DNA from: Bacteroidales bacterium | GTDB lineage: Bacteria; Bacteroidota; Bacteroidia; Bacteroidales; UBA7960 | DNA length: 64,000 bases | Assembly (NCBI GenBank): GCA_019429365.1 | Contig: JAHYJD010000006.1 | Location: 1-64,000, forward strand | Direction of reading: 5' to 3' | Shown here: positions 1-64,000 of the stretch, piece by piece | Numbering within the stretch: position 1 is the first letter of the stretch | How the letters are laid out: each line of letters opens with the position of its first letter | Position numbers and translations under genes: made by a program | Notes under the pieces: model-generated | Told to the model about the DNA's origin: nothing | What the model saw: the letters and a program-made list of their open reading frames with translations, nothing else | Databases searched by the model: none

Positions 1-160
1 TTATAGCAGCAAGCTGCTCTTGATTCTCATTGCTGAGTTCCAGATGAATTTTCCCGTTGTTATTCTGCAAATCGTAAATTATAATTGTAAGTGTTAGCTG
101 CGCTGCCGCCAACTTAATTGAAAAGAAAAAGAGGATGGATATCCATAGCTTGATTCTCAT
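1..160 (-). CDS. Partial secreted DUF2141-like protein (5' part only)
   Basis: This reading frame is not in the ORF track because it runs off the left edge. From an ATG at 160 it reads leftwards for 53 codons without a stop. It begins with a short basic N-terminus and a hydrophobic stretch ending in LAAAQ, a good signal peptide with cleavage after the alanines. The mature start, with LTLTIIIYDLQNNNGKIHLEL, resembles the first strands of DUF2141, a family of small exported beta-sandwich proteins of unknown function in Bacteroidota. Only the first third of the expected length is visible, so the family call is tentative. The partial status is due to the window edge, and no damage is visible. Confidence 0.55.
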   Translation of the reverse strand, partial: MRIKLWISILFFFSIKLAAAQLTLTIIIYDLQNNNGKIHLELSNENQEQLAAI

Positions 161-296
161 GCTGAAAATGCTTACAAAAAAGGTTTTAAACAATTGAATT
201 CCTAAACTGACCTCAAAGAAAACAAACAGATCAAAGTGCACTCAGCTCTCCAATTCAATTGCACCGCACTGCTACCCCCCGGCCGCTGAATACTTT

Positions 297-875
297 TTAC
301 TTCTCCCCTTCAAACGCCATACTAATGTAAGCCTCGAGTTCTTCGTACCATTGCTCTCCATATTTGCGAACGAGGGCTTCTTTGAGAAAGCGGAAAACCC
401 GGACCTTGAGCTTTGCTCCCTTTTTTCGGGCACAATTGCAAATGGGCCAGCGATGATAGTTCAGCGCATCATAAAACGGATAAGAAGTTATCCTTATGGG
501 ATACAAATGACAAGAGATGGGTTTCTGAAAGTCAATAACGCCTTCCTCCCAGGCTTTTTCAATGGCGCATTTGGCAATGTCGTGCTCATCGTAATACACA
601 TAGGCGCATTGGCCGCCTTCTACCAGGGGCGTAACGGGCTCATCGGCCGGGTCGGTCACCCAGGTGCCCTCCTCCTCCACAGTGGCAATGCCCTTTTCAA
701 TCATAAAGGGCTTTACGCGGGCATAAATTTCCTGTAAAATGAGGGTTTCCTCTTCAGACAGGGGCGCGCCGGCATCGCCTTCCACACAGCAGCCGCCCTT
801 GCAAACGGGCAGGTCGCAAACAAATTGTTCCAGGTATATCTCGTCCGAAAGTAAAGTCTGGCCAATAATAATCAT
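297..875 (-). CDS. DUF3109 family protein
   Basis: A 192-residue cytoplasmic protein matching DUF3109, a Bacteroidota family of unknown function. It has a cysteine-rich pattern: CDLPVCKGGCC near residue 25, CAYVYY and AKCAIE near 90-105, CHLYPIR near 125 and CNC near 147. The spacing resembles the CxxC-type metal or Fe-S sites of the YkgJ-like zinc/iron-chelating group, so metal binding is likely but its role is unknown. The ORF track begins at 893, but I prefer the ATG at 875. A Bacteroidetes-type promoter box (TACCTTTG, 887-880) lies immediately upstream of that ATG and would fall inside the longer version. It has no obvious operon partner. Confidence 0.85.
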   Translation of the reverse strand: MIIIGQTLLSDEIYLEQFVCDLPVCKGGCCVEGDAGAPLSEEETLILQEIYARVKPFMIEKGIATVEEEGTWVTDPADEPVTPLVEGGQCAYVYYDEHDIAKCAIEKAWEEGVIDFQKPISCHLYPIRITSYPFYDALNYHRWPICNCARKKGAKLKVRVFRFLKEALVRKYGEQWYEELEAYISMAFEGEK

Positions 876-879
876 GGCG

Positions 880-887
880 CAAAGGTA
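880..887 (-). promoter_or_regulatory. Bacteroidetes -7 box upstream of the DUF3109 gene
   Basis: On the minus strand the sequence reads TACCTTTG, a full match to the TAnnTTTG -7 consensus. It sits only four bases from the ATG at 875, so the transcript would start at or next to the start codon and be almost leaderless. No convincing -33 TTG was placed, so this rests on the -7 box alone. Confidence 0.45.
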
Positions 888-947
888 AAGCAAAACCTTT
901 TGTTGCTGTAATGATTTTTTTGATAAAACCTAATTGACAATAAGGAG

Positions 948-1011
948 CCACTAAAACACCAAAATCCACTAAACGGTTTTTGAGTCCTTTAGTGAATTGG
1001 TGTTTTTGTGG
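948..1011. repeat. Long imperfect inverted repeat (intergenic hairpin)
   Basis: The left arm CCACTAAAACACC plus CACTAAA pairs with TTTAGTG plus GGTGTTTTTGTGG. The arms are about 25 bases, interrupted by a small internal loop, around a 14-base centre. It lies between the 5' end of the DUF3109 gene and the 3' end of uxaC. Similar AT-rich palindromes are scattered between genes in many Bacteroidota, so this may be a dispersed REP-like element, but it could also terminate uxaC transcription. Confidence 0.6.
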
Positions 1012-1063
1012 CAAATTTTACCAACAATTTCGCTTGCAGCCCTTCTGTTGTTTCAAGGGGTTT

Positions 1064-2464
1064 TTAAAATCCGAAATAATTTTTTGCGTTGTAGTAGCTG
1101 ATGCTCCGCACCATGCCGCCCACCAAGTCCATATCGTAGGGGATCTCACCGTTCAACATATCGGTGCCCAGCAGGTTGCAGAGAATCCGCCTGAAATAGT
1201 CGTGGCGAGGGTACGACAGGAAGCTTCGCGAGTCGGTGAGCATGCCCACAAAGTGGCTTAATACACCCAGGGTTGATAAAGCGTTGAGTTGTCGTGTCAT
1301 GCCATCTTTTTGATCGAGAAACCACCAGCCGCTTCCAAATTGCATCTTACCTGGCACGGAACCATCGTTAAAGTTGCCGCACATGGTGGCAATCAGCTCG
1401 TTGTCGCGCGGGTTGAGATTGTAAATTATGGTTTTGGCCAGGCGGTTGTCGCTGTCGAGCTTATCGAGAAAACGCGATAGCGGACGAGCAATCTCAAAGT
1501 CGCCAATAGAGTCGAAACCCTTGTCAGGCCCAAGCTCCCTGAACATTCGGCTGGAGTTGTTGCGCAGTGCACCAAGGTGAAACTGTTGCGTCCAGCCTTT
1601 GGCGTGATCCATGCGGGCAAGGTCCACAAGCATGGCCGACCTGAACTTTAGCTTGTCTTCTGCCGAAAGGCCAATGCCTTGCCTCAAGCGCAGGAATATG
1701 CCCTCTATCTCGTTGGCGGTATAGTTTTCGGCATAAATGGTCTCCAGGCCATGGTCAGAGAGGCGGCAGCCCATTTCATGAAAATAGTCGTGACGCTTTT
1801 CCAAGGCTTCAAGGTAGTTCTGATAGGTAACAATATTGATATTGGTCAACTCTTCAAGCTGCTCCATATATTCAATAAAAGCCATTGGATTATCAATCAT
1901 CATGGCACGGTCTGGACGCCAGGTAGGCAATACCTTGATCTCAAATCCATCCTCGCGCACCTTAATATGATGTTCGAGGCTGTCGGTGGGATCGTCGGTG
2001 GTACAAACCACTTCCACTTTAAAACTGCGCATGATATTGCGGGCGCTAAAGGCATCAGTTTGCAACAAGGCAGATGATTCTTCATAAATCTCCCTCGCAG
2101 TGGAAGGATTCAACAACTTTTTGATGCCGAATGGCCTGCGCAGCTCCATGTGTGTCCAGTGGTACAATGGGTTGCGAAGGGTGTAGGGAACCGTTTCGGC
2201 CCACTTTTCAAACTTATCGAAGTCAGGGGCATTGCCGGTGCAGTATCTTTCGTCCACCCCGTGAGCACGCATGGCCCGCCATTTATAGTGGTCGCCGTCG
2301 AGCCAAATCTTGGTTATGTTTTCAAACTTGCGGTCAGCGGCTACTTCAGCCGGGGGCAAATGGCAATGATAATCGATAATAGGCATACCCTTGGCATACC
2401 CGTGGTACAATTCTTCGGCTGCCTTGTTTTCCAGCAGGAAGTTGTCGTCCATGAATTCTTTCAT
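1064..2464 (-). CDS. uxaC: Uronate isomerase (glucuronate/galacturonate isomerase)
   Basis: A 466-residue cytoplasmic enzyme of the amidohydrolase superfamily that converts D-galacturonate to D-tagaturonate and D-glucuronate to D-fructuronate. The metal-binding HCH motif is at residues 33-35 in IDYHCHLPP. The family-typical KIWLDGDHYKWRAMR follows, and the C-terminal MLTDSRSFLSYPRHDYFRR is intact. Length matches E. coli UxaC (about 470). The start is set at the ATG at 2464, where homologues begin (MKEFMDDNFLLEN); the longer track ORF adds a non-conserved leader. It lies downstream of uxaE on the same strand, 77 bases away, so the two probably form an operon. It provides entry for galacturonate released from pectin. 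Confidence 0.95.
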   Translation of the reverse strand: MKEFMDDNFLLENKAAEELYHGYAKGMPIIDYHCHLPPAEVAADRKFENITKIWLDGDHYKWRAMRAHGVDERYCTGNAPDFDKFEKWAETVPYTLRNPLYHWTHMELRRPFGIKKLLNPSTAREIYEESSALLQTDAFSARNIMRSFKVEVVCTTDDPTDSLEHHIKVREDGFEIKVLPTWRPDRAMMIDNPMAFIEYMEQLEELTNINIVTYQNYLEALEKRHDYFHEMGCRLSDHGLETIYAENYTANEIEGIFLRLRQGIGLSAEDKLKFRSAMLVDLARMDHAKGWTQQFHLGALRNNSSRMFRELGPDKGFDSIGDFEIARPLSRFLDKLDSDNRLAKTIIYNLNPRDNELIATMCGNFNDGSVPGKMQFGSGWWFLDQKDGMTRQLNALSTLGVLSHFVGMLTDSRSFLSYPRHDYFRRILCNLLGTDMLNGEIPYDMDLVGGMVRSISYYNAKNYFGF

Positions 2465-2484
2465 AAGAAATTGGTTTGAAATAG

Positions 2485-2508
2485 GTTCAAAGTTCAAGGT
2501 TCAAGGTT
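2485..2508. repeat. Tandem GTTCAAG heptads between uxaE and uxaC
   Basis: Three consecutive copies of a 7-base unit (GTTCAAA, GTTCAAG, GTTCAAG) followed by GTT. A further AAGTTCAA occurs about 25 bases later, close to the uxaE stop. Short heptad arrays of this kind appear between genes in Bacteroidota genomes; no function can be assigned from the sequence. Confidence 0.5.
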
Positions 2509-2541
2509 GTGTCCGCTCGCCAGCGAAATCAAAGTTCAATT

Positions 2542-3789
2542 TCAGATGTTGAAAAGTCGCTTGATGTGGCGGTCAAAAATGTTTTCGGTAACCTGCTGCC
2601 CAACAATATCTTTATGCTTTTCGAGCAGGTTCAGGTAGGTTTCGCCTGTTTCGGCTGCCAGTTTGTATGCCACGTGCATCAACTGCCTGAAATGCGGATT
2701 GTATTCGCCGTGCCCTGGAATATGCCGCAGGGCATTGGCAAACTGATCACCATTCCAGTTATTCACCTGCTCAGGCGCAGGCAGCTGTTTTGGGTCAATG
2801 TCAATGACTGTGGCATAAGGTCCGGCCAATTCCTCAAAACGATCAAGGGCACCGAAATAAATATTTTTCATTAATTGCAGGGCTTCGCCTCCGGCCATAG
2901 CCATACCAATGGCCTCTTCGAGCCAAGTGGTGCCGGCGGTCTTCACATGAATGCCCTTATTATATTTCTTGATCAGACGGCCCATGATGGGATAAATGGT
3001 AAACTTATCGCTGCCGCTGTGCACGCTCAGTTTGAGATTCGCTGGTAGGCCATAGGTTTTTACAGCAAAATCGATGACCAGCAGGTCTTGCTCAAACTCC
3101 TTTTCAAAAAGATCCAAATCGCCCACGTAATCCACGCCTTTATTGAAGCGACCGGTAAATTTGGGTGCAATGGTTGCCACCGGAATTTTTTCTGAACCAA
3201 TGGCCGAAAGAATAAAGAAAAGCTCCACAGGTGACTGGGCATCCATTACTTCGTCCATTGAAACTTCGGTTACAAACGGCCCGTTTTTCTTATTCATTAA
3301 TATATGCTGATAAATGGCCGAAGCCTGCTTCACAGCAAAAAGAAACTTCTCGCCAATGGCTTTCAGCATTTCAGCAGTAATCTCAAAGCTTTCTTCAATA
3401 CCAGGAATTTGAAGTTCCCCAATGAATTTTTCATTTTCCAGAAGGAAAGATTTCATATCATCATCGCTGGCTTTTTTACCTATATAATCAGCCACGTCGA
3501 TGGTGAAAAAATTGCAATGCTCAATAAAGCCATCCACGTTAGTTAAGTTAATATGGTCGGCATCCAGAAAATAAGGCTTGTCCCAGCCCAGGGCTTTCAC
3601 GGCCTGGTCGGCTGCCAGCCTTGCTGATTCGGGTTTTGATTTGATGGTAAGATGCTCGCGGTTCGATTTATTCCAAACCGGGCAAATGTCGACGCCTTTT
3701 CCGGCTGCCAGAATCATAGCTTCCAATTGGGCTTCGCCCTGCTTTGCAAACCTGTCGCCCGTTCCAAATGAATATTTTCCTAATTCCAT
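2542..3789 (-). CDS. uxaE: Tagaturonate epimerase (UxaE family)
   Basis: A 415-residue protein of the UxaE family, known from Thermotoga, which interconverts D-tagaturonate and D-fructuronate. This lets galacturonate join the glucuronate branch without a tagaturonate reductase. The family signature TGDRF is near residue 10, and the conserved LSVHSGSDKFTIYP segment carries probable metal-ligand and catalytic residues around residue 255. Other conserved stretches are FLDADHINLTNVD and VKTAGTTWLEEAIG. The ATG at 3789 gives the family N-terminus (MELGKYSFGTGDRF). It is divergent from the LacI regulator and upstream of uxaC. uxaB and uxaA (altronate route) are absent here, consistent with using the epimerase instead. 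Confidence 0.9.
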   Translation of the reverse strand: MELGKYSFGTGDRFAKQGEAQLEAMILAAGKGVDICPVWNKSNREHLTIKSKPESARLAADQAVKALGWDKPYFLDADHINLTNVDGFIEHCNFFTIDVADYIGKKASDDDMKSFLLENEKFIGELQIPGIEESFEITAEMLKAIGEKFLFAVKQASAIYQHILMNKKNGPFVTEVSMDEVMDAQSPVELFFILSAIGSEKIPVATIAPKFTGRFNKGVDYVGDLDLFEKEFEQDLLVIDFAVKTYGLPANLKLSVHSGSDKFTIYPIMGRLIKKYNKGIHVKTAGTTWLEEAIGMAMAGGEALQLMKNIYFGALDRFEELAGPYATVIDIDPKQLPAPEQVNNWNGDQFANALRHIPGHGEYNPHFRQLMHVAYKLAAETGETYLNLLEKHKDIVGQQVTENIFDRHIKRLFNI

Positions 3790-3820
3790 TATAATGAGAT
3801 TTTGTTGAATAAAAAAATTC

Positions 3821-3834
3821 CGTGTGCGCACACG
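3821..3834. promoter_or_regulatory. Candidate operator, 14-bp perfect palindrome
   Basis: CGTGTGCGCACACG is a perfect palindrome with a central CG-rich core. It lies in the 108-base divergent gap between uxaE and the LacI-type regulator gene. LacI-family operators typically have such symmetry. Its location, about 20 bases upstream of the regulator's candidate -7 box and 32 bases upstream of the uxaE start, suits control of both directions. Confidence 0.6.
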
Positions 3835-3853
3835 AAATTAGAAAAAATTTTCT

Positions 3854-3862
3854 TTACTTTGC
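3854..3862 (+). promoter_or_regulatory. Probable -7 promoter box for the uronate regulator operon
   Basis: TTACTTTGC differs from the TAnnTTTG consensus at one position and lies 36 bases before the ATG at 3898. The palindrome at 3821-3834 covers the region where a -33 element would be, so binding there would block this promoter. Confidence 0.4.
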
Positions 3863-3897
3863 AAAAAAGAGTTCAAAAAACCACTATTTTTTTTGTT

Positions 3898-4983
3898 ATG
3901 ACCAGCGACAACAGGGTAAAGATTGCCGATATTGCCAAACGTGCCAACGTTTCGACAGGCACCGTTGACAGGGTGATTCACAACCGGGGCGAGGTGGCCC
4001 AGAAAACCCGCGATAAGGTACTGGCCATAATAAAGGAAATGGACTTTGAGCCAGATATACTGGCCAGCACCCTGGCATCGAAAAAGACCTATCGCTTTGC
4101 TTCCCTTATCCCTGCTGCCACAAACGACAGCCTTTTCTGGCATCAACCTGTAATTGGCTTTGAAAAAGCTTTGAAGCAAGTGAAACATTTCGGAGTAGCT
4201 CACCAGGCATTTTCTTTCAATTATTTTGACAAAGAATCGTTCAAGGCAGCCTGGAGCGAATTACTTGAAAGTGAGCCCGATGGCATTATTGTGGCCCCTT
4301 CCTTTGCGGATGTTTCGGCCGACTTTATTGCCCAAACCGAAGAAAGAGGCATTCCGGTAGTTTTTATTAACATGAATGTTTTTAACCTGCCTAAACTATC
4401 GTTTGTTGGGCAGGATCCCCTGCGAAGCGGGATGGTTGCAGCCCACCTCCTCGATTTTGGCTTAAAGCAAAAGGGCCGCATACTCATTGTTAATATAATG
4501 AGCGAGAAAGGCGGAAACATTCATCTAATGAGCCGCGAGGAAGGTTTTCGGAATTATTTCCATGGAAATGGTTTTTCAGGTAAGGAACTTTTTACGCTAA
4601 ACATTTACGGTAACGACCCCACCCAGATAGATCAGATGCTCAGTGAAGTCCTTTCTCCGGAAGGAGCGGAAGAAAAAGTAGCCGGCATTTTTGTTACCAA
4701 CTCCAGGGTGTTTCATGTGGCCGATTACCTTAAAAAAACCGGGGAAAAGCATATCAGGCTGGTTGGATACGACTTGCTGGAGGTCAATGTGGATCATTTA
4801 ATGAACCACCATATCGACTTTCTGATCAGTCAAAATCCCATTGGGCAGGGCTTTCGTAGTTTCATGGCCCTTTTTGATAGCATGGTACTGAAAAAAAACA
4901 TACAGAAATACCAGTACCTGCCCATCGACATTATTACCCGCGAAAATATTGATTATTACATAAACAATCTGACCAATGAATAA
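3898..4983 (+). CDS. LacI-family transcriptional regulator of uronate genes
   Basis: A 361-residue repressor-type regulator. Residues 8-30 form a LacI helix-turn-helix (VKIADIAKRANVSTGTVDRV) followed by the hinge. The rest is a periplasmic-binding-protein-like effector domain starting near FASLIPAATNDS. The DRV in the recognition helix region replaces the more usual SRV or SRA, a variant seen in Bacteroidota members. The ATG at 3898 is chosen because it directly precedes the HTH; the longer ORF would run through the palindrome and promoter. It is divergent from uxaE-uxaC and overlaps the next gene by 8 bases. It probably senses a uronate intermediate and controls both directions. Confidence 0.88.
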   Translation: MTSDNRVKIADIAKRANVSTGTVDRVIHNRGEVAQKTRDKVLAIIKEMDFEPDILASTLASKKTYRFASLIPAATNDSLFWHQPVIGFEKALKQVKHFGVAHQAFSFNYFDKESFKAAWSELLESEPDGIIVAPSFADVSADFIAQTEERGIPVVFINMNVFNLPKLSFVGQDPLRSGMVAAHLLDFGLKQKGRILIVNIMSEKGGNIHLMSREEGFRNYFHGNGFSGKELFTLNIYGNDPTQIDQMLSEVLSPEGAEEKVAGIFVTNSRVFHVADYLKKTGEKHIRLVGYDLLEVNVDHLMNHHIDFLISQNPIGQGFRSFMALFDSMVLKKNIQKYQYLPIDIITRENIDYYINNLTNE

Positions 4984-5827
4984 AGCAAACTTTGATTCAC
5001 TGAAAGGGAAAAATTGCGTCATAACAGGCGGCACTGGCGTGCTTGGAAACAGTATAAACGAATTTCTGGCAGGTGCCGGCATTAACCTGGCCATTCTTGG
5101 CCTTGAAGAAACCGAAGCACAGAAACAGGCCCATGACTTGGCAAGGAAATACGGCATTAAGACCATTGGAATTGGGTGCAACGTGCTCGACCGCAAAGAA
5201 TTAGAAAAAGCAAACGAAAGGATTTTGAACCACCTTGGGAGCATCGACATATTGATTAACGGTGCCGGCGGCAACTCGCCCAAAGCCACCACCAAAGTGG
5301 AACAAATCATTCCTGGCGAAGGATTTTCGTGGGAGGATTCTTTTTACGGCCTGGCCGAAGAAGGCTTCAAGCAGGTTTTCGACCTGAACTTCCAGGGCAC
5401 CCTCCTGCCCACCATGGTGTTTACACGTGGCATGGTGGAACGCGGGAAAGGCGTGGTGCTCAACATTTCATCCATGAATGCCTTTAAACCCCTGACCAAG
5501 ATACCGGCTTATTCCGCCGCCAAATCAGCCATCAACAACTTTACAGAATGGCTGGCCGTGCACCTTGGCAAAACCGGTGTTCGCGTAAACGCCATTGCAC
5601 CCGGCTTTTTCCTGACCCATCAGAACCGCTTCCTGCTTACCGACGAGCAAACCGGCGAACTTACTCCGCGCGGGCAACGCATTATCAGCAGCACCCCTAT
5701 GGGCAAATTCGGCGAGCCCGATCACATAGGCGGCACCGTGCTTTTCCTGCTATCGGACCTCTCAGAATTCATCACCGGAATTGTAATCCCCGTAGATGGC
5801 GGCTACAGTGCGTTTGGCGGGGTGTAA
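4976..5827 (+). CDS. uxuB: SDR-family D-mannonate oxidoreductase (fructuronate reductase)
   Basis: A 283-residue short-chain dehydrogenase/reductase. The N-terminal Rossmann motif is TGGTGVLG (residues 17-24), NGAGGN is near 91, and the catalytic Ser and Tyr-x-x-x-Lys appear in NISSMNAF and YSAAKSA around residues 162-187. SDR enzymes in this genomic setting (for example the B. subtilis YjmF/UxuB type) reduce D-fructuronate to D-mannonate with NADH. The start overlaps the regulator gene by 8 bases (ATGA-type coupling), so they are co-transcribed. It acts just after UxaE, and its predicted product D-mannonate is the branch point discussed in the findings. Exact substrate is inferred from context. 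Confidence 0.85.
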   Translation: MNKANFDSLKGKNCVITGGTGVLGNSINEFLAGAGINLAILGLEETEAQKQAHDLARKYGIKTIGIGCNVLDRKELEKANERILNHLGSIDILINGAGGNSPKATTKVEQIIPGEGFSWEDSFYGLAEEGFKQVFDLNFQGTLLPTMVFTRGMVERGKGVVLNISSMNAFKPLTKIPAYSAAKSAINNFTEWLAVHLGKTGVRVNAIAPGFFLTHQNRFLLTDEQTGELTPRGQRIISSTPMGKFGEPDHIGGTVLFLLSDLSEFITGIVIPVDGGYSAFGGV

Positions 5828-5870
5828 CCTGCTTTAAAAAGCCTTTTAAGAAACCAATAAGAAAGCATAA

Positions 5871-6908
5871 ATGGATAAGAAAGTTGTTGTTTTTGGTGAG
5901 ATCATGCTGCGCCTGGCCACTCACGACTACTTGCGGTTTAGCCAGGCCACCAGCCTGAATGCCACCTTTGGCGGGGGCGAAGCCAATGTGGCCGTTTCGC
6001 TGGCCAATTACGGCATACCGACTGACTTTGTCAGCCGCATGCCCGATAATGATATCGCAAAGGCCTGCCTGATGGACCTGAAGCGTTATGGCGTGGGTGT
6101 GGACAATGTTATTTCCGGCGGAAGCCGACTGGGTATTTACTTCCTGGAAACCGGTGCCGTAAGCCGCGGCAGCAAGGTGATTTACGACAGGGCCCATTCG
6201 GCTATTTCGGAAATAAAAAAGGGAATGATCGACTGGGATAAGGTGCTTGAAGGCGCCACCTGGTTTCATTGGACCGGCATCACCCCTGCCATTTCGCAGG
6301 GCGCCGCCGAGGTGTGCCTTGAAGCCATTGAAACGGCTAACCGCAAAGGTATTACCGTTTCGTGCGACCTGAATTACCGCAAGAACTTGTGGAAATACGG
6401 CAAGACTGCCGGTGAAGTGATGCCGCAACTGGTGGCTGGCAACGATGTGGTGCTCGGCAACGAAGAAGATGCCGCCATGGTGCTGGGCATTCACCCTGAA
6501 GGAGTGGACGTGACCAGCGGCCATGTGGAAGCTGCCGCCTACGAGTCGGTTTCAAGGCAAATCATGAAAGCCTTTCCACGTTGCAAAATGGTGATCACCA
6601 CCCTGCGCGGCTCCTTCAGCGCCAACCACAACAGCTGGGCGGGCGTGCTCTGGGATGGCAATAAACTTTTTGAATCGCGCCAGTACCAAATCACCCATAT
6701 CGTTGACCGGGTGGGTGGCGGCGATTCATTTATGGGTGGTCTGATTTACGGCCTGCTTTCCTATGGCGACGACCACCAGAAAGCCCTTGATTTTGCCGTG
6801 GCAGCTTCAGCACTGAAACACACCATTTACGGCGACTTTAACCTGGTAACCGTGGATGAAGTGGAGAAACTCATGGCTGGCGATGCTTCCGGAAGGGTAT
6901 CGCGCTAG
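5871..6908 (+). CDS. kdgK: 2-dehydro-3-deoxygluconate kinase (PfkB family)
   Basis: A 345-residue ribokinase/PfkB-fold sugar kinase. The N-terminal GGGEANVAVSLANYG is the substrate-side motif, DLNYRKNLW near residue 165 is typical of the KDG kinase clade, and the catalytic-base motif is VGGGDSFMGG near residue 283. The predicted reaction is KDG plus ATP giving KDPG, which Eda (21583-22257) would split. KDG would come from KduI/KduD acting on pectate-lyase products. It follows the SDR gene after 43 bases on the same strand. A second PfkB kinase lies next door, so the division of substrates between them is not certain. Confidence 0.82.
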   Translation: MDKKVVVFGEIMLRLATHDYLRFSQATSLNATFGGGEANVAVSLANYGIPTDFVSRMPDNDIAKACLMDLKRYGVGVDNVISGGSRLGIYFLETGAVSRGSKVIYDRAHSAISEIKKGMIDWDKVLEGATWFHWTGITPAISQGAAEVCLEAIETANRKGITVSCDLNYRKNLWKYGKTAGEVMPQLVAGNDVVLGNEEDAAMVLGIHPEGVDVTSGHVEAAAYESVSRQIMKAFPRCKMVITTLRGSFSANHNSWAGVLWDGNKLFESRQYQITHIVDRVGGGDSFMGGLIYGLLSYGDDHQKALDFAVAASALKHTIYGDFNLVTVDEVEKLMAGDASGRVSR

Positions 6909-6954
6909 CATCCAGACCATTAAAATCTAAGAAAAACCTAAAAACCGAACCGAT

Positions 6955-8028
6955 ATGAAACTGAGAGAAAACAGCAAGTACGCCATGCTGGTGCCCACCA
7001 GCATGGGGGTGCGCATCACCCCGCTCAACGGGCAGCCCGTGCATTCGAGCGAATATTTCAGGATGCAGGCCACCAGTGCCGAAACCAACGTGGCCAGCGT
7101 GTCGTCATACCTGGGACTTCCCGTCAAGGTGCTTACCACCTTCGTGAAAGGCAGCCCCATTGCCCAGTTCATAAAGGCCAATTTGCGTGCCCGCCACATG
7201 GAGTACGAAGGCCCGGAAGTACCCCAGGGCAACCCATGGGGATACCGCCACCAGTTCAACATAGCCGACAGCGGCTTTGGCACCCGCGGCCCGCGCGTGC
7301 AGAACGACCGCGCCGGCGAAGTAGGACGCACCCTCAACGTGAAGGACTTTGACCTGGAAAGGATCTTCGGTACCGAAGGCGTTCAGATCATGCACCTGTC
7401 AGGGCTCATCGCGGCCCTCTCACCGGAAACCAGTCAGTTTTGCCTGGAGCTGGCACGTGCCGCCAAAAAGCACGGAACCCGCATCTCATTCGACCTGAAC
7501 TACCGTGCCACCTTCTGGAAGGGCCGCGAGCAGGAGCTGCGCGAAACCTTCACCGAGATCGCTTCGGTAACAGATATTCTTATTGGCAACGAAGAAGATT
7601 TTCAGCTTTGCCTGGGCATAAAAGGGCCCGAAGCCGGCGGCAAGGACATTGAAGCACAGATCGATGGTTTCAAGGAGATGATGGGTCGGGTGAAGCAGGC
7701 CTTCCCCAACGCCAGCGTGTTTACCACCACCCTTCGAGAAGTGGTGAGTGTGAACGAACACCTCTGGGGAGCCGTAATGCTGGCCGGCGAACAGTGGGAA
7801 GTCATCAAACCACGCCCCATCCAGGTACTCGACCGTATTGGCGGTGGCGACGGCTTTGTGGGCGGTATGCTCTACGCTATTCTCAAAGGCTGGGAGCCCG
7901 AAAAGTGGGCGCAGTTTGGCTGGGCATCAGGTGCACTGGCAACCACCTTCGAAACCGACTACGGCCAGCCTGCCGACGAAGACATGATCTGGAGCATCTG
8001 GAGCGGAAACGCCAGGGTGAAGCGCTAG
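6955..8028 (+). CDS. PfkB-family sugar kinase, possibly a gluconate kinase
   Basis: A 357-residue PfkB kinase related to, but clearly different from, the neighbouring KdgK. It keeps ATSAETNVASVSSYLG near residue 40, FDLNYRATFWKG near 180, IGNEEDF near 215 and the catalytic IGGGDGFVGG near 298. All core residues are present, so it should be active. It sits between kdgK and a larA-like gene, with gnd after that. Having two adjacent PfkB kinases argues for two substrates. Because the downstream gene is 6-phosphogluconate dehydrogenase, D-gluconate is a plausible substrate, giving 6-phosphogluconate. That assignment is inference; redundancy with KdgK is the main alternative. Confidence 0.8.
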   Translation: MKLRENSKYAMLVPTSMGVRITPLNGQPVHSSEYFRMQATSAETNVASVSSYLGLPVKVLTTFVKGSPIAQFIKANLRARHMEYEGPEVPQGNPWGYRHQFNIADSGFGTRGPRVQNDRAGEVGRTLNVKDFDLERIFGTEGVQIMHLSGLIAALSPETSQFCLELARAAKKHGTRISFDLNYRATFWKGREQELRETFTEIASVTDILIGNEEDFQLCLGIKGPEAGGKDIEAQIDGFKEMMGRVKQAFPNASVFTTTLREVVSVNEHLWGAVMLAGEQWEVIKPRPIQVLDRIGGGDGFVGGMLYAILKGWEPEKWAQFGWASGALATTFETDYGQPADEDMIWSIWSGNARVKR

Positions 8029-8063
8029 GATTCAAAGCTGTTGGTTCATAAAAAATTAAAGCC

Positions 8064-9338
8064 ATGATTTACTTCGCCCAAGGGACAGAAACAGGCCATT
8101 TTTCGAAAGAAGAACTTAAAAAAGCCTTTTATGCCACCCTCGACAAGTTGGGGAAACGCAAAAAGGTACTTGCCATCCCGCCCGACTTTACCCGCTTCCA
8201 CTCGCAGGCTGGCCTGCTAACCGAAATGGCCTGGGAGTATTATGGCGATGCCCTGACGGATATCCTTCCGGCCCTGGGCACCCATGCGCCTATGTCGGCC
8301 GGTGAGATCGCAAAAATGTTCGGCAAAACACCCCCAACCCTTTTCAGGGAACATAAATGGCGCACCGACATTGTGACCCTTGGTGAGGTACCCGCCGAAT
8401 ACGTGAAGGAAGTCTCGGAAGGCAAGGTGGACTACCCATGGCCCGCACAGGTGAACAAAATGCTGGTGGAAGGCGGTTACGACCTGATCCTGTCCATTGG
8501 GCAGGTAGTGCCCCACGAAGTGATCGGCATGGCCAACTTCAACAAGAACATTTTTGTGGGTACCGGCGGTGTGGAAGGCATCAACAAAAGTCATTTCCTG
8601 GGCGCCGCATACGGCATGGAGCGCATCATGGGCCGCGCCAGCAACCCCGTTCGCAAAGTTTTGAATTATGCCTCCGACCATTTTGCACAAGTCTTACCCA
8701 TTGTTTACGTGCACACAGTAGTAGGCAAAGGTGAGGATGGGCAACTTAAAATCCGCGGCCTGTTCATTGGCGATGACGCCGAAGGTTTTGAGCAGGCCGC
8801 GGCCCTCTCACTGAAGGTGAACTTCACCATGGTTGAAAAGCCACTGAAAAAAGTGGTGGTCTTTCTCGACCCCGAAGAGTTTAAAAGCACCTGGCTGGGC
8901 AACAAGAGCATTTACCGCACCCGCATGGCCATTGCCGACGACGGCGAGCTTATCGTGCTGGCACCAGGCCTCAAGGAGTTTGGCGAAGACAAGCAAATCG
9001 ATAAGCTCATTCGAAAGTACGGCTACCGCACCACGCCTGAAGTGCTGCAGTTCACCCGCGAAAATGAAGACCTGCGCAAGAATCTCAGTGCTGCCGCGCA
9101 CCTTATCCACGGCTCATCCGAAAACCGCTTCACAATAACCTATTGCCCCGGCAACCTGACCCGCGAAGAGATCGAGTCGGTCAATTTTGGCTATGCCGAG
9201 CTGGGCGAAATGCTCAAAAAGTATGATCCTGACAAACTGAAGGATGGCATTAACATAATGCCCGATGGCGAAGAAGTGTTTTTTATTTCAAACCCGGCAC
9301 TTGGCCTCTGGGCCAGCAGCGACAGGTTCAAGGAGTAA
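8064..9338 (+). CDS. LarA-family nickel-dependent racemase/epimerase homologue
   Basis: A 424-residue member of the lactate racemase LarA superfamily (DUF2088 type), the usual length. Recognisable are PPDFTRFHSQ near residue 35 (the Asp and Arg of the LarA DxTR motif), LGTHAPMS near residue 73 (conserved His), PHEVIG followed by FVGTGGVEGINKSHF around 150-175 (region of the catalytic His and cofactor-bound Lys), and SDHFAQVLP near 205. The known cofactor is a nickel pincer nucleotide made by LarB, LarC and LarE; none is in this window. Characterised superfamily members include, to my knowledge, a D-gluconate 2-epimerase producing D-mannonate. Next to uxuB, kdgK, a second kinase and gnd, interconversion of mannonate and gluconate is a better guess than lactate racemisation. 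Confidence 0.85.
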   Translation: MIYFAQGTETGHFSKEELKKAFYATLDKLGKRKKVLAIPPDFTRFHSQAGLLTEMAWEYYGDALTDILPALGTHAPMSAGEIAKMFGKTPPTLFREHKWRTDIVTLGEVPAEYVKEVSEGKVDYPWPAQVNKMLVEGGYDLILSIGQVVPHEVIGMANFNKNIFVGTGGVEGINKSHFLGAAYGMERIMGRASNPVRKVLNYASDHFAQVLPIVYVHTVVGKGEDGQLKIRGLFIGDDAEGFEQAAALSLKVNFTMVEKPLKKVVVFLDPEEFKSTWLGNKSIYRTRMAIADDGELIVLAPGLKEFGEDKQIDKLIRKYGYRTTPEVLQFTRENEDLRKNLSAAAHLIHGSSENRFTITYCPGNLTREEIESVNFGYAELGEMLKKYDPDKLKDGINIMPDGEEVFFISNPALGLWASSDRFKE

Positions 9339-9409
9339 TTTTTTCTACCCCTTTCGGGGAAAACCATGTATTGAATCAGAACTTAATCATAACCAAAACG
9401 CATAAAATA

Positions 9410-10864
<1,455 letters not shown>

Positions 10865-10891
10865 GCTTTTTATGACAAGCGACCTAAACAA

Positions 10892-10929
10892 AAGCCCCGA
10901 AGGTTCAAATCTTCGGGGCTTGTTTTTTA
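10892..10929 (+). terminator. Rho-independent terminator after gnd
   Basis: AAGCCCCGAAG pairs perfectly with CTTCGGGGCTT around an 8-base loop and is followed by GTTTTTTA. It closes the rightward uronate operon 27 bases after the gnd stop. Confidence 0.88.
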
Positions 10930-11008
10930 CGATAGCGCCGCGAGATATTTGGGTGCGCTGCACCTTGTGATACAAAAACACCAATTGGAGACTTTGCTTT
11001 AAATTTTG

Positions 11009-11016
11009 TATTTTTG
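11009..11016 (+). promoter_or_regulatory. -7 promoter box of the toxin-antitoxin pair
   Basis: TATTTTTG matches TAnnTTTG exactly. A TTG at 10985-10987 lies 21 bases upstream and may serve as the -33 element. The antitoxin ATG follows 35 bases downstream. Confidence 0.5.
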
Positions 11017-11051
11017 TTATTAGTTGGAAAGGTTAAATGATTTTTCTTGTC

Positions 11052-11261
11052 ATGAAACAATTAACGCTGCAAATACCAGAAAAAAAATATCCTTTCTTCA
11101 TGGAACTTATCAGGCAACTTGGGATCCAGGTGTCTGAAGAAGTGGAGATTCCTGAAGAGCATAAGGCGATAGTCAGGGAGCGGATCAAAACGACCAAACC
11201 CGAAGAAATGATTCCTTGGGAAGAAGCACGTAAGCGATTTGCTTTTAAAGAGAAGTCCTGA
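11052..11261 (+). CDS. Antitoxin of a type II toxin-antitoxin pair
   Basis: A 69-residue acidic/basic small protein. It starts with a beta strand (MKQLTLQIPEKKYPFFMELIRQLG), continues with a helix, and has a charged C-terminal tail (PWEEARKRFAFKEKS) of the kind that wraps the toxin. This organisation is seen in small Bacteroidota antitoxins paired with ParE/RelE toxins; the sequence itself is too short for a firm family name. The ATG at 11052 is preferred over 11037 because it begins the strand-forming segment. The stop is two bases before the toxin start, indicating translational coupling. Confidence 0.75.
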   Translation: MKQLTLQIPEKKYPFFMELIRQLGIQVSEEVEIPEEHKAIVRERIKTTKPEEMIPWEEARKRFAFKEKS

Positions 11262-11263
11262 AA

Positions 11264-11563
11264 ATGGTCTTTTTTATTGAAATTGACCCTAAGGCAATTG
11301 GGGATATTCAGCGAGCCATAGACTATTATGACGAGCAGCAAGTTGGACTCGGAAAACGGTTTGAATCAACTCTAAACAAGCACTTACTTACCTTAAGAGA
11401 AAATCCTTTCTTTTCTATTCGTTACGATCAGGTCCGGTGTCTGCCCTTGAAAAAATTTCCATACATGGTGCATTTTACCGTGGATGAAGAAAATAGCATC
11501 GTGACTATCCGGGCAGTTTTCCACACTTCTTTGAATCCCCAAAAATGGGAAAACAGGAAGTAA
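11264..11563 (+). CDS. RelE/ParE-family toxin
   Basis: A 99-residue protein with the ParE/RelE fold pattern. An N-terminal strand (FFIEIDPKAIGDIQRAIDYYDEQQ) leads into two helices, then KRFESTLNKHLLTLRENPFF, and the C-terminal strands include VRCLPLKKFPYMVHFTVDEE and VTIRAVFHTSLNPQKW. The RCLPLKKFPY segment is typical of ParE-like toxins, which poison gyrase or cleave mRNA; which of these cannot be told here. It is immediately downstream of its antitoxin. The locus lies in a gap between the uronate operon and ogt and may have arrived by transfer. Confidence 0.88.
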   Translation: MVFFIEIDPKAIGDIQRAIDYYDEQQVGLGKRFESTLNKHLLTLRENPFFSIRYDQVRCLPLKKFPYMVHFTVDEENSIVTIRAVFHTSLNPQKWENRK

Positions 11564-11644
11564 ACAGGTTGTAAATACTCAAGGAGTAACTCGACGATCA
11601 TTGTCTTTCTGGCAATATCCAACAAAGTCACCTCGTGGGTATTA

Positions 11645-12163
11645 TTACAACAACTTCATTTGCCGTTGGGCGCTTTCAAAATCCAGCAAAAATTTTTTTC
11701 GCCAGAGGCCACCGCTATAACCCGTCAGGTTTCCTTGTGATCCAACAACCCTGTGACAGGGGATGACAATTGGAATCTTATTTGCACCGTTGGCACTGGC
11801 CACCGCCCTGATCGCCTTCAAATCACCCAAGGCAAGGGCTTGTTCCTTATAGGTTATCGTTTTGCCATACTCCACACCAAGTAACTGATTCCAGACCTTT
11901 TTCTGAAAATCAGTTCCAACGGGGTAAATCGGAACGGAAAAGGATTTTCTTTTGCCTTCGAAGTATTCCCTAAGCTGAGTTTCCAGCAGATCGATGATTT
12001 CATTGCTTTGCTCAACGATGGGAGCATTAAACACTTCCGACAGTTTTATTTGCTCTGACGCCAAATCCCGGTTATCGCAAAACTCAAGCATGCAAATACC
12101 CCCAGTCACTGAGCAGGCCAGCATATTACCAATCGGCGTTTCAATGATCTTTGAATAAATCAT
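11645..12163 (-). CDS. ogt: Methylated-DNA--protein-cysteine S-methyltransferase
   Basis: A 172-residue suicidal DNA repair protein that removes O6-methyl groups from guanine. The acceptor motif IVIPCHRVVGSQGNLTGYSGG is present near residue 138, with the N-terminal ribonuclease-like domain (MIYSKIIETPIGNML) and the winged-helix region (YGKTITYKEQALALG) in the correct order. The track ORF begins at a TTG at 12169; the ATG at 12163 gives the normal N-terminus. It follows the SRPBCC gene on the same strand with a short gap. It converges with the toxin gene. Confidence 0.95.
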   Translation of the reverse strand: MIYSKIIETPIGNMLACSVTGGICMLEFCDNRDLASEQIKLSEVFNAPIVEQSNEIIDLLETQLREYFEGKRKSFSVPIYPVGTDFQKKVWNQLLGVEYGKTITYKEQALALGDLKAIRAVASANGANKIPIVIPCHRVVGSQGNLTGYSGGLWRKKFLLDFESAQRQMKLL

Positions 12164-12185
12164 GGGCAACAGTTAAATAATTCGG

Positions 12186-12599
12186 CTAAACCGTTAAATA
12201 ATTTTTCAGCATGGCCAATAACTCTTCCCAACCAATTTGGTAACTTTCAGCAGCAAATTCGGGACCAGCATCAGTAAAATTCTCAATTCCTTGGTGCTGG
12301 AGGGTCACTTCCGTTGATCCGTTTTCTTCCTTTAAAAGCCAGGTAACCAGACTTTCGCCCTTACTATGGCTGGGGTGGGTCCAGGTATGGCTTAGTTTTT
12401 TAAAGGGCACTATTTCTTTGATCTGGCAGCGATGATGAAACTGCCTGGCCTCGCCCGGCTCATAGAAATTAAAAACCGCCCCTTCTTTCAACTCAAAATC
12501 CGGAATGTCAAAATACCATTCCTTCATTTGATCCTTTTCGGTTAAAGCCTGCCAGATTTTCTCGGCAGCCTCTTTAATTACAACTTTGGTCGAAATCAT
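12186..12599 (-). CDS. SRPBCC-domain protein (AHSA1 type)
   Basis: A 137-residue START/Bet v1-like protein of the AHSA1 (activator of Hsp90 ATPase homologue) group. The typical opening motif is KVVIKEAAEKIWQALTEKDQMKEWYFD. LSHTWTHPSHSKGESLVTW lies mid-protein and the C-terminal helix is GWEELLAMLKNYL. Such proteins have a hydrophobic cavity and unknown ligands. It overlaps the DUF1801 gene by four bases (ATGA), so the two are translationally coupled. In many bacteria AHSA1, DUF1801 and YCII proteins are encoded together, which matches the YCII tail of the gene upstream here. Confidence 0.88.
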   Translation of the reverse strand: MISTKVVIKEAAEKIWQALTEKDQMKEWYFDIPDFELKEGAVFNFYEPGEARQFHHRCQIKEIVPFKKLSHTWTHPSHSKGESLVTWLLKEENGSTEVTLQHQGIENFTDAGPEFAAESYQIGWEELLAMLKNYLTV

Positions 12600-13024
12600 A
12601 CCTGCGCATATTTGGTTTTCAAAAAGTCAATGGATTCCCTGATCAGGTTTTTCAGGGCATCCTGATTAATATCAGATAGTTTCTTCACATAAATGCAGGC
12701 TTTACCCACTTTAAACTTGCCCAGATCCTTTAGCAAGTGTTCGTGCTCAGGCAAACCTGAATAAACATAGAGTGATATAGCTGCTTTGCGCGGCGAAAAT
12801 CCCACCAGTGGCCAGTCGCCTTCCTGCCTGCTTCTTTCTGACTTGTAGTGGTAGCTTCCAAAGCCGATCATCGAAGCACCCCACATTTTGGGTTCATAGC
12901 CCGTAAATTCCTGCATCAGCCTTAATAGTTCGAAGCTGTCTTCTCTCTTTTGCTCGGTATCAGCAAAGGAGTTAATAAACTCACTGACGTCCTGATTGGT
13001 TTGTTTAGTTTTTAGTTCTGCCAT
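12596..13024 (-). CDS. DUF1801 domain protein
   Basis: A 142-residue protein of the DUF1801 (YdhG-like) family. The family pattern is seen in KREDSFELLRLMQEFTGYEPKMWG, MIGFGSYHYKSERSRQEGDWPLVGFSPRK and AISLYVYSGL. The C-terminus has KVGKACIYVKKLSDIN. The biochemical role is unknown; the fold is related to small ligand-binding proteins. The ATG at 13024 gives the conserved start; it lies 11 bases after the stop of the pectinesterase fusion gene and overlaps the SRPBCC gene downstream. It may be transcribed by read-through from the pectin arm. Confidence 0.88.
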   Translation of the reverse strand: MAELKTKQTNQDVSEFINSFADTEQKREDSFELLRLMQEFTGYEPKMWGASMIGFGSYHYKSERSRQEGDWPLVGFSPRKAAISLYVYSGLPEHEHLLKDLGKFKVGKACIYVKKLSDINQDALKNLIRESIDFLKTKYAQV

Positions 13025-13035
13025 GATAATTTTTT

Positions 13036-14895
13036 TTAAAATTTTAGTTTCCAAATTTTTTCTGAAAAATCAAGATACATTGGCAATGCAGCTGATCCGT
13101 ACCAGCTGTAGAGCTCTGCATCGAGTAGCTTCTCGCTAATGGCGGGGTCGGTTTGCAGTAAGGCTTCTGCCTCTTCCAATGTAGCGTCATCCAGAATGAA
13201 AATGCCCCTGTAAGTTTTTTCATTCCGGCCCAGTGGCCCGGCCACAATCAGTTTGCCTTCGGCCGCCAAACGACCAATATTTTCCATATGCCCCCTGAAA
13301 CACGCATTGATAAAATCTGTGTCGGTGGTTTGATTTGTCCCGGTTTTTAACATAACCAGGATATAGCTTTTCATGCCATAATCATCGGCACCAAGTTTTA
13401 GTGCCAATTGGGGGTCAAAATCCGGATTGGAAACAGTGGTGTCCTTTTCCTTTATAATTTCAGGGAGCCTGCTCGTTTTGTAAGAAAATCCGTTCTCCTT
13501 TCCATCCGAAACCTGTACAAACAATTCATTGTCAGAAAGCCTGTGATAAACAATCTTTTTTGGGAAGTCGTGGTTCGGGTTTTCGAAAACAAATGCGTTG
13601 CCTGAATTGGTCTGCCTGAATTCAATTCGCTTTCCGTCATTTTGACCTAAAACGTTTGCAGAATAAATGACATCATTACCATCCCTGGAAATATCAAGGT
13701 ATTCAATGACTGTCATCTGACCATTTTCCATAACATAAGAAACACCTTTCAATGAATTCTCATTAAGCATATCCCAGCGCTCGAAAACATCCTTATTCTC
13801 CATTTTCCAGGTTCCCTTCAAGAAGTCGGGAAAGTCGGATTGGTCTTCCGTCAGGCTTGCCTTAACAATTTGAAATACAGGATCGGCATCCGGATCAGGC
13901 AGCCAATCATTTTCAAAAAAGTCAGGATTGGTATTCTTTGCGAAAATATTTTGCAGGGTATAGCTTTCAAGATCAGAATCACTCAATTGATGCGACCATT
14001 CAATTCGGTTTGAAGTGTCGGCACCAGGGCCAAAATTGCCATATTCGGCATAATAGCTGTTCAGATGATTGGTCTCGCGACCCTGCCAAATGGACCAGCC
14101 CTCCGGCCGGATAAAATCATCGAGAAAGGAATTGATAATTACGGTTTTTGCGAATGGTCGCCAGGGACGGCCCAGCGCAACATTGCGAGTATCAGTATCT
14201 GCAGTAAAACGGGAATTAAAGAACACATAACCAAATTTTGCATACTCCTCGGTTGATGCTGCAGTGATGTATGACCCGGTTTTCTTGCTGTGCAAGTGGC
14301 AGTTCTGAAATACCACGGTTGAGCGACCGAAAATATAATCGGTGGTACCTTCGATGTAGCAATCGAGCAGGTAGTTGCGGATATTGCCCCATGTGTAAAA
14401 TGTGTCCTGGTTTCCGATGAGCCGCACACGGTAAAAAAATTGCCTGTCTCCGTTGGTGCGAAGTGCCACGGCCTGCCCCACAGGCCCGGCCGAATTTTCG
14501 AAGGTAAGATTCATGGCAGTGAAATCGTCAGCTTCAACTGCAAAACTGAAGGATGTGCTTGTTGTAATGGTATCATTGCCAACAACCTTTCCGGAAAAAT
14601 CGTCCCAGGTCAAGATAACATTTTCTGCATCTTCCCCAATCAGGGTGATATGGGGTTTATTTGCCGGGATTTTGATTTTTTCTTTATAAACGCCATTGCG
14701 GATAAATATCACAAAGCGCTCCCGGTTGTTTTCTGGCACCCTGTCAATGGCTTCCTGCAAAGTGATAACATCGCCCCTACCATCCTGAGATACAATCAGG
14801 TGAATATGCCCCGAAAGTTTTTCTTCAAGGCTTTGGGCCTTTATCCCAAGAGAAATTATAAGGGAAAAAATCAAAAATGAAAAGACTGTCTTCAT
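13036..14895 (-). CDS. Secreted CE8 pectinesterase fused to DUF6265 and YCII domains
   Basis: A 619-residue exported protein with three parts. A signal peptide (cut near GIKAQ, residue 21) is followed by a CE8 pectin methylesterase right-handed helix, about residues 25-330. Its active-site landmarks are present: QAVALR, GNQDTFYTW, DYIFGRSTVVFQNC and LGRPW. Residues about 355-470 match DUF6265, a lipocalin-like family (FLKGTWKME to NPNHDFPKKIVYH). Residues about 505-619 match the YCII-related fold (MKSYILVMLKTG to AGPLGRNEKTYRGIFILDD). Ordinary bacterial pectinesterases end after the first part. The frame is open throughout, so this is a real fusion in this sequence. It removes methyl esters so lyases can act; the roles of the extra domains are unknown. 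Confidence 0.92.
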   Translation of the reverse strand: MKTVFSFLIFSLIISLGIKAQSLEEKLSGHIHLIVSQDGRGDVITLQEAIDRVPENNRERFVIFIRNGVYKEKIKIPANKPHITLIGEDAENVILTWDDFSGKVVGNDTITTSTSFSFAVEADDFTAMNLTFENSAGPVGQAVALRTNGDRQFFYRVRLIGNQDTFYTWGNIRNYLLDCYIEGTTDYIFGRSTVVFQNCHLHSKKTGSYITAASTEEYAKFGYVFFNSRFTADTDTRNVALGRPWRPFAKTVIINSFLDDFIRPEGWSIWQGRETNHLNSYYAEYGNFGPGADTSNRIEWSHQLSDSDLESYTLQNIFAKNTNPDFFENDWLPDPDADPVFQIVKASLTEDQSDFPDFLKGTWKMENKDVFERWDMLNENSLKGVSYVMENGQMTVIEYLDISRDGNDVIYSANVLGQNDGKRIEFRQTNSGNAFVFENPNHDFPKKIVYHRLSDNELFVQVSDGKENGFSYKTSRLPEIIKEKDTTVSNPDFDPQLALKLGADDYGMKSYILVMLKTGTNQTTDTDFINACFRGHMENIGRLAAEGKLIVAGPLGRNEKTYRGIFILDDATLEEAEALLQTDPAISEKLLDAELYSWYGSAALPMYLDFSEKIWKLKF

Positions 14896-14901
14896 AACCG
14901 G

Positions 14902-16515
14902 TTAGTTTAAAAGATTCGGATCATCATATATTACCCTGAACCATTCGAAATCGGCACTTCCGCCTCTTTTACCCTGTGGGCTTCCAAAGCAATATATGCC
15001 TATACTCGATCCCACCCAGCGCAGCCGCTTGGCCTGAAATCCATTGCCCATAATTTCGAAGTTTTCACCATCAAGGCTATAATAAAATGAGCAAATGGCG
15101 CCCGGCTCCACTATCATGCGAAGGTACACATGATCTCTTTCGATGTTAATGGAGTTTACGATTTTCAGTTCTCCGTCTTCATTTGCCTTATGCCTTTCGG
15201 CGAAAGCCAGGTTGGTTTGACCATTGATACGGCTTACCCTTAAAGTGGCATAATCATCGCCGGTGGCTGCCAGTCCGGTCACATCGCCTTCCTTAAGGTT
15301 ACGGATGAACAGTTTGGTGGTTACTTCGAAGGTTTCTGCGGGGAATTTCTGGGTGAGCACCTGGGGAACGGTGTAAAGACTTTCATTTTCTACCGGAAGA
15401 GAGTAGAGACGCAGGTGCCCGGGATTTTCGGTGAGCGAGAACCACTCCTGCCGCCAGTTGGCCTGCCAGCGCCATTGCAGGGCCAGGTTCTCGTCTTCAA
15501 ACTCGTCGGAAGTTTGCTGGGGAACGAACTGCGGCGGGTTGCCGGTATTGGGATATCTGAAAGTACGAACGGGCTCCCCAACGCCATCACCGTTTCGGTC
15601 GATACCAATAATGGGCCAGTCATCGTTGCGCCATTCCAGGGGGTTCAGGTGCAGCATCCGACCATAGGCATGGTTGCACTGAAAATGCACGAACCAGTGT
15701 TCGCCCGACTCCAGTTCCACCCAGCCGCCCTGGTGCGGGCCGTTGATGTCGGAATCGCCCTGATGCATTACGATGCGCTCTTCGTAGGGACCAAACACGT
15801 TTTTTGAGCGCAGAACCGTTTGCCACCCGGGGGTAACGCCGCCAGCCGGCGCAAAAATGTAATAGAAGCCGTTGCGCTTGTACATTTTGGGTCCTTCTAT
15901 GGTGGGCTGGGTTTCGGTGCCATCAAAAACCATTATCCCATCATCAAGCAGGCGATCGCCTTCGGCGCTCATGCGATGCATCACCAGCACGGAGTTGATT
16001 CCAGCGCGGCTTTTGGCCCAGGCACGCACCAGGTAAGCGTTGCCATCATCGTCCCAGAAAGGACAGGGATCGATCAGGCCTTTGCCGGCATGCACCAGGG
16101 TCAGAGGTTCCCAGGGGCCAGCAGGGTCTTTGGCCTTCGACATATAAATACCGAAGTCGGGATCGCCATAGAAAACCCAGAAATATCCATCATGATACCG
16201 GATTGAAGGTGCCCACACGCCCATGCCATGCCGGGGCACATCGAAGAAATCTGTTGGGTGGCGATCCACCACATGCGAAATGATCTGCCAGTGCACCAAA
16301 TCCTTTGAATGATAAACAGGCAACCCGGGGCTATAGGTAAAACTGGAGGTAACCATATAAAAATCTTCGCCCACCCTGACCACATCCGGGTCAGAATAAT
16401 CGGCATAATACAGCGGATTGGTGTAATAAAGTTCTTCTTTGCTTGCCTGCTGGCAGGCCGCCAAACCCAAAAACATACTTGCCAGTGCAATGGCTGCAAT
16501 GGTCCTGGTTTTCAT
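14902..16515 (-). CDS. GH43 glycoside hydrolase lipoprotein
   Basis: A 537-residue lipoprotein (lipobox LAACQQ, Cys near residue 21). Residues about 30-320 form a five-bladed GH43 propeller. The catalytic base Asp is in DYSDPDVVR, the pKa modulator Asp in LIDPCPFWDDDG, and the general acid Glu in PTIEGPKMYK. Residues about 345-535 form a concanavalin-like beta-sandwich as in GH43 subfamily 12-type enzymes. Likely activity is alpha-L-arabinofuranosidase or beta-xylosidase, removing side chains from pectin; the substrate cannot be fixed from sequence. It is separated by 6 bases from the pectinesterase gene downstream and 26 from CE12 upstream, in one leftward operon. Confidence 0.92.
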   Translation of the reverse strand: MKTRTIAAIALASMFLGLAACQQASKEELYYTNPLYYADYSDPDVVRVGEDFYMVTSSFTYSPGLPVYHSKDLVHWQIISHVVDRHPTDFFDVPRHGMGVWAPSIRYHDGYFWVFYGDPDFGIYMSKAKDPAGPWEPLTLVHAGKGLIDPCPFWDDDGNAYLVRAWAKSRAGINSVLVMHRMSAEGDRLLDDGIMVFDGTETQPTIEGPKMYKRNGFYYIFAPAGGVTPGWQTVLRSKNVFGPYEERIVMHQGDSDINGPHQGGWVELESGEHWFVHFQCNHAYGRMLHLNPLEWRNDDWPIIGIDRNGDGVGEPVRTFRYPNTGNPPQFVPQQTSDEFEDENLALQWRWQANWRQEWFSLTENPGHLRLYSLPVENESLYTVPQVLTQKFPAETFEVTTKLFIRNLKEGDVTGLAATGDDYATLRVSRINGQTNLAFAERHKANEDGELKIVNSINIERDHVYLRMIVEPGAICSFYYSLDGENFEIMGNGFQAKRLRWVGSSIGIYCFGSPQGKRGGSADFEWFRVIYDDPNLLN

Positions 16516-16541
16516 GCTCGATGGTTTTAAATAAACAAAAG

Positions 16542-17321
16542 CTATTTCAGGCCTTTCAGCCCTTCAAACACCAGCCGCGCCACTTCGAGTGCACCTTCGG
16601 GCTGAAAATGCGTATTGTCAGATAACCCTTCAGGGTAGGCTTCAAACTTGCGGGGGGGCAGGTTCATGAAATAATTTTCGGTAACGTAATCCCTGCCCTT
16701 TTCGGTGAAATGATTGGCTGAAAGCTCAGTAAGATCAACCAAATGCACATTCATTTCTTTGGCCACCTCGCGCATGGCCTGGGGATAATCGCCATGCGAA
16801 TTTCCAAGCACCTCATTTTCCCAGGGGTAATTGCGGCAAACGGAAGTGATGAGAATAGGTACAGCGCCCTTTTCGCGGGATTGGTTAACATAAAGACGCA
16901 GAAATTCCTTATATCCGGGCAAACTAACATACCGCTCACCCTTGCTCTCGCTGGCATCGTTGTGTCCGAACTGAATGATCACAAAATCACCCGGCTTGAG
17001 CTGCCCGCAAATTTCTCTCCATCGGCCTTCTTCAAAGAAAGAGCGGGAGCTACGGCCGCCACGGGCCTTGTTTTGCAGAATTATGCTGTCAACCCCGAAA
17101 ATGCCAACGGTTTTCAGGCTGTCGGGTACCAGAAATTCGGGCAGCGCCTGTCCCCAACCGGTTTGGGGGTACCGCTCTTTCATGTAATCTTCGCCATAGT
17201 TGGCGTAATCGGTCATGGTCGAGTCGCCGATCATCCAAAGTGTGGCAACACGGGGCGATTCCTGGCACGAAAACATGGCCAGGAAAACCAGCATGAAAAT
17301 ATAAATCCAGCACTTTTTCAT
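16542..17321 (-). CDS. Rhamnogalacturonan acetylesterase (CE12, SGNH hydrolase)
   Basis: A 259-residue lipoprotein (MFSCQES lipobox). SGNH blocks are clear: block I MIGDSTMTDY with the nucleophile Ser (near residue 34), GHND with the oxyanion Asn (near 117), and block V DNTHFQPEGA with the catalytic Asp and His near 241-244. This matches the RgaE/YesT-type CE12 family that removes acetyl groups from rhamnogalacturonan I. Its position next to GH43, DUF4861 and Kdu genes supports a pectin role. It starts 8 bases after the DUF4861 gene ends, so co-transcription is very likely. Confidence 0.93.
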   Translation of the reverse strand: MKKCWIYIFMLVFLAMFSCQESPRVATLWMIGDSTMTDYANYGEDYMKERYPQTGWGQALPEFLVPDSLKTVGIFGVDSIILQNKARGGRSSRSFFEEGRWREICGQLKPGDFVIIQFGHNDASESKGERYVSLPGYKEFLRLYVNQSREKGAVPILITSVCRNYPWENEVLGNSHGDYPQAMREVAKEMNVHLVDLTELSANHFTEKGRDYVTENYFMNLPPRKFEAYPEGLSDNTHFQPEGALEVARLVFEGLKGLK

Positions 17322-17329
17322 CCAGAAAA

Positions 17330-18577
17330 TTATTTAAACGCCACCTTCACCTGACTGCCCATTTTCAAGGCATCAGCCTTAAGCATCTCTTCAAAACCTT
17401 CCGCGGAAGCAAAGTTAGGATCAGACAATTCCCAAGCCGAATAGAATTTAAATTTGGCAGGTTTCTCGCCCGAGTTCATGCGCACCATAAAGGTATGATT
17501 GATGTCTTCGGCATTCTCATCAAGGTATTCAAAGCCAAGATAATCGGCTTTTGCAAGCATAACGGCCATACCCAGGTACTCGCCTTCAATGGCTTGCTGG
17601 CCGTGAGTCGATAGGGACACAATTCCGTTTTCGAAATCGGTAAATGCAGCCTGCTTTTCTTCCAGGTCGATGGTGGTAATACCTGTTACGATGTTTGCGT
17701 CTTCAATGCCTTCAACCGAAACTTTGCTGACATAATACCAGGCGCCGCCGTAAATCGTAATTTCATGAACAACAGAGCAAGTGGAGTTTTCAACTTCCCA
17801 GTTGTCGAACCTGAAGCGTAAAATGGAACGCAGCGGCCCATTGGCTACCAACTCGAAAGAACCTTGTGAGCCGGGAGCCACTCTGTGCAGTTTGCCATTC
17901 ACCTCAAGGGCAATTGAACCAGCACCAAGGGAAGCACCCACTTTCAGAATGTCCATTCCCCAGTCTTGCAGGGCGTGGTAATCCTCATCAATACCCACCT
18001 TCTTTAGCACCATGGCTTCGGTGGTTTTGCCAAAAATATCCATGCCATTGCGCTCATCGAAGTAATTGCGAAAACCTACAAGGTCGTTTTCCCAACCCGG
18101 ACCTTCAAACTGAAACAGGTACCTGGTCTGCCCGTGGTTTTCGCGCGAGATGGCCGGGCGATCAGCCTTCTTCACTTCAAGGAAGCTTCCATCATCTTGC
18201 GGGCTTGCCAGCCAAATATTGCTCCTTTGGGTAAAGACTGGCAAAGCTTCTGGATTAACCAGTTTGACTTTCATGCTAATGTTTGAGTTGGCAGAAATGT
18301 TTGCAAGTAGAAATAGCTCGTCCCATTCACCATCACCATCCAGGTCATCGACCTGCGAAGGAATTACTTCACCGTTTTCAGATGACAGCATGGGAACCAA
18401 TCCCACGGCAATTTTTCCTGTTTGTTTTTCAAAGTCAGCTCTAGTAATGATCACGGGTTCATCGACGCGGTCAAAGGGCGAGTCGTTTGTCAGAACAAGC
18501 GTGTGTTCCGAACGCTGGCAGGCAAAAGTGAAAGCAACCATTAACAAAACCAGCAAATGAAGTTTAAGGCTTTTCAT
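17330..18577 (-). CDS. DUF4861 family lipoprotein
   Basis: A 415-residue predicted lipoprotein (TFACQRS lipobox, Cys near residue 20) matching DUF4861 over nearly its full length. Seen features are LTNDSPFDRVDEPVIITRADF at the N-terminus, VDDLDGDGEWDELFLLANI, GPGWENDLVGFRNYFDERNGMDIFGK near residue 155, and DEDYHALQDWGMDILKVG. The family recurs in pectin and ulvan utilisation loci. I recall, without being able to check, that a DUF4861 member from a marine ulvan locus was described as a dehydratase acting on uronic-acid oligosaccharide ends. A periplasmic role on uronic-acid oligosaccharides is therefore plausible. It lies between kduD and CE12 in one operon. Confidence 0.85.
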   Translation of the reverse strand: MKSLKLHLLVLLMVAFTFACQRSEHTLVLTNDSPFDRVDEPVIITRADFEKQTGKIAVGLVPMLSSENGEVIPSQVDDLDGDGEWDELFLLANISANSNISMKVKLVNPEALPVFTQRSNIWLASPQDDGSFLEVKKADRPAISRENHGQTRYLFQFEGPGWENDLVGFRNYFDERNGMDIFGKTTEAMVLKKVGIDEDYHALQDWGMDILKVGASLGAGSIALEVNGKLHRVAPGSQGSFELVANGPLRSILRFRFDNWEVENSTCSVVHEITIYGGAWYYVSKVSVEGIEDANIVTGITTIDLEEKQAAFTDFENGIVSLSTHGQQAIEGEYLGMAVMLAKADYLGFEYLDENAEDINHTFMVRMNSGEKPAKFKFYSAWELSDPNFASAEGFEEMLKADALKMGSQVKVAFK

Positions 18578-18604
18578 GATGTTTAAAATTTGGGTTAAGC
18601 AAAA

Positions 18605-19399
18605 TTAAAGCTCGTTACTTGGTTTGCCAATGGTGGCCAGTATGCCGCCATCCACATAAAGAATGTGCCCATTGACAAAGTCTGAAGCGGCCGATGCCAG
18701 GAAAATGGCAGCACCCTGCAGCTCTTCAGGAAGTCCCCAGCGGCCTGCCGGGGTACGGTGGATAATAAACTCATTGAAAGGATGGCCTTCGTGCCTGATA
18801 GGCGCCGTTTGTGAAGTGGCAAAATAACCCGGCCCAATGCCGTTTGCCTGGATGTTGAACCTTGCCCATTCGGTGGCCATGTTGCGGGTCAGCATTTTCA
18901 GGCCGCCCTTTGCAGCAGCATATGCCGAAACGGTGTTGCGGCCCAGCTCGCTCATCATGGAGCAAATGTTTATGATCTTACCTCCCGATTGGCGGGCGAT
19001 CATGCTTTTTGCCACGGTGCGCCCCACAATAAAGGGGCCCACAAGGTCGATGTCAATCACTTCCCGGAATTCAGCTACGTCCATTTCAATCATAGGGACG
19101 CGCTTAATAATCCCGGCATTGTTTACCAGGATGTCGATGGGAGCAATTTCCTTTTCAATCAAGGCAATTTGCTCAATGACCTGTGCTTCGATGGTCACAT
19201 CAAAATCGTATCCTGCAGCCTCTACACCGTGCTTACGGTATTCTTCGAGGGCAGTGTGTATTTTATCGCCTGAGCGATCGTTGAAAACAATCCTGGCGCC
19301 AGCCTTTGCAAGTCCCACGGCCATGGCCATTCCAAGTCCGTGCGTTCCACCGGTTACCAAGGCTGTTTTTCCCGTTAGGTCAAATAATTTAAGTAACAT
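18605..19399 (-). CDS. kduD: 2-dehydro-3-deoxy-D-gluconate 5-dehydrogenase
   Basis: A 264-residue SDR enzyme interconverting 3-deoxy-D-glycero-2,5-hexodiulosonate (DKII) and KDG with NAD(H). The Rossmann motif is TGGTHGLGMAMA (near residue 16), NNAGI is near 91, Ser is in NICSMMSELG, and YAAAKGG holds the Tyr and Lys near 157-161. GPGYF and the C-terminal YVDGG are conserved. It begins 11 bases after kduI, the usual pairing. It delivers KDG from pectate-lyase products to KdgK. Confidence 0.92.
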   Translation of the reverse strand: MLLKLFDLTGKTALVTGGTHGLGMAMAVGLAKAGARIVFNDRSGDKIHTALEEYRKHGVEAAGYDFDVTIEAQVIEQIALIEKEIAPIDILVNNAGIIKRVPMIEMDVAEFREVIDIDLVGPFIVGRTVAKSMIARQSGGKIINICSMMSELGRNTVSAYAAAKGGLKMLTRNMATEWARFNIQANGIGPGYFATSQTAPIRHEGHPFNEFIIHRTPAGRWGLPEELQGAAIFLASAASDFVNGHILYVDGGILATIGKPSNEL

Positions 19400-19410
19400 A
19401 ATCCCTCCTT

Positions 19411-20253
19411 TTATTTAATATCAGAAATTTTTGCCATGTCCATATCGGCATAGTCGAGGTTCTCTCCTGCCATGCCCCAGATAAAGCCATAGTTTGACGT
19501 GCCGGCCGCTGCATGAATTGACCAGGAAGGTGAAAGTACCGCTTCGTGGTTTTTCATCCAGATGGGGCGGGTTTCCTGTGGTTGGCCCATGAAGTGGCAT
19601 ACCGCCTGGTTTTCGGGCACTTCGAAATAGAAATACGCTTCCATGCGGCGCGAGTGTACGTGGGGTGGCATGGTATTCCACACGCTGCCGGGCTTGAGCA
19701 GGGTCATGCCCATTTGCAGCTGACAGGTTTCGACCACACCATTAATAATAAGCTGGTTGATGGTGCGGGCATTGGATGTTTCGAGCGAACCCATCTCAAG
19801 TTTGCGGGCATCGTTCAGGGTCACCAGTTTGTCGGGGCAAGAACGGTGTGCCGGGGCACTATTGAAATAGAAATAGGCCGGTTTTTTTGCATCAATGCTC
19901 TCAAAAGTTACCAGGCGATCGCCCATGCCCACATACAAAGCTTCTTTTGGCTGAACCTTAAAAACATCTTCACCCACTTTTACTTTTCCGGGTCCACCAA
20001 CATTAATAATACCCAGTTCGCGGCGGTGCAGAAAGAAATCGGCCTTTATAGGATCGATGGTTTCGAGCGGCAATGACTTGCTCACAGGTACGGCCCCGCC
20101 CACAATGTAGCGGTCGTACATAGAATAAACCAGGTTGATCTGGTCTTCCAACAGGAAGTTATCGACCAGAAATTCTTCCCTGATCCTTGGGGTGTCATAG
20201 CTTACAAAATCCCTTGGATGGGTTGCGTAGCGAATTTGATAATTAACAGCCAT
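19411..20253 (-). CDS. kduI: 5-dehydro-4-deoxy-D-glucuronate isomerase
   Basis: A 280-residue cupin-fold isomerase turning 4-deoxy-L-threo-5-hexosulose uronate (DKI) into DKII. The zinc-binding motif PPHVHSRRMEAYFYFE is near residue 197 (His, His, Glu), and the fourth ligand His is in SWSIHAAAGTSNY near residue 248. Length equals E. coli KduI (278). It heads the left arm after the LacI gene, followed at 11 bases by kduD. A palindrome 22-31 bases upstream of the start may be its operator. Confidence 0.95.
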   Translation of the reverse strand: MAVNYQIRYATHPRDFVSYDTPRIREEFLVDNFLLEDQINLVYSMYDRYIVGGAVPVSKSLPLETIDPIKADFFLHRRELGIINVGGPGKVKVGEDVFKVQPKEALYVGMGDRLVTFESIDAKKPAYFYFNSAPAHRSCPDKLVTLNDARKLEMGSLETSNARTINQLIINGVVETCQLQMGMTLLKPGSVWNTMPPHVHSRRMEAYFYFEVPENQAVCHFMGQPQETRPIWMKNHEAVLSPSWSIHAAAGTSNYGFIWGMAGENLDYADMDMAKISDIK

Positions 20254-20274
20254 GTGTTTGGTTTTTATTTGAAC

Positions 20275-20284
20275 AACAATTGTT
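20275..20284. promoter_or_regulatory. Palindrome upstream of kduI, possible operator
   Basis: AACAATTGTT is a perfect 10-base palindrome, 22 bases before the kduI start on the minus strand. Ten-base AT-rich palindromes are common by chance, so the operator call rests mainly on position next to a LacI-type regulator gene. Confidence 0.25.
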
Positions 20285-20317
20285 TTAAGTTTTCTTACAA
20301 ATGAAAATTGGAAAATT

Positions 20318-21352
20318 TCAGCTGCCGTTTCTTTTCAAAGAAGATTTGCGGATAACCAGGTCGGGGTTAATAACAATGGTACGGGGCACAAAATCAGCCC
20401 TTTTGTTTTCCATTTGTTCAATAAGCAATGCTGCGGCCTGTCTGCCCATTTCAATACCATGCTGATCGACAGAGGTCAATGGGGGATCGAAAATGGCATC
20501 AAAAGGTTCATTGGCAAAGCCCGAAAAAGCCATTTCTTCCGGCACCCTTACTCCTGCTTCCTTTGCGCAAAGCATGGCCCCTAAAGCAGAATAGTCGCCG
20601 GAGGAAAAAATGGCATCCGGCCGGTTATCCAGTTTAAGAATGGATTGCATGGTTTCACATCCGGTTTCACGGGTTATTACACCGCGGAAAATCAATTCTT
20701 CATTCACTCCTAATCCATTTTTTTTAAGGGTATCAATATAACCCCGGGTGCGGTTAAAATAAACATTGATATGCTGTGGCCCGGCAAAATGGGCAATCTC
20801 TCTGCAGCCATTGTCAATAAGGTGTTGAACTGATTTTACTGCACCCAAGTAATCATCTATCACCACTTTGCTGACCTTCATGGGCTCCCAAACCCGATCA
20901 AAAAAAACCAGGGGAATGCCCTTTCGTCCAAAGGATTCAAAATGAGTGGCATCAAGTGTGGAAGAGGCCACTGAAACGATCAGACCGTCCACCTTTCCAT
21001 ACAATAAGCTCCTGGAAAGACTCACCTCTTTTTCATACGATTCATACGACTGGCAGATCAGCACACTGTAATCGGCCTGGGTAGCCACCTCGTCAATTCC
21101 GCGCAATACAGTGGAAAAGAAATGTCGGTCGACCTGAGGCACCATTACCCCAATGGTACGCCCGCTTCCGGTCTTCAAACTCAGTGCCCGGAAATCAGGC
21201 TGGTAATCAAGCTCCAGGGCAACCTCCTTTACCGCTTTCCGCATTTTTTCGCTGATGCGCGGATGATCCTGCAATGCCCGCGACACGGTGGAGGCCGTTG
21301 TATTCAATCGCCTGGCAATATCCTGTATGGTATATCTTTTTTTTTCTGACAT
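20318..21352 (-). CDS. LacI-family transcriptional regulator of the pectin locus
   Basis: A 344-residue regulator. The LacI HTH lies at residues 7-28 (YTIQDIARRLNTTASTVSRALQDH), followed by the hinge DYQPDFRALSLKTGSG. The effector domain runs from TIGVMVPQVDRHFFS to a typical C-terminus (FDPPLTSVDQHGIEMGRQAA). The start at the ATG at 21352 directly precedes the HTH; the longer ORF to 21475 includes a non-conserved leader. It lies upstream of kduI in the same direction and divergent from eda and the TRAP genes. It likely represses both arms until a uronate intermediate such as KDG is present; the effector is inferred. Confidence 0.9.
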   Translation of the reverse strand: MSEKKRYTIQDIARRLNTTASTVSRALQDHPRISEKMRKAVKEVALELDYQPDFRALSLKTGSGRTIGVMVPQVDRHFFSTVLRGIDEVATQADYSVLICQSYESYEKEVSLSRSLLYGKVDGLIVSVASSTLDATHFESFGRKGIPLVFFDRVWEPMKVSKVVIDDYLGAVKSVQHLIDNGCREIAHFAGPQHINVYFNRTRGYIDTLKKNGLGVNEELIFRGVITRETGCETMQSILKLDNRPDAIFSSGDYSALGAMLCAKEAGVRVPEEMAFSGFANEPFDAIFDPPLTSVDQHGIEMGRQAAALLIEQMENKRADFVPRTIVINPDLVIRKSSLKRNGS

Positions 21353-21472
21353 TGATTTGAAAGTCAGCTTTGAATTACTACTTTTAATTCTTCTTTGAAT
21401 TAGTAGTTGCTTCACGAAAAAAGACAATTCTGCAAGGTTCAACAGTATTGGCGGGAGTTCCGGCAATTTATT

Positions 21473-21480
21473 CAAACATA
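21473..21480 (-). promoter_or_regulatory. Possible -7 box for the lacI gene
   Basis: Read on the minus strand, TATGTTTG matches TAnnTTTG. It lies about 120 bases before the lacI start, leaving a long leader that contains the two ACTAC/GTAGT half-sites near 21370-21410. Confidence 0.3.
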
Positions 21481-21527
21481 CTGATCAAAAAAAACAGCAG
21501 AATTCTTTCTTTTTCGCCAAAGATAAT

Positions 21528-21547
21528 TATTTTTGTGCAATCGATTG
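21528..21547 (+). promoter_or_regulatory. eda/TRAP promoter -7 box with overlapping operator palindrome
   Basis: TATTTTTG at 21528-21535 is an exact match to the Bacteroidetes -7 consensus. CAATCGATTG, a perfect 10-base palindrome with the central CG typical of LacI operators, follows at 21538-21547. It would cover the expected transcription start. This is a classic arrangement for repression by the adjacent LacI-type protein. Confidence 0.55.
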
Positions 21548-21582
21548 TTCAACTTTTTAAAAACCTGCTATTTTTTTAAGAT

Positions 21583-22257
21583 ATGGCACGCTACAACAGA
21601 ATTCAGGTGGCTCTGAGCATGGAGCAGGCCGGCATTATCCCGGTATTTTATCATGCCGACCCCAACATTTGTTTTGAGGTAATTAAAGCTTGTTTCAATG
21701 GTGGGTTAAAAGTTTTTGAATTTACCAATCGCGGCGAATTTGCCCATGAGGTATTTGCGGAAGTGAACAAAAGGTTGAAAACCGAATTGCCGGAAGTGAT
21801 TCTTGGTGCGGGCTCCATAATGGATGCCGGTACCGCTTCCATCTTCATTCAGTTAGGTGCCAATTTCATAGTGTCTCCTGTTTTGAAACCCGACATGGCC
21901 GTGGTTTGCAACCGTCGAAAAATCCTATGGTCGCCAGGCTGCGGTTCACTCACTGAGATTTCGCTTGCCGAAGAGCTGGGTGCTGAAATCGTGAAGATAT
22001 TCCCTGGCGCACAGGTTGGCGGACCAGAGTTTGTAAAAGCCATTAAGGGTCCTATGCCCTGGAGCAGCATAATGCCAACCGGCGGTGTTGAACCTACCAA
22101 AGAGAACCTTTCGCAGTGGTTTGGTGCTGGTGTAACCTGCGTTGGCATGGGCTCTAAACTGATTACATCAAAAGTCATTAAGGAAAAGAATTTCAGTCTT
22201 CTGGAGGAAACCGTCCGGCAAGCCGTTTCAATTCTGAAGGAAGTCCGTGGTCATTAA
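21583..22257 (+). CDS. eda: KDPG/KHG aldolase
   Basis: A 224-residue class I aldolase that splits 2-keto-3-deoxy-6-phosphogluconate into pyruvate and glyceraldehyde 3-phosphate. The Schiff-base lysine is in EIVKIFPG near residue 142. FEFTNRGEFA holds the N-terminal Glu region, ILGAGSIMD is near 72, and MPTGGVEPTKENL is the phosphate-binding C-terminal motif. It is the first gene of the rightward arm, behind a promoter with a LacI-type palindrome, and is followed by the TRAP genes. It completes the KduI-KduD-KdgK route. Confidence 0.93.
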   Translation: MARYNRIQVALSMEQAGIIPVFYHADPNICFEVIKACFNGGLKVFEFTNRGEFAHEVFAEVNKRLKTELPEVILGAGSIMDAGTASIFIQLGANFIVSPVLKPDMAVVCNRRKILWSPGCGSLTEISLAEELGAEIVKIFPGAQVGGPEFVKAIKGPMPWSSIMPTGGVEPTKENLSQWFGAGVTCVGMGSKLITSKVIKEKNFSLLEETVRQAVSILKEVRGH

Positions 22258-22299
22258 AGGGGCAGGCATAAGTTTGTCGAAAACAAAAAATGTTTGAAC

Positions 22300-23319
22300 A
22301 TGAGATCGCATAAGTCATTATTCATACTTCTCCTGGTAATTTTTTCAGGAGGCCTAATTTTTCTGCCTTCCTGTCAGGAGGGCGAGCATGTAACGGTTCT
22401 TAAGCTTGCACATGGTCTCGACCAGAGCCATTCGGTGCACAAGGGAATGGTTTTTATGGCCGAGCGGGTAAAGGAGAAGTCGGGTGGTAAAATGCGGCTC
22501 GAGATATACCCCAGCGGGCAGCTTGGTTCGGAGCGCGAAAACGTGGAAATGCTGCAGATTGGAAGCCTGGCCATCACCAAGGTTTCGGCAGCCATTATGG
22601 AGGGCTTTGCCCCCAGCTACCGCATCTTCGGGCTGCCCTATATTTTTACCGAAAGAACCCATGCACACCGTGTGCTCGACAGCGATATCGGCCGCGAGAT
22701 ACTGCTCGACGGAGAGGAATTCTGGTTGCGCGGACTGGCTTTTTACGATGCCGGCAGCCGAAGCTTTTACACCAAAGACCGCCCCATTAACCACCCGGAT
22801 GATCTACGCGGACTCAAGATTCGCGTAATGCAAAGCCCAATGGCAGTGAATATGATTCGTGCTTTTGGCGGCTCCCCCACCCCTATTTCGTGGGGCGAGC
22901 TATACACCGCCCTTCAGGGTGGCGTGGTAGATGGCGCTGAAAACAACCCCCCAAGTTTTTACCTTTCGCACCATTACGAAGTTTGCCGCTATTATTCGCT
23001 CAACGAACATTCCACCATTCCTGATGTATTGCTCATAAGCACCAAAATCTGGAACACCCTTACCGAGCAGGAGCAGCAATGGCTGCAGGAGGCTGCCGAC
23101 GAATCGGCCATTTACCAGAGAAAACTTTGGGAGGAATCTGAAATCGAGTCATTACGTTTGGCTGAAGAAGCCGGCATTACCATAATCTATCCCGATAAGG
23201 CCCCCTTTATCGAAAGGGTGCAGAGTATTTATGAAAACTTCAGGCAGGATGAGAATCTCTATAGTCTTATTAAGCGCATTCAGGCTATGCAGGAAGAACC
23301 TTTGCAGGAAGAATTGTAA
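22300..23319 (+). CDS. dctP: TRAP transporter solute-binding lipoprotein (DctP family)
   Basis: A 339-residue DctP-type binding protein. It has a lipobox (LPSCQEG, Cys near residue 26), so it is membrane-anchored rather than free in the periplasm. Family features are LKLAHGLDQSHSVHKGMVFMAERV, YPSGQLGSERENVEML, and the substrate carboxylate-binding Arg in LKIRVMQSP near residue 173. ENNPPSFY is also typical. The ATG at 22300 is used rather than the upstream TTG. Members near uronate genes bind galacturonate or glucuronate in other bacteria, which fits here. It lies 42 bases after eda, with permease genes next. Confidence 0.93.
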   Translation: MRSHKSLFILLLVIFSGGLIFLPSCQEGEHVTVLKLAHGLDQSHSVHKGMVFMAERVKEKSGGKMRLEIYPSGQLGSERENVEMLQIGSLAITKVSAAIMEGFAPSYRIFGLPYIFTERTHAHRVLDSDIGREILLDGEEFWLRGLAFYDAGSRSFYTKDRPINHPDDLRGLKIRVMQSPMAVNMIRAFGGSPTPISWGELYTALQGGVVDGAENNPPSFYLSHHYEVCRYYSLNEHSTIPDVLLISTKIWNTLTEQEQQWLQEAADESAIYQRKLWEESEIESLRLAEEAGITIIYPDKAPFIERVQSIYENFRQDENLYSLIKRIQAMQEEPLQEEL

Positions 23320-23337
23320 GTCCTAAAAAAATAAAGT

Positions 23338-23817
23338 ATGAAATTCAGAAAATCCATTGATACTTTTTTGGGCACCCTGGTAACCATTTTCATGGGAGTA
23401 TTGGTGCTGAACGTGCTTTGGCAGGTGGCCAGCCGTTTTATTGTAGGGCATCCAAGTTCATTTACAGATGAGCTTGCCGGGTACCTGCTGATCTGGGTTG
23501 GATTGCTGGGAGCAGCCTATGTTTCCGGAAAAAGGGAGCACCTGGCCATTGACCTCATTTCCAGGAAACTTTCAGAAAAAAATCAGCGAAAGCTGCAGAT
23601 CTTTATCAATGTGCTGATCGTTTGCTTTGCAATAGTTGTGCTTATCATTGGTGGCTCCAACCTGGTTTACATTACCTTTTACCTGAACCAGATATCCTCG
23701 GCCTTGCAAATTCCGGTCGGATATGTGTATCTGGTTATTCCCATTAGTGGAATTTTTATAATTTATTACGCTGTAGCGGATATAATAACTGCACCTCCAG
23801 CAAAGCCAACTCATTAA
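23338..23817 (+). CDS. dctQ: TRAP transporter small permease (DctQ)
   Basis: A 159-residue inner-membrane protein with four hydrophobic segments (about residues 13-35, 48-65, 88-110, 128-150). It carries the DctQ pattern RFIVGHPSSFTDELAGYLLIWVGLLGAAY and KREHLAIDLI. It forms the membrane unit with DctM and lies 18 bases after dctP. Role: sodium- or proton-driven uptake of a monouronate. Confidence 0.92.
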   Translation: MKFRKSIDTFLGTLVTIFMGVLVLNVLWQVASRFIVGHPSSFTDELAGYLLIWVGLLGAAYVSGKREHLAIDLISRKLSEKNQRKLQIFINVLIVCFAIVVLIIGGSNLVYITFYLNQISSALQIPVGYVYLVIPISGIFIIYYAVADIITAPPAKPTH

Positions 23818-23848
23818 TAAACAAGGGTTTTCGTAAAAACGAAATAAC

Positions 23849-25144
23849 ATGGAATATCTCGAAATATTAGTTCTGGTATTTTCCTTCCTGGTGTTGCTTG
23901 CCCTGGGTGTTCCGATTGCTTATTGCATTGGGATTTCGGGTACCATCACCCTGCTCATCAGCATTATGCCCATGCCGGCCTTTACCACTTTTGCCCAGCG
24001 AATGGCCACCGCCCTCGATAGTTTTGCTTTGTTGGCCATTCCCTTTTTTGTACTGGCGGGACAGCTAATGAACCAGGGGGGAATTGCACTCAGGCTCATT
24101 GAGTTTGCCAAGGTGCTGGTTGGTCGGTTGCCCGGTGGGCTGGCGTTTGTCAACATTATGGCCAACATGCTTTTCGGTGCCATTTCGGGTTCGGCGGCCG
24201 CCTCGGCTTCGGCTATCGGCAGTTTTATGACACCCAAGATGGCCGAGGAGGGTTACGACCGGGGATTCAGCGCCGCGGTTAACATTTCGTCGGCTACCAC
24301 TGGCCTTGTCATTCCGCCCAGCAATATCCTCATTGTTTACAGCCTTGCCAGCGGTGGCGTGTCCATTGCGGCCCTCTTCCTTGCAGGCTATATTCCCGGC
24401 ATCCTTACAGGATTCGTCTTAATGATCGTGGCTGCTGCCTTTGCCTATCGTAAGAATTACCCTGTGGGAGAAAAGGTAGGCATGAAGGAAGGCGTTTTCA
24501 AGTTTCTTGATGCCATACCCAGCCTTTTCCTGTTGGTGATAGTGATTGGAGGCATCATTGCGGGCTATTTTACGGCCACGGAAGCCTCTGCTATCGCCGT
24601 CTTGTACACCCTGATACTATCGATGATATACAAGCAGGTGAGCATAAAAGATATTCCGGGCATACTGATCCGAACGGTTAGTATCACCTCCATTGTTCTG
24701 CTTTTGGTGAGCACATCCATGGGATTGTCGTGGGTTATGTCGTATGCCAACATACCGCAAAGCGTGAGCGAGGGCTTGCTTTCCATCAGTTCAAACAAAA
24801 TCGTGCTGCTGCTTATCATCAACATGATTCTTCTGTTTGTTGGCATTTTTATGGACATGACCCCAGCCGTGCTGATCTTTACGCCTATATTTTTGCCGGT
24901 TGTGGTTGACCTGGGTATCGACCCCATTCACTTCGGCATCATCATGGTAATGAACCTGAGCGTAGGGCTTTGCACTCCGCCTGTTGGGTCGGTGCTGTTT
25001 ATTGGTTGCAGTGTGGCAAAAATCGGAATTGAAAAAGTGATAAAACCCCTGCTGCCGCTTTTTGCAGCAATGATTTTAGTGCTGCTGCTTGTTACCTACT
25101 TCCCGCAAATAAGCCTGTGGCTGCCAAGGGTGTTTGGCTTCTGA
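23849..25144 (+). CDS. dctM: TRAP transporter large permease (DctM)
   Basis: A 431-residue integral membrane protein with about 12 hydrophobic segments and the DctM hallmarks: FFVLAGQLMNQGGIALRLIEFA, GAISGSAAASASAIGSFMTPKM, and ATTGLVIPPSNI. The C-terminal half has MDMTPAVLIFTPIFLPVV and NLSVGLCTPPVGSVLF. It is the ion-coupled transport subunit. It is the last gene before the hybrid sensor gene, which has its own promoter box overlapping the short gap. Confidence 0.95.
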   Translation: MEYLEILVLVFSFLVLLALGVPIAYCIGISGTITLLISIMPMPAFTTFAQRMATALDSFALLAIPFFVLAGQLMNQGGIALRLIEFAKVLVGRLPGGLAFVNIMANMLFGAISGSAAASASAIGSFMTPKMAEEGYDRGFSAAVNISSATTGLVIPPSNILIVYSLASGGVSIAALFLAGYIPGILTGFVLMIVAAAFAYRKNYPVGEKVGMKEGVFKFLDAIPSLFLLVIVIGGIIAGYFTATEASAIAVLYTLILSMIYKQVSIKDIPGILIRTVSITSIVLLLVSTSMGLSWVMSYANIPQSVSEGLLSISSNKIVLLLIINMILLFVGIFMDMTPAVLIFTPIFLPVVVDLGIDPIHFGIIMVMNLSVGLCTPPVGSVLFIGCSVAKIGIEKVIKPLLPLFAAMILVLLLVTYFPQISLWLPRVFGF

Positions 25145-25171
25145 TCATTTGAAATTTTCCTGAAAATAGGT

Positions 25172-25179
25172 TATATTTG
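25172..25179 (+). promoter_or_regulatory. -7 promoter box of the hybrid two-component sensor gene
   Basis: TATATTTG matches TAnnTTTG exactly and is 24 bases before the ATG at 25204, implying separate, probably low-level transcription of the sensor. Confidence 0.5.
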
Positions 25180-25203
25180 GGTTTTGCAAGCACCGCCACC
25201 GCA

Positions 25204-28200
25204 ATGGATTTAAAAAAAATTCCGAGGGAAAACATAAAGGCCCTCATTGGTTACTTTACCATTGGGGTGCTGATGCTATTTTTCCAATCAGGGTTGCTTT
25301 CTGCCCAAACTCCCTTTAAACCTGTCGTTTCCGACCCACTTTTAGAAAGTTGGCGCTGGCGATCTATTGACGTGCTCGCCACCAAAGGCGTAAGATGCAT
25401 GACCGATGACTCCGATGGCAATATGTGGTTTGGTCTCGACAAGGGCATCATGCGCTATGATGGTTACGATTGGGTTTTGTACGACGAGGAGGAATACCTG
25501 AGATTCCCCGTAGGAATTCTTTTCATGACCAGCGGCGGTCAGTTGTTGGCTGGCAGCGAGGCGGGTCTGCTGGCTTTTGAAAACGGGCAATGGAAGAGGA
25601 TTTTTCCACGAAACGACTCCATTCATGTACCCGTAACAGCCATTGCAGAAATGCCCGATGGCACCATTCTGGCCGGCATCCAGAACGGATTGCTGATGGT
25701 GAAAAACGAACGGGTATCTGTTTTCACCGTGCTGCAAAGAGCTAACGCTTTCAGGCAAGACCACCCCTATGCCAATATAACGGTTCTGCCTGACGAGGTG
25801 CTGTTCCAACGCAACTTTGGAAGGGTAGATAATATTTACCTTGAAGACAGCGAACTAATCTGGCTGTTCCTATCGAGAAACAACGACGGAAAACTGCTAA
25901 AATTCCAACTCACCGACACCCTGAACCAAGTATTGCAAAAGTTTGAGGTGACCGAAGAACTTGGGGGCTTTAAGCTTCCCAACCGCAACGAGGTTTTGCG
26001 CAGCAGCAGCAATGAGCTCTGGATCATTAACGGTTTTTATAAAACAGGTATCCTTAGGAAAAAGAATTCTGAATGGGAATTACTGAAGCTAAGCTCTATT
26101 TTTGGGGGCGATGAGCTGCACACCGACATAATGGAACTGGGCGATGGCTCTATCTGGATTGGGGGACTCGGAAAGCTATATGTTTACAAAGACGGCAAAT
26201 GGAGTGTGTCCTCTGCACCTGCCCTGCCCATTCCCTCCAGCCGAATCATTTTCCATGAAGCACGCAACGGGCAGGTTTGGATTGCCGGAATGCAGGGCGA
26301 TGTGTTCAGGCTTTCATACAATCAGGATCAATGGGTCAAATACCAGGGCCTAAACTTCCAGCACCAAGAATCGTCGGGCAAAGAGTGGTTTATCTCGGCA
26401 ACTGGCCAGGTGGTATTTCGCGATGCAGAAAACTGGCAGGCCTATGATCAAAGCCACGGACTTATTGATGCACCGATACGGCTGGTTTCCACCCGCAACG
26501 GCCGCCTCTGGGTGGCTGGTAGCCATCAGGGAATTGCAGCCACTGCCTTCCTTGACAATGGCCGCTGGCTTAAACAAACGCATCCTGCCCTTTCGTGGGG
26601 CATCGACCCTCGCTCGGTTTTTCAGGACAAAGAAGGCGCCTTGTGGTTTGGGGCCAGTGTAGACAGGCAGGAAGCCCTGGGGCAAATTTCGGGCGTGTTG
26701 CAGCTAAGGAATCCCGACGCCCAATCTCTGGAATGGGTACACCACACCCAGCAGGATGGCATTGTGCAGCACAATGTTTACGGCATTGCGCAATCGCCCG
26801 ATGGGGCCATGTGGCTTGGCGGCACTAACTTGCTGATGCGCAGCGGCGGTCGATGGCAAACCCTCCCCGACAAGGAATACCTGAATGAGTTTGTTGACAT
26901 AGTGCACAGCCGCCAGAACCTCTGGGTGGGGTCAAGGTATTACGGCGTATTCAGGTTTAATGGCAGCAACTGGACGCAATTTACCAACCATGATGGTCTG
27001 CCAAGCAACACCATTATCAGCATTTATGAAGAACAACCCGAAAAGGTATGGGTTATCACTGACCGCGACATCGCCTTCTTCGACGGGCAGAAGTGGTTTT
27101 CGGGCATTTTCACAGAAGAGTTTCGTATGCCTCGCGAAGGTGGCGACATTATGGTCGATGCCGATGGTGATGTTTGGGTAAACAAATCGCTCAGGGAGTG
27201 GAAAAGAAGGGCCTTCCCCTTCAGCATTACCCCGGCAGAGGCCATGGAAGATTTCTGGACAGTGCGCTACAGGCGCGAAACCATGCCGCCAAAAACCACC
27301 ATTCATATTTATTCTGAAAAAGTTGACCGCTCTGGCAACACACTGATTGGCTGGACCGGACGCGACTTCTGGGAAGAAACTCCATCGCGACAGCTCAACT
27401 ATTCTTACCGCATTAACCGGGGAGATTGGTCGGAGTTTTCGCCCGAAACCAGCGTGGTTCTGACTAAGTTGGGCAGCGGAAAGCACGTTTTTGAGGTTAG
27501 GGCACGTGACCTCGACTTTAACGTAGAAACCCAGCCGGCCAGCATCAGCTTTACGGTTACTCCGGCCATCTGGAAACAGCCCTGGTTTATTGCACTGGTG
27601 GTTTCTTTCCTGATCGTGATCGGTTTTTACGAGGCCCGGCTTATTAACCGTAACAAAAGCCTTTCGAAGCTCAACACTTCACTAAGCGAAGCGAACAAAA
27701 CCCTCGAAAACAGACAAATGAAGATTGAGCTTCAAAAAGAAACCATTTTGAAACAAAAGGAAGAACTGGAACGCAAGGCCCTTATTCTTGAGGAAAAAAC
27801 CGCCGAGATCACCTCGCAGCGCGACCAGCTAAAAGAAATGGTTGAAAAAGTTGAGGAGCTCTCCAGTGTCAAGCAAAGGTTTTTTACCAATATTTCGCAC
27901 GAATTCCGCACCCCGCTCACCCTTATTCTCGGATCCATTGAGCGACTGCTTTCCTCGCCCGACAATGTTGAGAAATCGAGGCTGAACCTTGCCTACGAAA
28001 CCATTCAGCGCAACTCCAAAAGAATACTTAGACTCATCAACCAGATCCTCGAAATAAGGAAAATAGAGCGCGGAAAAATTGAACTGAACCCCGCACCTGG
28101 CGACATCGTGGCCTTTTCGCGCGAGATTACCGGCCTTTTTCAAGACCTTGCCCGCAACCAATTTATTGACTTCAGCTTTGAAACCACACTGGAGGCAAAG

Positions 28201-29532
28201 GAAATTCTTTTCGATCATGATAAAATCGAAAAAATTCTTTTCAACCTATTGAGCAATGCATTTAAGCATACCCCTTCCGGGGGAAAAATAAGCGTCAGCA
28301 TCAGGCAAGAAAGCCATCCACCTATGGTCGAAAACATTGACAGCACAGCTGACCCGGAAAATGCTGCAGAAAAAGACTTCCTGGTTTTTAAAGTGGCCGA
28401 TACAGGCAAGGGAATTCCGGCAACTCACCTACCTCATATTTTTGAAAGGTTTTACCAGGTCGATGAAGCCAGCCCCCACCACAAGTTCGATAGTTCCGGC
28501 ATTGGCCTTTCATACGTAAAAGACCTCGTTTCTGCGCATCAGGGATTAATCAGCGTAGAAAGTGAGCTGAGCAGGGGAAGCACTTTCATTTTCGAGATTC
28601 CGTGCGCCCTCGATGGCATTGAAACCCCTGCTGAAAACATACCCGAAGCCTATAACCCCGCTTCCCTGATATCTGACGACCTGCGCGCCGAGGTGGATAA
28701 CATGAAAAAAGCCATTTCATACGAAAGCACAGATGAAGGGCCACAACCGCTAAATGAAGCCATACAGCCAGGCCGGGCCGAAAGGCTTATGGTAATGATT
28801 GTGGAGGACGAAACCGAACTGCGCGAATTTCTGCGTGATGCCCTGGAGACGGATTACGAAATTATTGACGCACGGAACGGCGCCATCGGATATGAAAAGG
28901 CAGCTGATTATCAGCCAGACATCATCATCACCGATGTTATGATGCCCGAGATGGATGGTTATGAACTCTGCCGTAAATTGAAAGCAAACCTGGCCACCAA
29001 CCACATCCCGGTTATTATGCTTACTGCCCGAATCTCTCCTGAGAATAAACTCGAAGGCTATCAGACGGGAGCTGATTCATATATCGAAAAACCGTTTAGC
29101 ACAGATTTGCTAAAGGTCAGAATTGCAAATTTGCTTCAGTCAAAAGAAAAAACCCGCGAAAAAATCCTGCGCGAACTCATTACCCAGCCTTCAGAAATTG
29201 AGGTACACTCTGAAGATGACAAAATGCTCCGAAAGATCCAGGTCGTTCTTGAAGAAAATATTTCCAATTCTGATTTTGATGTAGAAAGCATGAGTCAGCA
29301 CTTTTTCCTTAGTCGCTGTCACTTCTCGCGCAAAATAAAACAGATCACCGGGCTTACCCCCAAGGAGATTATTGATTCCTACCGTTTAAAAAGAGCCAGC
29401 CAGTTGTTGCAGCAAAAGATTACCATAACCGAAGTAGCCTATATGGTGGGCTTCGACCACCCGAATTCTTTTAGCCGCGCCTTCCGCAAGTTCTATAATA
29501 TGACGCCCAGCGAGTTTGCTTCGCAGAACTAG
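25204..29532 (+). CDS. Hybrid two-component system sensor-regulator (HTCS)
   Basis: A 1442-residue one-protein signalling system of the type that controls SusCD loci. In order: N-terminal signal anchor (about 12-35); periplasmic sensor of Reg_prop propeller repeats (about 45-690); Y_Y_Y domain (about 700-785); transmembrane helix (about 790-812); coiled coil; HisKA with the phospho-accepting His in NISHEFRTPLTLI (about 896); HATPase with LFNLLSNAFKHTP and DTGKGIP (about 990-1130); receiver with Asp in DVMMPEMDGYE (about 1243); and an AraC-type HTH (about 1340-1442). The ATG at 25204 follows a promoter box. It probably binds a pectin oligosaccharide in the periplasm and activates the PL1-SusCD operon next to it. 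Confidence 0.96.
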   Translation: MDLKKIPRENIKALIGYFTIGVLMLFFQSGLLSAQTPFKPVVSDPLLESWRWRSIDVLATKGVRCMTDDSDGNMWFGLDKGIMRYDGYDWVLYDEEEYLRFPVGILFMTSGGQLLAGSEAGLLAFENGQWKRIFPRNDSIHVPVTAIAEMPDGTILAGIQNGLLMVKNERVSVFTVLQRANAFRQDHPYANITVLPDEVLFQRNFGRVDNIYLEDSELIWLFLSRNNDGKLLKFQLTDTLNQVLQKFEVTEELGGFKLPNRNEVLRSSSNELWIINGFYKTGILRKKNSEWELLKLSSIFGGDELHTDIMELGDGSIWIGGLGKLYVYKDGKWSVSSAPALPIPSSRIIFHEARNGQVWIAGMQGDVFRLSYNQDQWVKYQGLNFQHQESSGKEWFISATGQVVFRDAENWQAYDQSHGLIDAPIRLVSTRNGRLWVAGSHQGIAATAFLDNGRWLKQTHPALSWGIDPRSVFQDKEGALWFGASVDRQEALGQISGVLQLRNPDAQSLEWVHHTQQDGIVQHNVYGIAQSPDGAMWLGGTNLLMRSGGRWQTLPDKEYLNEFVDIVHSRQNLWVGSRYYGVFRFNGSNWTQFTNHDGLPSNTIISIYEEQPEKVWVITDRDIAFFDGQKWFSGIFTEEFRMPREGGDIMVDADGDVWVNKSLREWKRRAFPFSITPAEAMEDFWTVRYRRETMPPKTTIHIYSEKVDRSGNTLIGWTGRDFWEETPSRQLNYSYRINRGDWSEFSPETSVVLTKLGSGKHVFEVRARDLDFNVETQPASISFTVTPAIWKQPWFIALVVSFLIVIGFYEARLINRNKSLSKLNTSLSEANKTLENRQMKIELQKETILKQKEELERKALILEEKTAEITSQRDQLKEMVEKVEELSSVKQRFFTNISHEFRTPLTLILGSIERLLSSPDNVEKSRLNLAYETIQRNSKRILRLINQILEIRKIERGKIELNPAPGDIVAFSREITGLFQDLARNQFIDFSFETTLEAKEILFDHDKIEKILFNLLSNAFKHTPSGGKISVSIRQESHPPMVENIDSTADPENAAEKDFLVFKVADTGKGIPATHLPHIFERFYQVDEASPHHKFDSSGIGLSYVKDLVSAHQGLISVESELSRGSTFIFEIPCALDGIETPAENIPEAYNPASLISDDLRAEVDNMKKAISYESTDEGPQPLNEAIQPGRAERLMVMIVEDETELREFLRDALETDYEIIDARNGAIGYEKAADYQPDIIITDVMMPEMDGYELCRKLKANLATNHIPVIMLTARISPENKLEGYQTGADSYIEKPFSTDLLKVRIANLLQSKEKTREKILRELITQPSEIEVHSEDDKMLRKIQVVLEENISNSDFDVESMSQHFFLSRCHFSRKIKQITGLTPKEIIDSYRLKRASQLLQQKITITEVAYMVGFDHPNSFSRAFRKFYNMTPSEFASQN

Positions 29533-29672
29533 CAAGATGATTCAAATTGTTTGCACTTGCGCAAATTTTGAATATCCTTTCACACAAAAACTTTCTTACT
29601 TAGCACTGTGGAAAACCGCCATAACATGCCACAAAGGCAATTATGTTGCTGTTTTTAAAGCACAGGGGATAA

Positions 29673-31049
29673 ATGGAAGTTTTAAAAAGATACCTGCTCA
29701 ACACTTTTAGCATTTTATTGCTAATTGTTGCTTTTTCGCTTCCGGCATGCTACGGTCAAACCGATAATTTGCTTGCTTTCCCAGGGGCTGAGGGTGCCGG
29801 CAAATATACCAGCGGTGGTCGTGGCGGGAAGGTGATAAAAGTCACCAACCTTAACGACAGCGGCCCCGGCAGCCTGCGCGAAGCAATCAAGGCAAAAGGT
29901 CCCCGTACCATTGTTTTCGAAGTTTCGGGAAACATTGAACTCAAATCCCAATTAAATATCAATAATGGCGACCTGACCATTGCAGGGCAAACCGCCCCCG
30001 GCGATGGCATTTGCCTTAAAGGGCACGAGCTCCGCATCAATGCCGACAATATTATTGTCCGCTTCATGCGCTTCAGGCCTGGCGATATTGGAAATGCGGA
30101 ATACGATGCTATTACCGGTATGCGTCACAAAAATATTATCATAGACCATTGCAGTATGAGCTGGTCGACCGATGAAACGGTTTCGTTTTACGACAATGAA
30201 AACGTTACCCTGCAATGGTCTATCCTCAGCGAAAGCCTCAACAATTCTGTTCACAGCAAAGGAGCTCATGGTTACGGTGGCATTTGGGGCGGGAAAAACG
30301 CCTCATTTATATATAACGTCCTTGCGCACCACAGCAGCCGCAACCCTCGCCTGCAGGGAACACGCTACAGCCCGGTGGAAGGAATGGAGAAAATTGAAAT
30401 TGTAAATAACCTGATTTACAATTGGGGCCAGAAAGCCATTTATGGCGGAGAAAACGGGCTGTATAACCTTATCGGAAATGTATTTATTCCTGGTCCGGCT
30501 ACTGAAAGGTCAGCCCGGGAAGAAATTCTTGAACCCTATGCGCCTTACGGACAGTATTTCCTTCAGGACAATATTTTTCTGCATGAAGATGGCCAGCCAA
30601 CTGAGGCAGGTTGGAATCATGTCTCTCTTAATGAAAAAGATAAAGAAGCAGCCACCGCAGAGGAGGCTTTTGTCATTGTAAACAAAGCCCGGGTTTTGGA
30701 TCCTGAAATGGCCTACCGCCTTATGCTCGAATATGCCGGTGCGAATCTTTTCCGCGATCCGGTTGACACAAGAATTATTGAAGAAATCAGGGAAAGGAAA
30801 TCCAACTTCGGAAATCATGGCATTATCGATAGCCAGGACGAAGCAGGCGGTTGGCCTTTGCTCAGGCCGGCTGACCCGCCAATTGATTCTGATGGCGATG
30901 GCATGCCCGACGAATGGGAAATCAGAAACGGGCTCAACCCAAACGACCCTGCCGATGGGAATCTTTTTACCCTGGATAAGAAATACACCAACCTTGAAGT
31001 GTATCTGAATGAAATCATCAGCCACACTTTCCCGCAGATGGAAGATTAA
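29673..31049 (+). CDS. Secreted pectate lyase (PL1, subfamily 2-like)
   Basis: A 458-residue exported lyase with a signal peptide ending near CYGQ (residue 29). The right-handed beta-helix spans about 33-350, with FPGAEGAGKYTSGGRGG, LNDSGPGSLREAI, IIDHCSMSWSTDETVSFYD (calcium-site region) and SSRNPRLQG containing the catalytic Arg near residue 228. A calcium-binding type 3 repeat-like segment (DSDGDGMPDEWE) lies near residue 410 at the C-terminal end. It cleaves polygalacturonate by beta-elimination giving unsaturated ends. Unlike the second PL1 gene it has no T9SS tail, suggesting periplasmic or surface location. It stands just upstream of susC. Confidence 0.92.
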   Translation: MEVLKRYLLNTFSILLLIVAFSLPACYGQTDNLLAFPGAEGAGKYTSGGRGGKVIKVTNLNDSGPGSLREAIKAKGPRTIVFEVSGNIELKSQLNINNGDLTIAGQTAPGDGICLKGHELRINADNIIVRFMRFRPGDIGNAEYDAITGMRHKNIIIDHCSMSWSTDETVSFYDNENVTLQWSILSESLNNSVHSKGAHGYGGIWGGKNASFIYNVLAHHSSRNPRLQGTRYSPVEGMEKIEIVNNLIYNWGQKAIYGGENGLYNLIGNVFIPGPATERSAREEILEPYAPYGQYFLQDNIFLHEDGQPTEAGWNHVSLNEKDKEAATAEEAFVIVNKARVLDPEMAYRLMLEYAGANLFRDPVDTRIIEEIRERKSNFGNHGIIDSQDEAGGWPLLRPADPPIDSDGDGMPDEWEIRNGLNPNDPADGNLFTLDKKYTNLEVYLNEIISHTFPQMED

Positions 31050-31103
31050 TTAACGATCAATATTAGCCAAAAAAAAGAAGTAATAACCAAAACTACCAAC
31101 CAA

Positions 31104-34100
31104 ATGAAACTAAATCACTTAAACAAGGCATTCAGGTTAACCTCCTTGCTTTTTGTGCTTCTTTTTTCCGGATACAGTTTGTGGGGGCAATCCGCCACGA
31201 TCCGCGGAAACGTGAAGGACTCAAGGGGCGATGATCTGCCAGGGGTTAACGTAATTATTAAAGGAACCACCTCGGGCACTACTACCGATTTCGACGGTAA
31301 TTTCCAGATTCAGGTGCAGGATGCCGCCCAGACGGTGCTGGTTTTCCGTTTTATCGGATTTGAGGAGAAAGAGGTGCTGGTAGGCAGCCAAAGAAACATT
31401 AACGTGGTTCTTGAAGAAAGCCTAACCACCCTGAGCGAATTTGTTGTTATTGGCTACGGTAGTGTACAAAGGCGCGATATTACCGGTTCGGTTGCCTCGG
31501 TGAGCGGCGAAGACATTGCCGCCAAACCCGTTTCGAGCGTGGCCGAGGCCCTTACGGGAAAGCTGGCCGGGGTGCAGGTGCTTACCACCGAAGGCTCGCC
31601 TGATGCCGAGGTTAGGATTAGAGTACGCGGCGGCGGCTCCATTACCGGCGACAACTCACCGCTGTTTATCGTGGATGGCTTTCCCGTGGAGTCTATCAAC
31701 GACATTTCTCCAGCCGACATCGAGTCTATCGACGTACTGAAAGATGCCTCCTCCACTGCCATATACGGATCAAGAGGTGCCAACGGGGTAATTATTGTCA
31801 CTACTAAAAGGGGACTGGAAGGCCGCATGGTGGTGCGCCTCGACTCATATGCCTCCTTTAAACAACTGGCAAACAAGCTCGATGTGCTGTCGCCCTACGA
31901 CTACGTCAAGTTTCAATATGAACGCTCACTACTTGCCAACCAGCCTGCCAGGTACACAGACATTTTCGGAAACTTCCAGGATATGGACCTTTACCAGCAG
32001 GTAACACCCAATGACTGGCAGGACCTGGTGTTTGGCCGCACCGGACACACGTTTAACAACAACCTGAGCATTGCCGGTGGTTCAGATAAAACCACCTATG
32101 CATTCAGCTACAGTAACATCAACGACAGGGCCATCATGCAAATGTCGAGCTTTAAGCGCGACAACGTAAGTCTGAGTTTGTCGAACAAACCCAATGACAA
32201 AATCACCCTCGATTTTTCCATTCGTTATGCCAATACCAAAATTGAAGGTGGTGGAGCCAACGAACAGCAGGAATTTTCTTCGGCCGACTCGCGGCTGAAG
32301 TTTGCCATGATCTACCCTGTATTTCCTGTAACAGGCCTTACCGACGATGTGGAAACAGACCAGGATTTCAACCTGCACAACCCACTGGTTTCCCTGGCCG
32401 ACAACGATCGCTTCCAGCAGCGTCAGGTTTACAACCTGAATGGTAGCCTTACCTGGGAACTGTTGAAAAACCTGCGTTTTAAAACAGAACTGGGATTGGA
32501 AGACCACCGGTATTCGAATGACCGTTTTTACGGCCGCACCACTTATTATGTAAAAAACAGACCTGCCAGTGAGGACCAGGGCTTGCCGGCGGTAATTTTC
32601 ACAAAAACTGCTAGGGAAACTTTCCGCAACACCAACACCCTGGCCTACGATTTGAAAGAACTACTGCCCTCCAATCACAAGTTGAACATTCTTCTGGGTC
32701 AGGAATACATTGTAAGGCAACAAGAATCGCTTGAAAACATTGTGCACGGATTCCCGGCAAGTTTCAACTTTCAGGACGCCACAAGGCTCTCGGCCCAGGC
32801 CAATGCCAACTCCGTTGACAACTACCTGTTCCCCGACGACAATCTACTGTCGTTCTTCGGCCGTGTTAACTATGACTTCCTCAGCAGGTACCTTTTTAGC
32901 GCCACATTCAGGGCCGACGGGTCTTCAAGATTCTCTGAAGGAAACAGATGGGGCTACTTCCCTTCCGCAGCCGTTGCATGGCGCATTTCTGACGAAAGCT
33001 TCATGGAGTTTGCCAAACCATGGCTCGACGACATGAAAATCCGCCTAAGCTATGGTACTGCTGGTAACAATAACATCCCTTCGGGGCAGCTGCTGCAAAC
33101 CCTCGAGGTAAGAAATACCACCTGGGTAAATGCATTCAACAGCTTCTGGGCAGCCACCAAAACCATGGCCAACCCCGACCTGAAGTGGGAAACAACCGTT
33201 ACACGTAACCTTGGTCTCGACTACACCACCCTCAATGGCCGACTCACCGGTTCGTTTGAGGCATATATCAATAACACCGAAGACTTGCTCATTCGCTTCC
33301 CTATTCCCGGTTCGGGCTACGACGATCAGTTCCGCAATATGGGTGAAACAGAAAACCGTGGTTTCGAAGCCATGGTAAATTGGATGGCCATCGACAAGCC
33401 CAACTTTGGCTTCAGCATCAGCGGAAACATAGGGTTCAATAAAAACACCATTAAATCGCTGGGGCTGATGGAAGACTTCTTTGCTGAGTCGGGCTGGGCT
33501 TCTAGCGAAATTGGTTCAGATTATTGGATCGCAACCGGTGGTTCGGTCGGAAAAATGTATGGATATATCAATGCCGGACGCTACGAAGTGTCTGACTTTC
33601 TTGGATATATTAATGGCGTTTGGGTATTGAATGAAGGCGTTGCAAACAGCCAGCCTGTTGTTGGTAATATCAGGCCCGGATCTTTGAAGCTGGTAGACCA
33701 GAACAGCGACGGCATAGTGAATATCGACGACAGGGTGCTAATTGGCGATGCCAATCCCAAGCATACCGGCGGTATTACACTCAATGCCAGGGCTTACGGA
33801 TTTGATCTGCTTGCCGCCTTCAACTGGAGCTATGGCAACGACATTTATAATGCCAATAAAATAGAATACACCTCAACCAGCAAATACCACTCACGTAATA
33901 TGATCGACCTTATGCGCGATGGCGAACGCTGGACCAACCTGCTGCCCGATGGCACCATTAGCAATGATCCTGAGCAGCTGGCTTCCATGAACGCCACCAC
34001 CACCATGTGGTCGCCCCATATGGCCAGGTTTGTGTTTACCGACTGGGCCGTGGAAGATGGTTCATTTCTCAGGCTTAATACCTTGACCCTGGGTTACACC

Positions 34101-34304
34101 CTTCCGAGAGATTTGGTTTCCAGGGCGAAAATTCAAAGCCTTCGCTTTTATGTGAGTGGCTACAATGTTTTCCTCTGGACCAACTACAGCGGCTTCGACC
34201 CGGAAGTGTCCACAAGGCGCAGAACACCCCTTACCCCTGGCGTAGACTACTCTGCTTATCCCAGGAGTCGTTCCATCGTGTTTGGTATGAATCTGAGTTT
34301 CTAA
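31104..34304 (+). CDS. susC: SusC/RagA-family TonB-dependent outer membrane transporter
   Basis: A 1066-residue outer membrane protein. After the signal peptide comes a carboxypeptidase D regulatory-like domain (SATIRGNVKDSRGDDLPGVNV, about 30-105), then the plug (FVVIGYGSVQRRDITGSV; SIDVLKDASSTAIYGSRGANGVIIVTT) and a 22-strand barrel ending in an aromatic SIVFGMNLSF. It imports pectic oligosaccharides with SusD as the lid. It is 54 bases after the PL1 gene and 19 before susD. Substrate assigned from the surrounding PL1, GH28, GH105 and CE genes. Confidence 0.97.
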   Translation: MKLNHLNKAFRLTSLLFVLLFSGYSLWGQSATIRGNVKDSRGDDLPGVNVIIKGTTSGTTTDFDGNFQIQVQDAAQTVLVFRFIGFEEKEVLVGSQRNINVVLEESLTTLSEFVVIGYGSVQRRDITGSVASVSGEDIAAKPVSSVAEALTGKLAGVQVLTTEGSPDAEVRIRVRGGGSITGDNSPLFIVDGFPVESINDISPADIESIDVLKDASSTAIYGSRGANGVIIVTTKRGLEGRMVVRLDSYASFKQLANKLDVLSPYDYVKFQYERSLLANQPARYTDIFGNFQDMDLYQQVTPNDWQDLVFGRTGHTFNNNLSIAGGSDKTTYAFSYSNINDRAIMQMSSFKRDNVSLSLSNKPNDKITLDFSIRYANTKIEGGGANEQQEFSSADSRLKFAMIYPVFPVTGLTDDVETDQDFNLHNPLVSLADNDRFQQRQVYNLNGSLTWELLKNLRFKTELGLEDHRYSNDRFYGRTTYYVKNRPASEDQGLPAVIFTKTARETFRNTNTLAYDLKELLPSNHKLNILLGQEYIVRQQESLENIVHGFPASFNFQDATRLSAQANANSVDNYLFPDDNLLSFFGRVNYDFLSRYLFSATFRADGSSRFSEGNRWGYFPSAAVAWRISDESFMEFAKPWLDDMKIRLSYGTAGNNNIPSGQLLQTLEVRNTTWVNAFNSFWAATKTMANPDLKWETTVTRNLGLDYTTLNGRLTGSFEAYINNTEDLLIRFPIPGSGYDDQFRNMGETENRGFEAMVNWMAIDKPNFGFSISGNIGFNKNTIKSLGLMEDFFAESGWASSEIGSDYWIATGGSVGKMYGYINAGRYEVSDFLGYINGVWVLNEGVANSQPVVGNIRPGSLKLVDQNSDGIVNIDDRVLIGDANPKHTGGITLNARAYGFDLLAAFNWSYGNDIYNANKIEYTSTSKYHSRNMIDLMRDGERWTNLLPDGTISNDPEQLASMNATTTMWSPHMARFVFTDWAVEDGSFLRLNTLTLGYTLPRDLVSRAKIQSLRFYVSGYNVFLWTNYSGFDPEVSTRRRTPLTPGVDYSAYPRSRSIVFGMNLSF

Positions 34305-34323
34305 TGAAAAAAAAGAAAGTCCT

Positions 34324-36138
34324 ATGAAAAAAATATTTTATATCCTCTTAACCCTGGCGCTAACCGCAAGCCTGACAAGCTGCGAGAATGTACTGGAGGC
34401 GCCGACCAAGTCTTCACTCGACGAATCTGTCGTGTTCTCTGATCCCACCCTTGCCGAGGGTGCCATTGCCGGCATTATTCAGTCGTTTTGCGAAACCAAC
34501 TCATACCGCGGCAGGTACCTGGTGTTTTATGGCCCAAATACCGACGCCGAGGTACGCAACGCCCTGCGCAATATCAACGATGATCCAGCCAGGCTGGTGA
34601 ATTACAACACCAATGTGAACAACTCCCAAATGAACACCGAGAACAATGCCTGGGCCATGTTTTACCAGGGCATTGAACGTGCCAACATTGCCATACGCGG
34701 TCTGCGCACCTATGGCGATGTGGAAAACAACCCAAGGATGGCGCAGATTCTCGGTGAGATTATTACGCTCAGGGCCGTGCTTTATTGGGATTTGGTTAAA
34801 GGCTGGGGCGATGTTCCGGCACGTTTCGAGCCCATTAGCGCCGAAACCATTTACATTCCAAGATCAGACCGCGATGTGATTTACAAGCAACTGCTGGCCG
34901 ACCTCGAAGAAGCTGCCACCCTGGTGGCCTGGCCGAACGAAACCTCATGGACCACTTCTTCCGAAAGGATCAACAAGGCATTTGTTAAAGGTCTGCGTGC
35001 CCGCATTGCCCTGGCTGCCGGCGGATATTCACAGCGTACCGATGGCGTCAGGCTCAGCAACGACCCCGAACTGTCGAGGGCCAATATGTATGCCATTGCC
35101 AGGCAGGAATGCCTTGATGTGATTAACAGCGGACGTGCCCAACTTCAGGGTTTTGAAGAGGTTTTCAGGGCCCTTCACCGGGAAGACTTAATTGCCGGAA
35201 GGGAAATTTTATGGGAAATACCATTCAGCGAAGGCCGCGGCCGGGTAATTTTCGATCTTGGCGTAAGGCATACTACCACCAATAAGTACACCGGCCAGAA
35301 CCGCGGTGGCACCAACGGCCCCAATCCCATTATGTTTTACGAATACGACCGCGACGACGCGCGACGTGATGTAACCTGCGTGCCTTACGAATGGTCAAAG
35401 AATTCTTCAGATGTGGATGGCTCCTTCCCGTTTCAGATTCCAACCAACAACGGAAGGTGGCAGTTTGGAAAATACCGTTACGAATGGCTTTATCAGGAAG
35501 CCGGCCGCAGGGTAACCTCCACCAATGACGACGGCCTGAACTGGCTTTATATGAGATATTCAGATGTGTTGCTCATGGCTGCCGAAGCCATCAATGAGCT
35601 GGACGGTCCCGGGGCCGCTGCGCCATACCTGAGGCAGGTTCGCCAAAGGGCTTTTCCCAACAACCCCGAAAAGGTCGATGCTTTTATGGCTCAGGCCACT
35701 GCCAGCAAGGAAGCCTTTTTCGATGCAATTATTGATGAAAGGGCCCTTGAATTTACTGGCGAAATGTTGCGAAAAGCTGACCTGATTCGCTGGAACTTGC
35801 TGAGTGAAAAACTCAATGAAGCCAAAACCAAGCTTTTCCAGCTCGAAAATCGCATTGGGCCATACGAGAACCTGCCCGAAAGAATCTATTACACATATGC
35901 CGACGATGGTGAAACCCTGATCATTTACGGGCTGAACTTCGGCGACACCGACGAAATTGGTGCCAGCCTCGGATATCCCGAAAACAAAACCTGGGTCATT
36001 TCCTCCACCGGCGAGCAATCGACCTACTGGGATGCCCTGTTTTTGCGCGATCCCAACCAGCAGCAATTCTGGCCCATTTGGCAGGTTTTTGTTGATGGAA
36101 GTAACGGCCAGCTTAATAACGATGGTTACGATTTCTAG
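34324..36138 (+). CDS. susD: SusD/RagB-family surface glycan-binding lipoprotein
   Basis: A 604-residue lipoprotein (lipobox SLTSCEN, Cys near 20) with the SusD helical TPR-like scaffold: AWAMFYQGIERANIAIRGL near residue 108, ILGEIITLRAVLYWDLVKGWGDVP near 140, and the C-terminal RYSDVLLMAAEAINEL and IIDERALEFTGEMLRKADLIRWNLL. It pairs with the SusC immediately upstream and binds pectin fragments at the cell surface. Confidence 0.97.
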   Translation: MKKIFYILLTLALTASLTSCENVLEAPTKSSLDESVVFSDPTLAEGAIAGIIQSFCETNSYRGRYLVFYGPNTDAEVRNALRNINDDPARLVNYNTNVNNSQMNTENNAWAMFYQGIERANIAIRGLRTYGDVENNPRMAQILGEIITLRAVLYWDLVKGWGDVPARFEPISAETIYIPRSDRDVIYKQLLADLEEAATLVAWPNETSWTTSSERINKAFVKGLRARIALAAGGYSQRTDGVRLSNDPELSRANMYAIARQECLDVINSGRAQLQGFEEVFRALHREDLIAGREILWEIPFSEGRGRVIFDLGVRHTTTNKYTGQNRGGTNGPNPIMFYEYDRDDARRDVTCVPYEWSKNSSDVDGSFPFQIPTNNGRWQFGKYRYEWLYQEAGRRVTSTNDDGLNWLYMRYSDVLLMAAEAINELDGPGAAAPYLRQVRQRAFPNNPEKVDAFMAQATASKEAFFDAIIDERALEFTGEMLRKADLIRWNLLSEKLNEAKTKLFQLENRIGPYENLPERIYYTYADDGETLIIYGLNFGDTDEIGASLGYPENKTWVISSTGEQSTYWDALFLRDPNQQQFWPIWQVFVDGSNGQLNNDGYDF

Positions 36139-36164
36139 TAATCAAAACCTAAAAAAAGAAAACA

Positions 36165-37721
36165 ATGAATAAGCACATAAAAAAATTCGCATTTGCAGTA
36201 AGCTTTCTGGCTTTCCTTTTTACCGGAGGCTGCACTGACGATATCCTTCCTGAGATTACCACCCTTGATGTGGACCGCTTGTTTTCGCCCACCGATCTTG
36301 ATGCCAGGGTAGTAAACCAAACCTCTGTGCGGCTTACCTGGAAGAAAGTAAATAAGGCTGATTTTTATAACGTAGAGTTTTTCGAAAATGCCAACGAGGA
36401 TTTCAGCGGAGCGCCAGAGCGTGCCGTAAACGGGGTACTTTTCGAAGACCTTCCGCTTGTTGTAGCCGGATTTGCCGGAGAAACCACCTACTCCGTTCGT
36501 GTTCAGGCGGTTGGCGAAGGCATTGACGAATCAAAGTGGATCAGCACCACCTTCACCACCGATGCCGAACAGATACTCTTCCCCATCGATCCGGAGGAAA
36601 TTACCGCCAGCGGTGTTACGCTGAGGTGGCCTGCCGGCGAATTTGCAACCCACATTACCCTGATGCCCGGCGATATCAACCGCCCGGTAACAGCTGATGA
36701 GGTAGCTGAAGGGGTAGCAGTGATTACTGGACTACAAAGCGAAACCGAATACACGGCCAAACTCATGAACGAGGATAAAACCCGCGGCACCATGGTATTT
36801 ACCACTTTAATCGATATTGGTGATGCTATTTTGGTTAATCCCGGCGACGACTTGAAAGCCATTGTGGAGGCAGCCCAACCCGGCGATGCCTTTGCCCTGA
36901 TGCCCGGTGAATACGTAATTGAAGGCAACATTGAAATTTACACCAATTTAAGCATTATCGGTGCCCGACCATATGATAAACCTGAAGTGCTTGGAGCCGT
37001 TTTCAGAATGAAAGATGGCTCAGCCCTCAGACTCAAGGATTTAATTCTTGATGGCGCTACCAGCCCCGATGGAAACCAGTTGGTGATATATGACGAAGTG
37101 GGCACCTATGGCGACCTGATCATTGAAGACTGTGTGATAAAGAACAATGTGAAAGGGGTAATTTATGGCAGTGTAGCCGCTTTGGTGGAATATGTTTTAG
37201 TTAAAGGAACCATTATTGCCAATGTTGAGTGCGTGGGCGGCGATTTCATCGACTTCCGCTCGGGCATGCCCAAGGCGCTCGATTTTATCAACAATACGGT
37301 TTACAACTCCGCCCTCAACCGCGACCTGTTCCGCCTGGATAATGCTACGGCTTACTCTGGCGATTATACCGTGCTGGTCAATATCGAAAGCAACACTTTC
37401 TACAACATTATCTCTACTGATGGAACCACCCGGCGCGTACTTTACATTAGGCTTGCGTCTCATGAGATCACTGTAAAGAAAAACATCTTTGCCCAGGTGC
37501 TAGGAAACTACTCCAACCAGTCGGCCACAACGGTGGTAGAAATGAGCAGCAACAACTACCACAATGCAGACAACCTCTTCAGTCCAGAATTTACCGTTTA
37601 TGATTCAGGCAATTACACCACTTACAATCCGAGCTTTGTAGATCCGGCCAATGGTAATTTCACGGTAACCAACGAAGAGCTGATCATTTTCCGTATCGGC
37701 GACCCACGCTGGCTGCCATAA
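36165..37721 (+). CDS. DUF4957/DUF5123-type surface lipoprotein with FN3-like domains
   Basis: A 518-residue lipoprotein (lipobox TGGCTDD, Cys near 23). Two fibronectin III-like domains fill about 40-215 (for example TSVRLTWKKVNKADFYNVEFF). They are followed by a parallel beta-helix from about 225 (NPGDDLKAIVEAAQPGDAFALMPGEY) to the C-terminus, where DUF4957 and DUF5123 are found in relatives. These proteins are common directly after SusCD in pectin loci and are thought to be surface glycan-binding proteins, possibly lyase-related. No catalytic residues could be identified. It lies 26 bases after susD. Confidence 0.85.
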   Translation: MNKHIKKFAFAVSFLAFLFTGGCTDDILPEITTLDVDRLFSPTDLDARVVNQTSVRLTWKKVNKADFYNVEFFENANEDFSGAPERAVNGVLFEDLPLVVAGFAGETTYSVRVQAVGEGIDESKWISTTFTTDAEQILFPIDPEEITASGVTLRWPAGEFATHITLMPGDINRPVTADEVAEGVAVITGLQSETEYTAKLMNEDKTRGTMVFTTLIDIGDAILVNPGDDLKAIVEAAQPGDAFALMPGEYVIEGNIEIYTNLSIIGARPYDKPEVLGAVFRMKDGSALRLKDLILDGATSPDGNQLVIYDEVGTYGDLIIEDCVIKNNVKGVIYGSVAALVEYVLVKGTIIANVECVGGDFIDFRSGMPKALDFINNTVYNSALNRDLFRLDNATAYSGDYTVLVNIESNTFYNIISTDGTTRRVLYIRLASHEITVKKNIFAQVLGNYSNQSATTVVEMSSNNYHNADNLFSPEFTVYDSGNYTTYNPSFVDPANGNFTVTNEELIIFRIGDPRWLP

Positions 37722-37730
37722 CCTTTAATA

Positions 37731-37766
37731 AATTTTGCCGGGGGCCGCTGTGTCCCCGGCAAAATT
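37731..37766 (+). other. Stable intercistronic hairpin between the DUF5123 and PL1 genes
   Basis: AATTTTGCCGGGG pairs perfectly (13 bp) with CCCCGGCAAAATT around a 10-base loop. The downstream side is A-rich, not a U tract, so it is not a typical terminator on the plus strand. It may stabilise or process the upstream susCD message, giving different transcript levels before and after it. Confidence 0.55.
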
Positions 37767-37789
37767 CATTACACATTAACTTTCTCAAT

Positions 37790-39097
37790 ATGAAAATTCG
37801 CACTTTTACTTTTTCCCTTTTATTATTAATACCCTTGCTAAGTCTGGCTCAAGGCCAGTCGGGGCCCATTGGCTGGGCTTCGGTCGATGCCAATGGGCAG
37901 AATGGCACTACCGGCGGGGCCGGCGGCAGTGTGGTGACTGTAACCAATATGGCCGATCTGATCACCTACACTGGCATGTCGACAGACCCATTGATAATTC
38001 AAATCGATGGGATGATTCTCATCACCCCCAAAGGACGCTACATAGACGTAAATTCAAACAAAACCATAATAGGTATCGGGCCCGATTCAGGTATCAGCGA
38101 GGGCGGATTCAGGGTAAGAAACAGCAACAAAAACGTTATTTTCATGAACCTGAACATCCAGGACACTTTTGTTGAGGGAGACTGGGATGGGAAGACAAAT
38201 GACTTTGATGGTATTCAGCTTACACAATCGGCGCACCACATCTGGGTGCACAAATGCACCTTCTTGAGGCAGGGCGATGGCGCTCTTGACATTACCAACG
38301 GGGCCGATTACATCACCGTTTCGCATTCCTATTTCGGTGCAAACAACAAGGTAAGCCTTATTGGCAGCAGCGATACCGACACCTATACCGACCGCTATAA
38401 GGTTACCATGCACCACAACTGGTTCGACAAAACCACGCAAAGGCATCCCAGGGTCAGGTTTGGCTGGGTTCACGTGTTCAATAACTACTACCACGACATG
38501 GGCCGTTACGGATTTGAGGAACATGGCGTATCGAGCAATGGTTATGGAATTGGCGTGGGAGTGAATGCACACATTTGGTCGGAGCACAATTATTTTGAAA
38601 AATGCGTGTACCCTTCGCAGTTTTACGACAACACAGCAAACCCCGGCTACATTATCGACAACGGAAGCCATTTCGTACAAAGCGGAAACATGCTTACCAG
38701 GCCTGATGGTTTGGTGTGGGACCCATCCGATTATTATGATTATGAACTCGACCCGGCCGACGAAGTGAAGGAAATCGTTATGGCCAATGCAGGCACCGGA
38801 GATAATACCACCAGCATTGCTGACGGATTGCAACTCAACGGCCAGCTCGAGTTGAGCAACTTCCCCAACCCGTTTAGCGAGTTTACCACCCTGGTGTTTG
38901 AAATGCCTGAAGCAGGCAAGGTACGCATCAGCCTTTTCGACATTACCGGAAGAAAAATTAGTGAAATTGCCAACGAGCATCGCCTGGCAGGAAAAAACGA
39001 AATCAGACTGCAACGTAACGGACTCAGAAGAGGAATCTACCTTATCAGCCTTGAATTTAAGGGAAGAATTATCACAAAAAAACTGGCTGTACACTAA
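37790..39097 (+). CDS. Pectate lyase PL1 with T9SS sorting domain
   Basis: A 435-residue exported lyase. The signal peptide ends near SLAQ (residue 21) and the beta-helix spans about 25-310. Calcium and active-site landmarks are WDGKTNDFDGIQL, GDGALDITNGADYITVSH, and TTQRHPRVRFGWVHVFNNYY with the catalytic Arg near residue 222. The C-terminal 80 residues (LSNFPNPFSEFTTLVFEMP to IITKKLAVH) form a type A T9SS sorting domain, so it is exported across the outer membrane. It differs from the first PL1 in subfamily and export route. Confidence 0.93.
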   Translation: MKIRTFTFSLLLLIPLLSLAQGQSGPIGWASVDANGQNGTTGGAGGSVVTVTNMADLITYTGMSTDPLIIQIDGMILITPKGRYIDVNSNKTIIGIGPDSGISEGGFRVRNSNKNVIFMNLNIQDTFVEGDWDGKTNDFDGIQLTQSAHHIWVHKCTFLRQGDGALDITNGADYITVSHSYFGANNKVSLIGSSDTDTYTDRYKVTMHHNWFDKTTQRHPRVRFGWVHVFNNYYHDMGRYGFEEHGVSSNGYGIGVGVNAHIWSEHNYFEKCVYPSQFYDNTANPGYIIDNGSHFVQSGNMLTRPDGLVWDPSDYYDYELDPADEVKEIVMANAGTGDNTTSIADGLQLNGQLELSNFPNPFSEFTTLVFEMPEAGKVRISLFDITGRKISEIANEHRLAGKNEIRLQRNGLRRGIYLISLEFKGRIITKKLAVH

Positions 39098-39153
39098 TAC
39101 AGCCAAACACTGCTGGATTAATAAAATAATTAGCCAACATAAAAAAGAAAACG

Positions 39154-40383
39154 ATGTTGAACTTTTTGAAAAGGATTAGCCTGATCGCCCTGGCCACTGG
39201 ATTGCTGGTTTCATGCAACTCCGGCACTGAAAAGCTGCAGAACCCTGCATCAGATCAGCCCTGGCACATTCTTATGCTGGAAGCCGAAATGCACCGCAAC
39301 CCGGAAGCCTGGATGCTCGATTTTGAAAGCAAGCCCAAATGGAATTACACCCACGGCCTGGTTTTAATGGCAGCCCACAAAGTTTGGGAAGAAACCGGCG
39401 ATCAACGTTACATGGATTACATAAAAGCCTACTATGATGATATGATCGATGCAGAGGGAAATATTTTGCATAATTTCAGCCTGAAAAATTACAACATCGA
39501 CCATATAAAGCCAGGCATCAATCTGTTTGACCTGTATGCTGAAACTGGCGATGCGCGTTATCTTACTGCCCTGCAAACCCTCAGGGAGCAGCTTCGCACC
39601 CATCCGCGCACTAACGAAGGCGCATTCTGGCATAAGAATGTTTATCCCCATCAGTTATGGCTCGACGGGGTATATATGAACACTCCGTTCTATTCCCGCT
39701 ATGGAAAGGTTTTTAATGAGCCTGAAAACTTCGACGATGTGCTGGTTCAGATTACCCAGGTTTACGAAAAAACCCTGGACACCAACACTGGCCTGCTTTA
39801 CCATGCATGGGACGAAAGCCGCGAACAAGCCTGGGCCAATCCTGTAACCGGACATTCGCCCAACTTCTGGGGCAGGGCCATGGGCTGGTATGCCATGGCA
39901 CTAGTCGATGTGCTCGATTATTTCCCCACCGATCATGCTGGCCGCAATGAGATCACCCAAATCCTGAACAACCTCATGGATGCCTTGCTGGCATTCCAGG
40001 ATCAGGAAACCGGCCTTTGGTACCAGGTGGTAGACCAGGGCAATCGCGAAGGCAATTACCTGGAAGCCTCCGTTTCGTGCATGGTGGCTTATACCTTAAC
40101 CAAGGCGGTAAACAATGGATACCTCGGCCCCGAATATATGGGCCCTGCCCAAAAAGCCTTGCAGGGAATCCTCGACAAACTGGTGAGCTATGATGCGGAT
40201 GGATACGTGAACCTGAACCAGATTTGCGGTGTGGCAGGCTTGGGAGGAAACCCCTATCGCGATGGCTCTTACGAATATTACATCAACGAAATTATCCGCA
40301 GCAACGACCCCAAAGGCGTTGGTCCTTTTATGCTCCTGAGCATGGAAATGGAAAAAGCCGGACTGCACCTGGCAAAGCAATAA
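39154..40383 (+). CDS. GH105 unsaturated rhamnogalacturonyl/galacturonyl hydrolase
   Basis: A 409-residue lipoprotein (lipobox LLVSCNSG, Cys near 23) with the (alpha/alpha)6 barrel of GH105 (YteR/YesR type). Clear motifs are WNYTHGLVLMAAHKVWEETGD near 70, QLWLDGVYMNTPFYSRYG containing the catalytic Asp near residue 171, WGRAMGWYAMALVDVLDYF near 240, and CGVAGLGG near 357. It removes the unsaturated uronate from oligosaccharide ends made by lyases, yielding DKI for KduI. Likely periplasmic. Confidence 0.94.
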   Translation: MLNFLKRISLIALATGLLVSCNSGTEKLQNPASDQPWHILMLEAEMHRNPEAWMLDFESKPKWNYTHGLVLMAAHKVWEETGDQRYMDYIKAYYDDMIDAEGNILHNFSLKNYNIDHIKPGINLFDLYAETGDARYLTALQTLREQLRTHPRTNEGAFWHKNVYPHQLWLDGVYMNTPFYSRYGKVFNEPENFDDVLVQITQVYEKTLDTNTGLLYHAWDESREQAWANPVTGHSPNFWGRAMGWYAMALVDVLDYFPTDHAGRNEITQILNNLMDALLAFQDQETGLWYQVVDQGNREGNYLEASVSCMVAYTLTKAVNNGYLGPEYMGPAQKALQGILDKLVSYDADGYVNLNQICGVAGLGGNPYRDGSYEYYINEIIRSNDPKGVGPFMLLSMEMEKAGLHLAKQ

Positions 40384-40442
40384 ATGCTTTGCCAGTCTTT
40401 TGTATAATACCTAATTAAATACTAACCCTAACCCAAACCATT

Positions 40443-43400
40443 ATGAAGAAAAAAATCTACACTATTTCAATTGCAAAGCGCTTAACGGCTCTCTTGTTTT
40501 TAGTGGCCGTTTGCTCCTTTGGTGCATTGGCACAAAGCTGGACCGTTTACGATGCCGGTGTTTTGCCAAATGCTGCAAACCCTGTTTTTTCTGCATCCAG
40601 CGGCACTTTTTCGGCTGATGAAAACATGATCATTGATGATCCTTCTATTGAAGGAAACAGCTTGCTGTGGATGGAAGTCCCCGGCAAAGCTGATGGCCCC
40701 ACAACCCAGACTCAATATTATTGGAGAATGAATTTTGCCAGTCTTGGAGTTGATGTTACCAACCTTACCGTGGTAATGCGCGTAAAGGGTCACCCTGGCA
40801 GGGATATGGCCATGGACCTCGACATGCATTACAATGACATTCGATCGAGAGTAACATTGCATACCGAAACGAACCTGGCCAGGATCAGAAATGGCTCAGG
40901 AACTGACACACCCCTCGATGTTGATCTGACTGAGTGGAATATTTACAGGTTTGTAATGAGCGCAACCGAAACCAAACTGTATGTTAATGAAGATGCTACC
41001 CCGGTCATGGTGTTTACACCTGCAGCCGCTGCAAGTTCAAACAAACATTTCCGCTTTGGCGATGGGGACTCTGGAAATGACTTTGGTGCAGATATCGACT
41101 GGATAATCTGGGACGTTACAGGCGATTATGCACCCAATGAGGGCTTGCCCATTCCGGCTGAACTTCTTCCCGGCGATCCGGAACCAACAAACTGGACCAT
41201 TTACGACGCCAGCGTGCTGCCCAATGCGTTTGTTCCGAATTTCGTAACTGCCAGTGGGTCATTCGTCGAAACTGAAAATATTATCATTAATGACCCAGAC
41301 ATCCCTGGAAATAAATTGCTGTGGATGGACATTAACGGCAATCCTTCCCAAACTCTATTATGGCGAATGAACTTCGTCAGTCATGAAATTCTGGTTGACG
41401 ACCTCACCATAGTAAAGCGCGTAAAAGGCCACCCTGAACGCGACATGGCCCTTGACCTGGACATGGATTACAATGGCATACGCACAAGGGTAACTATTCA
41501 CAGCACTTACGGAGGCGCGGACAACGTGGCAAGGATAAGAAATGGCACAGGTTCAACCGGAAGTACCGTTGAACTCCCGGTCGACGTGCTCGAATGGAAT
41601 ACCTACCGTTTTGCCATGAATGCCACCGAAACAAAGGTTTACATTAACGAAGACCCGGATCCTGTTATAGTAATTACTCCCGCCGTTGCCGGCACAAACC
41701 GCCACTTCCGTTTTGGCGATGGCGACAGCAGCGCTTCATTTGGCGCTGACATCGATTGGGTAATCTGGGATGTAACGGGTTCATTCGCACCCGGTGAGGG
41801 AAGCCCCTTACCCGACTTCAGCTACACCCCGGGCTCTGATGCAAGTTTGGCCGATATTCTTGCTGATGGCGAACCTATCGCAGATTTCGACCCGGCAGTT
41901 TATAATTACGAGCTGGTGCTGCCCACCGGCACTACTAATGTTCCGGTAATCACGGCAGTTGCAACCGACCCCGCTGCAACACTCGACATTACGCAAGCCG
42001 ATGCCATTCCCGGCACCGCCACCATTGAAGTAACTGCCGAGAACGGATTTACTGCAAGGACTTATACTGTTGATATTCGTCTGGTTTCAACCGATGCAAC
42101 CCTGGAAGAAATCCATGTAAATGGTGAGCCTTTGGAAGGCTTCGATTCCGACATCCTTGCCTACACTGTTCAACTGCCCATTGAAACGACTACAGAAATT
42201 CCCGTTGTGGCAGCTGTTGCAACCGACGAAAATGCGGGGGTGGCCATCACACAAGCCACGGAAATAGAAGGCAGTGCCACAATTCTTGTAACCGCTGAAG
42301 ATGGCACAACACAACTTACCTACGTGCTGAATTTCGTGCTGGTTTCAGTCGATGCTACTCTATCCGACCTCATGGTCGATGGCACCACCATCGACGGCTT
42401 TGACCCGGAAGTGACCGAATACATTTATTTGCTGCCTGTTGGCACCACTGAAATTCCGCAAGTAAGTGCAACGGCAAACAACGAAAACGCAACGATGGTT
42501 ATCACCCAGGCTGTTGCTTTGCCAGGAGAGGCTTCTGTGGTTGTTACTGCTGAAGATGGCGAAACTGAGTTAACCTATATCGTGTATTTCCTGAGCGGAT
42601 CGGACGACGCCACACTGGCAGACCTGCTCGTTGATGGGGTAACCATCCCTGGTTTTGATCCGGAAGTTATCAACTACGAATATGTTGTGTCTGCAAGCAC
42701 TATTGATGTTCCGGTTGTTTCAGCTGTTGCAAGCGATGAAAACGCCGAAGTGGTCATTGTTCAGGCCGATGACATTCCCGGCACAGCAACCATTTCCGTT
42801 ACTGCTGAAGATGAATTCACCGTATTGGTTTATACAGTGCATATCAGGTATATTTCGAACGACGCCAGCCTTGAGCACATAATGGTGGATGGAAAAGCCA
42901 TTCCCGGTTTTGACCCTGAGGAGTTAAATTACTCTATTAATATGCCGCACGGCACGGTGCTCGTTCCCCTGGTTACTGCCATTGCAGCCGATATGAGTGC
43001 CACAGTAGCAATTACCCAGGCCACCCAGATTCCGGGTGTGGCAGAAGTTGAAGTTACGGCCGAAGATGGCGTTGCCACCCTTACCTATACTATCCAGCTT
43101 AATGAAGCCGATTACGACTGGCGTTACTACGATGCCAGCGTGCTTCCCAATGAGCATGTGCCTACCTTCAATCCGAGCAATGTGGGCGGATCGGGTGGAA
43201 CAAATACCATCGTAGCTGATCCCCAAGATGATTCCAATAGGTTCCTTGAGCTTATTACGATAGAAAATGGCGACAACCACATGTGGGCCACCGCGCTTCA
43301 GGAAGAAACCCCGGCGGTAACCCTGGTTATGAAAGTGAAGGCTGCCAACGATGTGGCAAGAAGGGTAGTTGAACTTGATGTACACCACAATGGCATTCGC

Positions 43401-44516
43401 GAACGCATGTATATCAACCGCGAGTCTAACCGCGTGCGTCTTAACGAAGGCATTGGCGGAGGTGACGGCGGCGAAATTGAAGCTCCCGAAGGTGTGAACC
43501 TGAGCGACTGGAACATTTACAGGCTTACCAAGGAAAGCAACTCCACCAAGCTTTACCTGAACGAAAATCCGGAGCCCATTGCTGTTGGTAACACGACCAC
43601 TTCAACAACCAACCAATATTTCCGCTTTGGCGATGGCAACGGCTCGCATAATGCCGCAGTATTGATGGATTGGATCGTATGGGACGAAACCGGTGCCTAT
43701 GCACCCGGAGAAGGATTGTTTATCCCTGCAAAGGTGGTAACCCCCGACTGGGATGCCAGCCTGACCGAACTGCTGGCCGATGGCGTGCTGATCGAAGGCT
43801 TTGACTCCCAGATAACTGATTACGAGTTTGTTTACACCGAAGAGCCCGCCGACATTCCTGTTATTTCGGCCGTGCTGAGCAACCCCGATGCCACCCTGGT
43901 GGTAACCCAGGCCGATGAATTCCCGGGAGTGGCTACAGCAGAAGTAACGGCAGTAAACGGATTTACTGTATGGACATACACTGTGACCTTCAGGTACATC
44001 TCATCGGATGCCACACTGTCTGACATTTTGGTAAACAATGTGTCCCTCGAAGGCTTTGATCCTGATGTAACGGATTACGCCGTGGTATTACCCGCCGGAA
44101 CAACAGCCATCCCCGTGGTGGATGCTGTGGCCAACGATGCCAATGCCGAAATCGATATCACCCAGCCTGCCGAAGTGGAAGGCACAGCCACCATCCTGGT
44201 AACTGCCGAAGATGGCTCTGAACTGACTTACACCCTCAATTTTAGTTTGTTTGACGATACCAGCATTTCTTCGCCTGAGGTACCCGGCCTGCGCCTGTAC
44301 CCCAACCCTGCCACCACACAGCTCACCATTGGCTGGGGCGGCAATGCTTCAGAAGCTTATGTGGAAATCATCAGTCTCACCGGGCAGGTTCTCTATAGCA
44401 CCCGTCTGGAGTCGCACACTGAAACAATTGGCGTAAGCAACCTGCAGCAGGGTACTTACATTATCAGAATCACTGCCGGACAGCAGCGCAGCAGCCGACT
44501 GTTTATGAAGCAATAA
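40443..44516 (+). CDS. Giant modular T9SS-secreted protein with repeated lectin-like and cadherin-like modules
   Basis: A 1357-residue exported protein. After a signal peptide (cut near GALAQ, residue 30) it has: module L1 (about 32-248), L2 (about 250-460), five cadherin-like beta-sandwich repeats (about 466-888), L3 (about 891-1100), two more such repeats (about 1104-1270), and a C-terminal T9SS domain (LRLYPNPATTQLTIGWGG to end). The L modules share YDAxVLPN at the start, a central LxxWNxYRF, LYVNE and HFRFGDG, and end in DWIIWDVTGxYAPxEG. They look like concanavalin-like sandwiches, but I do not recognise a named family. The repeats follow DATLxDLxVDG to VTAEDG-TYTV. A surface pectin-binding adhesin is plausible from its location between GH105 and GH28; no catalytic site was seen. 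Confidence 0.85.
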   Translation: MKKKIYTISIAKRLTALLFLVAVCSFGALAQSWTVYDAGVLPNAANPVFSASSGTFSADENMIIDDPSIEGNSLLWMEVPGKADGPTTQTQYYWRMNFASLGVDVTNLTVVMRVKGHPGRDMAMDLDMHYNDIRSRVTLHTETNLARIRNGSGTDTPLDVDLTEWNIYRFVMSATETKLYVNEDATPVMVFTPAAAASSNKHFRFGDGDSGNDFGADIDWIIWDVTGDYAPNEGLPIPAELLPGDPEPTNWTIYDASVLPNAFVPNFVTASGSFVETENIIINDPDIPGNKLLWMDINGNPSQTLLWRMNFVSHEILVDDLTIVKRVKGHPERDMALDLDMDYNGIRTRVTIHSTYGGADNVARIRNGTGSTGSTVELPVDVLEWNTYRFAMNATETKVYINEDPDPVIVITPAVAGTNRHFRFGDGDSSASFGADIDWVIWDVTGSFAPGEGSPLPDFSYTPGSDASLADILADGEPIADFDPAVYNYELVLPTGTTNVPVITAVATDPAATLDITQADAIPGTATIEVTAENGFTARTYTVDIRLVSTDATLEEIHVNGEPLEGFDSDILAYTVQLPIETTTEIPVVAAVATDENAGVAITQATEIEGSATILVTAEDGTTQLTYVLNFVLVSVDATLSDLMVDGTTIDGFDPEVTEYIYLLPVGTTEIPQVSATANNENATMVITQAVALPGEASVVVTAEDGETELTYIVYFLSGSDDATLADLLVDGVTIPGFDPEVINYEYVVSASTIDVPVVSAVASDENAEVVIVQADDIPGTATISVTAEDEFTVLVYTVHIRYISNDASLEHIMVDGKAIPGFDPEELNYSINMPHGTVLVPLVTAIAADMSATVAITQATQIPGVAEVEVTAEDGVATLTYTIQLNEADYDWRYYDASVLPNEHVPTFNPSNVGGSGGTNTIVADPQDDSNRFLELITIENGDNHMWATALQEETPAVTLVMKVKAANDVARRVVELDVHHNGIRERMYINRESNRVRLNEGIGGGDGGEIEAPEGVNLSDWNIYRLTKESNSTKLYLNENPEPIAVGNTTTSTTNQYFRFGDGNGSHNAAVLMDWIVWDETGAYAPGEGLFIPAKVVTPDWDASLTELLADGVLIEGFDSQITDYEFVYTEEPADIPVISAVLSNPDATLVVTQADEFPGVATAEVTAVNGFTVWTYTVTFRYISSDATLSDILVNNVSLEGFDPDVTDYAVVLPAGTTAIPVVDAVANDANAEIDITQPAEVEGTATILVTAEDGSELTYTLNFSLFDDTSISSPEVPGLRLYPNPATTQLTIGWGGNASEAYVEIISLTGQVLYSTRLESHTETIGVSNLQQGTYIIRITAGQQRSSRLFMKQ
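40536..41185 (+). repeat. L module copy 1 in the giant T9SS protein
   Basis: First of three copies of a roughly 210-residue module (from SWTVYDAGVLPN to YAPNEGLPIPAE). It shares the landmarks RVKGHPGRDMAMDLDMHYN and HFRFGDGDSG with copy 2. Confidence 0.7.
41190..41815 (+). repeat. L module copy 2 in the giant T9SS protein
   Basis: Second copy, starting NWTIYDASVLPNAFVPNF. It is the closest match to copy 1 (RVKGHPERDMALDLDMDYN; HFRFGDGDSSASFGADIDW), suggesting recent duplication of these two. Confidence 0.7.
41838..43110 (+). repeat. Five tandem cadherin-like beta-sandwich repeats
   Basis: Five consecutive units of about 85 residues, each opening with DASL or DATL and followed by GFDP, VPVV-A-A-, ITQA and VTAEDG. 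They match the cadherin-like beta-sandwich pattern (PF12733 type) found as spacers in surface proteins. Confidence 0.75.
43113..43740 (+). repeat. L module copy 3 in the giant T9SS protein
   Basis: Third and most divergent copy (YDWRYYDASVLPNEHVPTF to YAPGEGLFIPAK). It keeps NIYRLTKESNSTKLYLNENPEP and YFRFGDGNGS. It is placed between the two blocks of cadherin-like repeats. Confidence 0.7.
43752..44250 (+). repeat. Two further cadherin-like repeats
   Basis: Two units opening DASLTELLADG and DATLSDILVNN, the last directly before the T9SS sorting domain. Confidence 0.72.
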
Positions 44517-44529
44517 ACCAAACCAAAAG

Positions 44530-44572
44530 CCGGAAGCTGCCAAAAAAAGCACAGCTTCCGGTTTATAAATTT
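44530..44572 (+). terminator. Hairpin terminator before the GH28 gene
   Basis: CCGGAAGCTG pairs with CAGCTTCCGG (10 bp) around a 12-base A-rich loop, followed by TTTATAAATTTT. It lies between the giant T9SS gene and GH28 and may terminate or attenuate the long operon. Confidence 0.65.
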
Positions 44573-44579
44573 TAAAACA

Positions 44580-46004
44580 ATGACAGCCAGATCATTCAAT
44601 GCAATGCTCTTCATAACCATAGTGGTTTTCCTGGCCGGGTCCTGCTCAAGGGGCCCGGCTAAGGAAGCCGCTGAGGTTTCATGGGAGACTATGGAAGAAA
44701 TTTTATCTGAAATTGTTGCTCCCATATTTCCCAATGCCGTTTATGATGTGACCGAATTTGGTGCCGTCGGCGATGGTGAAACCCTGTCGACCGAAGCCAT
44801 CAATGCAGCCATCATAGCCTGCTCAGAAGCCGGAGGCGGCATGGTAATGATTCCGGAGGGCGACTACCTTACCGGGGCCATTCACCTTAAATCCAATGTC
44901 AACCTGCATCTTTCTGAAGGGGTAGTGCTGAAATTCAGTCGAAACCCCGAAGACTTCCTGCCAATGGTGTTTACCCGCTGGGAAGGGGTTGAACTTTTCA
45001 ACTACTCCCCTTTTGTGTATGCCTATGAGCAGCAAAATGTGGCCATTACCGGGCAAGGCACTCTCGACGGACAAGCAACTTCAGAGCATTGGTGGTACTG
45101 GAAAGGCCCCTGGAGCCGCGCCACCTGGGAAATCGTTCCTGAGAACCAGGTAGAAGCCCGCGACAGGCTCATAGAAATGGCAGAAAACGGGTTGCCGGTC
45201 GAAGAACGGCAGTTTGGCGCCGGCCATTACCTCAGGCCAAACTTCGTGCAGTTTTACAAATGCCAGAATATCCTCATGGAAGGCATTACCATTATCAACT
45301 CCCCCATGTGGGTCATTCACCCGGTGCTATCCGAAAACATCACTATTTCAAATGTTTCGGTGATCAGCCACGGGCCCAACAACGATGGCTGCAATCCTGA
45401 GTCGAGCCGCAACATCCTTATACAGGACAGCTACTTTGACACGGGCGACGACTGCATCGCCATCAAGTCGGGTCGAAATGCCGACGGACGCCGCCTTAAT
45501 GTACCCTCCGAAAACATCATAGTGCGTCGCTGCACCATGCGCGATGGGCACGGTGGCGTGGTGATGGGCAGCGAAATTTCGGGCAGCGTGCGCAACGTTT
45601 TTGCCGAAGACTGCATTATGGACAGCCCCAACCTCGACCGCATCATTCGCATTAAAACCAATTCCATCAGGGGTGGGGTGATCGAAAACATTTTCGTGCG
45701 CAACATCAACGTGGGAAGGGTTCGCCAGGCCATACTGCATATCGACTTCGACTACGAAGAAGGCGATGCCGGGGCGTTTACACCCCTGGTGCGCAACATT
45801 CACCTCGACAACATCACCAGCCAGAGCAGCGACCGGGCCATTTTCATCAATGCCTATGAACGTGCTCCCGTAACCGGGGTTTATATTAAAGACTGCACCT
45901 TTAACGGGGTGGAGAAAGACAACCTGATCAATAACGTGGAAGACCTGGTGCTGGAAAACGTGACCCTCAACGGAGAACCCATGCCGGGCCTCTCTCCTGA
46001 ATAA
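44580..46004 (+). CDS. GH28 polygalacturonase lipoprotein
   Basis: A 474-residue lipoprotein (lipobox LAGSCSRG, Cys near 21). The parallel beta-helix carries all four GH28 active-site motifs: NNDGCNPESS (NTD-like, near 261), DTGDDCIAIKSG (DD, near 282), GHGGVVMGSE (GHG, near 322) and RIIRIKTNS (RIK, near 360). VTEFGAVGDGETLSTEAINAAI at the N-terminus is typical. It hydrolyses galacturonan, probably as an exo-enzyme on oligomers inside the periplasm or at the surface, giving saturated galacturonate for UxaC. It is the last pectin gene of the right arm and follows a hairpin. Confidence 0.95.
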   Translation: MTARSFNAMLFITIVVFLAGSCSRGPAKEAAEVSWETMEEILSEIVAPIFPNAVYDVTEFGAVGDGETLSTEAINAAIIACSEAGGGMVMIPEGDYLTGAIHLKSNVNLHLSEGVVLKFSRNPEDFLPMVFTRWEGVELFNYSPFVYAYEQQNVAITGQGTLDGQATSEHWWYWKGPWSRATWEIVPENQVEARDRLIEMAENGLPVEERQFGAGHYLRPNFVQFYKCQNILMEGITIINSPMWVIHPVLSENITISNVSVISHGPNNDGCNPESSRNILIQDSYFDTGDDCIAIKSGRNADGRRLNVPSENIIVRRCTMRDGHGGVVMGSEISGSVRNVFAEDCIMDSPNLDRIIRIKTNSIRGGVIENIFVRNINVGRVRQAILHIDFDYEEGDAGAFTPLVRNIHLDNITSQSSDRAIFINAYERAPVTGVYIKDCTFNGVEKDNLINNVEDLVLENVTLNGEPMPGLSPE

Positions 46005-46114
46005 ATATCGAATGGCCTCGTTTGAAGGTCGGTTTTTTTTATTTGTTCTTTTTTTGGAGGTTTTTGGTTAACTTTCAGGGTCCATTTAAACCATGGGCCC
46101 TGATTTTTTTACCC

Positions 46115-47239
46115 ATGATAAAAATTGTTGCCGATAATAAAATCCCTTTCCTGGCTGGTGTACTTGAAAAGGTTGCCAAAGTCGAATATTTGCCGGGAGC
46201 AAAGATCAGCCGCGAGCATTTGCTCGATGCCGATGCACTGATAGTGCGTACCCGCACCCTTTGCAATGCCCATTTGCTCGAAGGCACTTTTGTGAAATTC
46301 ATCGCTTCGGCTACCATTGGCCACGACCACATTGATAAGGAATATTGCCGCCAAAAGGGAATTGTCTGGGTTAACGCTCCCGGATGCAATGCCGGTTCTG
46401 TGGTGCAGTATGTATCGTCGGCAATGGCACATATTTTTTTGCAAAAAGATTACCCTTTCGGGGAAATAACCCTGGGGGTGATTGGTGCCGGCAATGTGGG
46501 AAGCCGACTGGTAAAAGTGGCCCAAACCCTTGGACTGAAAACCCTGGTGAACGATCCGCCACGGGCTCGTAAAGAAGGCCCGGAAGATTTTTGCAACCTG
46601 GAAGAGCTGCTCGAAAAGGCCGACATTATCAGCCTGCATGTGCCACTGAATATGGACGGCCCCGACAAAACCCTTCACATGGCAGACGCCCGATTTTTCA
46701 GCAGGATGAAAGCAGGCGCCTGGTTCATAAACACCTCCCGTGGAGAGGTTGCAGAAACAGGAGCTTTGAAAAATGCCATAAGTTTAGGAAAACTGGCAGG
46801 CGCAATCATCGATGTGTGGGAAAACGAGCCCGACATTGACCGGGGGCTGCTCAATCTGGTTTCCATTGCCACACCCCATATCGCCGGATATTCGGCCGAC
46901 GGTAAGGCCAATGGCACCAGCATGAGCGTGCAAGCCATCAGCCGATTCTTCAATCTGGGCCTCGACCATTGGAAACCAAAGACCATCCCGCTCCCTGCCA
47001 AACCACTGCTATGCCTTTCCGCGAAAGCGAAAACTAAAAAAGAAATATTCTGCGAGCTGAGCCAGCAGGCGTACGACATTTATGCCGACGACCAAACCTT
47101 GCGCCATTCGCCCGAAACTTTCGAAAAACAACGCGGCGACTACCCCATACGACGGGAACCGCATGCGCTAAGCGTCGCAACTCATGATCTGAAAAAGGAA
47201 CATGTGGATTTTATCCAGGCCCTGGGATACAAACTTTAG
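46115..47239 (+). CDS. pdxB: Erythronate-4-phosphate dehydrogenase
   Basis: A 374-residue D-2-hydroxyacid dehydrogenase of the PdxB type (E. coli 378). It catalyses the second step of DXP-dependent pyridoxal phosphate synthesis. N-terminal IKIVADNKIPFL and FIASATIGHDHIDKEYC are PdxB-specific; the NAD motif is GVIGAGNVGSRLV near 120. The Arg is in FINTSRGEVAETGAL, the Glu in DVWENEPD near 234, and the His in TPHIAGYSADGKANGTSM near 254. The C-terminal dimerisation domain is present. The ATG at 46115 is used; the longer ORF adds an unrelated hydrophobic leader. It is a housekeeping gene outside the pectin locus. Confidence 0.93.
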   Translation: MIKIVADNKIPFLAGVLEKVAKVEYLPGAKISREHLLDADALIVRTRTLCNAHLLEGTFVKFIASATIGHDHIDKEYCRQKGIVWVNAPGCNAGSVVQYVSSAMAHIFLQKDYPFGEITLGVIGAGNVGSRLVKVAQTLGLKTLVNDPPRARKEGPEDFCNLEELLEKADIISLHVPLNMDGPDKTLHMADARFFSRMKAGAWFINTSRGEVAETGALKNAISLGKLAGAIIDVWENEPDIDRGLLNLVSIATPHIAGYSADGKANGTSMSVQAISRFFNLGLDHWKPKTIPLPAKPLLCLSAKAKTKKEIFCELSQQAYDIYADDQTLRHSPETFEKQRGDYPIRREPHALSVATHDLKKEHVDFIQALGYKL

Positions 47240-47257
47240 GGGCTAGGGATCAGGGAT

Positions 47258-47340
47258 TGTTAATTATCAATTGTTAACCCCGCTCATCCTCAAATCAAAA
47301 AAACATCAAATCTTCCCAACTTCCTAACTTCTCAACTTCA
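47258..47340. repeat. Intergenic palindrome and AACTTC heptad-like array
   Basis: The 102-base gap after pdxB holds GTTAATTATCAATTGTTAAC, an interrupted palindrome. It then holds three spaced AACTTC units (CCAACTTCCTAACTTCTCAACTTC, split here only by single or double bases). It resembles the GTTCAAG array at 2485-2508 in style. No gene or terminator was recognised in it. Confidence 0.45.
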
Positions 47341-47341
47341 A

Positions 47342-47857
47342 TTAATCTTCCCTTTTTCGCAGGAATGCAAACAGATAAAGGCTGAAAACGGCTGAAGTGC
47401 TCAATTGAATAAGCAGCGGTGTGCTGATGAGGCTGTCACCGGGCAATACGGTGAGTATGGCCACATATTTAAGGCCGTAGTAAAAAATCTTGCTGAGCCA
47501 GATGCTCAGGAAAATTGCCGGCAGGACGTGAATGCGTTTCACAAGGAAATAAAACAGGGCCACATTCACCACCAGTTCGGCCGAAATAAGCATGGTTTTT
47601 ACCAGCACCGGGTGGGCCGAAATCAGAAATGAGAACAACGGAAGGGTTAATGCCAGCAGGTAGGCGTTTTTGCGGTTGGTATGCACCAGGGCAAGCACCA
47701 GCATTAAACGCATGGGTTCAATAAGATAAAGCTTAATACTGAGCATGTGCGAAATGGCCGGAAGAAAATAAATAAAAGCCAAAGCAAAAACATCAAGAAC
47801 GGCGGGCTTTACGTAAGTCTTCCAGGAAACGGTGCTGATGTTGGCGGTTGCTGACAT
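47342..47857 (-). CDS. Hypothetical integral membrane protein
   Basis: A 171-residue protein with about five or six hydrophobic segments (about 18-38, 44-62, 66-82, 88-108, 112-135, 142-165). Its central part (YLIEPMRLMLVLALVHTNRKNAYLLALTLPLFSFLISAHP followed by KTMLISAELVVNVALFYFLV) has the look of a small substrate-binding (S) component of ECF vitamin transporters. I could not find a definite signature, so function is unassigned. It is a single gene, pointing towards pdxB and divergent from the DUF362 gene. Confidence 0.7.
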   Translation of the reverse strand: MSATANISTVSWKTYVKPAVLDVFALAFIYFLPAISHMLSIKLYLIEPMRLMLVLALVHTNRKNAYLLALTLPLFSFLISAHPVLVKTMLISAELVVNVALFYFLVKRIHVLPAIFLSIWLSKIFYYGLKYVAILTVLPGDSLISTPLLIQLSTSAVFSLYLFAFLRKRED

Positions 47858-47955
47858 GTTAATATCTAAATTTGTTGTTTATTTAAAATCATTATAAATA
47901 AAGCCTTTCAGGGGCGTTTACAGGCGTAAAAATAAGAAATTTTGGCCTGAAATGA

Positions 47956-47963
47956 TATTTTTG
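47956..47963 (+). promoter_or_regulatory. -7 promoter box of the DUF362/Fe-S operon
   Basis: TATTTTTG matches TAnnTTTG exactly and lies 36 bases before the DUF362 start codon. Confidence 0.5.
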
Positions 47964-47998
47964 CGGTTACAAAAGCAATTCAAAAGAAAGGCATTGAA

Positions 47999-48928
47999 AT
48001 GGACAGGCGCAGTTTTATCAGAAAAGGATTTATTTATTCGGCACTTTCGGGACTTTACAGCTCTGCAATTGGGCGTATTCCCTTGCTTTCGGCACAGCGG
48101 CCCGCCACCCAGGCCACGGGCAATTACGACCTGGTGGCTGTTCGCGGCGGCGAGCCCGTAGCCATGTATCGCAGGGCCATGCAGGAGATGGGTGGCATAC
48201 AACGCTTTGTGAAACGAGGGCAGCGCGTGGTGGTGAAGCCCAATATTGGCTGGGATGTTCCGCCCGAGCGGGCCGGAAACACCAACCCCGACCTGATTGG
48301 CGCCATTGTGAAAGACTGCCTTGATGCCGGCGCCAGCCGGGTGTTCGTGTTCGACAACACCTGCGACAACTGGCAACGATGCTACCAGAACAGCGGCATA
48401 GAAGATGCGGTGCGCCGTGCGGGCGGGCAGATCGTGCCCGGAAACCTGGAGCGCTACTACCACGATGTGGAGATACCCGGTGCACGCCGTCTTAAAACGG
48501 CCAAGGTGCATGAGCAAATTCTCGAAGCCGACGTGTTCATCAACGTGCCCGTGCTAAAGCATCATGGCTCCACCACGGTAACCGTGGCAATGAAAAACCT
48601 GATGGGCGTGGTTTGGGACCGCCGCTTCTGGCACCGAAACGACCTGCACCAGTGCATTGCCGATTTCTGCCTGTATCGAAAGCCCGATCTGAACATAGTG
48701 GATGCTTACCTGGTAATGACACAGAATGGTCCGCGCGGCACCTCAACAGCCGATCTTACCCTAAGAAAAAGCTTGCTGGTATCGACCGATATTGTTGCAA
48801 TAGATGCTGCCAGCACCCTGATTTTCGGCACCCAACCCGAAAACATCGGGCACATTAAGATCGCCTCCGAGATGAATATTGGCCAAATGAACCTGGACAG
48901 GCTCAACATCAAGCGCGTTGCCATTTAA
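47999..48928 (+). CDS. Exported DUF362 protein with Tat-like signal
   Basis: A 309-residue protein. The N-terminus MDRRSFIRKGFIYSALSGLY has a twin-arginine followed by a hydrophobic stretch, consistent with Tat export of a folded cofactor protein. The rest matches DUF362: RVVVKPNIGWDVPPERAGNTNPD near 75, VFVFDNTCDNWQRCYQNSG near 115, VFINVPVLKHHGSTTVTVAMKNLMG near 180, and NIVDAYLVMTQNGPRG near 230. The family is unassigned but often found with ferredoxin-like proteins. The Fe-S membrane protein gene starts 13 bases after its stop, so the two probably form one redox system. Confidence 0.88.
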   Translation: MDRRSFIRKGFIYSALSGLYSSAIGRIPLLSAQRPATQATGNYDLVAVRGGEPVAMYRRAMQEMGGIQRFVKRGQRVVVKPNIGWDVPPERAGNTNPDLIGAIVKDCLDAGASRVFVFDNTCDNWQRCYQNSGIEDAVRRAGGQIVPGNLERYYHDVEIPGARRLKTAKVHEQILEADVFINVPVLKHHGSTTVTVAMKNLMGVVWDRRFWHRNDLHQCIADFCLYRKPDLNIVDAYLVMTQNGPRGTSTADLTLRKSLLVSTDIVAIDAASTLIFGTQPENIGHIKIASEMNIGQMNLDRLNIKRVAI

Positions 48929-48941
48929 AACCCAGCCAAGC

Positions 48942-50519
48942 ATGAAACTTCGACACCTGAAAAAGATCAGGATCGCCCTGTCACTGGCCATTTTTTTATT
49001 CTTGCTTATTTTCTTTCTGGGCATTGAATCGGGCCTGCTCAATCCGGTATCGAATTTTCTTTTGCGCCTGCAGCTCATCCCTTCCATATTGCGTTTCCTG
49101 GCCTTGTTTTTCACCATTTCGGGGCTGGGATTTTTGCTTGTACTGGGGCTCACCTTTCTTTTCGGCCGGGTATACTGCTCGTCCATTTGCCCCATGGGCA
49201 CGCTGCAGGATATGATTATTGCCCTGGCGCGGCCATTCCGAAAAAAGAAAAACAGGAAATTTACTTACTCGGGCAACCAGAAAAATATTTTGCGCTACAG
49301 CGTCTTAGGAGCAACGATTGTATTCTGGTTTTTTGGCAGTCTTTTCCTGGTGAATCTCCTCGACCCCTATTCGAACTTCGGAAAGATATCGGTCAGTTTT
49401 TTCCAACCAGCGTTTATTTTCCTGAACAACAAACTGGCTTTTTTCCTGGAGCGTTTTCATATCTATTCGGTGGCACCGTTGGAAGTTAAAACCCTCCCGC
49501 TTTATGTGATAATGGTTTCGGCCACTATTTTCCTCACCATAGGCATTATGTCGGTATTGCGTGGCAGGCTTTTTTGCAACACCCTTTGCCCGGCCGGCGC
49601 AATGCTTAGCCTGGTAGCCCACAAGCAGTATTACAAAATTACTTTCAACGACGGGGCATGTACCCTTTGCGGGAAATGTGAACGGGTATGTAAGGCCGAA
49701 TGCCTTAACAGCCGCACCAAAGTAATTGATCACAGCCGCTGTGTGAGCTGTTTTAATTGCTTCACTGCCTGCACCAACGATGCCCTTTTTTACAGCCATC
49801 AAAAAGCAGTTCCGGCCATGGTTGCCACGAACACCCCTGCCGCCAGCCCCGGAAAGCGACAGTTTTTGCTCGCAATGGCAGGCGGAGCCTTGTCGATCCC
49901 CCTGCTGAAAAATGTCAGCCTTGCCCAGGGCTACAGCAAGCCCGGTTTGGTTCCCACCGGAACGGCAAGCCCGGTAACGCCCCCCGGAGCTATCAGCTAC
50001 GAACATTTTACCAGCAATTGCATTGCTTGCTACCTGTGCGTAGGAGCTTGCCCGAAAAACGTCATCGTACCCTCGTTTTTCGATTATGGGTTGAATGGCT
50101 TTATGCAACCCAAACTCGACTACCACAGAAGTTTCTGTAATTTCGACTGTGTGAAATGTACCGAGGTTTGCCCCACCGGTGCCATTACCAAACAAACACC
50201 CGAGGAGAAGCAGAAAATCCAGATCGGGGTGGCCCGCTTTATGCAGGAAAGTTGCATCGTTACGATAGACCGCACCGACTGCGGCGCCTGCTCCGAGCAC
50301 TGCCCCACCAAGGCAGTGCATATGGTAGAATGGGAAGGCCTGAGGCTGCCCGAAGTTACACCCGACCTGTGCGTGGGCTGCGGCGCCTGCGAATATGCCT
50401 GCCCCACCGAGCCGTATAAGGCCATTTATGTGGAAAGCAACCTGGTGCACCTGGAAGCCCGGCCCATTGAAGAAAGCGACGGGCCGCAGCAACAGGTTCT
50501 TGACGATTTTCCATTCTGA
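48942..50519 (+). CDS. Membrane Fe-S protein: NapH-like domain fused to polyferredoxin
   Basis: A 525-residue protein. Residues 1-215 hold four to five transmembrane helices with NapH/YccM-type CSSICPMGTLQD (near 86) and CNTLCPAGAMLS (near 210). Residues 230-275 hold two 4Fe-4S motifs (CTLCGKCERVCKAEC; CVSCFNCFTAC). A second signal-like stretch (KRQFLLAMAGGALSIPLL, near 306) follows, then a NapG-like half with CIACYLCVGACPKN, CVKCTEVCPTG, CGACSEHCPTK and CVGCGACEYACPTEP. It looks like a quinol-linked electron-transfer unit with many clusters. The ATG at 48942 gives a basic N-terminus before the first helix. It is co-transcribed with DUF362. Electron donor and acceptor are unknown. Confidence 0.88.
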   Translation: MKLRHLKKIRIALSLAIFLFLLIFFLGIESGLLNPVSNFLLRLQLIPSILRFLALFFTISGLGFLLVLGLTFLFGRVYCSSICPMGTLQDMIIALARPFRKKKNRKFTYSGNQKNILRYSVLGATIVFWFFGSLFLVNLLDPYSNFGKISVSFFQPAFIFLNNKLAFFLERFHIYSVAPLEVKTLPLYVIMVSATIFLTIGIMSVLRGRLFCNTLCPAGAMLSLVAHKQYYKITFNDGACTLCGKCERVCKAECLNSRTKVIDHSRCVSCFNCFTACTNDALFYSHQKAVPAMVATNTPAASPGKRQFLLAMAGGALSIPLLKNVSLAQGYSKPGLVPTGTASPVTPPGAISYEHFTSNCIACYLCVGACPKNVIVPSFFDYGLNGFMQPKLDYHRSFCNFDCVKCTEVCPTGAITKQTPEEKQKIQIGVARFMQESCIVTIDRTDCGACSEHCPTKAVHMVEWEGLRLPEVTPDLCVGCGACEYACPTEPYKAIYVESNLVHLEARPIEESDGPQQQVLDDFPF

Positions 50520-50954
50520 TCAGGAAGAGATACCAAAGCCCAGGGCCAGCAGTGCTGCCAGCACAATGGCATACACCAGTATGCCCAAAAAGGAGGCTTG
50601 TAGAAACAGCCGTGTTTTCATACCAAAAAGCTTGACGGTGGCTGCAATCACCCACACTCCAATCCAGGGAGTGAGCAAGGCCGTAAACCAAAAACCATGG
50701 TTGTTGAGTTTTTTGCTAACCTTATCGGAGGCCAGGCCTTGCAGCCAGCGGCCAATCCTTCCGCGACCAGCAATCTGCCCATAAAAAGAGGTAACGAGGA
50801 CGGCTGGAAGGAAGTTCCCAAAAACACTCCAGAAAACCACCGATACCGGGTCGAGCCCCATAGCCAGGCCCGAAGGCACCGCAACATAAATCTCGGCAAG
50901 GGGGAAAAAACCTATAAACCAAACCGAAAAGGCTTTTGCGAAATAGGAAAACAT
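50520..50954 (-). CDS. Small DedA/Sm_multidrug_ex-like membrane protein
   Basis: A 144-residue integral membrane protein of the family called putative small multi-drug export protein (PF06695 type). It has PLAEIYVAVPSGLAMGLDPVSVVFWSVFGN near the N-terminus, a loop with RGRIGRWLQ, and a second half with TPWIGVWVIAATVKLFGM. Transport activity has not been shown for the family in general. The ATG at 50954 is chosen because a promoter box lies just upstream and inside the longer ORF. Its stop codon directly abuts that of the convergent Fe-S gene. Confidence 0.85.
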   Translation of the reverse strand: MFSYFAKAFSVWFIGFFPLAEIYVAVPSGLAMGLDPVSVVFWSVFGNFLPAVLVTSFYGQIAGRGRIGRWLQGLASDKVSKKLNNHGFWFTALLTPWIGVWVIAATVKLFGMKTRLFLQASFLGILVYAIVLAALLALGFGISS

Positions 50955-50976
50955 TGCGCTGATTTCAAACAAGTGG

Positions 50977-50984
50977 CAAAAGTA
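50977..50984 (-). promoter_or_regulatory. -7 box of the small export-protein gene
   Basis: On the minus strand this reads TACTTTTG, matching TAnnTTTG, 22 bases from the chosen ATG at 50954. Confidence 0.4.
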
Positions 50985-51093
50985 CACAACATTCCTTCCC
51001 CCGAAAGGGAAAAAGCATGAAAAACAGGCCCTGATTGGCGGTCAGCATGGTTCTATTTTTCTGTTATTCATTTCACAATTATGGGATAATCAT

Positions 51094-51101
51094 TACCTTT
51101 G
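51094..51101 (+). promoter_or_regulatory. -7 promoter box of the carboxyltransferase gene
   Basis: TACCTTTG matches the -7 consensus exactly, 45 bases before the ATG at 51147. It overlaps the start of the longer track ORF, supporting the shorter protein. Confidence 0.5.
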
Positions 51102-51146
51102 CTGTGCGTCGGATGTAACAAAATTTCTCAAACAATTCTTTTTTCC

Positions 51147-52865
51147 ATGAATAAAACGCTGAAGATCAGAGACCTCACTTTACGCGATGGACAGCAGTCG
51201 CTTTTTGCCACCCGTATGACCCAGGCCCAGGTCGACCGGGTACTCCCCTTCTACAAAGACGCCGGATTTTACGCCATGGAGGTTTGGGGCGGTGCAGTAC
51301 CCGACTCGGTAATGCGTTACCTCAATGAAGATCCATGGGAAAGGCTCGAAAAGATCAAGGCAAGCATAGGCGACACCTCCAAACTGACCGCTCTTTCGCG
51401 CGGACGCAACCTGTTTGGGTACAACCCTTACCCCGACTCGGTGATAGAGGGCTTTAACCGCAACGCCGTAAAGTCGGGAATCGACATCATGCGCATTTTC
51501 GACGCCCTGAACGACACCAGCAATATGGTTTCGACCATTAAGTATGTGAAGGAAAATGGCGGCATTGCCGACTGCACCGTATGCTATACCGTAGATCCGA
51601 AATTCAGAAAAAGAGACCACCTGAAAGGACTGCTCCAGGGAAAACTGCTTCCCGGAAAGGTCTTTACCATTGAGTATTTTGTAAGAAAAGCCCAGGAGTT
51701 GGAAAAGATGGGCGCCGACATGATTACCATCAAAGACATGGCCGGCCTTATCCCCCCGGTCAAGTCGGGCATCATCATTAAACTTATGAAGGAAGAAGTG
51801 GGTATTCCAATTAACTTCCACACCCACTCCACCCCCGGCTATGGGCTGGCCTCGGTACTCACCGCCATCCTGAACGGGGTGGACATTGTCGACACCTGCA
51901 TGCTAAACTTTGCTGGCGGCCCTGCAGGTCCATCGTTCGAAATTGTACAAATTTTCTGCAATAAGCTGGGCATAGACACCGGCGTTAACCTTGAGGCTGT
52001 TGTAAAAATAAACAGGGAACTGAAAGAAATCCGCAAGGAACTTGCTGATTTCGACACCTACCAGATTTTTCCGATGGATTTCGACATCACAAAAGACAAG
52101 CTGCCCAAAGAAATTGACGCCCTGTTCGATAAGGCCATTGAGCTGGCACGCGAGCGCAAGGAGCGGGAGTTGCTGGTTACCACCCAGGCCATTGAACAAT
52201 ACTTCAAGTTTCCGCCACCCAACGAAAACGTACGCACAGCCGAGATTCCCGGCGGTATGTATACCAATATGCTGGCCCAGCTCAAGCAGCTGAAGCTTGA
52301 AAAACTGCTTCCCAGGGTGCTGGAAATCATTCCAACCGTTCGGCTTGCTGCAGGCTGTCCTCCCCTTGTTACCCCAACCAGCCAGATCGTTGGTGTGCAG
52401 GCCGTAAACTGCATTATTGATGAAAACAATGGAAAACCATTCTATACCACAAACTCGGTGCAGTTTGTAAATTTAGTAAAAGGCCTTTACGGAAAGACAC
52501 CCATCCCGGTTGAACCTTCCTTCAGAAAGCAAATTACCGGCTCACCGAAAGAGACGCCATACAACCCCAAAGATTACAAAAAGCAGGACAATCCGGTATT
52601 GGAAGAGTTTGGCGGCGTGCAACTGGCCCAAAACGAAAAAGAGGAATTGCTGCTCGAATTGTTCCCTTCAGTTGCCACCACCTTCCTGTCGAACCGCATT
52701 GAACAGCGCCACCTTGCAGAGATCAGAGCCATACAGGAAGAAAAACGCCGCAAGTACGAAGCCGAAAAAGCAGTATACGAAAACCTTTCAGAAGAAGAAA
52801 AAGAAAAACGCCTGCTCGAAGGACTTTATAATTACAAGTGGACCACTTTTAACGAAGAAGAGTAA
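51147..52865 (+). CDS. oadA: Oxaloacetate decarboxylase/pyruvate carboxylase carboxyltransferase subunit
   Basis: A 572-residue protein with the HMGL-like TIM-barrel carboxyltransferase domain (about 1-290). It has LTLRDGQQSLFATRM near residue 10, MITIKDMAGLIPP with the active-site Lys near 193, and the metal-binding HTHSTPG near 220. The conserved carboxylase domain of the OadA/PycB family follows (about 300-470). The protein ends in a charged helical tail and no biotinyl AMKM motif was seen, so the biotin carrier must be a separate polypeptide. It moves the carboxyl between oxaloacetate/pyruvate and biotin, possibly as part of a sodium pump. No partner subunit is next to it here. Confidence 0.9.
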   Translation: MNKTLKIRDLTLRDGQQSLFATRMTQAQVDRVLPFYKDAGFYAMEVWGGAVPDSVMRYLNEDPWERLEKIKASIGDTSKLTALSRGRNLFGYNPYPDSVIEGFNRNAVKSGIDIMRIFDALNDTSNMVSTIKYVKENGGIADCTVCYTVDPKFRKRDHLKGLLQGKLLPGKVFTIEYFVRKAQELEKMGADMITIKDMAGLIPPVKSGIIIKLMKEEVGIPINFHTHSTPGYGLASVLTAILNGVDIVDTCMLNFAGGPAGPSFEIVQIFCNKLGIDTGVNLEAVVKINRELKEIRKELADFDTYQIFPMDFDITKDKLPKEIDALFDKAIELARERKERELLVTTQAIEQYFKFPPPNENVRTAEIPGGMYTNMLAQLKQLKLEKLLPRVLEIIPTVRLAAGCPPLVTPTSQIVGVQAVNCIIDENNGKPFYTTNSVQFVNLVKGLYGKTPIPVEPSFRKQITGSPKETPYNPKDYKKQDNPVLEEFGGVQLAQNEKEELLLELFPSVATTFLSNRIEQRHLAEIRAIQEEKRRKYEAEKAVYENLSEEEKEKRLLEGLYNYKWTTFNEEE

Positions 52866-52961
52866 TAAAAAAACGTTTCAAATTAATTGATTGTCAAGTA
52901 TTCTGCATGCATCAATCAGAAAAGAAATAACTACCACAACTGGCTTTTTTTGCCGTAGAAG

Positions 52962-53007
52962 AAAATAAAATGGGTCGCTACCTTTCGGCATCGACCCATT
53001 TTATTTT
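52962..53007. terminator. Bidirectional terminator hairpin
   Basis: AAAATAAAATGGGTCG pairs perfectly with CGACCCATTTTATTTT (16 bp) around a 14-base loop. With A-rich and T-rich flanks it can terminate both oadA on the plus strand and the 1388-residue protein gene converging on the minus strand. Confidence 0.88.
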
Positions 53008-53036
53008 ATCCAAGAAATTATACGCTAATAGTTAAC

Positions 53037-56000
53037 CTATCTTGCAATCAGTATTCGAGTGGTAAAGATATCACCGTTTACTGATTTCAACCTTACCAGA
53101 TAGAAACCTTGTTTCAAATTTGAAACATTAAGCTGGTAATTATTCTGGTTAACTTCAGCCCTATACATTATTTGCCCGGTTGCATTAAAGAGTTCAATTT
53201 CCCTGATATTCTCACCGCTCATGAAAAACATGAAATCGGATGCGGGATTTGGGAAAATCTTTAGTTGGTCTTCCCAAATATCGGGAACAGAAACCGTAGA
53301 CTGGAAAATGGCAATGAGTGTAATATCTGCGGAAATAGTAATCTCATTTTCAGCTACCTCTGAAACAATATTTTCATCTGCATCTGTCCAGTTCACGAAA
53401 ATAAAACCATCGTTTGGAACTGCATTTACCGTTACGGTCGTACCAGCGATGTATGTACCAGCCCCACTTACAGTACCTGACTCTTCAGGTTGAACAAGCA
53501 GGGTAAGGGTGTACATGGGTAAGCCGGTAACTTCAAGGGTAACAGGTACAATAACCAGTCCTTCATTAATGGAATTGTTATTGATCCTGATGTTGGCTGT
53601 GTAAGTTCCGGGCTCAAGGTCTGTGGCATCGAAGCTTACGGTAACAATCTGACTTTGATCTTCCTCAACGCTACCTGTTACAGGATTAATGGTAAGCCAT
53701 TGTGCCCCACCATACTGCAACCTGGCGCGAATATTCCAGTTTCCGTTCAGACCATAATCTGAGAGATGTTCCCATTGGGCCGGATCCTGTGTAAGCAGAT
53801 TACCATCCAAAATGGCCGGGCCCCCATCAATTCCTAAAACATAAACACCTGCATTGTGGGTAATCATGAAACCAACCCAAAGATCGGCACCACTAACATG
53901 CAGATCATCATCCAGCTCTACGGTATTCCAGGTGGCTTCCTGCGGTGTAAATACCTGTTCATGTAAAAGGGCACCGGGAGTTGTGGTTGTACCTGCATCC
54001 CAAATCATAAGTTTAATTTCAGTTGGAACAACTCCTATATAAACATCAACTGATTCAAGCAAATATCCGCCAAAAGGAGCCACCATTTGTGAGGGATAAC
54101 GGGCTGCACCATAAAAGGTACCACCGGCATTAAGTCCGATAGCATCTACATTGGCGCCATCGTAATTCAGAATTACGTCATTTTTATCATTGGCTTTGCT
54201 CGCAGGATGGAAACCATCGGTACCTTCCTTTTTGTCAAGTTGCAGATTTCCTCTATCAGCAAATTTTGTTCTGCCTACAGGTACTTCCTGTACTTTTGCA
54301 TCATCAACCACATACTGAATAACTGCATTGTAAGTAAGGGTACCATCGCCTGCATTTGCAATTTCAAAAGTTTGTTCTGAAGTTTCACCCATTTCCAGGT
54401 TTTCGGTCAGATTTAAAGGATCAACTTCAATTACGGGCTGAGCCGGAGCAAAGTCAATCATAAAACTTACATTATTGCCATCACGGTCGATACCGGCGCC
54501 GATGAAGCGGTTGCCATCACCCGAAACACCACTGATAGCGTAGAAAGTCCAGTCGGCTGAATCAAACCAGCCACGGTTAACAGCGTAATCATTGAAGGTG
54601 GTTAATGTTCCGCTGGGATTCCTTACAAAAGCTCTTCTTAGGTCAGGAAACGGAGGAAAGCCTTCGGCAGTAAAACCAAAAACCCAACCATCATTAGTAA
54701 CTGCAGCGGGGTTGATGCTGCCAGGATTGAGAGTATTTTCAAAATAAATGGTTGCACCGGTATTGGAATTCCAGAGAAAACCTTCGCCTGCCCTGGTTCC
54801 GGTAACATACGACCCGTTTGGAGAAGCTGCATTTGCTTCGCCCCCAGCAGTTTGATCAATAAAGATTACTTCATTGTTATACCAAATCAGCGGTGAGCGG
54901 CTAGCACCTGATGTTACTCCCCAGCCAAAAACAACTTCACCATTGGCATTAATACCATTGGGGCGGTTACCCTCGGGCAATGAAGGATGGACGCCAATAT
55001 TATCATAACCATCTTCTTCTGTCCAGCTGAAGGCTTTGTATTGGTAAGGAGGAGAATACTGCATACCCACAATTTTTCCATCAGATGATATTCCCCATCC
55101 GTTATTATAATCCGTCATAAAAAACTCGGGGACTGCAGGGTTCATTCCCAAAAATTCAAAATCGGTATGATCGGGGCTCCAGCGACCTGTAACCTGCACC
55201 GGGTTTCCATTATACAACAAATCAGGATCGTTGTAGGTTACAACCACCTCGCCTGAATTTGAAACACCGTTAACATCTGCTGTAATATTCATTACTCCGG
55301 TTGCTTCTGACCAATAATAGCCCGACTGCCCGCCAAAGGGTGTTCCAACTACATGTTGTCCGTTTTCGGAAATGGCTATCGGGAAAGTATATGCATTTTG
55401 TAAAACAACCAGGTTTACAGGAGCTACATCAATAACATTCATTGTAACCGGAATGGTAACTTCGGGATTTTCAGCATCATTGGAAGTAAGCGTAATGTTG
55501 GCTGAATATGAACCAAAATCCAGACCCATACCATTAAAAGTGAGATTAACGATTTGAGATGAATTACCTGCAACAGAACCTGTAACCGGATCAATGGTCA
55601 GCCAGCCATCTTCATCAATGTATTCCACTTCAACCTCAAAGTTAAGAGCACCAATACCTTCATTATGAATGTTGATCCTGTTGGTGGATGTGCCGGTTTG
55701 GGATACTGACTGTTGAATTTCTTGCGGTATAATCACCATCACAGGATCAGTATCAAGCTCTTCGCCCAATGCAATATCATCTACGAACCAGTAGTGAGCA
55801 TAATCCCCTTCATAACGAAAAGCGATATAAATATCTTGACCCGCATAATCTTCCAGATCAATAATTACCTGAACCCACTGGTTGGTTACTTCGGCAACTG
55901 TCCATACTTCCACATACTCATTATCAGCGGGGTCAGGACTTCCGGAACTAACCAGTACGCTGTTTTTGCCATAGTAAAATGCATCGCCATTGAAATTCCA

Positions 56001-57203
56001 GAAAGTTAAAAAGAAAAATCCTTCTGTTGGCATACTGATTTGGGGTGTTACCAGCCAGCCATCCTGGAAACCTGAAGCATAGTAGTGTAAAGCTGATTGT
56101 GAACCATCCGGTGTGTGATTGTTATTATCAGTGATTTCCCAGGTTGCATCTCCTGCCTGATTGTATATTGTCCAACCCGTTGGAATTGCATCACTACCTT
56201 CAAAATCTTCAGTAAAAGGGTAATCGGTTTCAGTTTGCTCAGCCTGTTTTCTAAAAATATATCCTTGTGATGCACCTGCAATAAGAGCACCATTGGGCAG
56301 CAACTGGAGTTCATAAATAGCCTGCTGGTGAGTTCCTTCGGAGAAATCATTTTCCCATGTGCTACCACCATTAGTAGTTTTCCAGATCTGCTCGGGAGTA
56401 CCGACCATATACATGGTATTATCGTCAACCTTTGCAACATCTCGCCAGAGGGGATAACCACCGGCAATAGTATGCTGTGTCCAGTTATCACCCCCATCGG
56501 TGGTTTTCAGATACATACCATCCTCACTGAGTGCAATACCATTATTTTCATCGAAAAAGCGGATTCCTGTAATCACAAACTGATTTTGATGGTACTGAGT
56601 TGTCCATGTAAGGCCACCATCGATTGTTTTCATAATCCTGCTCATGCCCACTGCAAAATAAATATCGCCTCCCATATGAATACTCGACCATACTATTGAA
56701 GGAGTTATTCCACCCTGGGTCCATGTTACACCACCATCATTGGTAATATAAACATGATCTGTAAGAGGAAATACAATTCCGTTGTTTTCATCCTTGAAAA
56801 TTACTTCATAAAACATTTCGGGTGCTGGTGTAACACCAATATCTATGGTTGTCCATGTTTGGCCGCCGTCAGTAGTTTTTCCGAAATATCCGCTGAATCC
56901 AACAACATACCCTGTATTAACTGTAGGAAAACTCATACCTTCGATACCCTGGTTATTGCCTGTCCACATTGATGTCCAGGTGTCCCCACTGTCGGTGGTT
57001 TTAATAACAATACCATTGCCGTTCCATGTTACATGCCCGCCAGCAGCATATCCTATCTGGCTTTGGTTCTCAGGAAACTCCATTGATGTGTAAATATAAT
57101 TGTAACCTGAGAAGTACTTTTCCCATTCCTGGGCATTGACAAATCCCGCGCTAATAACAAAAAGTGCAGCAATAATCAATCTTTGTAATTTTGCTTTCAT
57201 CAT
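53037..57203 (-). CDS. Large T9SS-secreted multidomain protein
   Basis: A 1388-residue exported protein. After a signal peptide (to VNAQ, residue 25) come YCF48/BNR-like propeller repeats (about 28-330, for example TTDGGQTWTTI), then a MAM-like choice-of-anchor J module (about 345-500, DFEGSDAIPTGW). A beta-sandwich with VTGSVAGNSSQIVNLTF follows (about 520-620), and a HAF-like propeller with repeated ISxNGxxVVG-like turns (about 625-930). A second pair of sandwiches is near 940-1235, a divergent InlB B-type repeat (VNAVPNDGFIFVNWTD, about 1240-1310), and a T9SS sorting domain to the end. There is no catalytic signature. It is likely a cell-surface or released adhesin or matrix protein. It is isolated on its strand from the pectin locus. 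Confidence 0.85.
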   Translation of the reverse strand: MMKAKLQRLIIAALFVISAGFVNAQEWEKYFSGYNYIYTSMEFPENQSQIGYAAGGHVTWNGNGIVIKTTDSGDTWTSMWTGNNQGIEGMSFPTVNTGYVVGFSGYFGKTTDGGQTWTTIDIGVTPAPEMFYEVIFKDENNGIVFPLTDHVYITNDGGVTWTQGGITPSIVWSSIHMGGDIYFAVGMSRIMKTIDGGLTWTTQYHQNQFVITGIRFFDENNGIALSEDGMYLKTTDGGDNWTQHTIAGGYPLWRDVAKVDDNTMYMVGTPEQIWKTTNGGSTWENDFSEGTHQQAIYELQLLPNGALIAGASQGYIFRKQAEQTETDYPFTEDFEGSDAIPTGWTIYNQAGDATWEITDNNNHTPDGSQSALHYYASGFQDGWLVTPQISMPTEGFFFLTFWNFNGDAFYYGKNSVLVSSGSPDPADNEYVEVWTVAEVTNQWVQVIIDLEDYAGQDIYIAFRYEGDYAHYWFVDDIALGEELDTDPVMVIIPQEIQQSVSQTGTSTNRINIHNEGIGALNFEVEVEYIDEDGWLTIDPVTGSVAGNSSQIVNLTFNGMGLDFGSYSANITLTSNDAENPEVTIPVTMNVIDVAPVNLVVLQNAYTFPIAISENGQHVVGTPFGGQSGYYWSEATGVMNITADVNGVSNSGEVVVTYNDPDLLYNGNPVQVTGRWSPDHTDFEFLGMNPAVPEFFMTDYNNGWGISSDGKIVGMQYSPPYQYKAFSWTEEDGYDNIGVHPSLPEGNRPNGINANGEVVFGWGVTSGASRSPLIWYNNEVIFIDQTAGGEANAASPNGSYVTGTRAGEGFLWNSNTGATIYFENTLNPGSINPAAVTNDGWVFGFTAEGFPPFPDLRRAFVRNPSGTLTTFNDYAVNRGWFDSADWTFYAISGVSGDGNRFIGAGIDRDGNNVSFMIDFAPAQPVIEVDPLNLTENLEMGETSEQTFEIANAGDGTLTYNAVIQYVVDDAKVQEVPVGRTKFADRGNLQLDKKEGTDGFHPASKANDKNDVILNYDGANVDAIGLNAGGTFYGAARYPSQMVAPFGGYLLESVDVYIGVVPTEIKLMIWDAGTTTTPGALLHEQVFTPQEATWNTVELDDDLHVSGADLWVGFMITHNAGVYVLGIDGGPAILDGNLLTQDPAQWEHLSDYGLNGNWNIRARLQYGGAQWLTINPVTGSVEEDQSQIVTVSFDATDLEPGTYTANIRINNNSINEGLVIVPVTLEVTGLPMYTLTLLVQPEESGTVSGAGTYIAGTTVTVNAVPNDGFIFVNWTDADENIVSEVAENEITISADITLIAIFQSTVSVPDIWEDQLKIFPNPASDFMFFMSGENIREIELFNATGQIMYRAEVNQNNYQLNVSNLKQGFYLVRLKSVNGDIFTTRILIAR

Positions 57204-57292
57204 TTATCTGGTTTTAGTTAAAAAATTGCCTTATGAGGCGAATCTGGTTTAGTTATTAAAGCTTGATAACCATTCATTCAAATATCAGCAGG

Positions 57293-57475
57293 TTATCGGG
57301 TGTTATCTTTTTTATCAGGGAGTTCTTTTTTTTTCTTCCCGAAAAAATCATAGATCTTTTTCAAAGCTTCATTCTTCAGCTTCATTTGCTCCAGCAAAAC
57401 GCCCAATTCCGAATCGGGAGATCCGGTTTGTTCTTTAACTGTCTTTTCTTTTCCGGAAGGTTTGTGTGCCGGCAT
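57293..57475 (-). CDS. Small charged hypothetical protein
   Basis: A 60-residue lysine- and glutamate-rich protein (SELGVLLEQMKLKNEALKKIYDFFGKKKKELP in its central part). It is predicted to be one long amphipathic helix, perhaps a coiled coil. It lies between the TPR-HTH regulator gene and the large T9SS gene on the same strand, 139 bases after the regulator. No family recognised. It may be real because it fills the gap in the same direction, but it could be a chance ORF. Confidence 0.45.
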   Translation of the reverse strand: MPAHKPSGKEKTVKEQTGSPDSELGVLLEQMKLKNEALKKIYDFFGKKKKELPDKKDNTR

Positions 57476-57614
57476 TGCAATTAAAATTTTCTACAATGAT
57501 ACGCCACAGGATTGGGTGGAAGCAAATTTTTATACTGCACTTAGCTGCCACAGCATAAAAAAACACTGCAACAAAAGTGCTACAGCAAATCATAAACATC
57601 TGATTAAATGGATT

Positions 57615-59297
57615 CTAGATGCTCAACAAATAGTCGGTGAGATTTACTTCCGAATTGGTCAGAAGGAGTTTTTTGCGCAAGCGGGTGCGAGCTACTTCAA
57701 TACTTCGCAACGACTGACCAGTAATGGAAGAGATTTCTTTGGTGGTCATATTAAGACGCAGGAATGCACAGAGGCGCCTTTCATTAAGGCTTAAATCAGG
57801 ATTGATCTGTTGCAGTTTGTCATAAAAATCATTATGCACCTGGTGAAAACGCACCTCAAACTCCTGCCACACCGATTCATCCTGCGTTTTTTCCAGATCA
57901 CGGATGATACCTTTTATAAGCTCCTGTTGCTCACGGTTCAAACCATGACTATACATTAGGAGTTTTTGAGTGATTTCATCGACCAGTTCATTTTTCCTTA
58001 TCTGATACATCACATTAGTAGTGAGCTCTTTATTTTTCATTTCCAGCTCATTTTCAAGATTTTGTCTTACAAGTTGATTTTTCTCCGACTCCAGCAAAAA
58101 GTTTTCATTTGCCAGTTGCAATCTGCGGGCACGGCTTCTCGTAAGAAAGAATAATAAACCGAGAATTACCGCAATAAGAAGCACGAAGCCTCCACTGAGT
58201 TTATATCTTTGTTCCTTTCTCCGTAGTTCCATCTGCCTGATTAATTCTCTTTCCTGGAATTGCGCGGTAATTTCCAGCCTTGTAATCTCCCGGTGGGTTT
58301 CCTCATTATTAAATTGATCACTGTAATCTTTGAACTTTTTGTGAAACTTAAGGGCAGAGTCGGCCTGGTTTTGAAAATCGTAATACTCATACAACTGGCT
58401 TGAGAAATTAATAAGCAATTGCAAGCTTCCCAGGCGCTCGGCCAGAGCCATTCCCCTGTAGGCATAATCAAAAGCAATAGCATAATCCTCGCGAATAAAA
58501 TGAAACTGCCCAAGATTGCGGTACGAGGAAGCCTGCCCATGCCTGTCGCCGGCATTCATCCGTATGTCCAGCGCATCATTCATTTCCCTGAGTGCCTCAT
58601 CAAGTCTGCCCATTTCGCCATAGAGTTTACCCAGGTTGTTGAGCAAACGGGCCAGCACCAGCTCCTGTTCTGGAATACGCCGGGCAATGCTGGCTCCCCG
58701 AAGGTAATATTCCAGTGCATCTTCCGGAAAACCAAGATTTTCATAGGCAACACCCAGGTTGTTATAAATAGTAGGCAATTCAACCCGGGGCAACGTATCC
58801 GGTACAGACTTTGCAGCATCCAATTCTTCTATAAGTCTGATTACATCCAGCAGGTCATCGCGGGTTTCTTCAAATTTCTGCATCATCAGCTTTATGGATC
58901 CGATATTGATCATTCCCTTGAGCACTCCATCGTTGTTTCCCAATTGTTTATTCAGATCCCTGAACTCGTAATAGTGTTTTGCTGCCAAATCGAGCAAGCC
59001 ATATTGAAAACACACGAAACCCATATTAGAAAGTGCCATAGAAACAAGATGGGGGTTCTTACTTAACCTGGCAGTCTCCAACGCCCTTTCGGCATATCTC
59101 AGTCCCGTAGAAAGATCATCCAGAGAATATTCCCCTGAAATTTCGATCAGTGAGTGCACACGTAAAGAATCATCAGTAGCCATCTCAAGCTGATAAGTCA
59201 GCGAATCAAGCTTCTGAATATCTTGCCCGGAGAGATTTACTGAAAGGGCAGAAAAAAGAATCACAAGAAGAGTAAAAAAACAGCTACTTCTCTTCAA
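57615..59297 (-). CDS. Exported TPR protein with transmembrane helix and C-terminal LuxR-type HTH
   Basis: A 560-residue membrane regulator common in Bacteroidota. It has a signal-like N-terminus, TPR repeats (about 40-330, for example NNLGVAYENLGFPEDALEYYLRGA), one transmembrane helix (about 372-390, FVLLIAVILGLLFFLT), a long coiled coil (about 395-460) and a C-terminal LuxR/GerE-like HTH (about 495-560, LSLNERRLCAFLRLNMTTKEISSITGQSLRSIEVARTRLRKKL). The start is a TTG at 59297, as no ATG precedes the signal-like segment. It senses something through its periplasmic TPRs and probably regulates nearby genes such as the T9SS protein. Target is inference. Confidence 0.85.
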   Translation of the reverse strand: MKRSSCFFTLLVILFSALSVNLSGQDIQKLDSLTYQLEMATDDSLRVHSLIEISGEYSLDDLSTGLRYAERALETARLSKNPHLVSMALSNMGFVCFQYGLLDLAAKHYYEFRDLNKQLGNNDGVLKGMINIGSIKLMMQKFEETRDDLLDVIRLIEELDAAKSVPDTLPRVELPTIYNNLGVAYENLGFPEDALEYYLRGASIARRIPEQELVLARLLNNLGKLYGEMGRLDEALREMNDALDIRMNAGDRHGQASSYRNLGQFHFIREDYAIAFDYAYRGMALAERLGSLQLLINFSSQLYEYYDFQNQADSALKFHKKFKDYSDQFNNEETHREITRLEITAQFQERELIRQMELRRKEQRYKLSGGFVLLIAVILGLLFFLTRSRARRLQLANENFLLESEKNQLVRQNLENELEMKNKELTTNVMYQIRKNELVDEITQKLLMYSHGLNREQQELIKGIIRDLEKTQDESVWQEFEVRFHQVHNDFYDKLQQINPDLSLNERRLCAFLRLNMTTKEISSITGQSLRSIEVARTRLRKKLLLTNSEVNLTDYLLSI

Positions 59298-59323
59298 TTA
59301 GTTAGGGTGTTGGTTTGACCAAA

Positions 59324-59331
59324 CAAATTTA
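59324..59331 (-). promoter_or_regulatory. Possible -7 box of the TPR-HTH gene
   Basis: On the minus strand TAAATTTG matches TAnnTTTG, 26 bases before the TTG start at 59297. Confidence 0.35.
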
Positions 59332-59466
59332 TCAAAAAACACACTTAAACGGGCCTTAAAATTTTTTACGATAATCAAAAGCCCAGTTAATGGTACCCGA
59401 AAAATTTCGGAAAAATTCAATTAAACCCTAAATGGACAATAAGGGACCCATTTGTTCGGCAAAAAC

Positions 59467-59507
59467 AAAACCGCCCCGAAGCATGCACTTCGGGGCGGTT
59501 TTGAAAA
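59467..59507. terminator. Terminator hairpin after the YceI gene
   Basis: AAAACCGCCCCGAAG pairs perfectly with CTTCGGGGCGGTTTT (15 bp) around the 6-base loop CATGCA. On the minus strand, in the direction of the YceI gene, it ends in a T run. Confidence 0.88.
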
Positions 59508-59522
59508 AAATATTAAATCTGG

Positions 59523-60191
59523 TTAATAGCGGGCAACCAGGTTAATCTTCAGGTTGATATTATCGTTGATCAGGTTGTCGCCCAGGTTATCGAAGAAACG
59601 GCCTGAACCAAAACGAACCTCGTAAAGCGAACGGTCAAAATCAAAATCGGCATAAGCATCAATTCCACCCTCAACATGGTTTACTAAGGCATTAAAGGCC
59701 AGGCTGTGAGTAATTTCCTTAATGGTAAGGTTGCCAGAAATCCGGTAGTTGGCTTCGCCAGAAGCAGCGCCTTCGATGGGTTCGAGCCTTACTATTTCAA
59801 AAGTTGCCTCAGGATGGGTAGCCACGCTGAAAAAATCGTCAGATTCGAGGTGACCTTTCAGGCGGGCATTCATCTCAGGGTCGGTAAGGTCAAGCACCAC
59901 GATTTGGGTCATGTCAATAACCATATTGCCACCCCATATCTTACCGTCATAATCATACATGACGCCTTCTTTAATACCAATGGTACCATTGTGCCCTGAG
60001 CCGGTAATCTTCTGACCAGTCCAGGCCACTTCACTGGCATTTACATCAACATAAACGCGGGTAACCTCCTCGGGTATTTCACCGGCTTCAAGCTTTTCAA
60101 TAATTTCGGCTTTCTTGTCGCTGCCGCCGCCGCACGATGCCATTACAATGGCTGCCATTGCAAATACTGCTAAAAATTTAATTCTTTTCAT
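59523..60191 (-). CDS. YceI-family lipoprotein
   Basis: A 222-residue lipoprotein (lipobox IVMASCGGG, Cys near 20) with the YceI lipocalin-like fold. It carries VDVNASEVAWTGQKITGSGHNGTIGIKEG near residue 48, HLESDDFFSVATHPEATFEI near 115, the beta strands NLTIKEITHSLAFNA, and FDFDRSLYEVRFGSG near 183. YceI proteins bind long-chain isoprenoid or lipid ligands in other bacteria. It is a monocistronic gene with a strong terminator; its role here is unknown. Confidence 0.9.
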   Translation of the reverse strand: MKRIKFLAVFAMAAIVMASCGGGSDKKAEIIEKLEAGEIPEEVTRVYVDVNASEVAWTGQKITGSGHNGTIGIKEGVMYDYDGKIWGGNMVIDMTQIVVLDLTDPEMNARLKGHLESDDFFSVATHPEATFEIVRLEPIEGAASGEANYRISGNLTIKEITHSLAFNALVNHVEGGIDAYADFDFDRSLYEVRFGSGRFFDNLGDNLINDNINLKINLVARY

Positions 60192-60666
60192 TTTTAATTC
60201 TTTTGGGTTAATGATCTCTTATTACTTGAAATTTCAAACTTCTTAAACCGGGTGTGCAACATTTTGTTCAAAGAAAAAAATATTGCACAGCCAAAAAAAT
60301 AATGTTATATATTATTAACGTTTGAATGCAAATATTTGTTTGAATTGAAAAACCCAGCGGTTGAAAAGATTATTTTTGATTTTTACTTTTTCAGTTCGGA
60401 ACAAGCTTGTTTTCTTCAGCTACCATGACCAGTCAACAAATAGAACCTAAAACCGTTTATGCCGAAACAAATTTGCTTTAAGTCTTGCGGGGCTGGTTTT
60501 TTGAGTTGTTAACCAACTAACAATTTAGAATTTTGTTATCTTTGCCGTGTTAAAAAACTCGCAACTAAAAAATGCATAAAACTTCAGACAAGGTCTTTAA
60601 ACTTTGCCGGACTTTTATTATTTTCGCAAATTCATTTTCCGAAAAGTCTTTATAAATCAAACAGAT
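60192..60666. other. Long AT-rich intergenic region between YceI and V-ATPase genes
   Basis: A 475-base gap between divergent genes. I find no convincing ORF, tRNA or hairpin. It holds the likely V-ATPase promoter at 60537-60544. The rest is low-complexity, AT-rich sequence that may include the YceI promoter, but no clear box was found for that direction. Confidence 0.5.
60537..60544 (+). promoter_or_regulatory. -7 promoter box of the V-type ATPase operon
   Basis: TATCTTTG matches TAnnTTTG exactly; a TTG near 60506 may be the -33 element. The first gene begins about 120 bases later, leaving a fairly long leader. Confidence 0.5.
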
Positions 60667-61287
60667 ATGCAAACGAAACTTCAGGAATTAACCGAAAGAA
60701 TTTACCAGGAGGGTGTCAGCAAGGCCAACGAGGAAGCAGAAAAGCTTCTGGCCGATGCGAAGAAGCAGGCAGAGGAACTCATCGGGAAGGCCCGCAAACA
60801 AGCCGACGACATTTTGAAAAATGCTGAGAAGGAAGCTGAAACCCTTCATAAGAACTCGCTCAACGAGCTTCAATTGGCCGGGCGCCAAGCCATCTCCGAC
60901 CTGAAGCAAAAAATTGCCGGCATGATTGAGTCGGCCACCATTCAGCCTGAAACCAAAGGTGCTTTCAAAGACATTGCTTTTACACAGGACATTATCCAGA
61001 CCATTGTAAAAAATTGGAACCCCAAAGAATCGGAAAATGTGGAACTGAGCCTGCTGCTTCCCTCTGGTAAGCAGAAAGAATTTGAGGCTTTTTTTAAGGA
61101 AAAGGCCAAAAACCTGCTCGACAAAGGCCTTGAGGTAACTTACTCTGACCGGATGAAATCGGGATTTAAGGTTGGCCCCAAGCAAGGCGGATACATGATC
61201 TCATTTGCCGACGAAGACTTTGAAAACTTCTTTAAGGCTTACCTGCGCCCCAGGCTCATTGAAATGCTTTACGCAGAAAAGGAATAG
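60667..61287 (+). CDS. atpE: V-type ATP synthase subunit E
   Basis: A 206-residue peripheral stalk subunit. The first 85 residues are a long alanine- and glutamate-rich coiled coil (EEAEKLLADAKKQAEELIGK), followed by the globular C-terminal domain of subunit E. The latter ends with SGFKVGPKQGGYMISFADEDFENFFKAYLRPRL. The ATG at 60667 is preferred over the track start. It is the first gene of the operon, followed by DUF2764, subunit A and subunit B. The enzyme couples ATP to proton or sodium movement across the inner membrane. Confidence 0.88.
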   Translation: MQTKLQELTERIYQEGVSKANEEAEKLLADAKKQAEELIGKARKQADDILKNAEKEAETLHKNSLNELQLAGRQAISDLKQKIAGMIESATIQPETKGAFKDIAFTQDIIQTIVKNWNPKESENVELSLLLPSGKQKEFEAFFKEKAKNLLDKGLEVTYSDRMKSGFKVGPKQGGYMISFADEDFENFFKAYLRPRLIEMLYAEKE

Positions 61288-61344
61288 CAAAAAGGCGGAT
61301 ATCGCCTGAAACGAATCTCAGAAACAAACCTAAACCTTTTGCAA

Positions 61345-62172
61345 GTGAAGCGAAATTATTACTACCTGGTTGCAGGCCTTCAGGACATAACCATCGACGT
61401 TCACAAGCTCCAGTTTTCGCAATTGGCCTTTCGGGAAGAACTGAAAACAGAAGTGCACCCTGATGATTACAAGCTGGTGGAAAAACTTTTTCTTCCGTTT
61501 GACAACGCCAACTTGCTCAATCTGCTGCAAAAAACCGGAAAGCCATTTGACGAGAAAGGCAATTTCAGCCAGGAAAGGCTCGAGGAAAATATCAAAGAGC
61601 CCCACGATCTGCCCGAATACATGATGCAGTTTATTGCGGCTTTTAAGAGCAAAGACCCCCTTATGCCCGACATGAGCCCTGAAAATGAGCTGACTACCTT
61701 GTTCTTTGACCAAATGCTTGGGCTGAACAACGAATTTTTGCGCAACTGGTTTGAATTTGAATTGAACGTCCAAAATATCGTAACTGCATTACTGGCGCGC
61801 AAATACGAGGTCCCTTACGAATTCCAGATCATCGGCACCGGCGAGGTGGCAGGCATTATCCGCAAGAGCCACGCCCGCGACTTTGGCCTGGGAGCCGAAA
61901 TTGACTACCTGGAAGAGCTGGCCAACCTGGTAAGAAACGACAACATTCAGGAACGCGAAAAAGCCATAGACGAGCTGCGTTGGAAATACCTGGACGAGGA
62001 AATTTTCTTCGAATATTTCACCATTGAAAAAATACTGGCATTTACCATTAAGCTGGGCATGGCCGAGCGCTGGCTGGGCATCGACAAAGATTTTGGCAAC
62101 GAGATGTTCAAAAAACTGCTTAAAGAATTGCAATCAAGCTACGAACTACCCGAATCATTTACAGAAAAATAA
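61345..62172 (+). CDS. DUF2764 protein of the V-type ATPase operon
   Basis: A 275-residue, mostly helical protein matching DUF2764 (KRNYYYLVAGLQDITIDVHK at the N-terminus; GLGAEIDYLEELANL and DELRWKYLDEEIFFEYFTIEKILAF in the second half). The family occurs in Bacteroidota V-ATPase operons between subunits E and A, where subunit C would be expected. It may replace the C (d-type) rotor-stalk subunit. There is no ATG; a GTG at 61345 gives the family start, with a TTG six bases earlier as an alternative. It is 57 bases after atpE and 6 before atpA. Confidence 0.85.
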   Translation: MKRNYYYLVAGLQDITIDVHKLQFSQLAFREELKTEVHPDDYKLVEKLFLPFDNANLLNLLQKTGKPFDEKGNFSQERLEENIKEPHDLPEYMMQFIAAFKSKDPLMPDMSPENELTTLFFDQMLGLNNEFLRNWFEFELNVQNIVTALLARKYEVPYEFQIIGTGEVAGIIRKSHARDFGLGAEIDYLEELANLVRNDNIQEREKAIDELRWKYLDEEIFFEYFTIEKILAFTIKLGMAERWLGIDKDFGNEMFKKLLKELQSSYELPESFTEK

Positions 62173-62178
62173 ACATAT

Positions 62179-63936
62179 ATGAATACAATCGGTAAGGTAA
62201 CCGGAATTATTGCCAACCTGGTGATTGTTGAAACCGAGGGCACGGCTGCACAAAACGAGATTTGCTTCATAAAAGATGGCGACACCCGCCTGATGGCAGA
62301 GGTGATCAAAATCATGGGCAAAAAAGTGTATGTGCAGGTTTTTGAAAGCACCCGAGGGCTTAAGGTTGGAAGCGAAGTGGAGTTTATGGGGCATATGCTC
62401 GAGGTAACACTGGGGCCCGGCCTGCTATCAAAAAACTTTGACGGGCTGCAAAACGACCTCGACAAGATGGAAGGTGTTTTCCTGAAAAGGGGCGAATATA
62501 CCGAAGCCCTTGATGATGAAAAAATCTTTCATTTTGTTCCGATGGCCCAGCCAGGCGACAAGGTGAGCGCAGGAAGCTGGCTGGGTGAGGTAAAGGAAAA
62601 CTGGATGCCCCACAAAATCATGGTGCCTTTCAAAATGGAAGGTGAATACACCGTGAAAAGCGTGACTGCAGAAGGGGATTACAAGATAACCGACACCATG
62701 GCAGTGGTAACCGACAAGGAAGGCCAAGAAATTAAAATTTCGATGGTGCAGAAGTGGCCAGTAAAAGTGACCATCCGTGCCTATAAAAACAAGCCCCGCC
62801 CCTTCAAAATCCTTGAAACTGGCATCCGCGTTATGGACACCCTGAACCCCATTGCCGAGGGCGGTACCGGCTTTATCCCCGGCCCCTTCGGATCGGGCAA
62901 AACGGTGCTTCAGCACAACCTCTCGAAGAATGCCGAAGCCGACCTGGTGATTATTGCCGCCTGCGGCGAACGTGCCAACGAGGTGGTGGAGATCTTTACC
63001 GAATTCCCCGAGCTCGACGACCCCCGCACGGGCCGCAAGCTCATGGAACGCACCACCATCATCGCCAACACCTCCAACATGCCCGTGGCGGCCCGCGAAG
63101 CCTCTGTATATACAGCAATGACTATTGCCGAATACTACCGTGCCATGGGCCTGAAGGTGCTGCTGCTGGCCGACTCTACCTCGCGCTGGGCACAGGCACT
63201 GCGGGAAATGTCGAACCGCATGGAAGAATTGCCCGGCCCCGATGGATTCCCCATGGACCTCCCGGCCATTATTTCGAACTTCTATGCCAGGGCTGGCTTT
63301 GTGTATCTCAACAATGGCGAAACCGGTTCCATTACCTTTATCGGAACTGTATCCCCTGCTGGCGGTAACCTCAAGGAGCCCGTTACCGAATCGACCAAGA
63401 AAGCGGCCCGCTGCTTCTATGCCCTTTCGCAGGCCCGTGCCGACAGCAAGCGCTACCCCGCCATCGACCCCATCGACAGCTACTCAAAATATCTCGAATA
63501 TCCTGAAATTACCGAATACCTCAATACCAAGGTAGCTCCACATTGGACCGAGCATGTGTTTGAGGCCAAGGATATTCTGCTGCGAGGCAAGGAAACCCAG
63601 GAACAGATCAACATTCTGGGCGACGATGGCGTTCCCCTCGACTATCACCTCAAATACTGGAAGGCCGAACTGATCGACTTTGTTATTCTGCAGCAGGACG
63701 CTTTCGACAAGATTGATGCCTCCTCCTCACTTGCCCGCCAGCACTTTATGCTGGGCAAGGTGCTCGACATCTGCAACATGGAGTTTAAGTTCGAATCGTT
63801 CGAGCAGGTGAACCCCTATTTTAAGCGTGTGATCAACTCGCTTAAGCAGATGAACTATTCTGAATTTGAGTCGGAGCAGTTTGAGAAAAACCAAAAAGAA
63901 CTTGAAACCATAATCCAGGAAAGGAAGACTGCGTAA
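62179..63936 (+). CDS. atpA: V-type ATP synthase catalytic subunit A
   Basis: A 585-residue catalytic subunit of the V1/A1 head. It has an N-terminal beta-barrel (GKVTGIIANLVIVETEG), the non-homologous insert typical of A subunits (about 110-190), the Walker A P-loop GPFGSGKTVLQ near residue 235, and LLADSTSRWAQALREMS near 333. A C-terminal helical domain ends in FEKNQKELETIIQERKTA. Length is normal. Its stop overlaps the start of the subunit B gene by one base (TAATG), so translation is coupled. Confidence 0.97.
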   Translation: MNTIGKVTGIIANLVIVETEGTAAQNEICFIKDGDTRLMAEVIKIMGKKVYVQVFESTRGLKVGSEVEFMGHMLEVTLGPGLLSKNFDGLQNDLDKMEGVFLKRGEYTEALDDEKIFHFVPMAQPGDKVSAGSWLGEVKENWMPHKIMVPFKMEGEYTVKSVTAEGDYKITDTMAVVTDKEGQEIKISMVQKWPVKVTIRAYKNKPRPFKILETGIRVMDTLNPIAEGGTGFIPGPFGSGKTVLQHNLSKNAEADLVIIAACGERANEVVEIFTEFPELDDPRTGRKLMERTTIIANTSNMPVAAREASVYTAMTIAEYYRAMGLKVLLLADSTSRWAQALREMSNRMEELPGPDGFPMDLPAIISNFYARAGFVYLNNGETGSITFIGTVSPAGGNLKEPVTESTKKAARCFYALSQARADSKRYPAIDPIDSYSKYLEYPEITEYLNTKVAPHWTEHVFEAKDILLRGKETQEQINILGDDGVPLDYHLKYWKAELIDFVILQQDAFDKIDASSSLARQHFMLGKVLDICNMEFKFESFEQVNPYFKRVINSLKQMNYSEFESEQFEKNQKELETIIQERKTA

Positions 63937-64000
63937 TGGAAAAAGACACCAAAGCATTTCAGCGCGTATATACCAAGTTGTTTCAGCTTACCAAAGCCAC
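63936..64000 (+). CDS. atpB: V-type ATP synthase subunit B, 5' end only
   Basis: Only 21 codons are in the window (MEKDTKAFQRVYTKLFQLTKA). They match the opening of subunit B, the non-catalytic nucleotide-binding subunit of the V1/A1 head, and follow subunit A in the standard order. The ATG overlaps the last base of the atpA stop codon. The rest is beyond the window edge. Confidence 0.8.
   Translation, partial: MEKDTKAFQRVYTKLFQLTKA

Follow-up and report, generated by a model that had tools for sequence, protein, structure and literature searches.

The window, by which we mean the whole 64,000-nucleotide stretch of Bacteroidales DNA that was analysed, carries a SusC/SusD pectin locus in which a single open reading frame encodes a 1357-residue protein with three copies of a module that we call L. 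From its N-terminus, this protein is composed of a signal peptide, L1, L2, five cadherin-like units (C1 to C5), L3, two more such units (C6 and C7), and a C-terminal sorting domain (Table 1). Its gene lies between a GH105 and a GH28 gene, as the initial annotation had stated, and relatives of the pectate-lyase-like protein encoded upstream recur in other L loci with 47-50% identity. Coding on the opposite strand was discarded after the one frame that was read there showed many stops.

Table 1. Features of the L protein and of its gene neighbourhood in the window.
Feature	Position	Strand	Remarks
Hybrid two-component sensor (Reg_prop, Y_Y_Y, HisKA, HATPase, RR, AraC HTH)	25177..29532	+	Likely locus regulator
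Pectate-lyase-like protein	29673..31049	+	Weak PL1 match
SusC-like TonB-dependent receptor	31104..34304	+	
SusD-like protein	34324..36138	+	
FN3-DUF4957-DUF5123 lipoprotein	36165..37721	+	Occupies position of surface glycan-binding protein
PL1 pectate lyase with T9SS tail	37790..39097	+	
GH105/GH88 unsaturated uronyl hydrolase	39154..40383	+	Sole PF07470 match found for the genome
T9SS-exported L protein, whole gene	40443..44516	+	1357 aa, one ORF, SP-L1-L2-C1..C5-L3-C6-C7-CTD
Signal peptide (MKKKIYTISIAKRLTALLFLVAVCSFGALAQ)	40443..40535	+	Read directly from sequence
L1 module, concanavalin A-like lectin fold via homology to L2	40536..41156	+	Laminin_G_3 sub-threshold
L2 module, all-beta ConA-like predicted fold	41187..41816	+	pLDDT 89.8; closest PDB entry CBM40 2w68
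Stalk joining L2 to L3, five cadherin-like beta-sandwich repeats	41832..43109	+	PF12733
L3 module, ConA-like predicted fold	43116..43727	+	pLDDT 88.6; closest PDB entry CBM40 2w68
Two more cadherin-like repeats	43746..44255	+	PF12733 and mutual identity
C-terminal sorting domain, type A T9SS	44295..44513	+	PF18962 and TIGR04183
GH28 polygalacturonase-type lipoprotein	44580..46004	+	

The protein combines a signal peptide with the C-terminal Por_Secre_tail of type A T9SS cargo, and the previously proposed T9SS anchor was borne out by matches of this tail to PF18962 (Pfam; 1e-12, 48.5 bits with a cut-off of 27) and TIGR04183 (NCBIfam; 3.5e-13, 49.3 bits with a cut-off of 23). The seven cadherin-like units of ~85 residues each share 35-64% mutual identity and matched the Pfam model for cadherin-like beta-sandwich repeats (PF12733) at 71.4 bits against a cut-off of 24.2. 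Their number agrees with the initial annotation, which had described them as spacing the L copies, but their arrangement does not: L1 and L2 form a tandem pair with a linker of just ~10 residues, C1 to C5 precede L3, and C6 and C7 follow it.

The threefold repeat itself was fully reproduced. L1 and L2 share 59-63% identity (BLAST, E ~1e-84) and L3 shares 33-39% with either of them (E 1e-30 to 1e-36), which is far above chance, and the copies contain all landmarks originally read from the sequence: YDAxVLPN (as YDAGVLPN or YDASVLPN), HFRFGDG (or YFRFGDG), and DWxxWDxTG (as DWIIWDVTG, DWVIWDVTG, or DWIVWDETG). In an alignment of 27 L members, the columns kept in at least 25 of them are W3, P12, D36, N42, T74, R99, R141, E155, G177, D190, W191, P202, G205, and P209; the conserved basic residues are R78, K80, R99 (25/27), and R141 (27/27). 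All three modules of the window protein are acidic, with a pI of 4.3-4.6 and a net charge of about -15 each.

A profile search with L matched no known CBM or enzyme family above threshold in Pfam or NCBIfam, where Laminin_G_3 (PF13385), a broad model of the ConA-like superfamily, alone appeared below its cut-off, and no Pfam CBM model matched the window modules up to E 10. Laminin_G_3 reached 27.5 bits with the full three-module protein (cut-off 27.6) and no single window module passed, while 14 of the 27 members matched it below or near the cut-off along the core strands (best 7.6e-6). The 3-keto-disaccharide hydrolase model PF06439 gave weak, sub-threshold matches in 3 of 27 members. Among PDB sequences, the best matches of an L profile were neurexin LamG domains (E 5.6e-5); a 3-member profile found nothing there up to E 10, and a 14-member profile returned FlgE matches that we judged spurious and no other match. 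Alignment of single sequences with hhalign, L against LamG and against the GH43_C2 domain, was uninformative, with no alignment on the second side.

AlphaFold predicted all-beta structures for L2 and L3, which match the jelly-roll beta-sandwich of ~180-220 residues that characterizes the ConA-like/LamG superfamily. Modelled separately and sharing just ~35% identity, both gave the same top Foldseek match, CBM40 2w68 (E 8.5e-8 for L2 and 4.2e-8 for L3, TM 0.62-0.72), followed by other concanavalin A-like lectins and glucanases; hundreds of PDB entries matched at E<=1e-3, and those listed were mostly ConA-like. AbnA arabinanase domain 4, CBM66 (4b1m), PL7 alginate lyases, and GH16-type glucanases also appeared in the list. 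The predicted structures, together with the weak profile similarity, place L in the concanavalin A-like lectin/LamG superfamily, and its fold is therefore not new. The "unrecognised" of the initial annotation thus stands for the family, which has no curated model, and falls for the fold. We found no paper describing the module in the open-access literature, and L is best read as a family of its own outside the searched curated libraries (Pfam, NCBIfam), that is, as an uncurated CBM-like family.

We examined 25 L loci in Bacteroidota and Neomarinimicrobiota and found enzymes for uronate polysaccharides near L in about 23 of them, mostly for pectin (PL1, PL9, PL10, GH28, GH105, and CE8) and in two loci of alginate/glucuronan type; the DNA available for loci L036 and L070 contained none. 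Using background rates taken from genome searches, GH88/105 genes occurred within 10 kb of L in 8 of 16 genomes, where 0.30 would be expected (P ~1e-10, with no correction for the tendency of secreted carbohydrate proteins to cluster in general), and 7 of 13 remained once three loci that were syntenic or closely similar had been removed (P ~1e-9). The window genome, Perlabentimonas, and G840 have one GH88 gene apiece, at most ~6 kb from L. Seven of the 8 loci in a later test set likewise lay within pectin loci, and the eighth was on a 6.4 kb contig. Weak partial matches in G808, G469, and G1151 were taken as general LamG or unrelated and left out.

The module is also found in varied company within proteins. 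An Alkalitalea protein (L011) joins PL1, a cadherin-like unit, L, and a T9SS tail, and another (L021) consists of a PL20-like lyase followed by two L modules; in both, a carbohydrate-active enzyme carries L as a separate domain. Other loci encode fusions with DUF4957/DUF5123, and cis fusions of all these kinds are typical of CBMs. There are also single-module L proteins, and one locus has a CBM96 protein among the neighbours of L (L040). In a tree of L modules, many of whose deep forks are poorly supported, the members from alginate contexts did not form one group. The earlier idea of a new pectin-linked family is partly supported: L has no curated family, recurs with pectin genes in unrelated genomes, and is fused to PL1 in one, as would be expected of a pectin-binding module, but the alginate/glucuronan-type loci led us to reject specificity for pectin only.

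Because its relatives nearly always adjoin, and are sometimes fused to, pectin- or alginate-degrading enzymes, L is most likely a CBM for uronic-acid polysaccharides. On balance, we consider it probable that L, as a domain of the ConA-like/LamG superfamily, binds carbohydrates without catalytic activity and forms its own family specialised for uronic-acid polysaccharides, and that it acts as a surface tether in the window protein. Its uronate-containing ligand would be pectin for most loci and alginate or glucuronan for a few. The window protein would be exported by Sec and the T9SS and presumably anchored on the outer face of the cell through its type A tail, with L1-L2 as a distal pair and L3 as a proximal site separated by five rigid Ig-like repeats, perhaps roughly 20 nm apart. 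Binding homogalacturonan through several copies at once, the protein could gain avidity from this multivalency and keep the polymer close to the PL1 lyase, GH28, GH105, and SusC/SusD uptake pair encoded in the same locus.

The main puzzle for uronate binding is the strong negative charge of L, which does not favour binding of a polyanion unless it is mediated by Ca2+ or a local basic patch. LamG domains commonly bind proteins, and the acidity of the modules and the neurexin LamG domains among the best PDB sequence matches would also suit a structural or protein-binding domain, a stalk spacer or dock for partner PUL proteins that binds no glycan and is linked to pectin only through the proteins that host it. 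X122 jelly-roll domains, for instance, did not bind plant walls (PMC10916295). We nevertheless regard such a role as unlikely: the window protein already has seven Ig-like spacers, and the uronate context stays constant across unrelated architectures (PL1, PL20-like, DUF4957/DUF5123, single-module), which fits substrate binding better than docking to a fixed partner. It is improbable that L binds another component of the same matrices, such as neutral pectin side chains (arabinan, galactan) or methyl-esterified stretches; its negative charge and the fold match to AbnA arabinanase domain 4 speak for such ligands, but alginate and glucuronan are without arabinan- or galactan-type side chains, and the L loci of this type point to the uronate backbone. 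Least of all do we expect a catalytic jelly-roll, an unrecognised polysaccharide lyase or hydrolase for uronate polymers, for which the PL7 and GH16-type fold matches and the degradative gene contexts might argue, because no His, Gln, or Tyr pair is invariant or nearly so across the 27 members, whose conserved columns include neither a catalytic His/Tyr/Gln set nor an E-x-D-x-E motif (lyase or GH16 type), and because an accessory module is the better fit for a domain that occurs at least twice in a chain and is fused to lyases that are themselves complete.

As a carbohydrate-binding domain, L most resembles CBM40, the accessory lectin domain of sialidases for a carboxylated sugar, with which the L2 and L3 models align over ~200 residues and which has a role similar to the one proposed here. 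Canonical CBM40 holds the sialic-acid carboxylate with an arginine pair (PMC5736709), and its Glu/Arg/Arg site consists of E126, R128, and R204 in RgCBM40; among the conserved columns of L are the arginines R141 and R99. However, L shares only 10-14% identity with CBM40 and occurs in a uronate instead of a sialic-acid context, and no CBM40 or sialidase-lectin Pfam model matched the window modules up to E 10 or the 27 members up to E 1. CBM66, which shares the ConA-like fold, scored below CBM40 as a fold match, and PF06439 stayed sub-threshold. A ligand similar to that proposed for L is bound by CBM77, which recognises low-esterified homogalacturonan (PMC5943554), but no CBM model of Pfam, up to E 10, matched L. 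CBM96 and CBM113 are alginate-binding accessory modules of uronate-degrading enzymes, but CBM96 has its own Pfam model, unmatched by L, and CBM113, which was proposed in 2026 and comes from marine flavobacteria (PMC13235733), is a nine-stranded beta-barrel unlike L. More tentatively, L may be a new CBM family whose target is any carboxylated uronate backbone, be it pectate, alginate, or glucuronan, with an arginine-based or Ca2+-bridged conserved site on a CBM40-like fold, and could represent an acidic-sugar lectin lineage parallel to CBM40 that serves as enzyme appendage and multivalent surface tether in two phyla.

To our knowledge, few pectin- or polyuronate-recognising modules have been described, and little has been charted of the enzyme-free glycan-binding proteins that environmental Bacteroidota export through the T9SS. 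If the L modules found here, about 30 in number, were turned into a family model, it would enable the annotation of nameless proteins and provide a genomic marker for uronate-degrading loci. The modules could also yield probes for pectin or alginate, and the family may help to show how such bacteria retain gel-forming polysaccharides.

The draft Bacteroidota genome (3.57 Mb in 224 contigs) that carries the window contig has, by whole-genome search, no L modules beyond the three in the window protein. L1 and L2 are 59-63% identical and L3 matches either at 33-39% (E 1e-30 to 1e-84). The landmark motifs that the initial annotation had named are genuine and present in these modules; of its picture of three modules spaced by seven cadherin-like repeats, the repeats are real, but L1 and L2 are neighbours.

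Coordinates of the L protein, its parts and the start of the operon-like run in the window
Feature	Position	Strand	Remark
HTCS regulator	25177-29532	+	starts operon-like run
Pectate-lyase-like protein	29673-31049	+	second in operon-like run
L protein ORF	40443-44516	+	1357 residues; N-terminal signal peptide
L1	40536-41156	+	after signal peptide
L2	41187-41816	+	adjacent to L1
Five cadherin-like repeats	41832-43109	+	between L2 and L3
L3	43116-43727	+	after five-repeat stretch
Two further cadherin-like repeats	43746-44255	+	after L3
T9SS type A tail	C-terminal, beyond 44255	+	L protein end

No L module in the window matched Pfam over cut-off and NCBIfam gave nothing credible for L, though Laminin_G_3 was matched below threshold by all three window modules and weakly by 14 of the 27 L family members (best E 7.6e-6). 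A profile of these 27 members matched neurexin LamG domains (E 5.6e-5). AlphaFold models of L2 (pLDDT 89.8, pTM 0.88) and L3 (88.6 and 0.86), built from alignments of the window and related sequences, both had a bacterial sialidase's CBM40 lectin domain as top Foldseek match (E 8.5e-8 and 4.2e-8; TM 0.62-0.72); further ConA-like lectins and glucanases ranked next and, lower down, PL7 alginate lyases and CBM66. L is thus, with good support, a ConA-like jelly roll; identities to the listed structures were only 6-16%.

The association of L with uronate polysaccharides is strong. Pectin enzymes adjoin or lie inside the L gene at 17 of 25 loci examined (window, L009, L010, L011, L012, L041, L022, L035, L038, L046, L065, L066, L067, L068, L069, L071 and L072), some being assigned by ORF reading or local tblastn rather than profile search. 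Four further loci (L019, L020, L039, L040) have GH28, GH67 or GH105 close by together with a uronate isomerase identified by eye, and two (L021, L037) have alginate/glucuronan-type lyases; no uronate-polysaccharide enzymes were seen at L036 or on the short contig L070. In 8 of 16 genomes a GH88/105 gene and L are at most 10 kb apart, against 0.30 expected at random placement (P ~1e-10). Next to its L gene, locus L022 encodes a fusion of GH105, FN3 and a proper LamG domain with a T9SS tail (L022:737-3418).

In the window, the operon-like order is HTCS, pectate-lyase-like protein, SusC, SusD, DUF4957/DUF5123 lipoprotein, PL1 with T9SS tail, GH105, L protein and GH28; about 60 bp separate the L gene from each of its two neighbours. 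Upstream on the opposite strand lie a CE8 pectinesterase, GH43, GDSL esterase, DUF4861, short-chain dehydrogenase, KduI and then a LacI regulator, and a KDPG aldolase and TRAP transporter come next on the plus strand; the set has the look of a complete pectin-utilisation region. The 458-aa pectate-lyase-like protein matches PL1 only below threshold (18.3 bits; cut-off 24) and is perhaps a divergent pectate lyase; it is a recurrent partner of L, since relatives 47-50% identical to it occur close to L genes at five other loci (L066, L068, L069, L071, L072). DUF4861 proteins, found in two pectin loci (window 17330-18577, minus strand; L038:4247-5521), are candidates for an uncharacterised step in pectin breakdown. 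Beyond the pectin genes, a 1388-aa T9SS protein (53037-57203, minus strand) combines a YCF48/BNR-like propeller, BACON, HYDIN-type Ig domains and an InlB repeat.

Relatives of L, gathered by a collection scan and whole-genome searches, are rare: 4 of 396 genomes in the phylum sample (the window's included), 10 of 393 in the order sample (some through weak fragments only) and 8 of 199 in Neomarinimicrobiota/Fidelibacterota, the phylum of locus L012. Their architectures include PL1, cadherin-like repeats, L and T9SS tail in Alkalitalea saponilacus; in genome G122, L fused to a lyase with a sub-threshold PF14099 match as well as to FN3 and cadherin-like stretches; DUF4957/DUF5123 fusions in G743 and in G1200 (the latter from local tblastn); L joined in G048 and G870 to a domain without assignment; and single-module T9SS proteins of ~280-340 residues. 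L is joined to DUF4957/DUF5123 units at L038:7128-10379 and L066:11191-15666, the latter apparently with several units in tandem before a LamG-like stretch, and these joined sequences hint that DUF4957 and DUF5123 themselves take part in pectin recognition or cleavage. At L005:1501-2742 and L046:9036-11564, L is followed by an alpha/beta-looking domain with a motif around ADLVIIGRxxxSxDF, which in L046 has no Pfam match; similar-looking stand-alone T9SS proteins adjoin L genes at L046:11752-12780 and L071:8137-9120. In the tree, window L3 and the second L modules of Perlabentimonas and genome G014 cluster together (bootstrap 98-99%). L1 and L2 join the first G014 module and, with lower support, its Perlabentimonas counterpart. 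The distal/proximal arrangement thus predates these genera; the G014 gene runs off its contig end, so that it does not date the L1-L2 doubling.

The most economical reading is that the L protein would be a multivalent surface tether for pectin. Its signal peptide and type A tail predict export and surface attachment, as is established for T9SS. Ligands of ConA-like folds usually bind at the concave sheet face, which is also the putative site on L. Conserved basic residues (R141 in 27/27 members, R99 in 25/27, R78 in 23/27, K80 in 21/27) are candidate carboxylate contacts, and D36, E155, D190 and D195 a candidate Ca2+ site; some of them may be structural instead. In canonical CBM40, an arginine pair holds the sialic acid carboxylate (PMC5736709), a tempting parallel to the conserved arginines of L. 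The chief difficulty for the tether reading is the net charge of about -15 on each window module. L is a real, uncurated domain family of known fold whose function is probably of a known kind, with carbohydrate binding and the ligand both putative.
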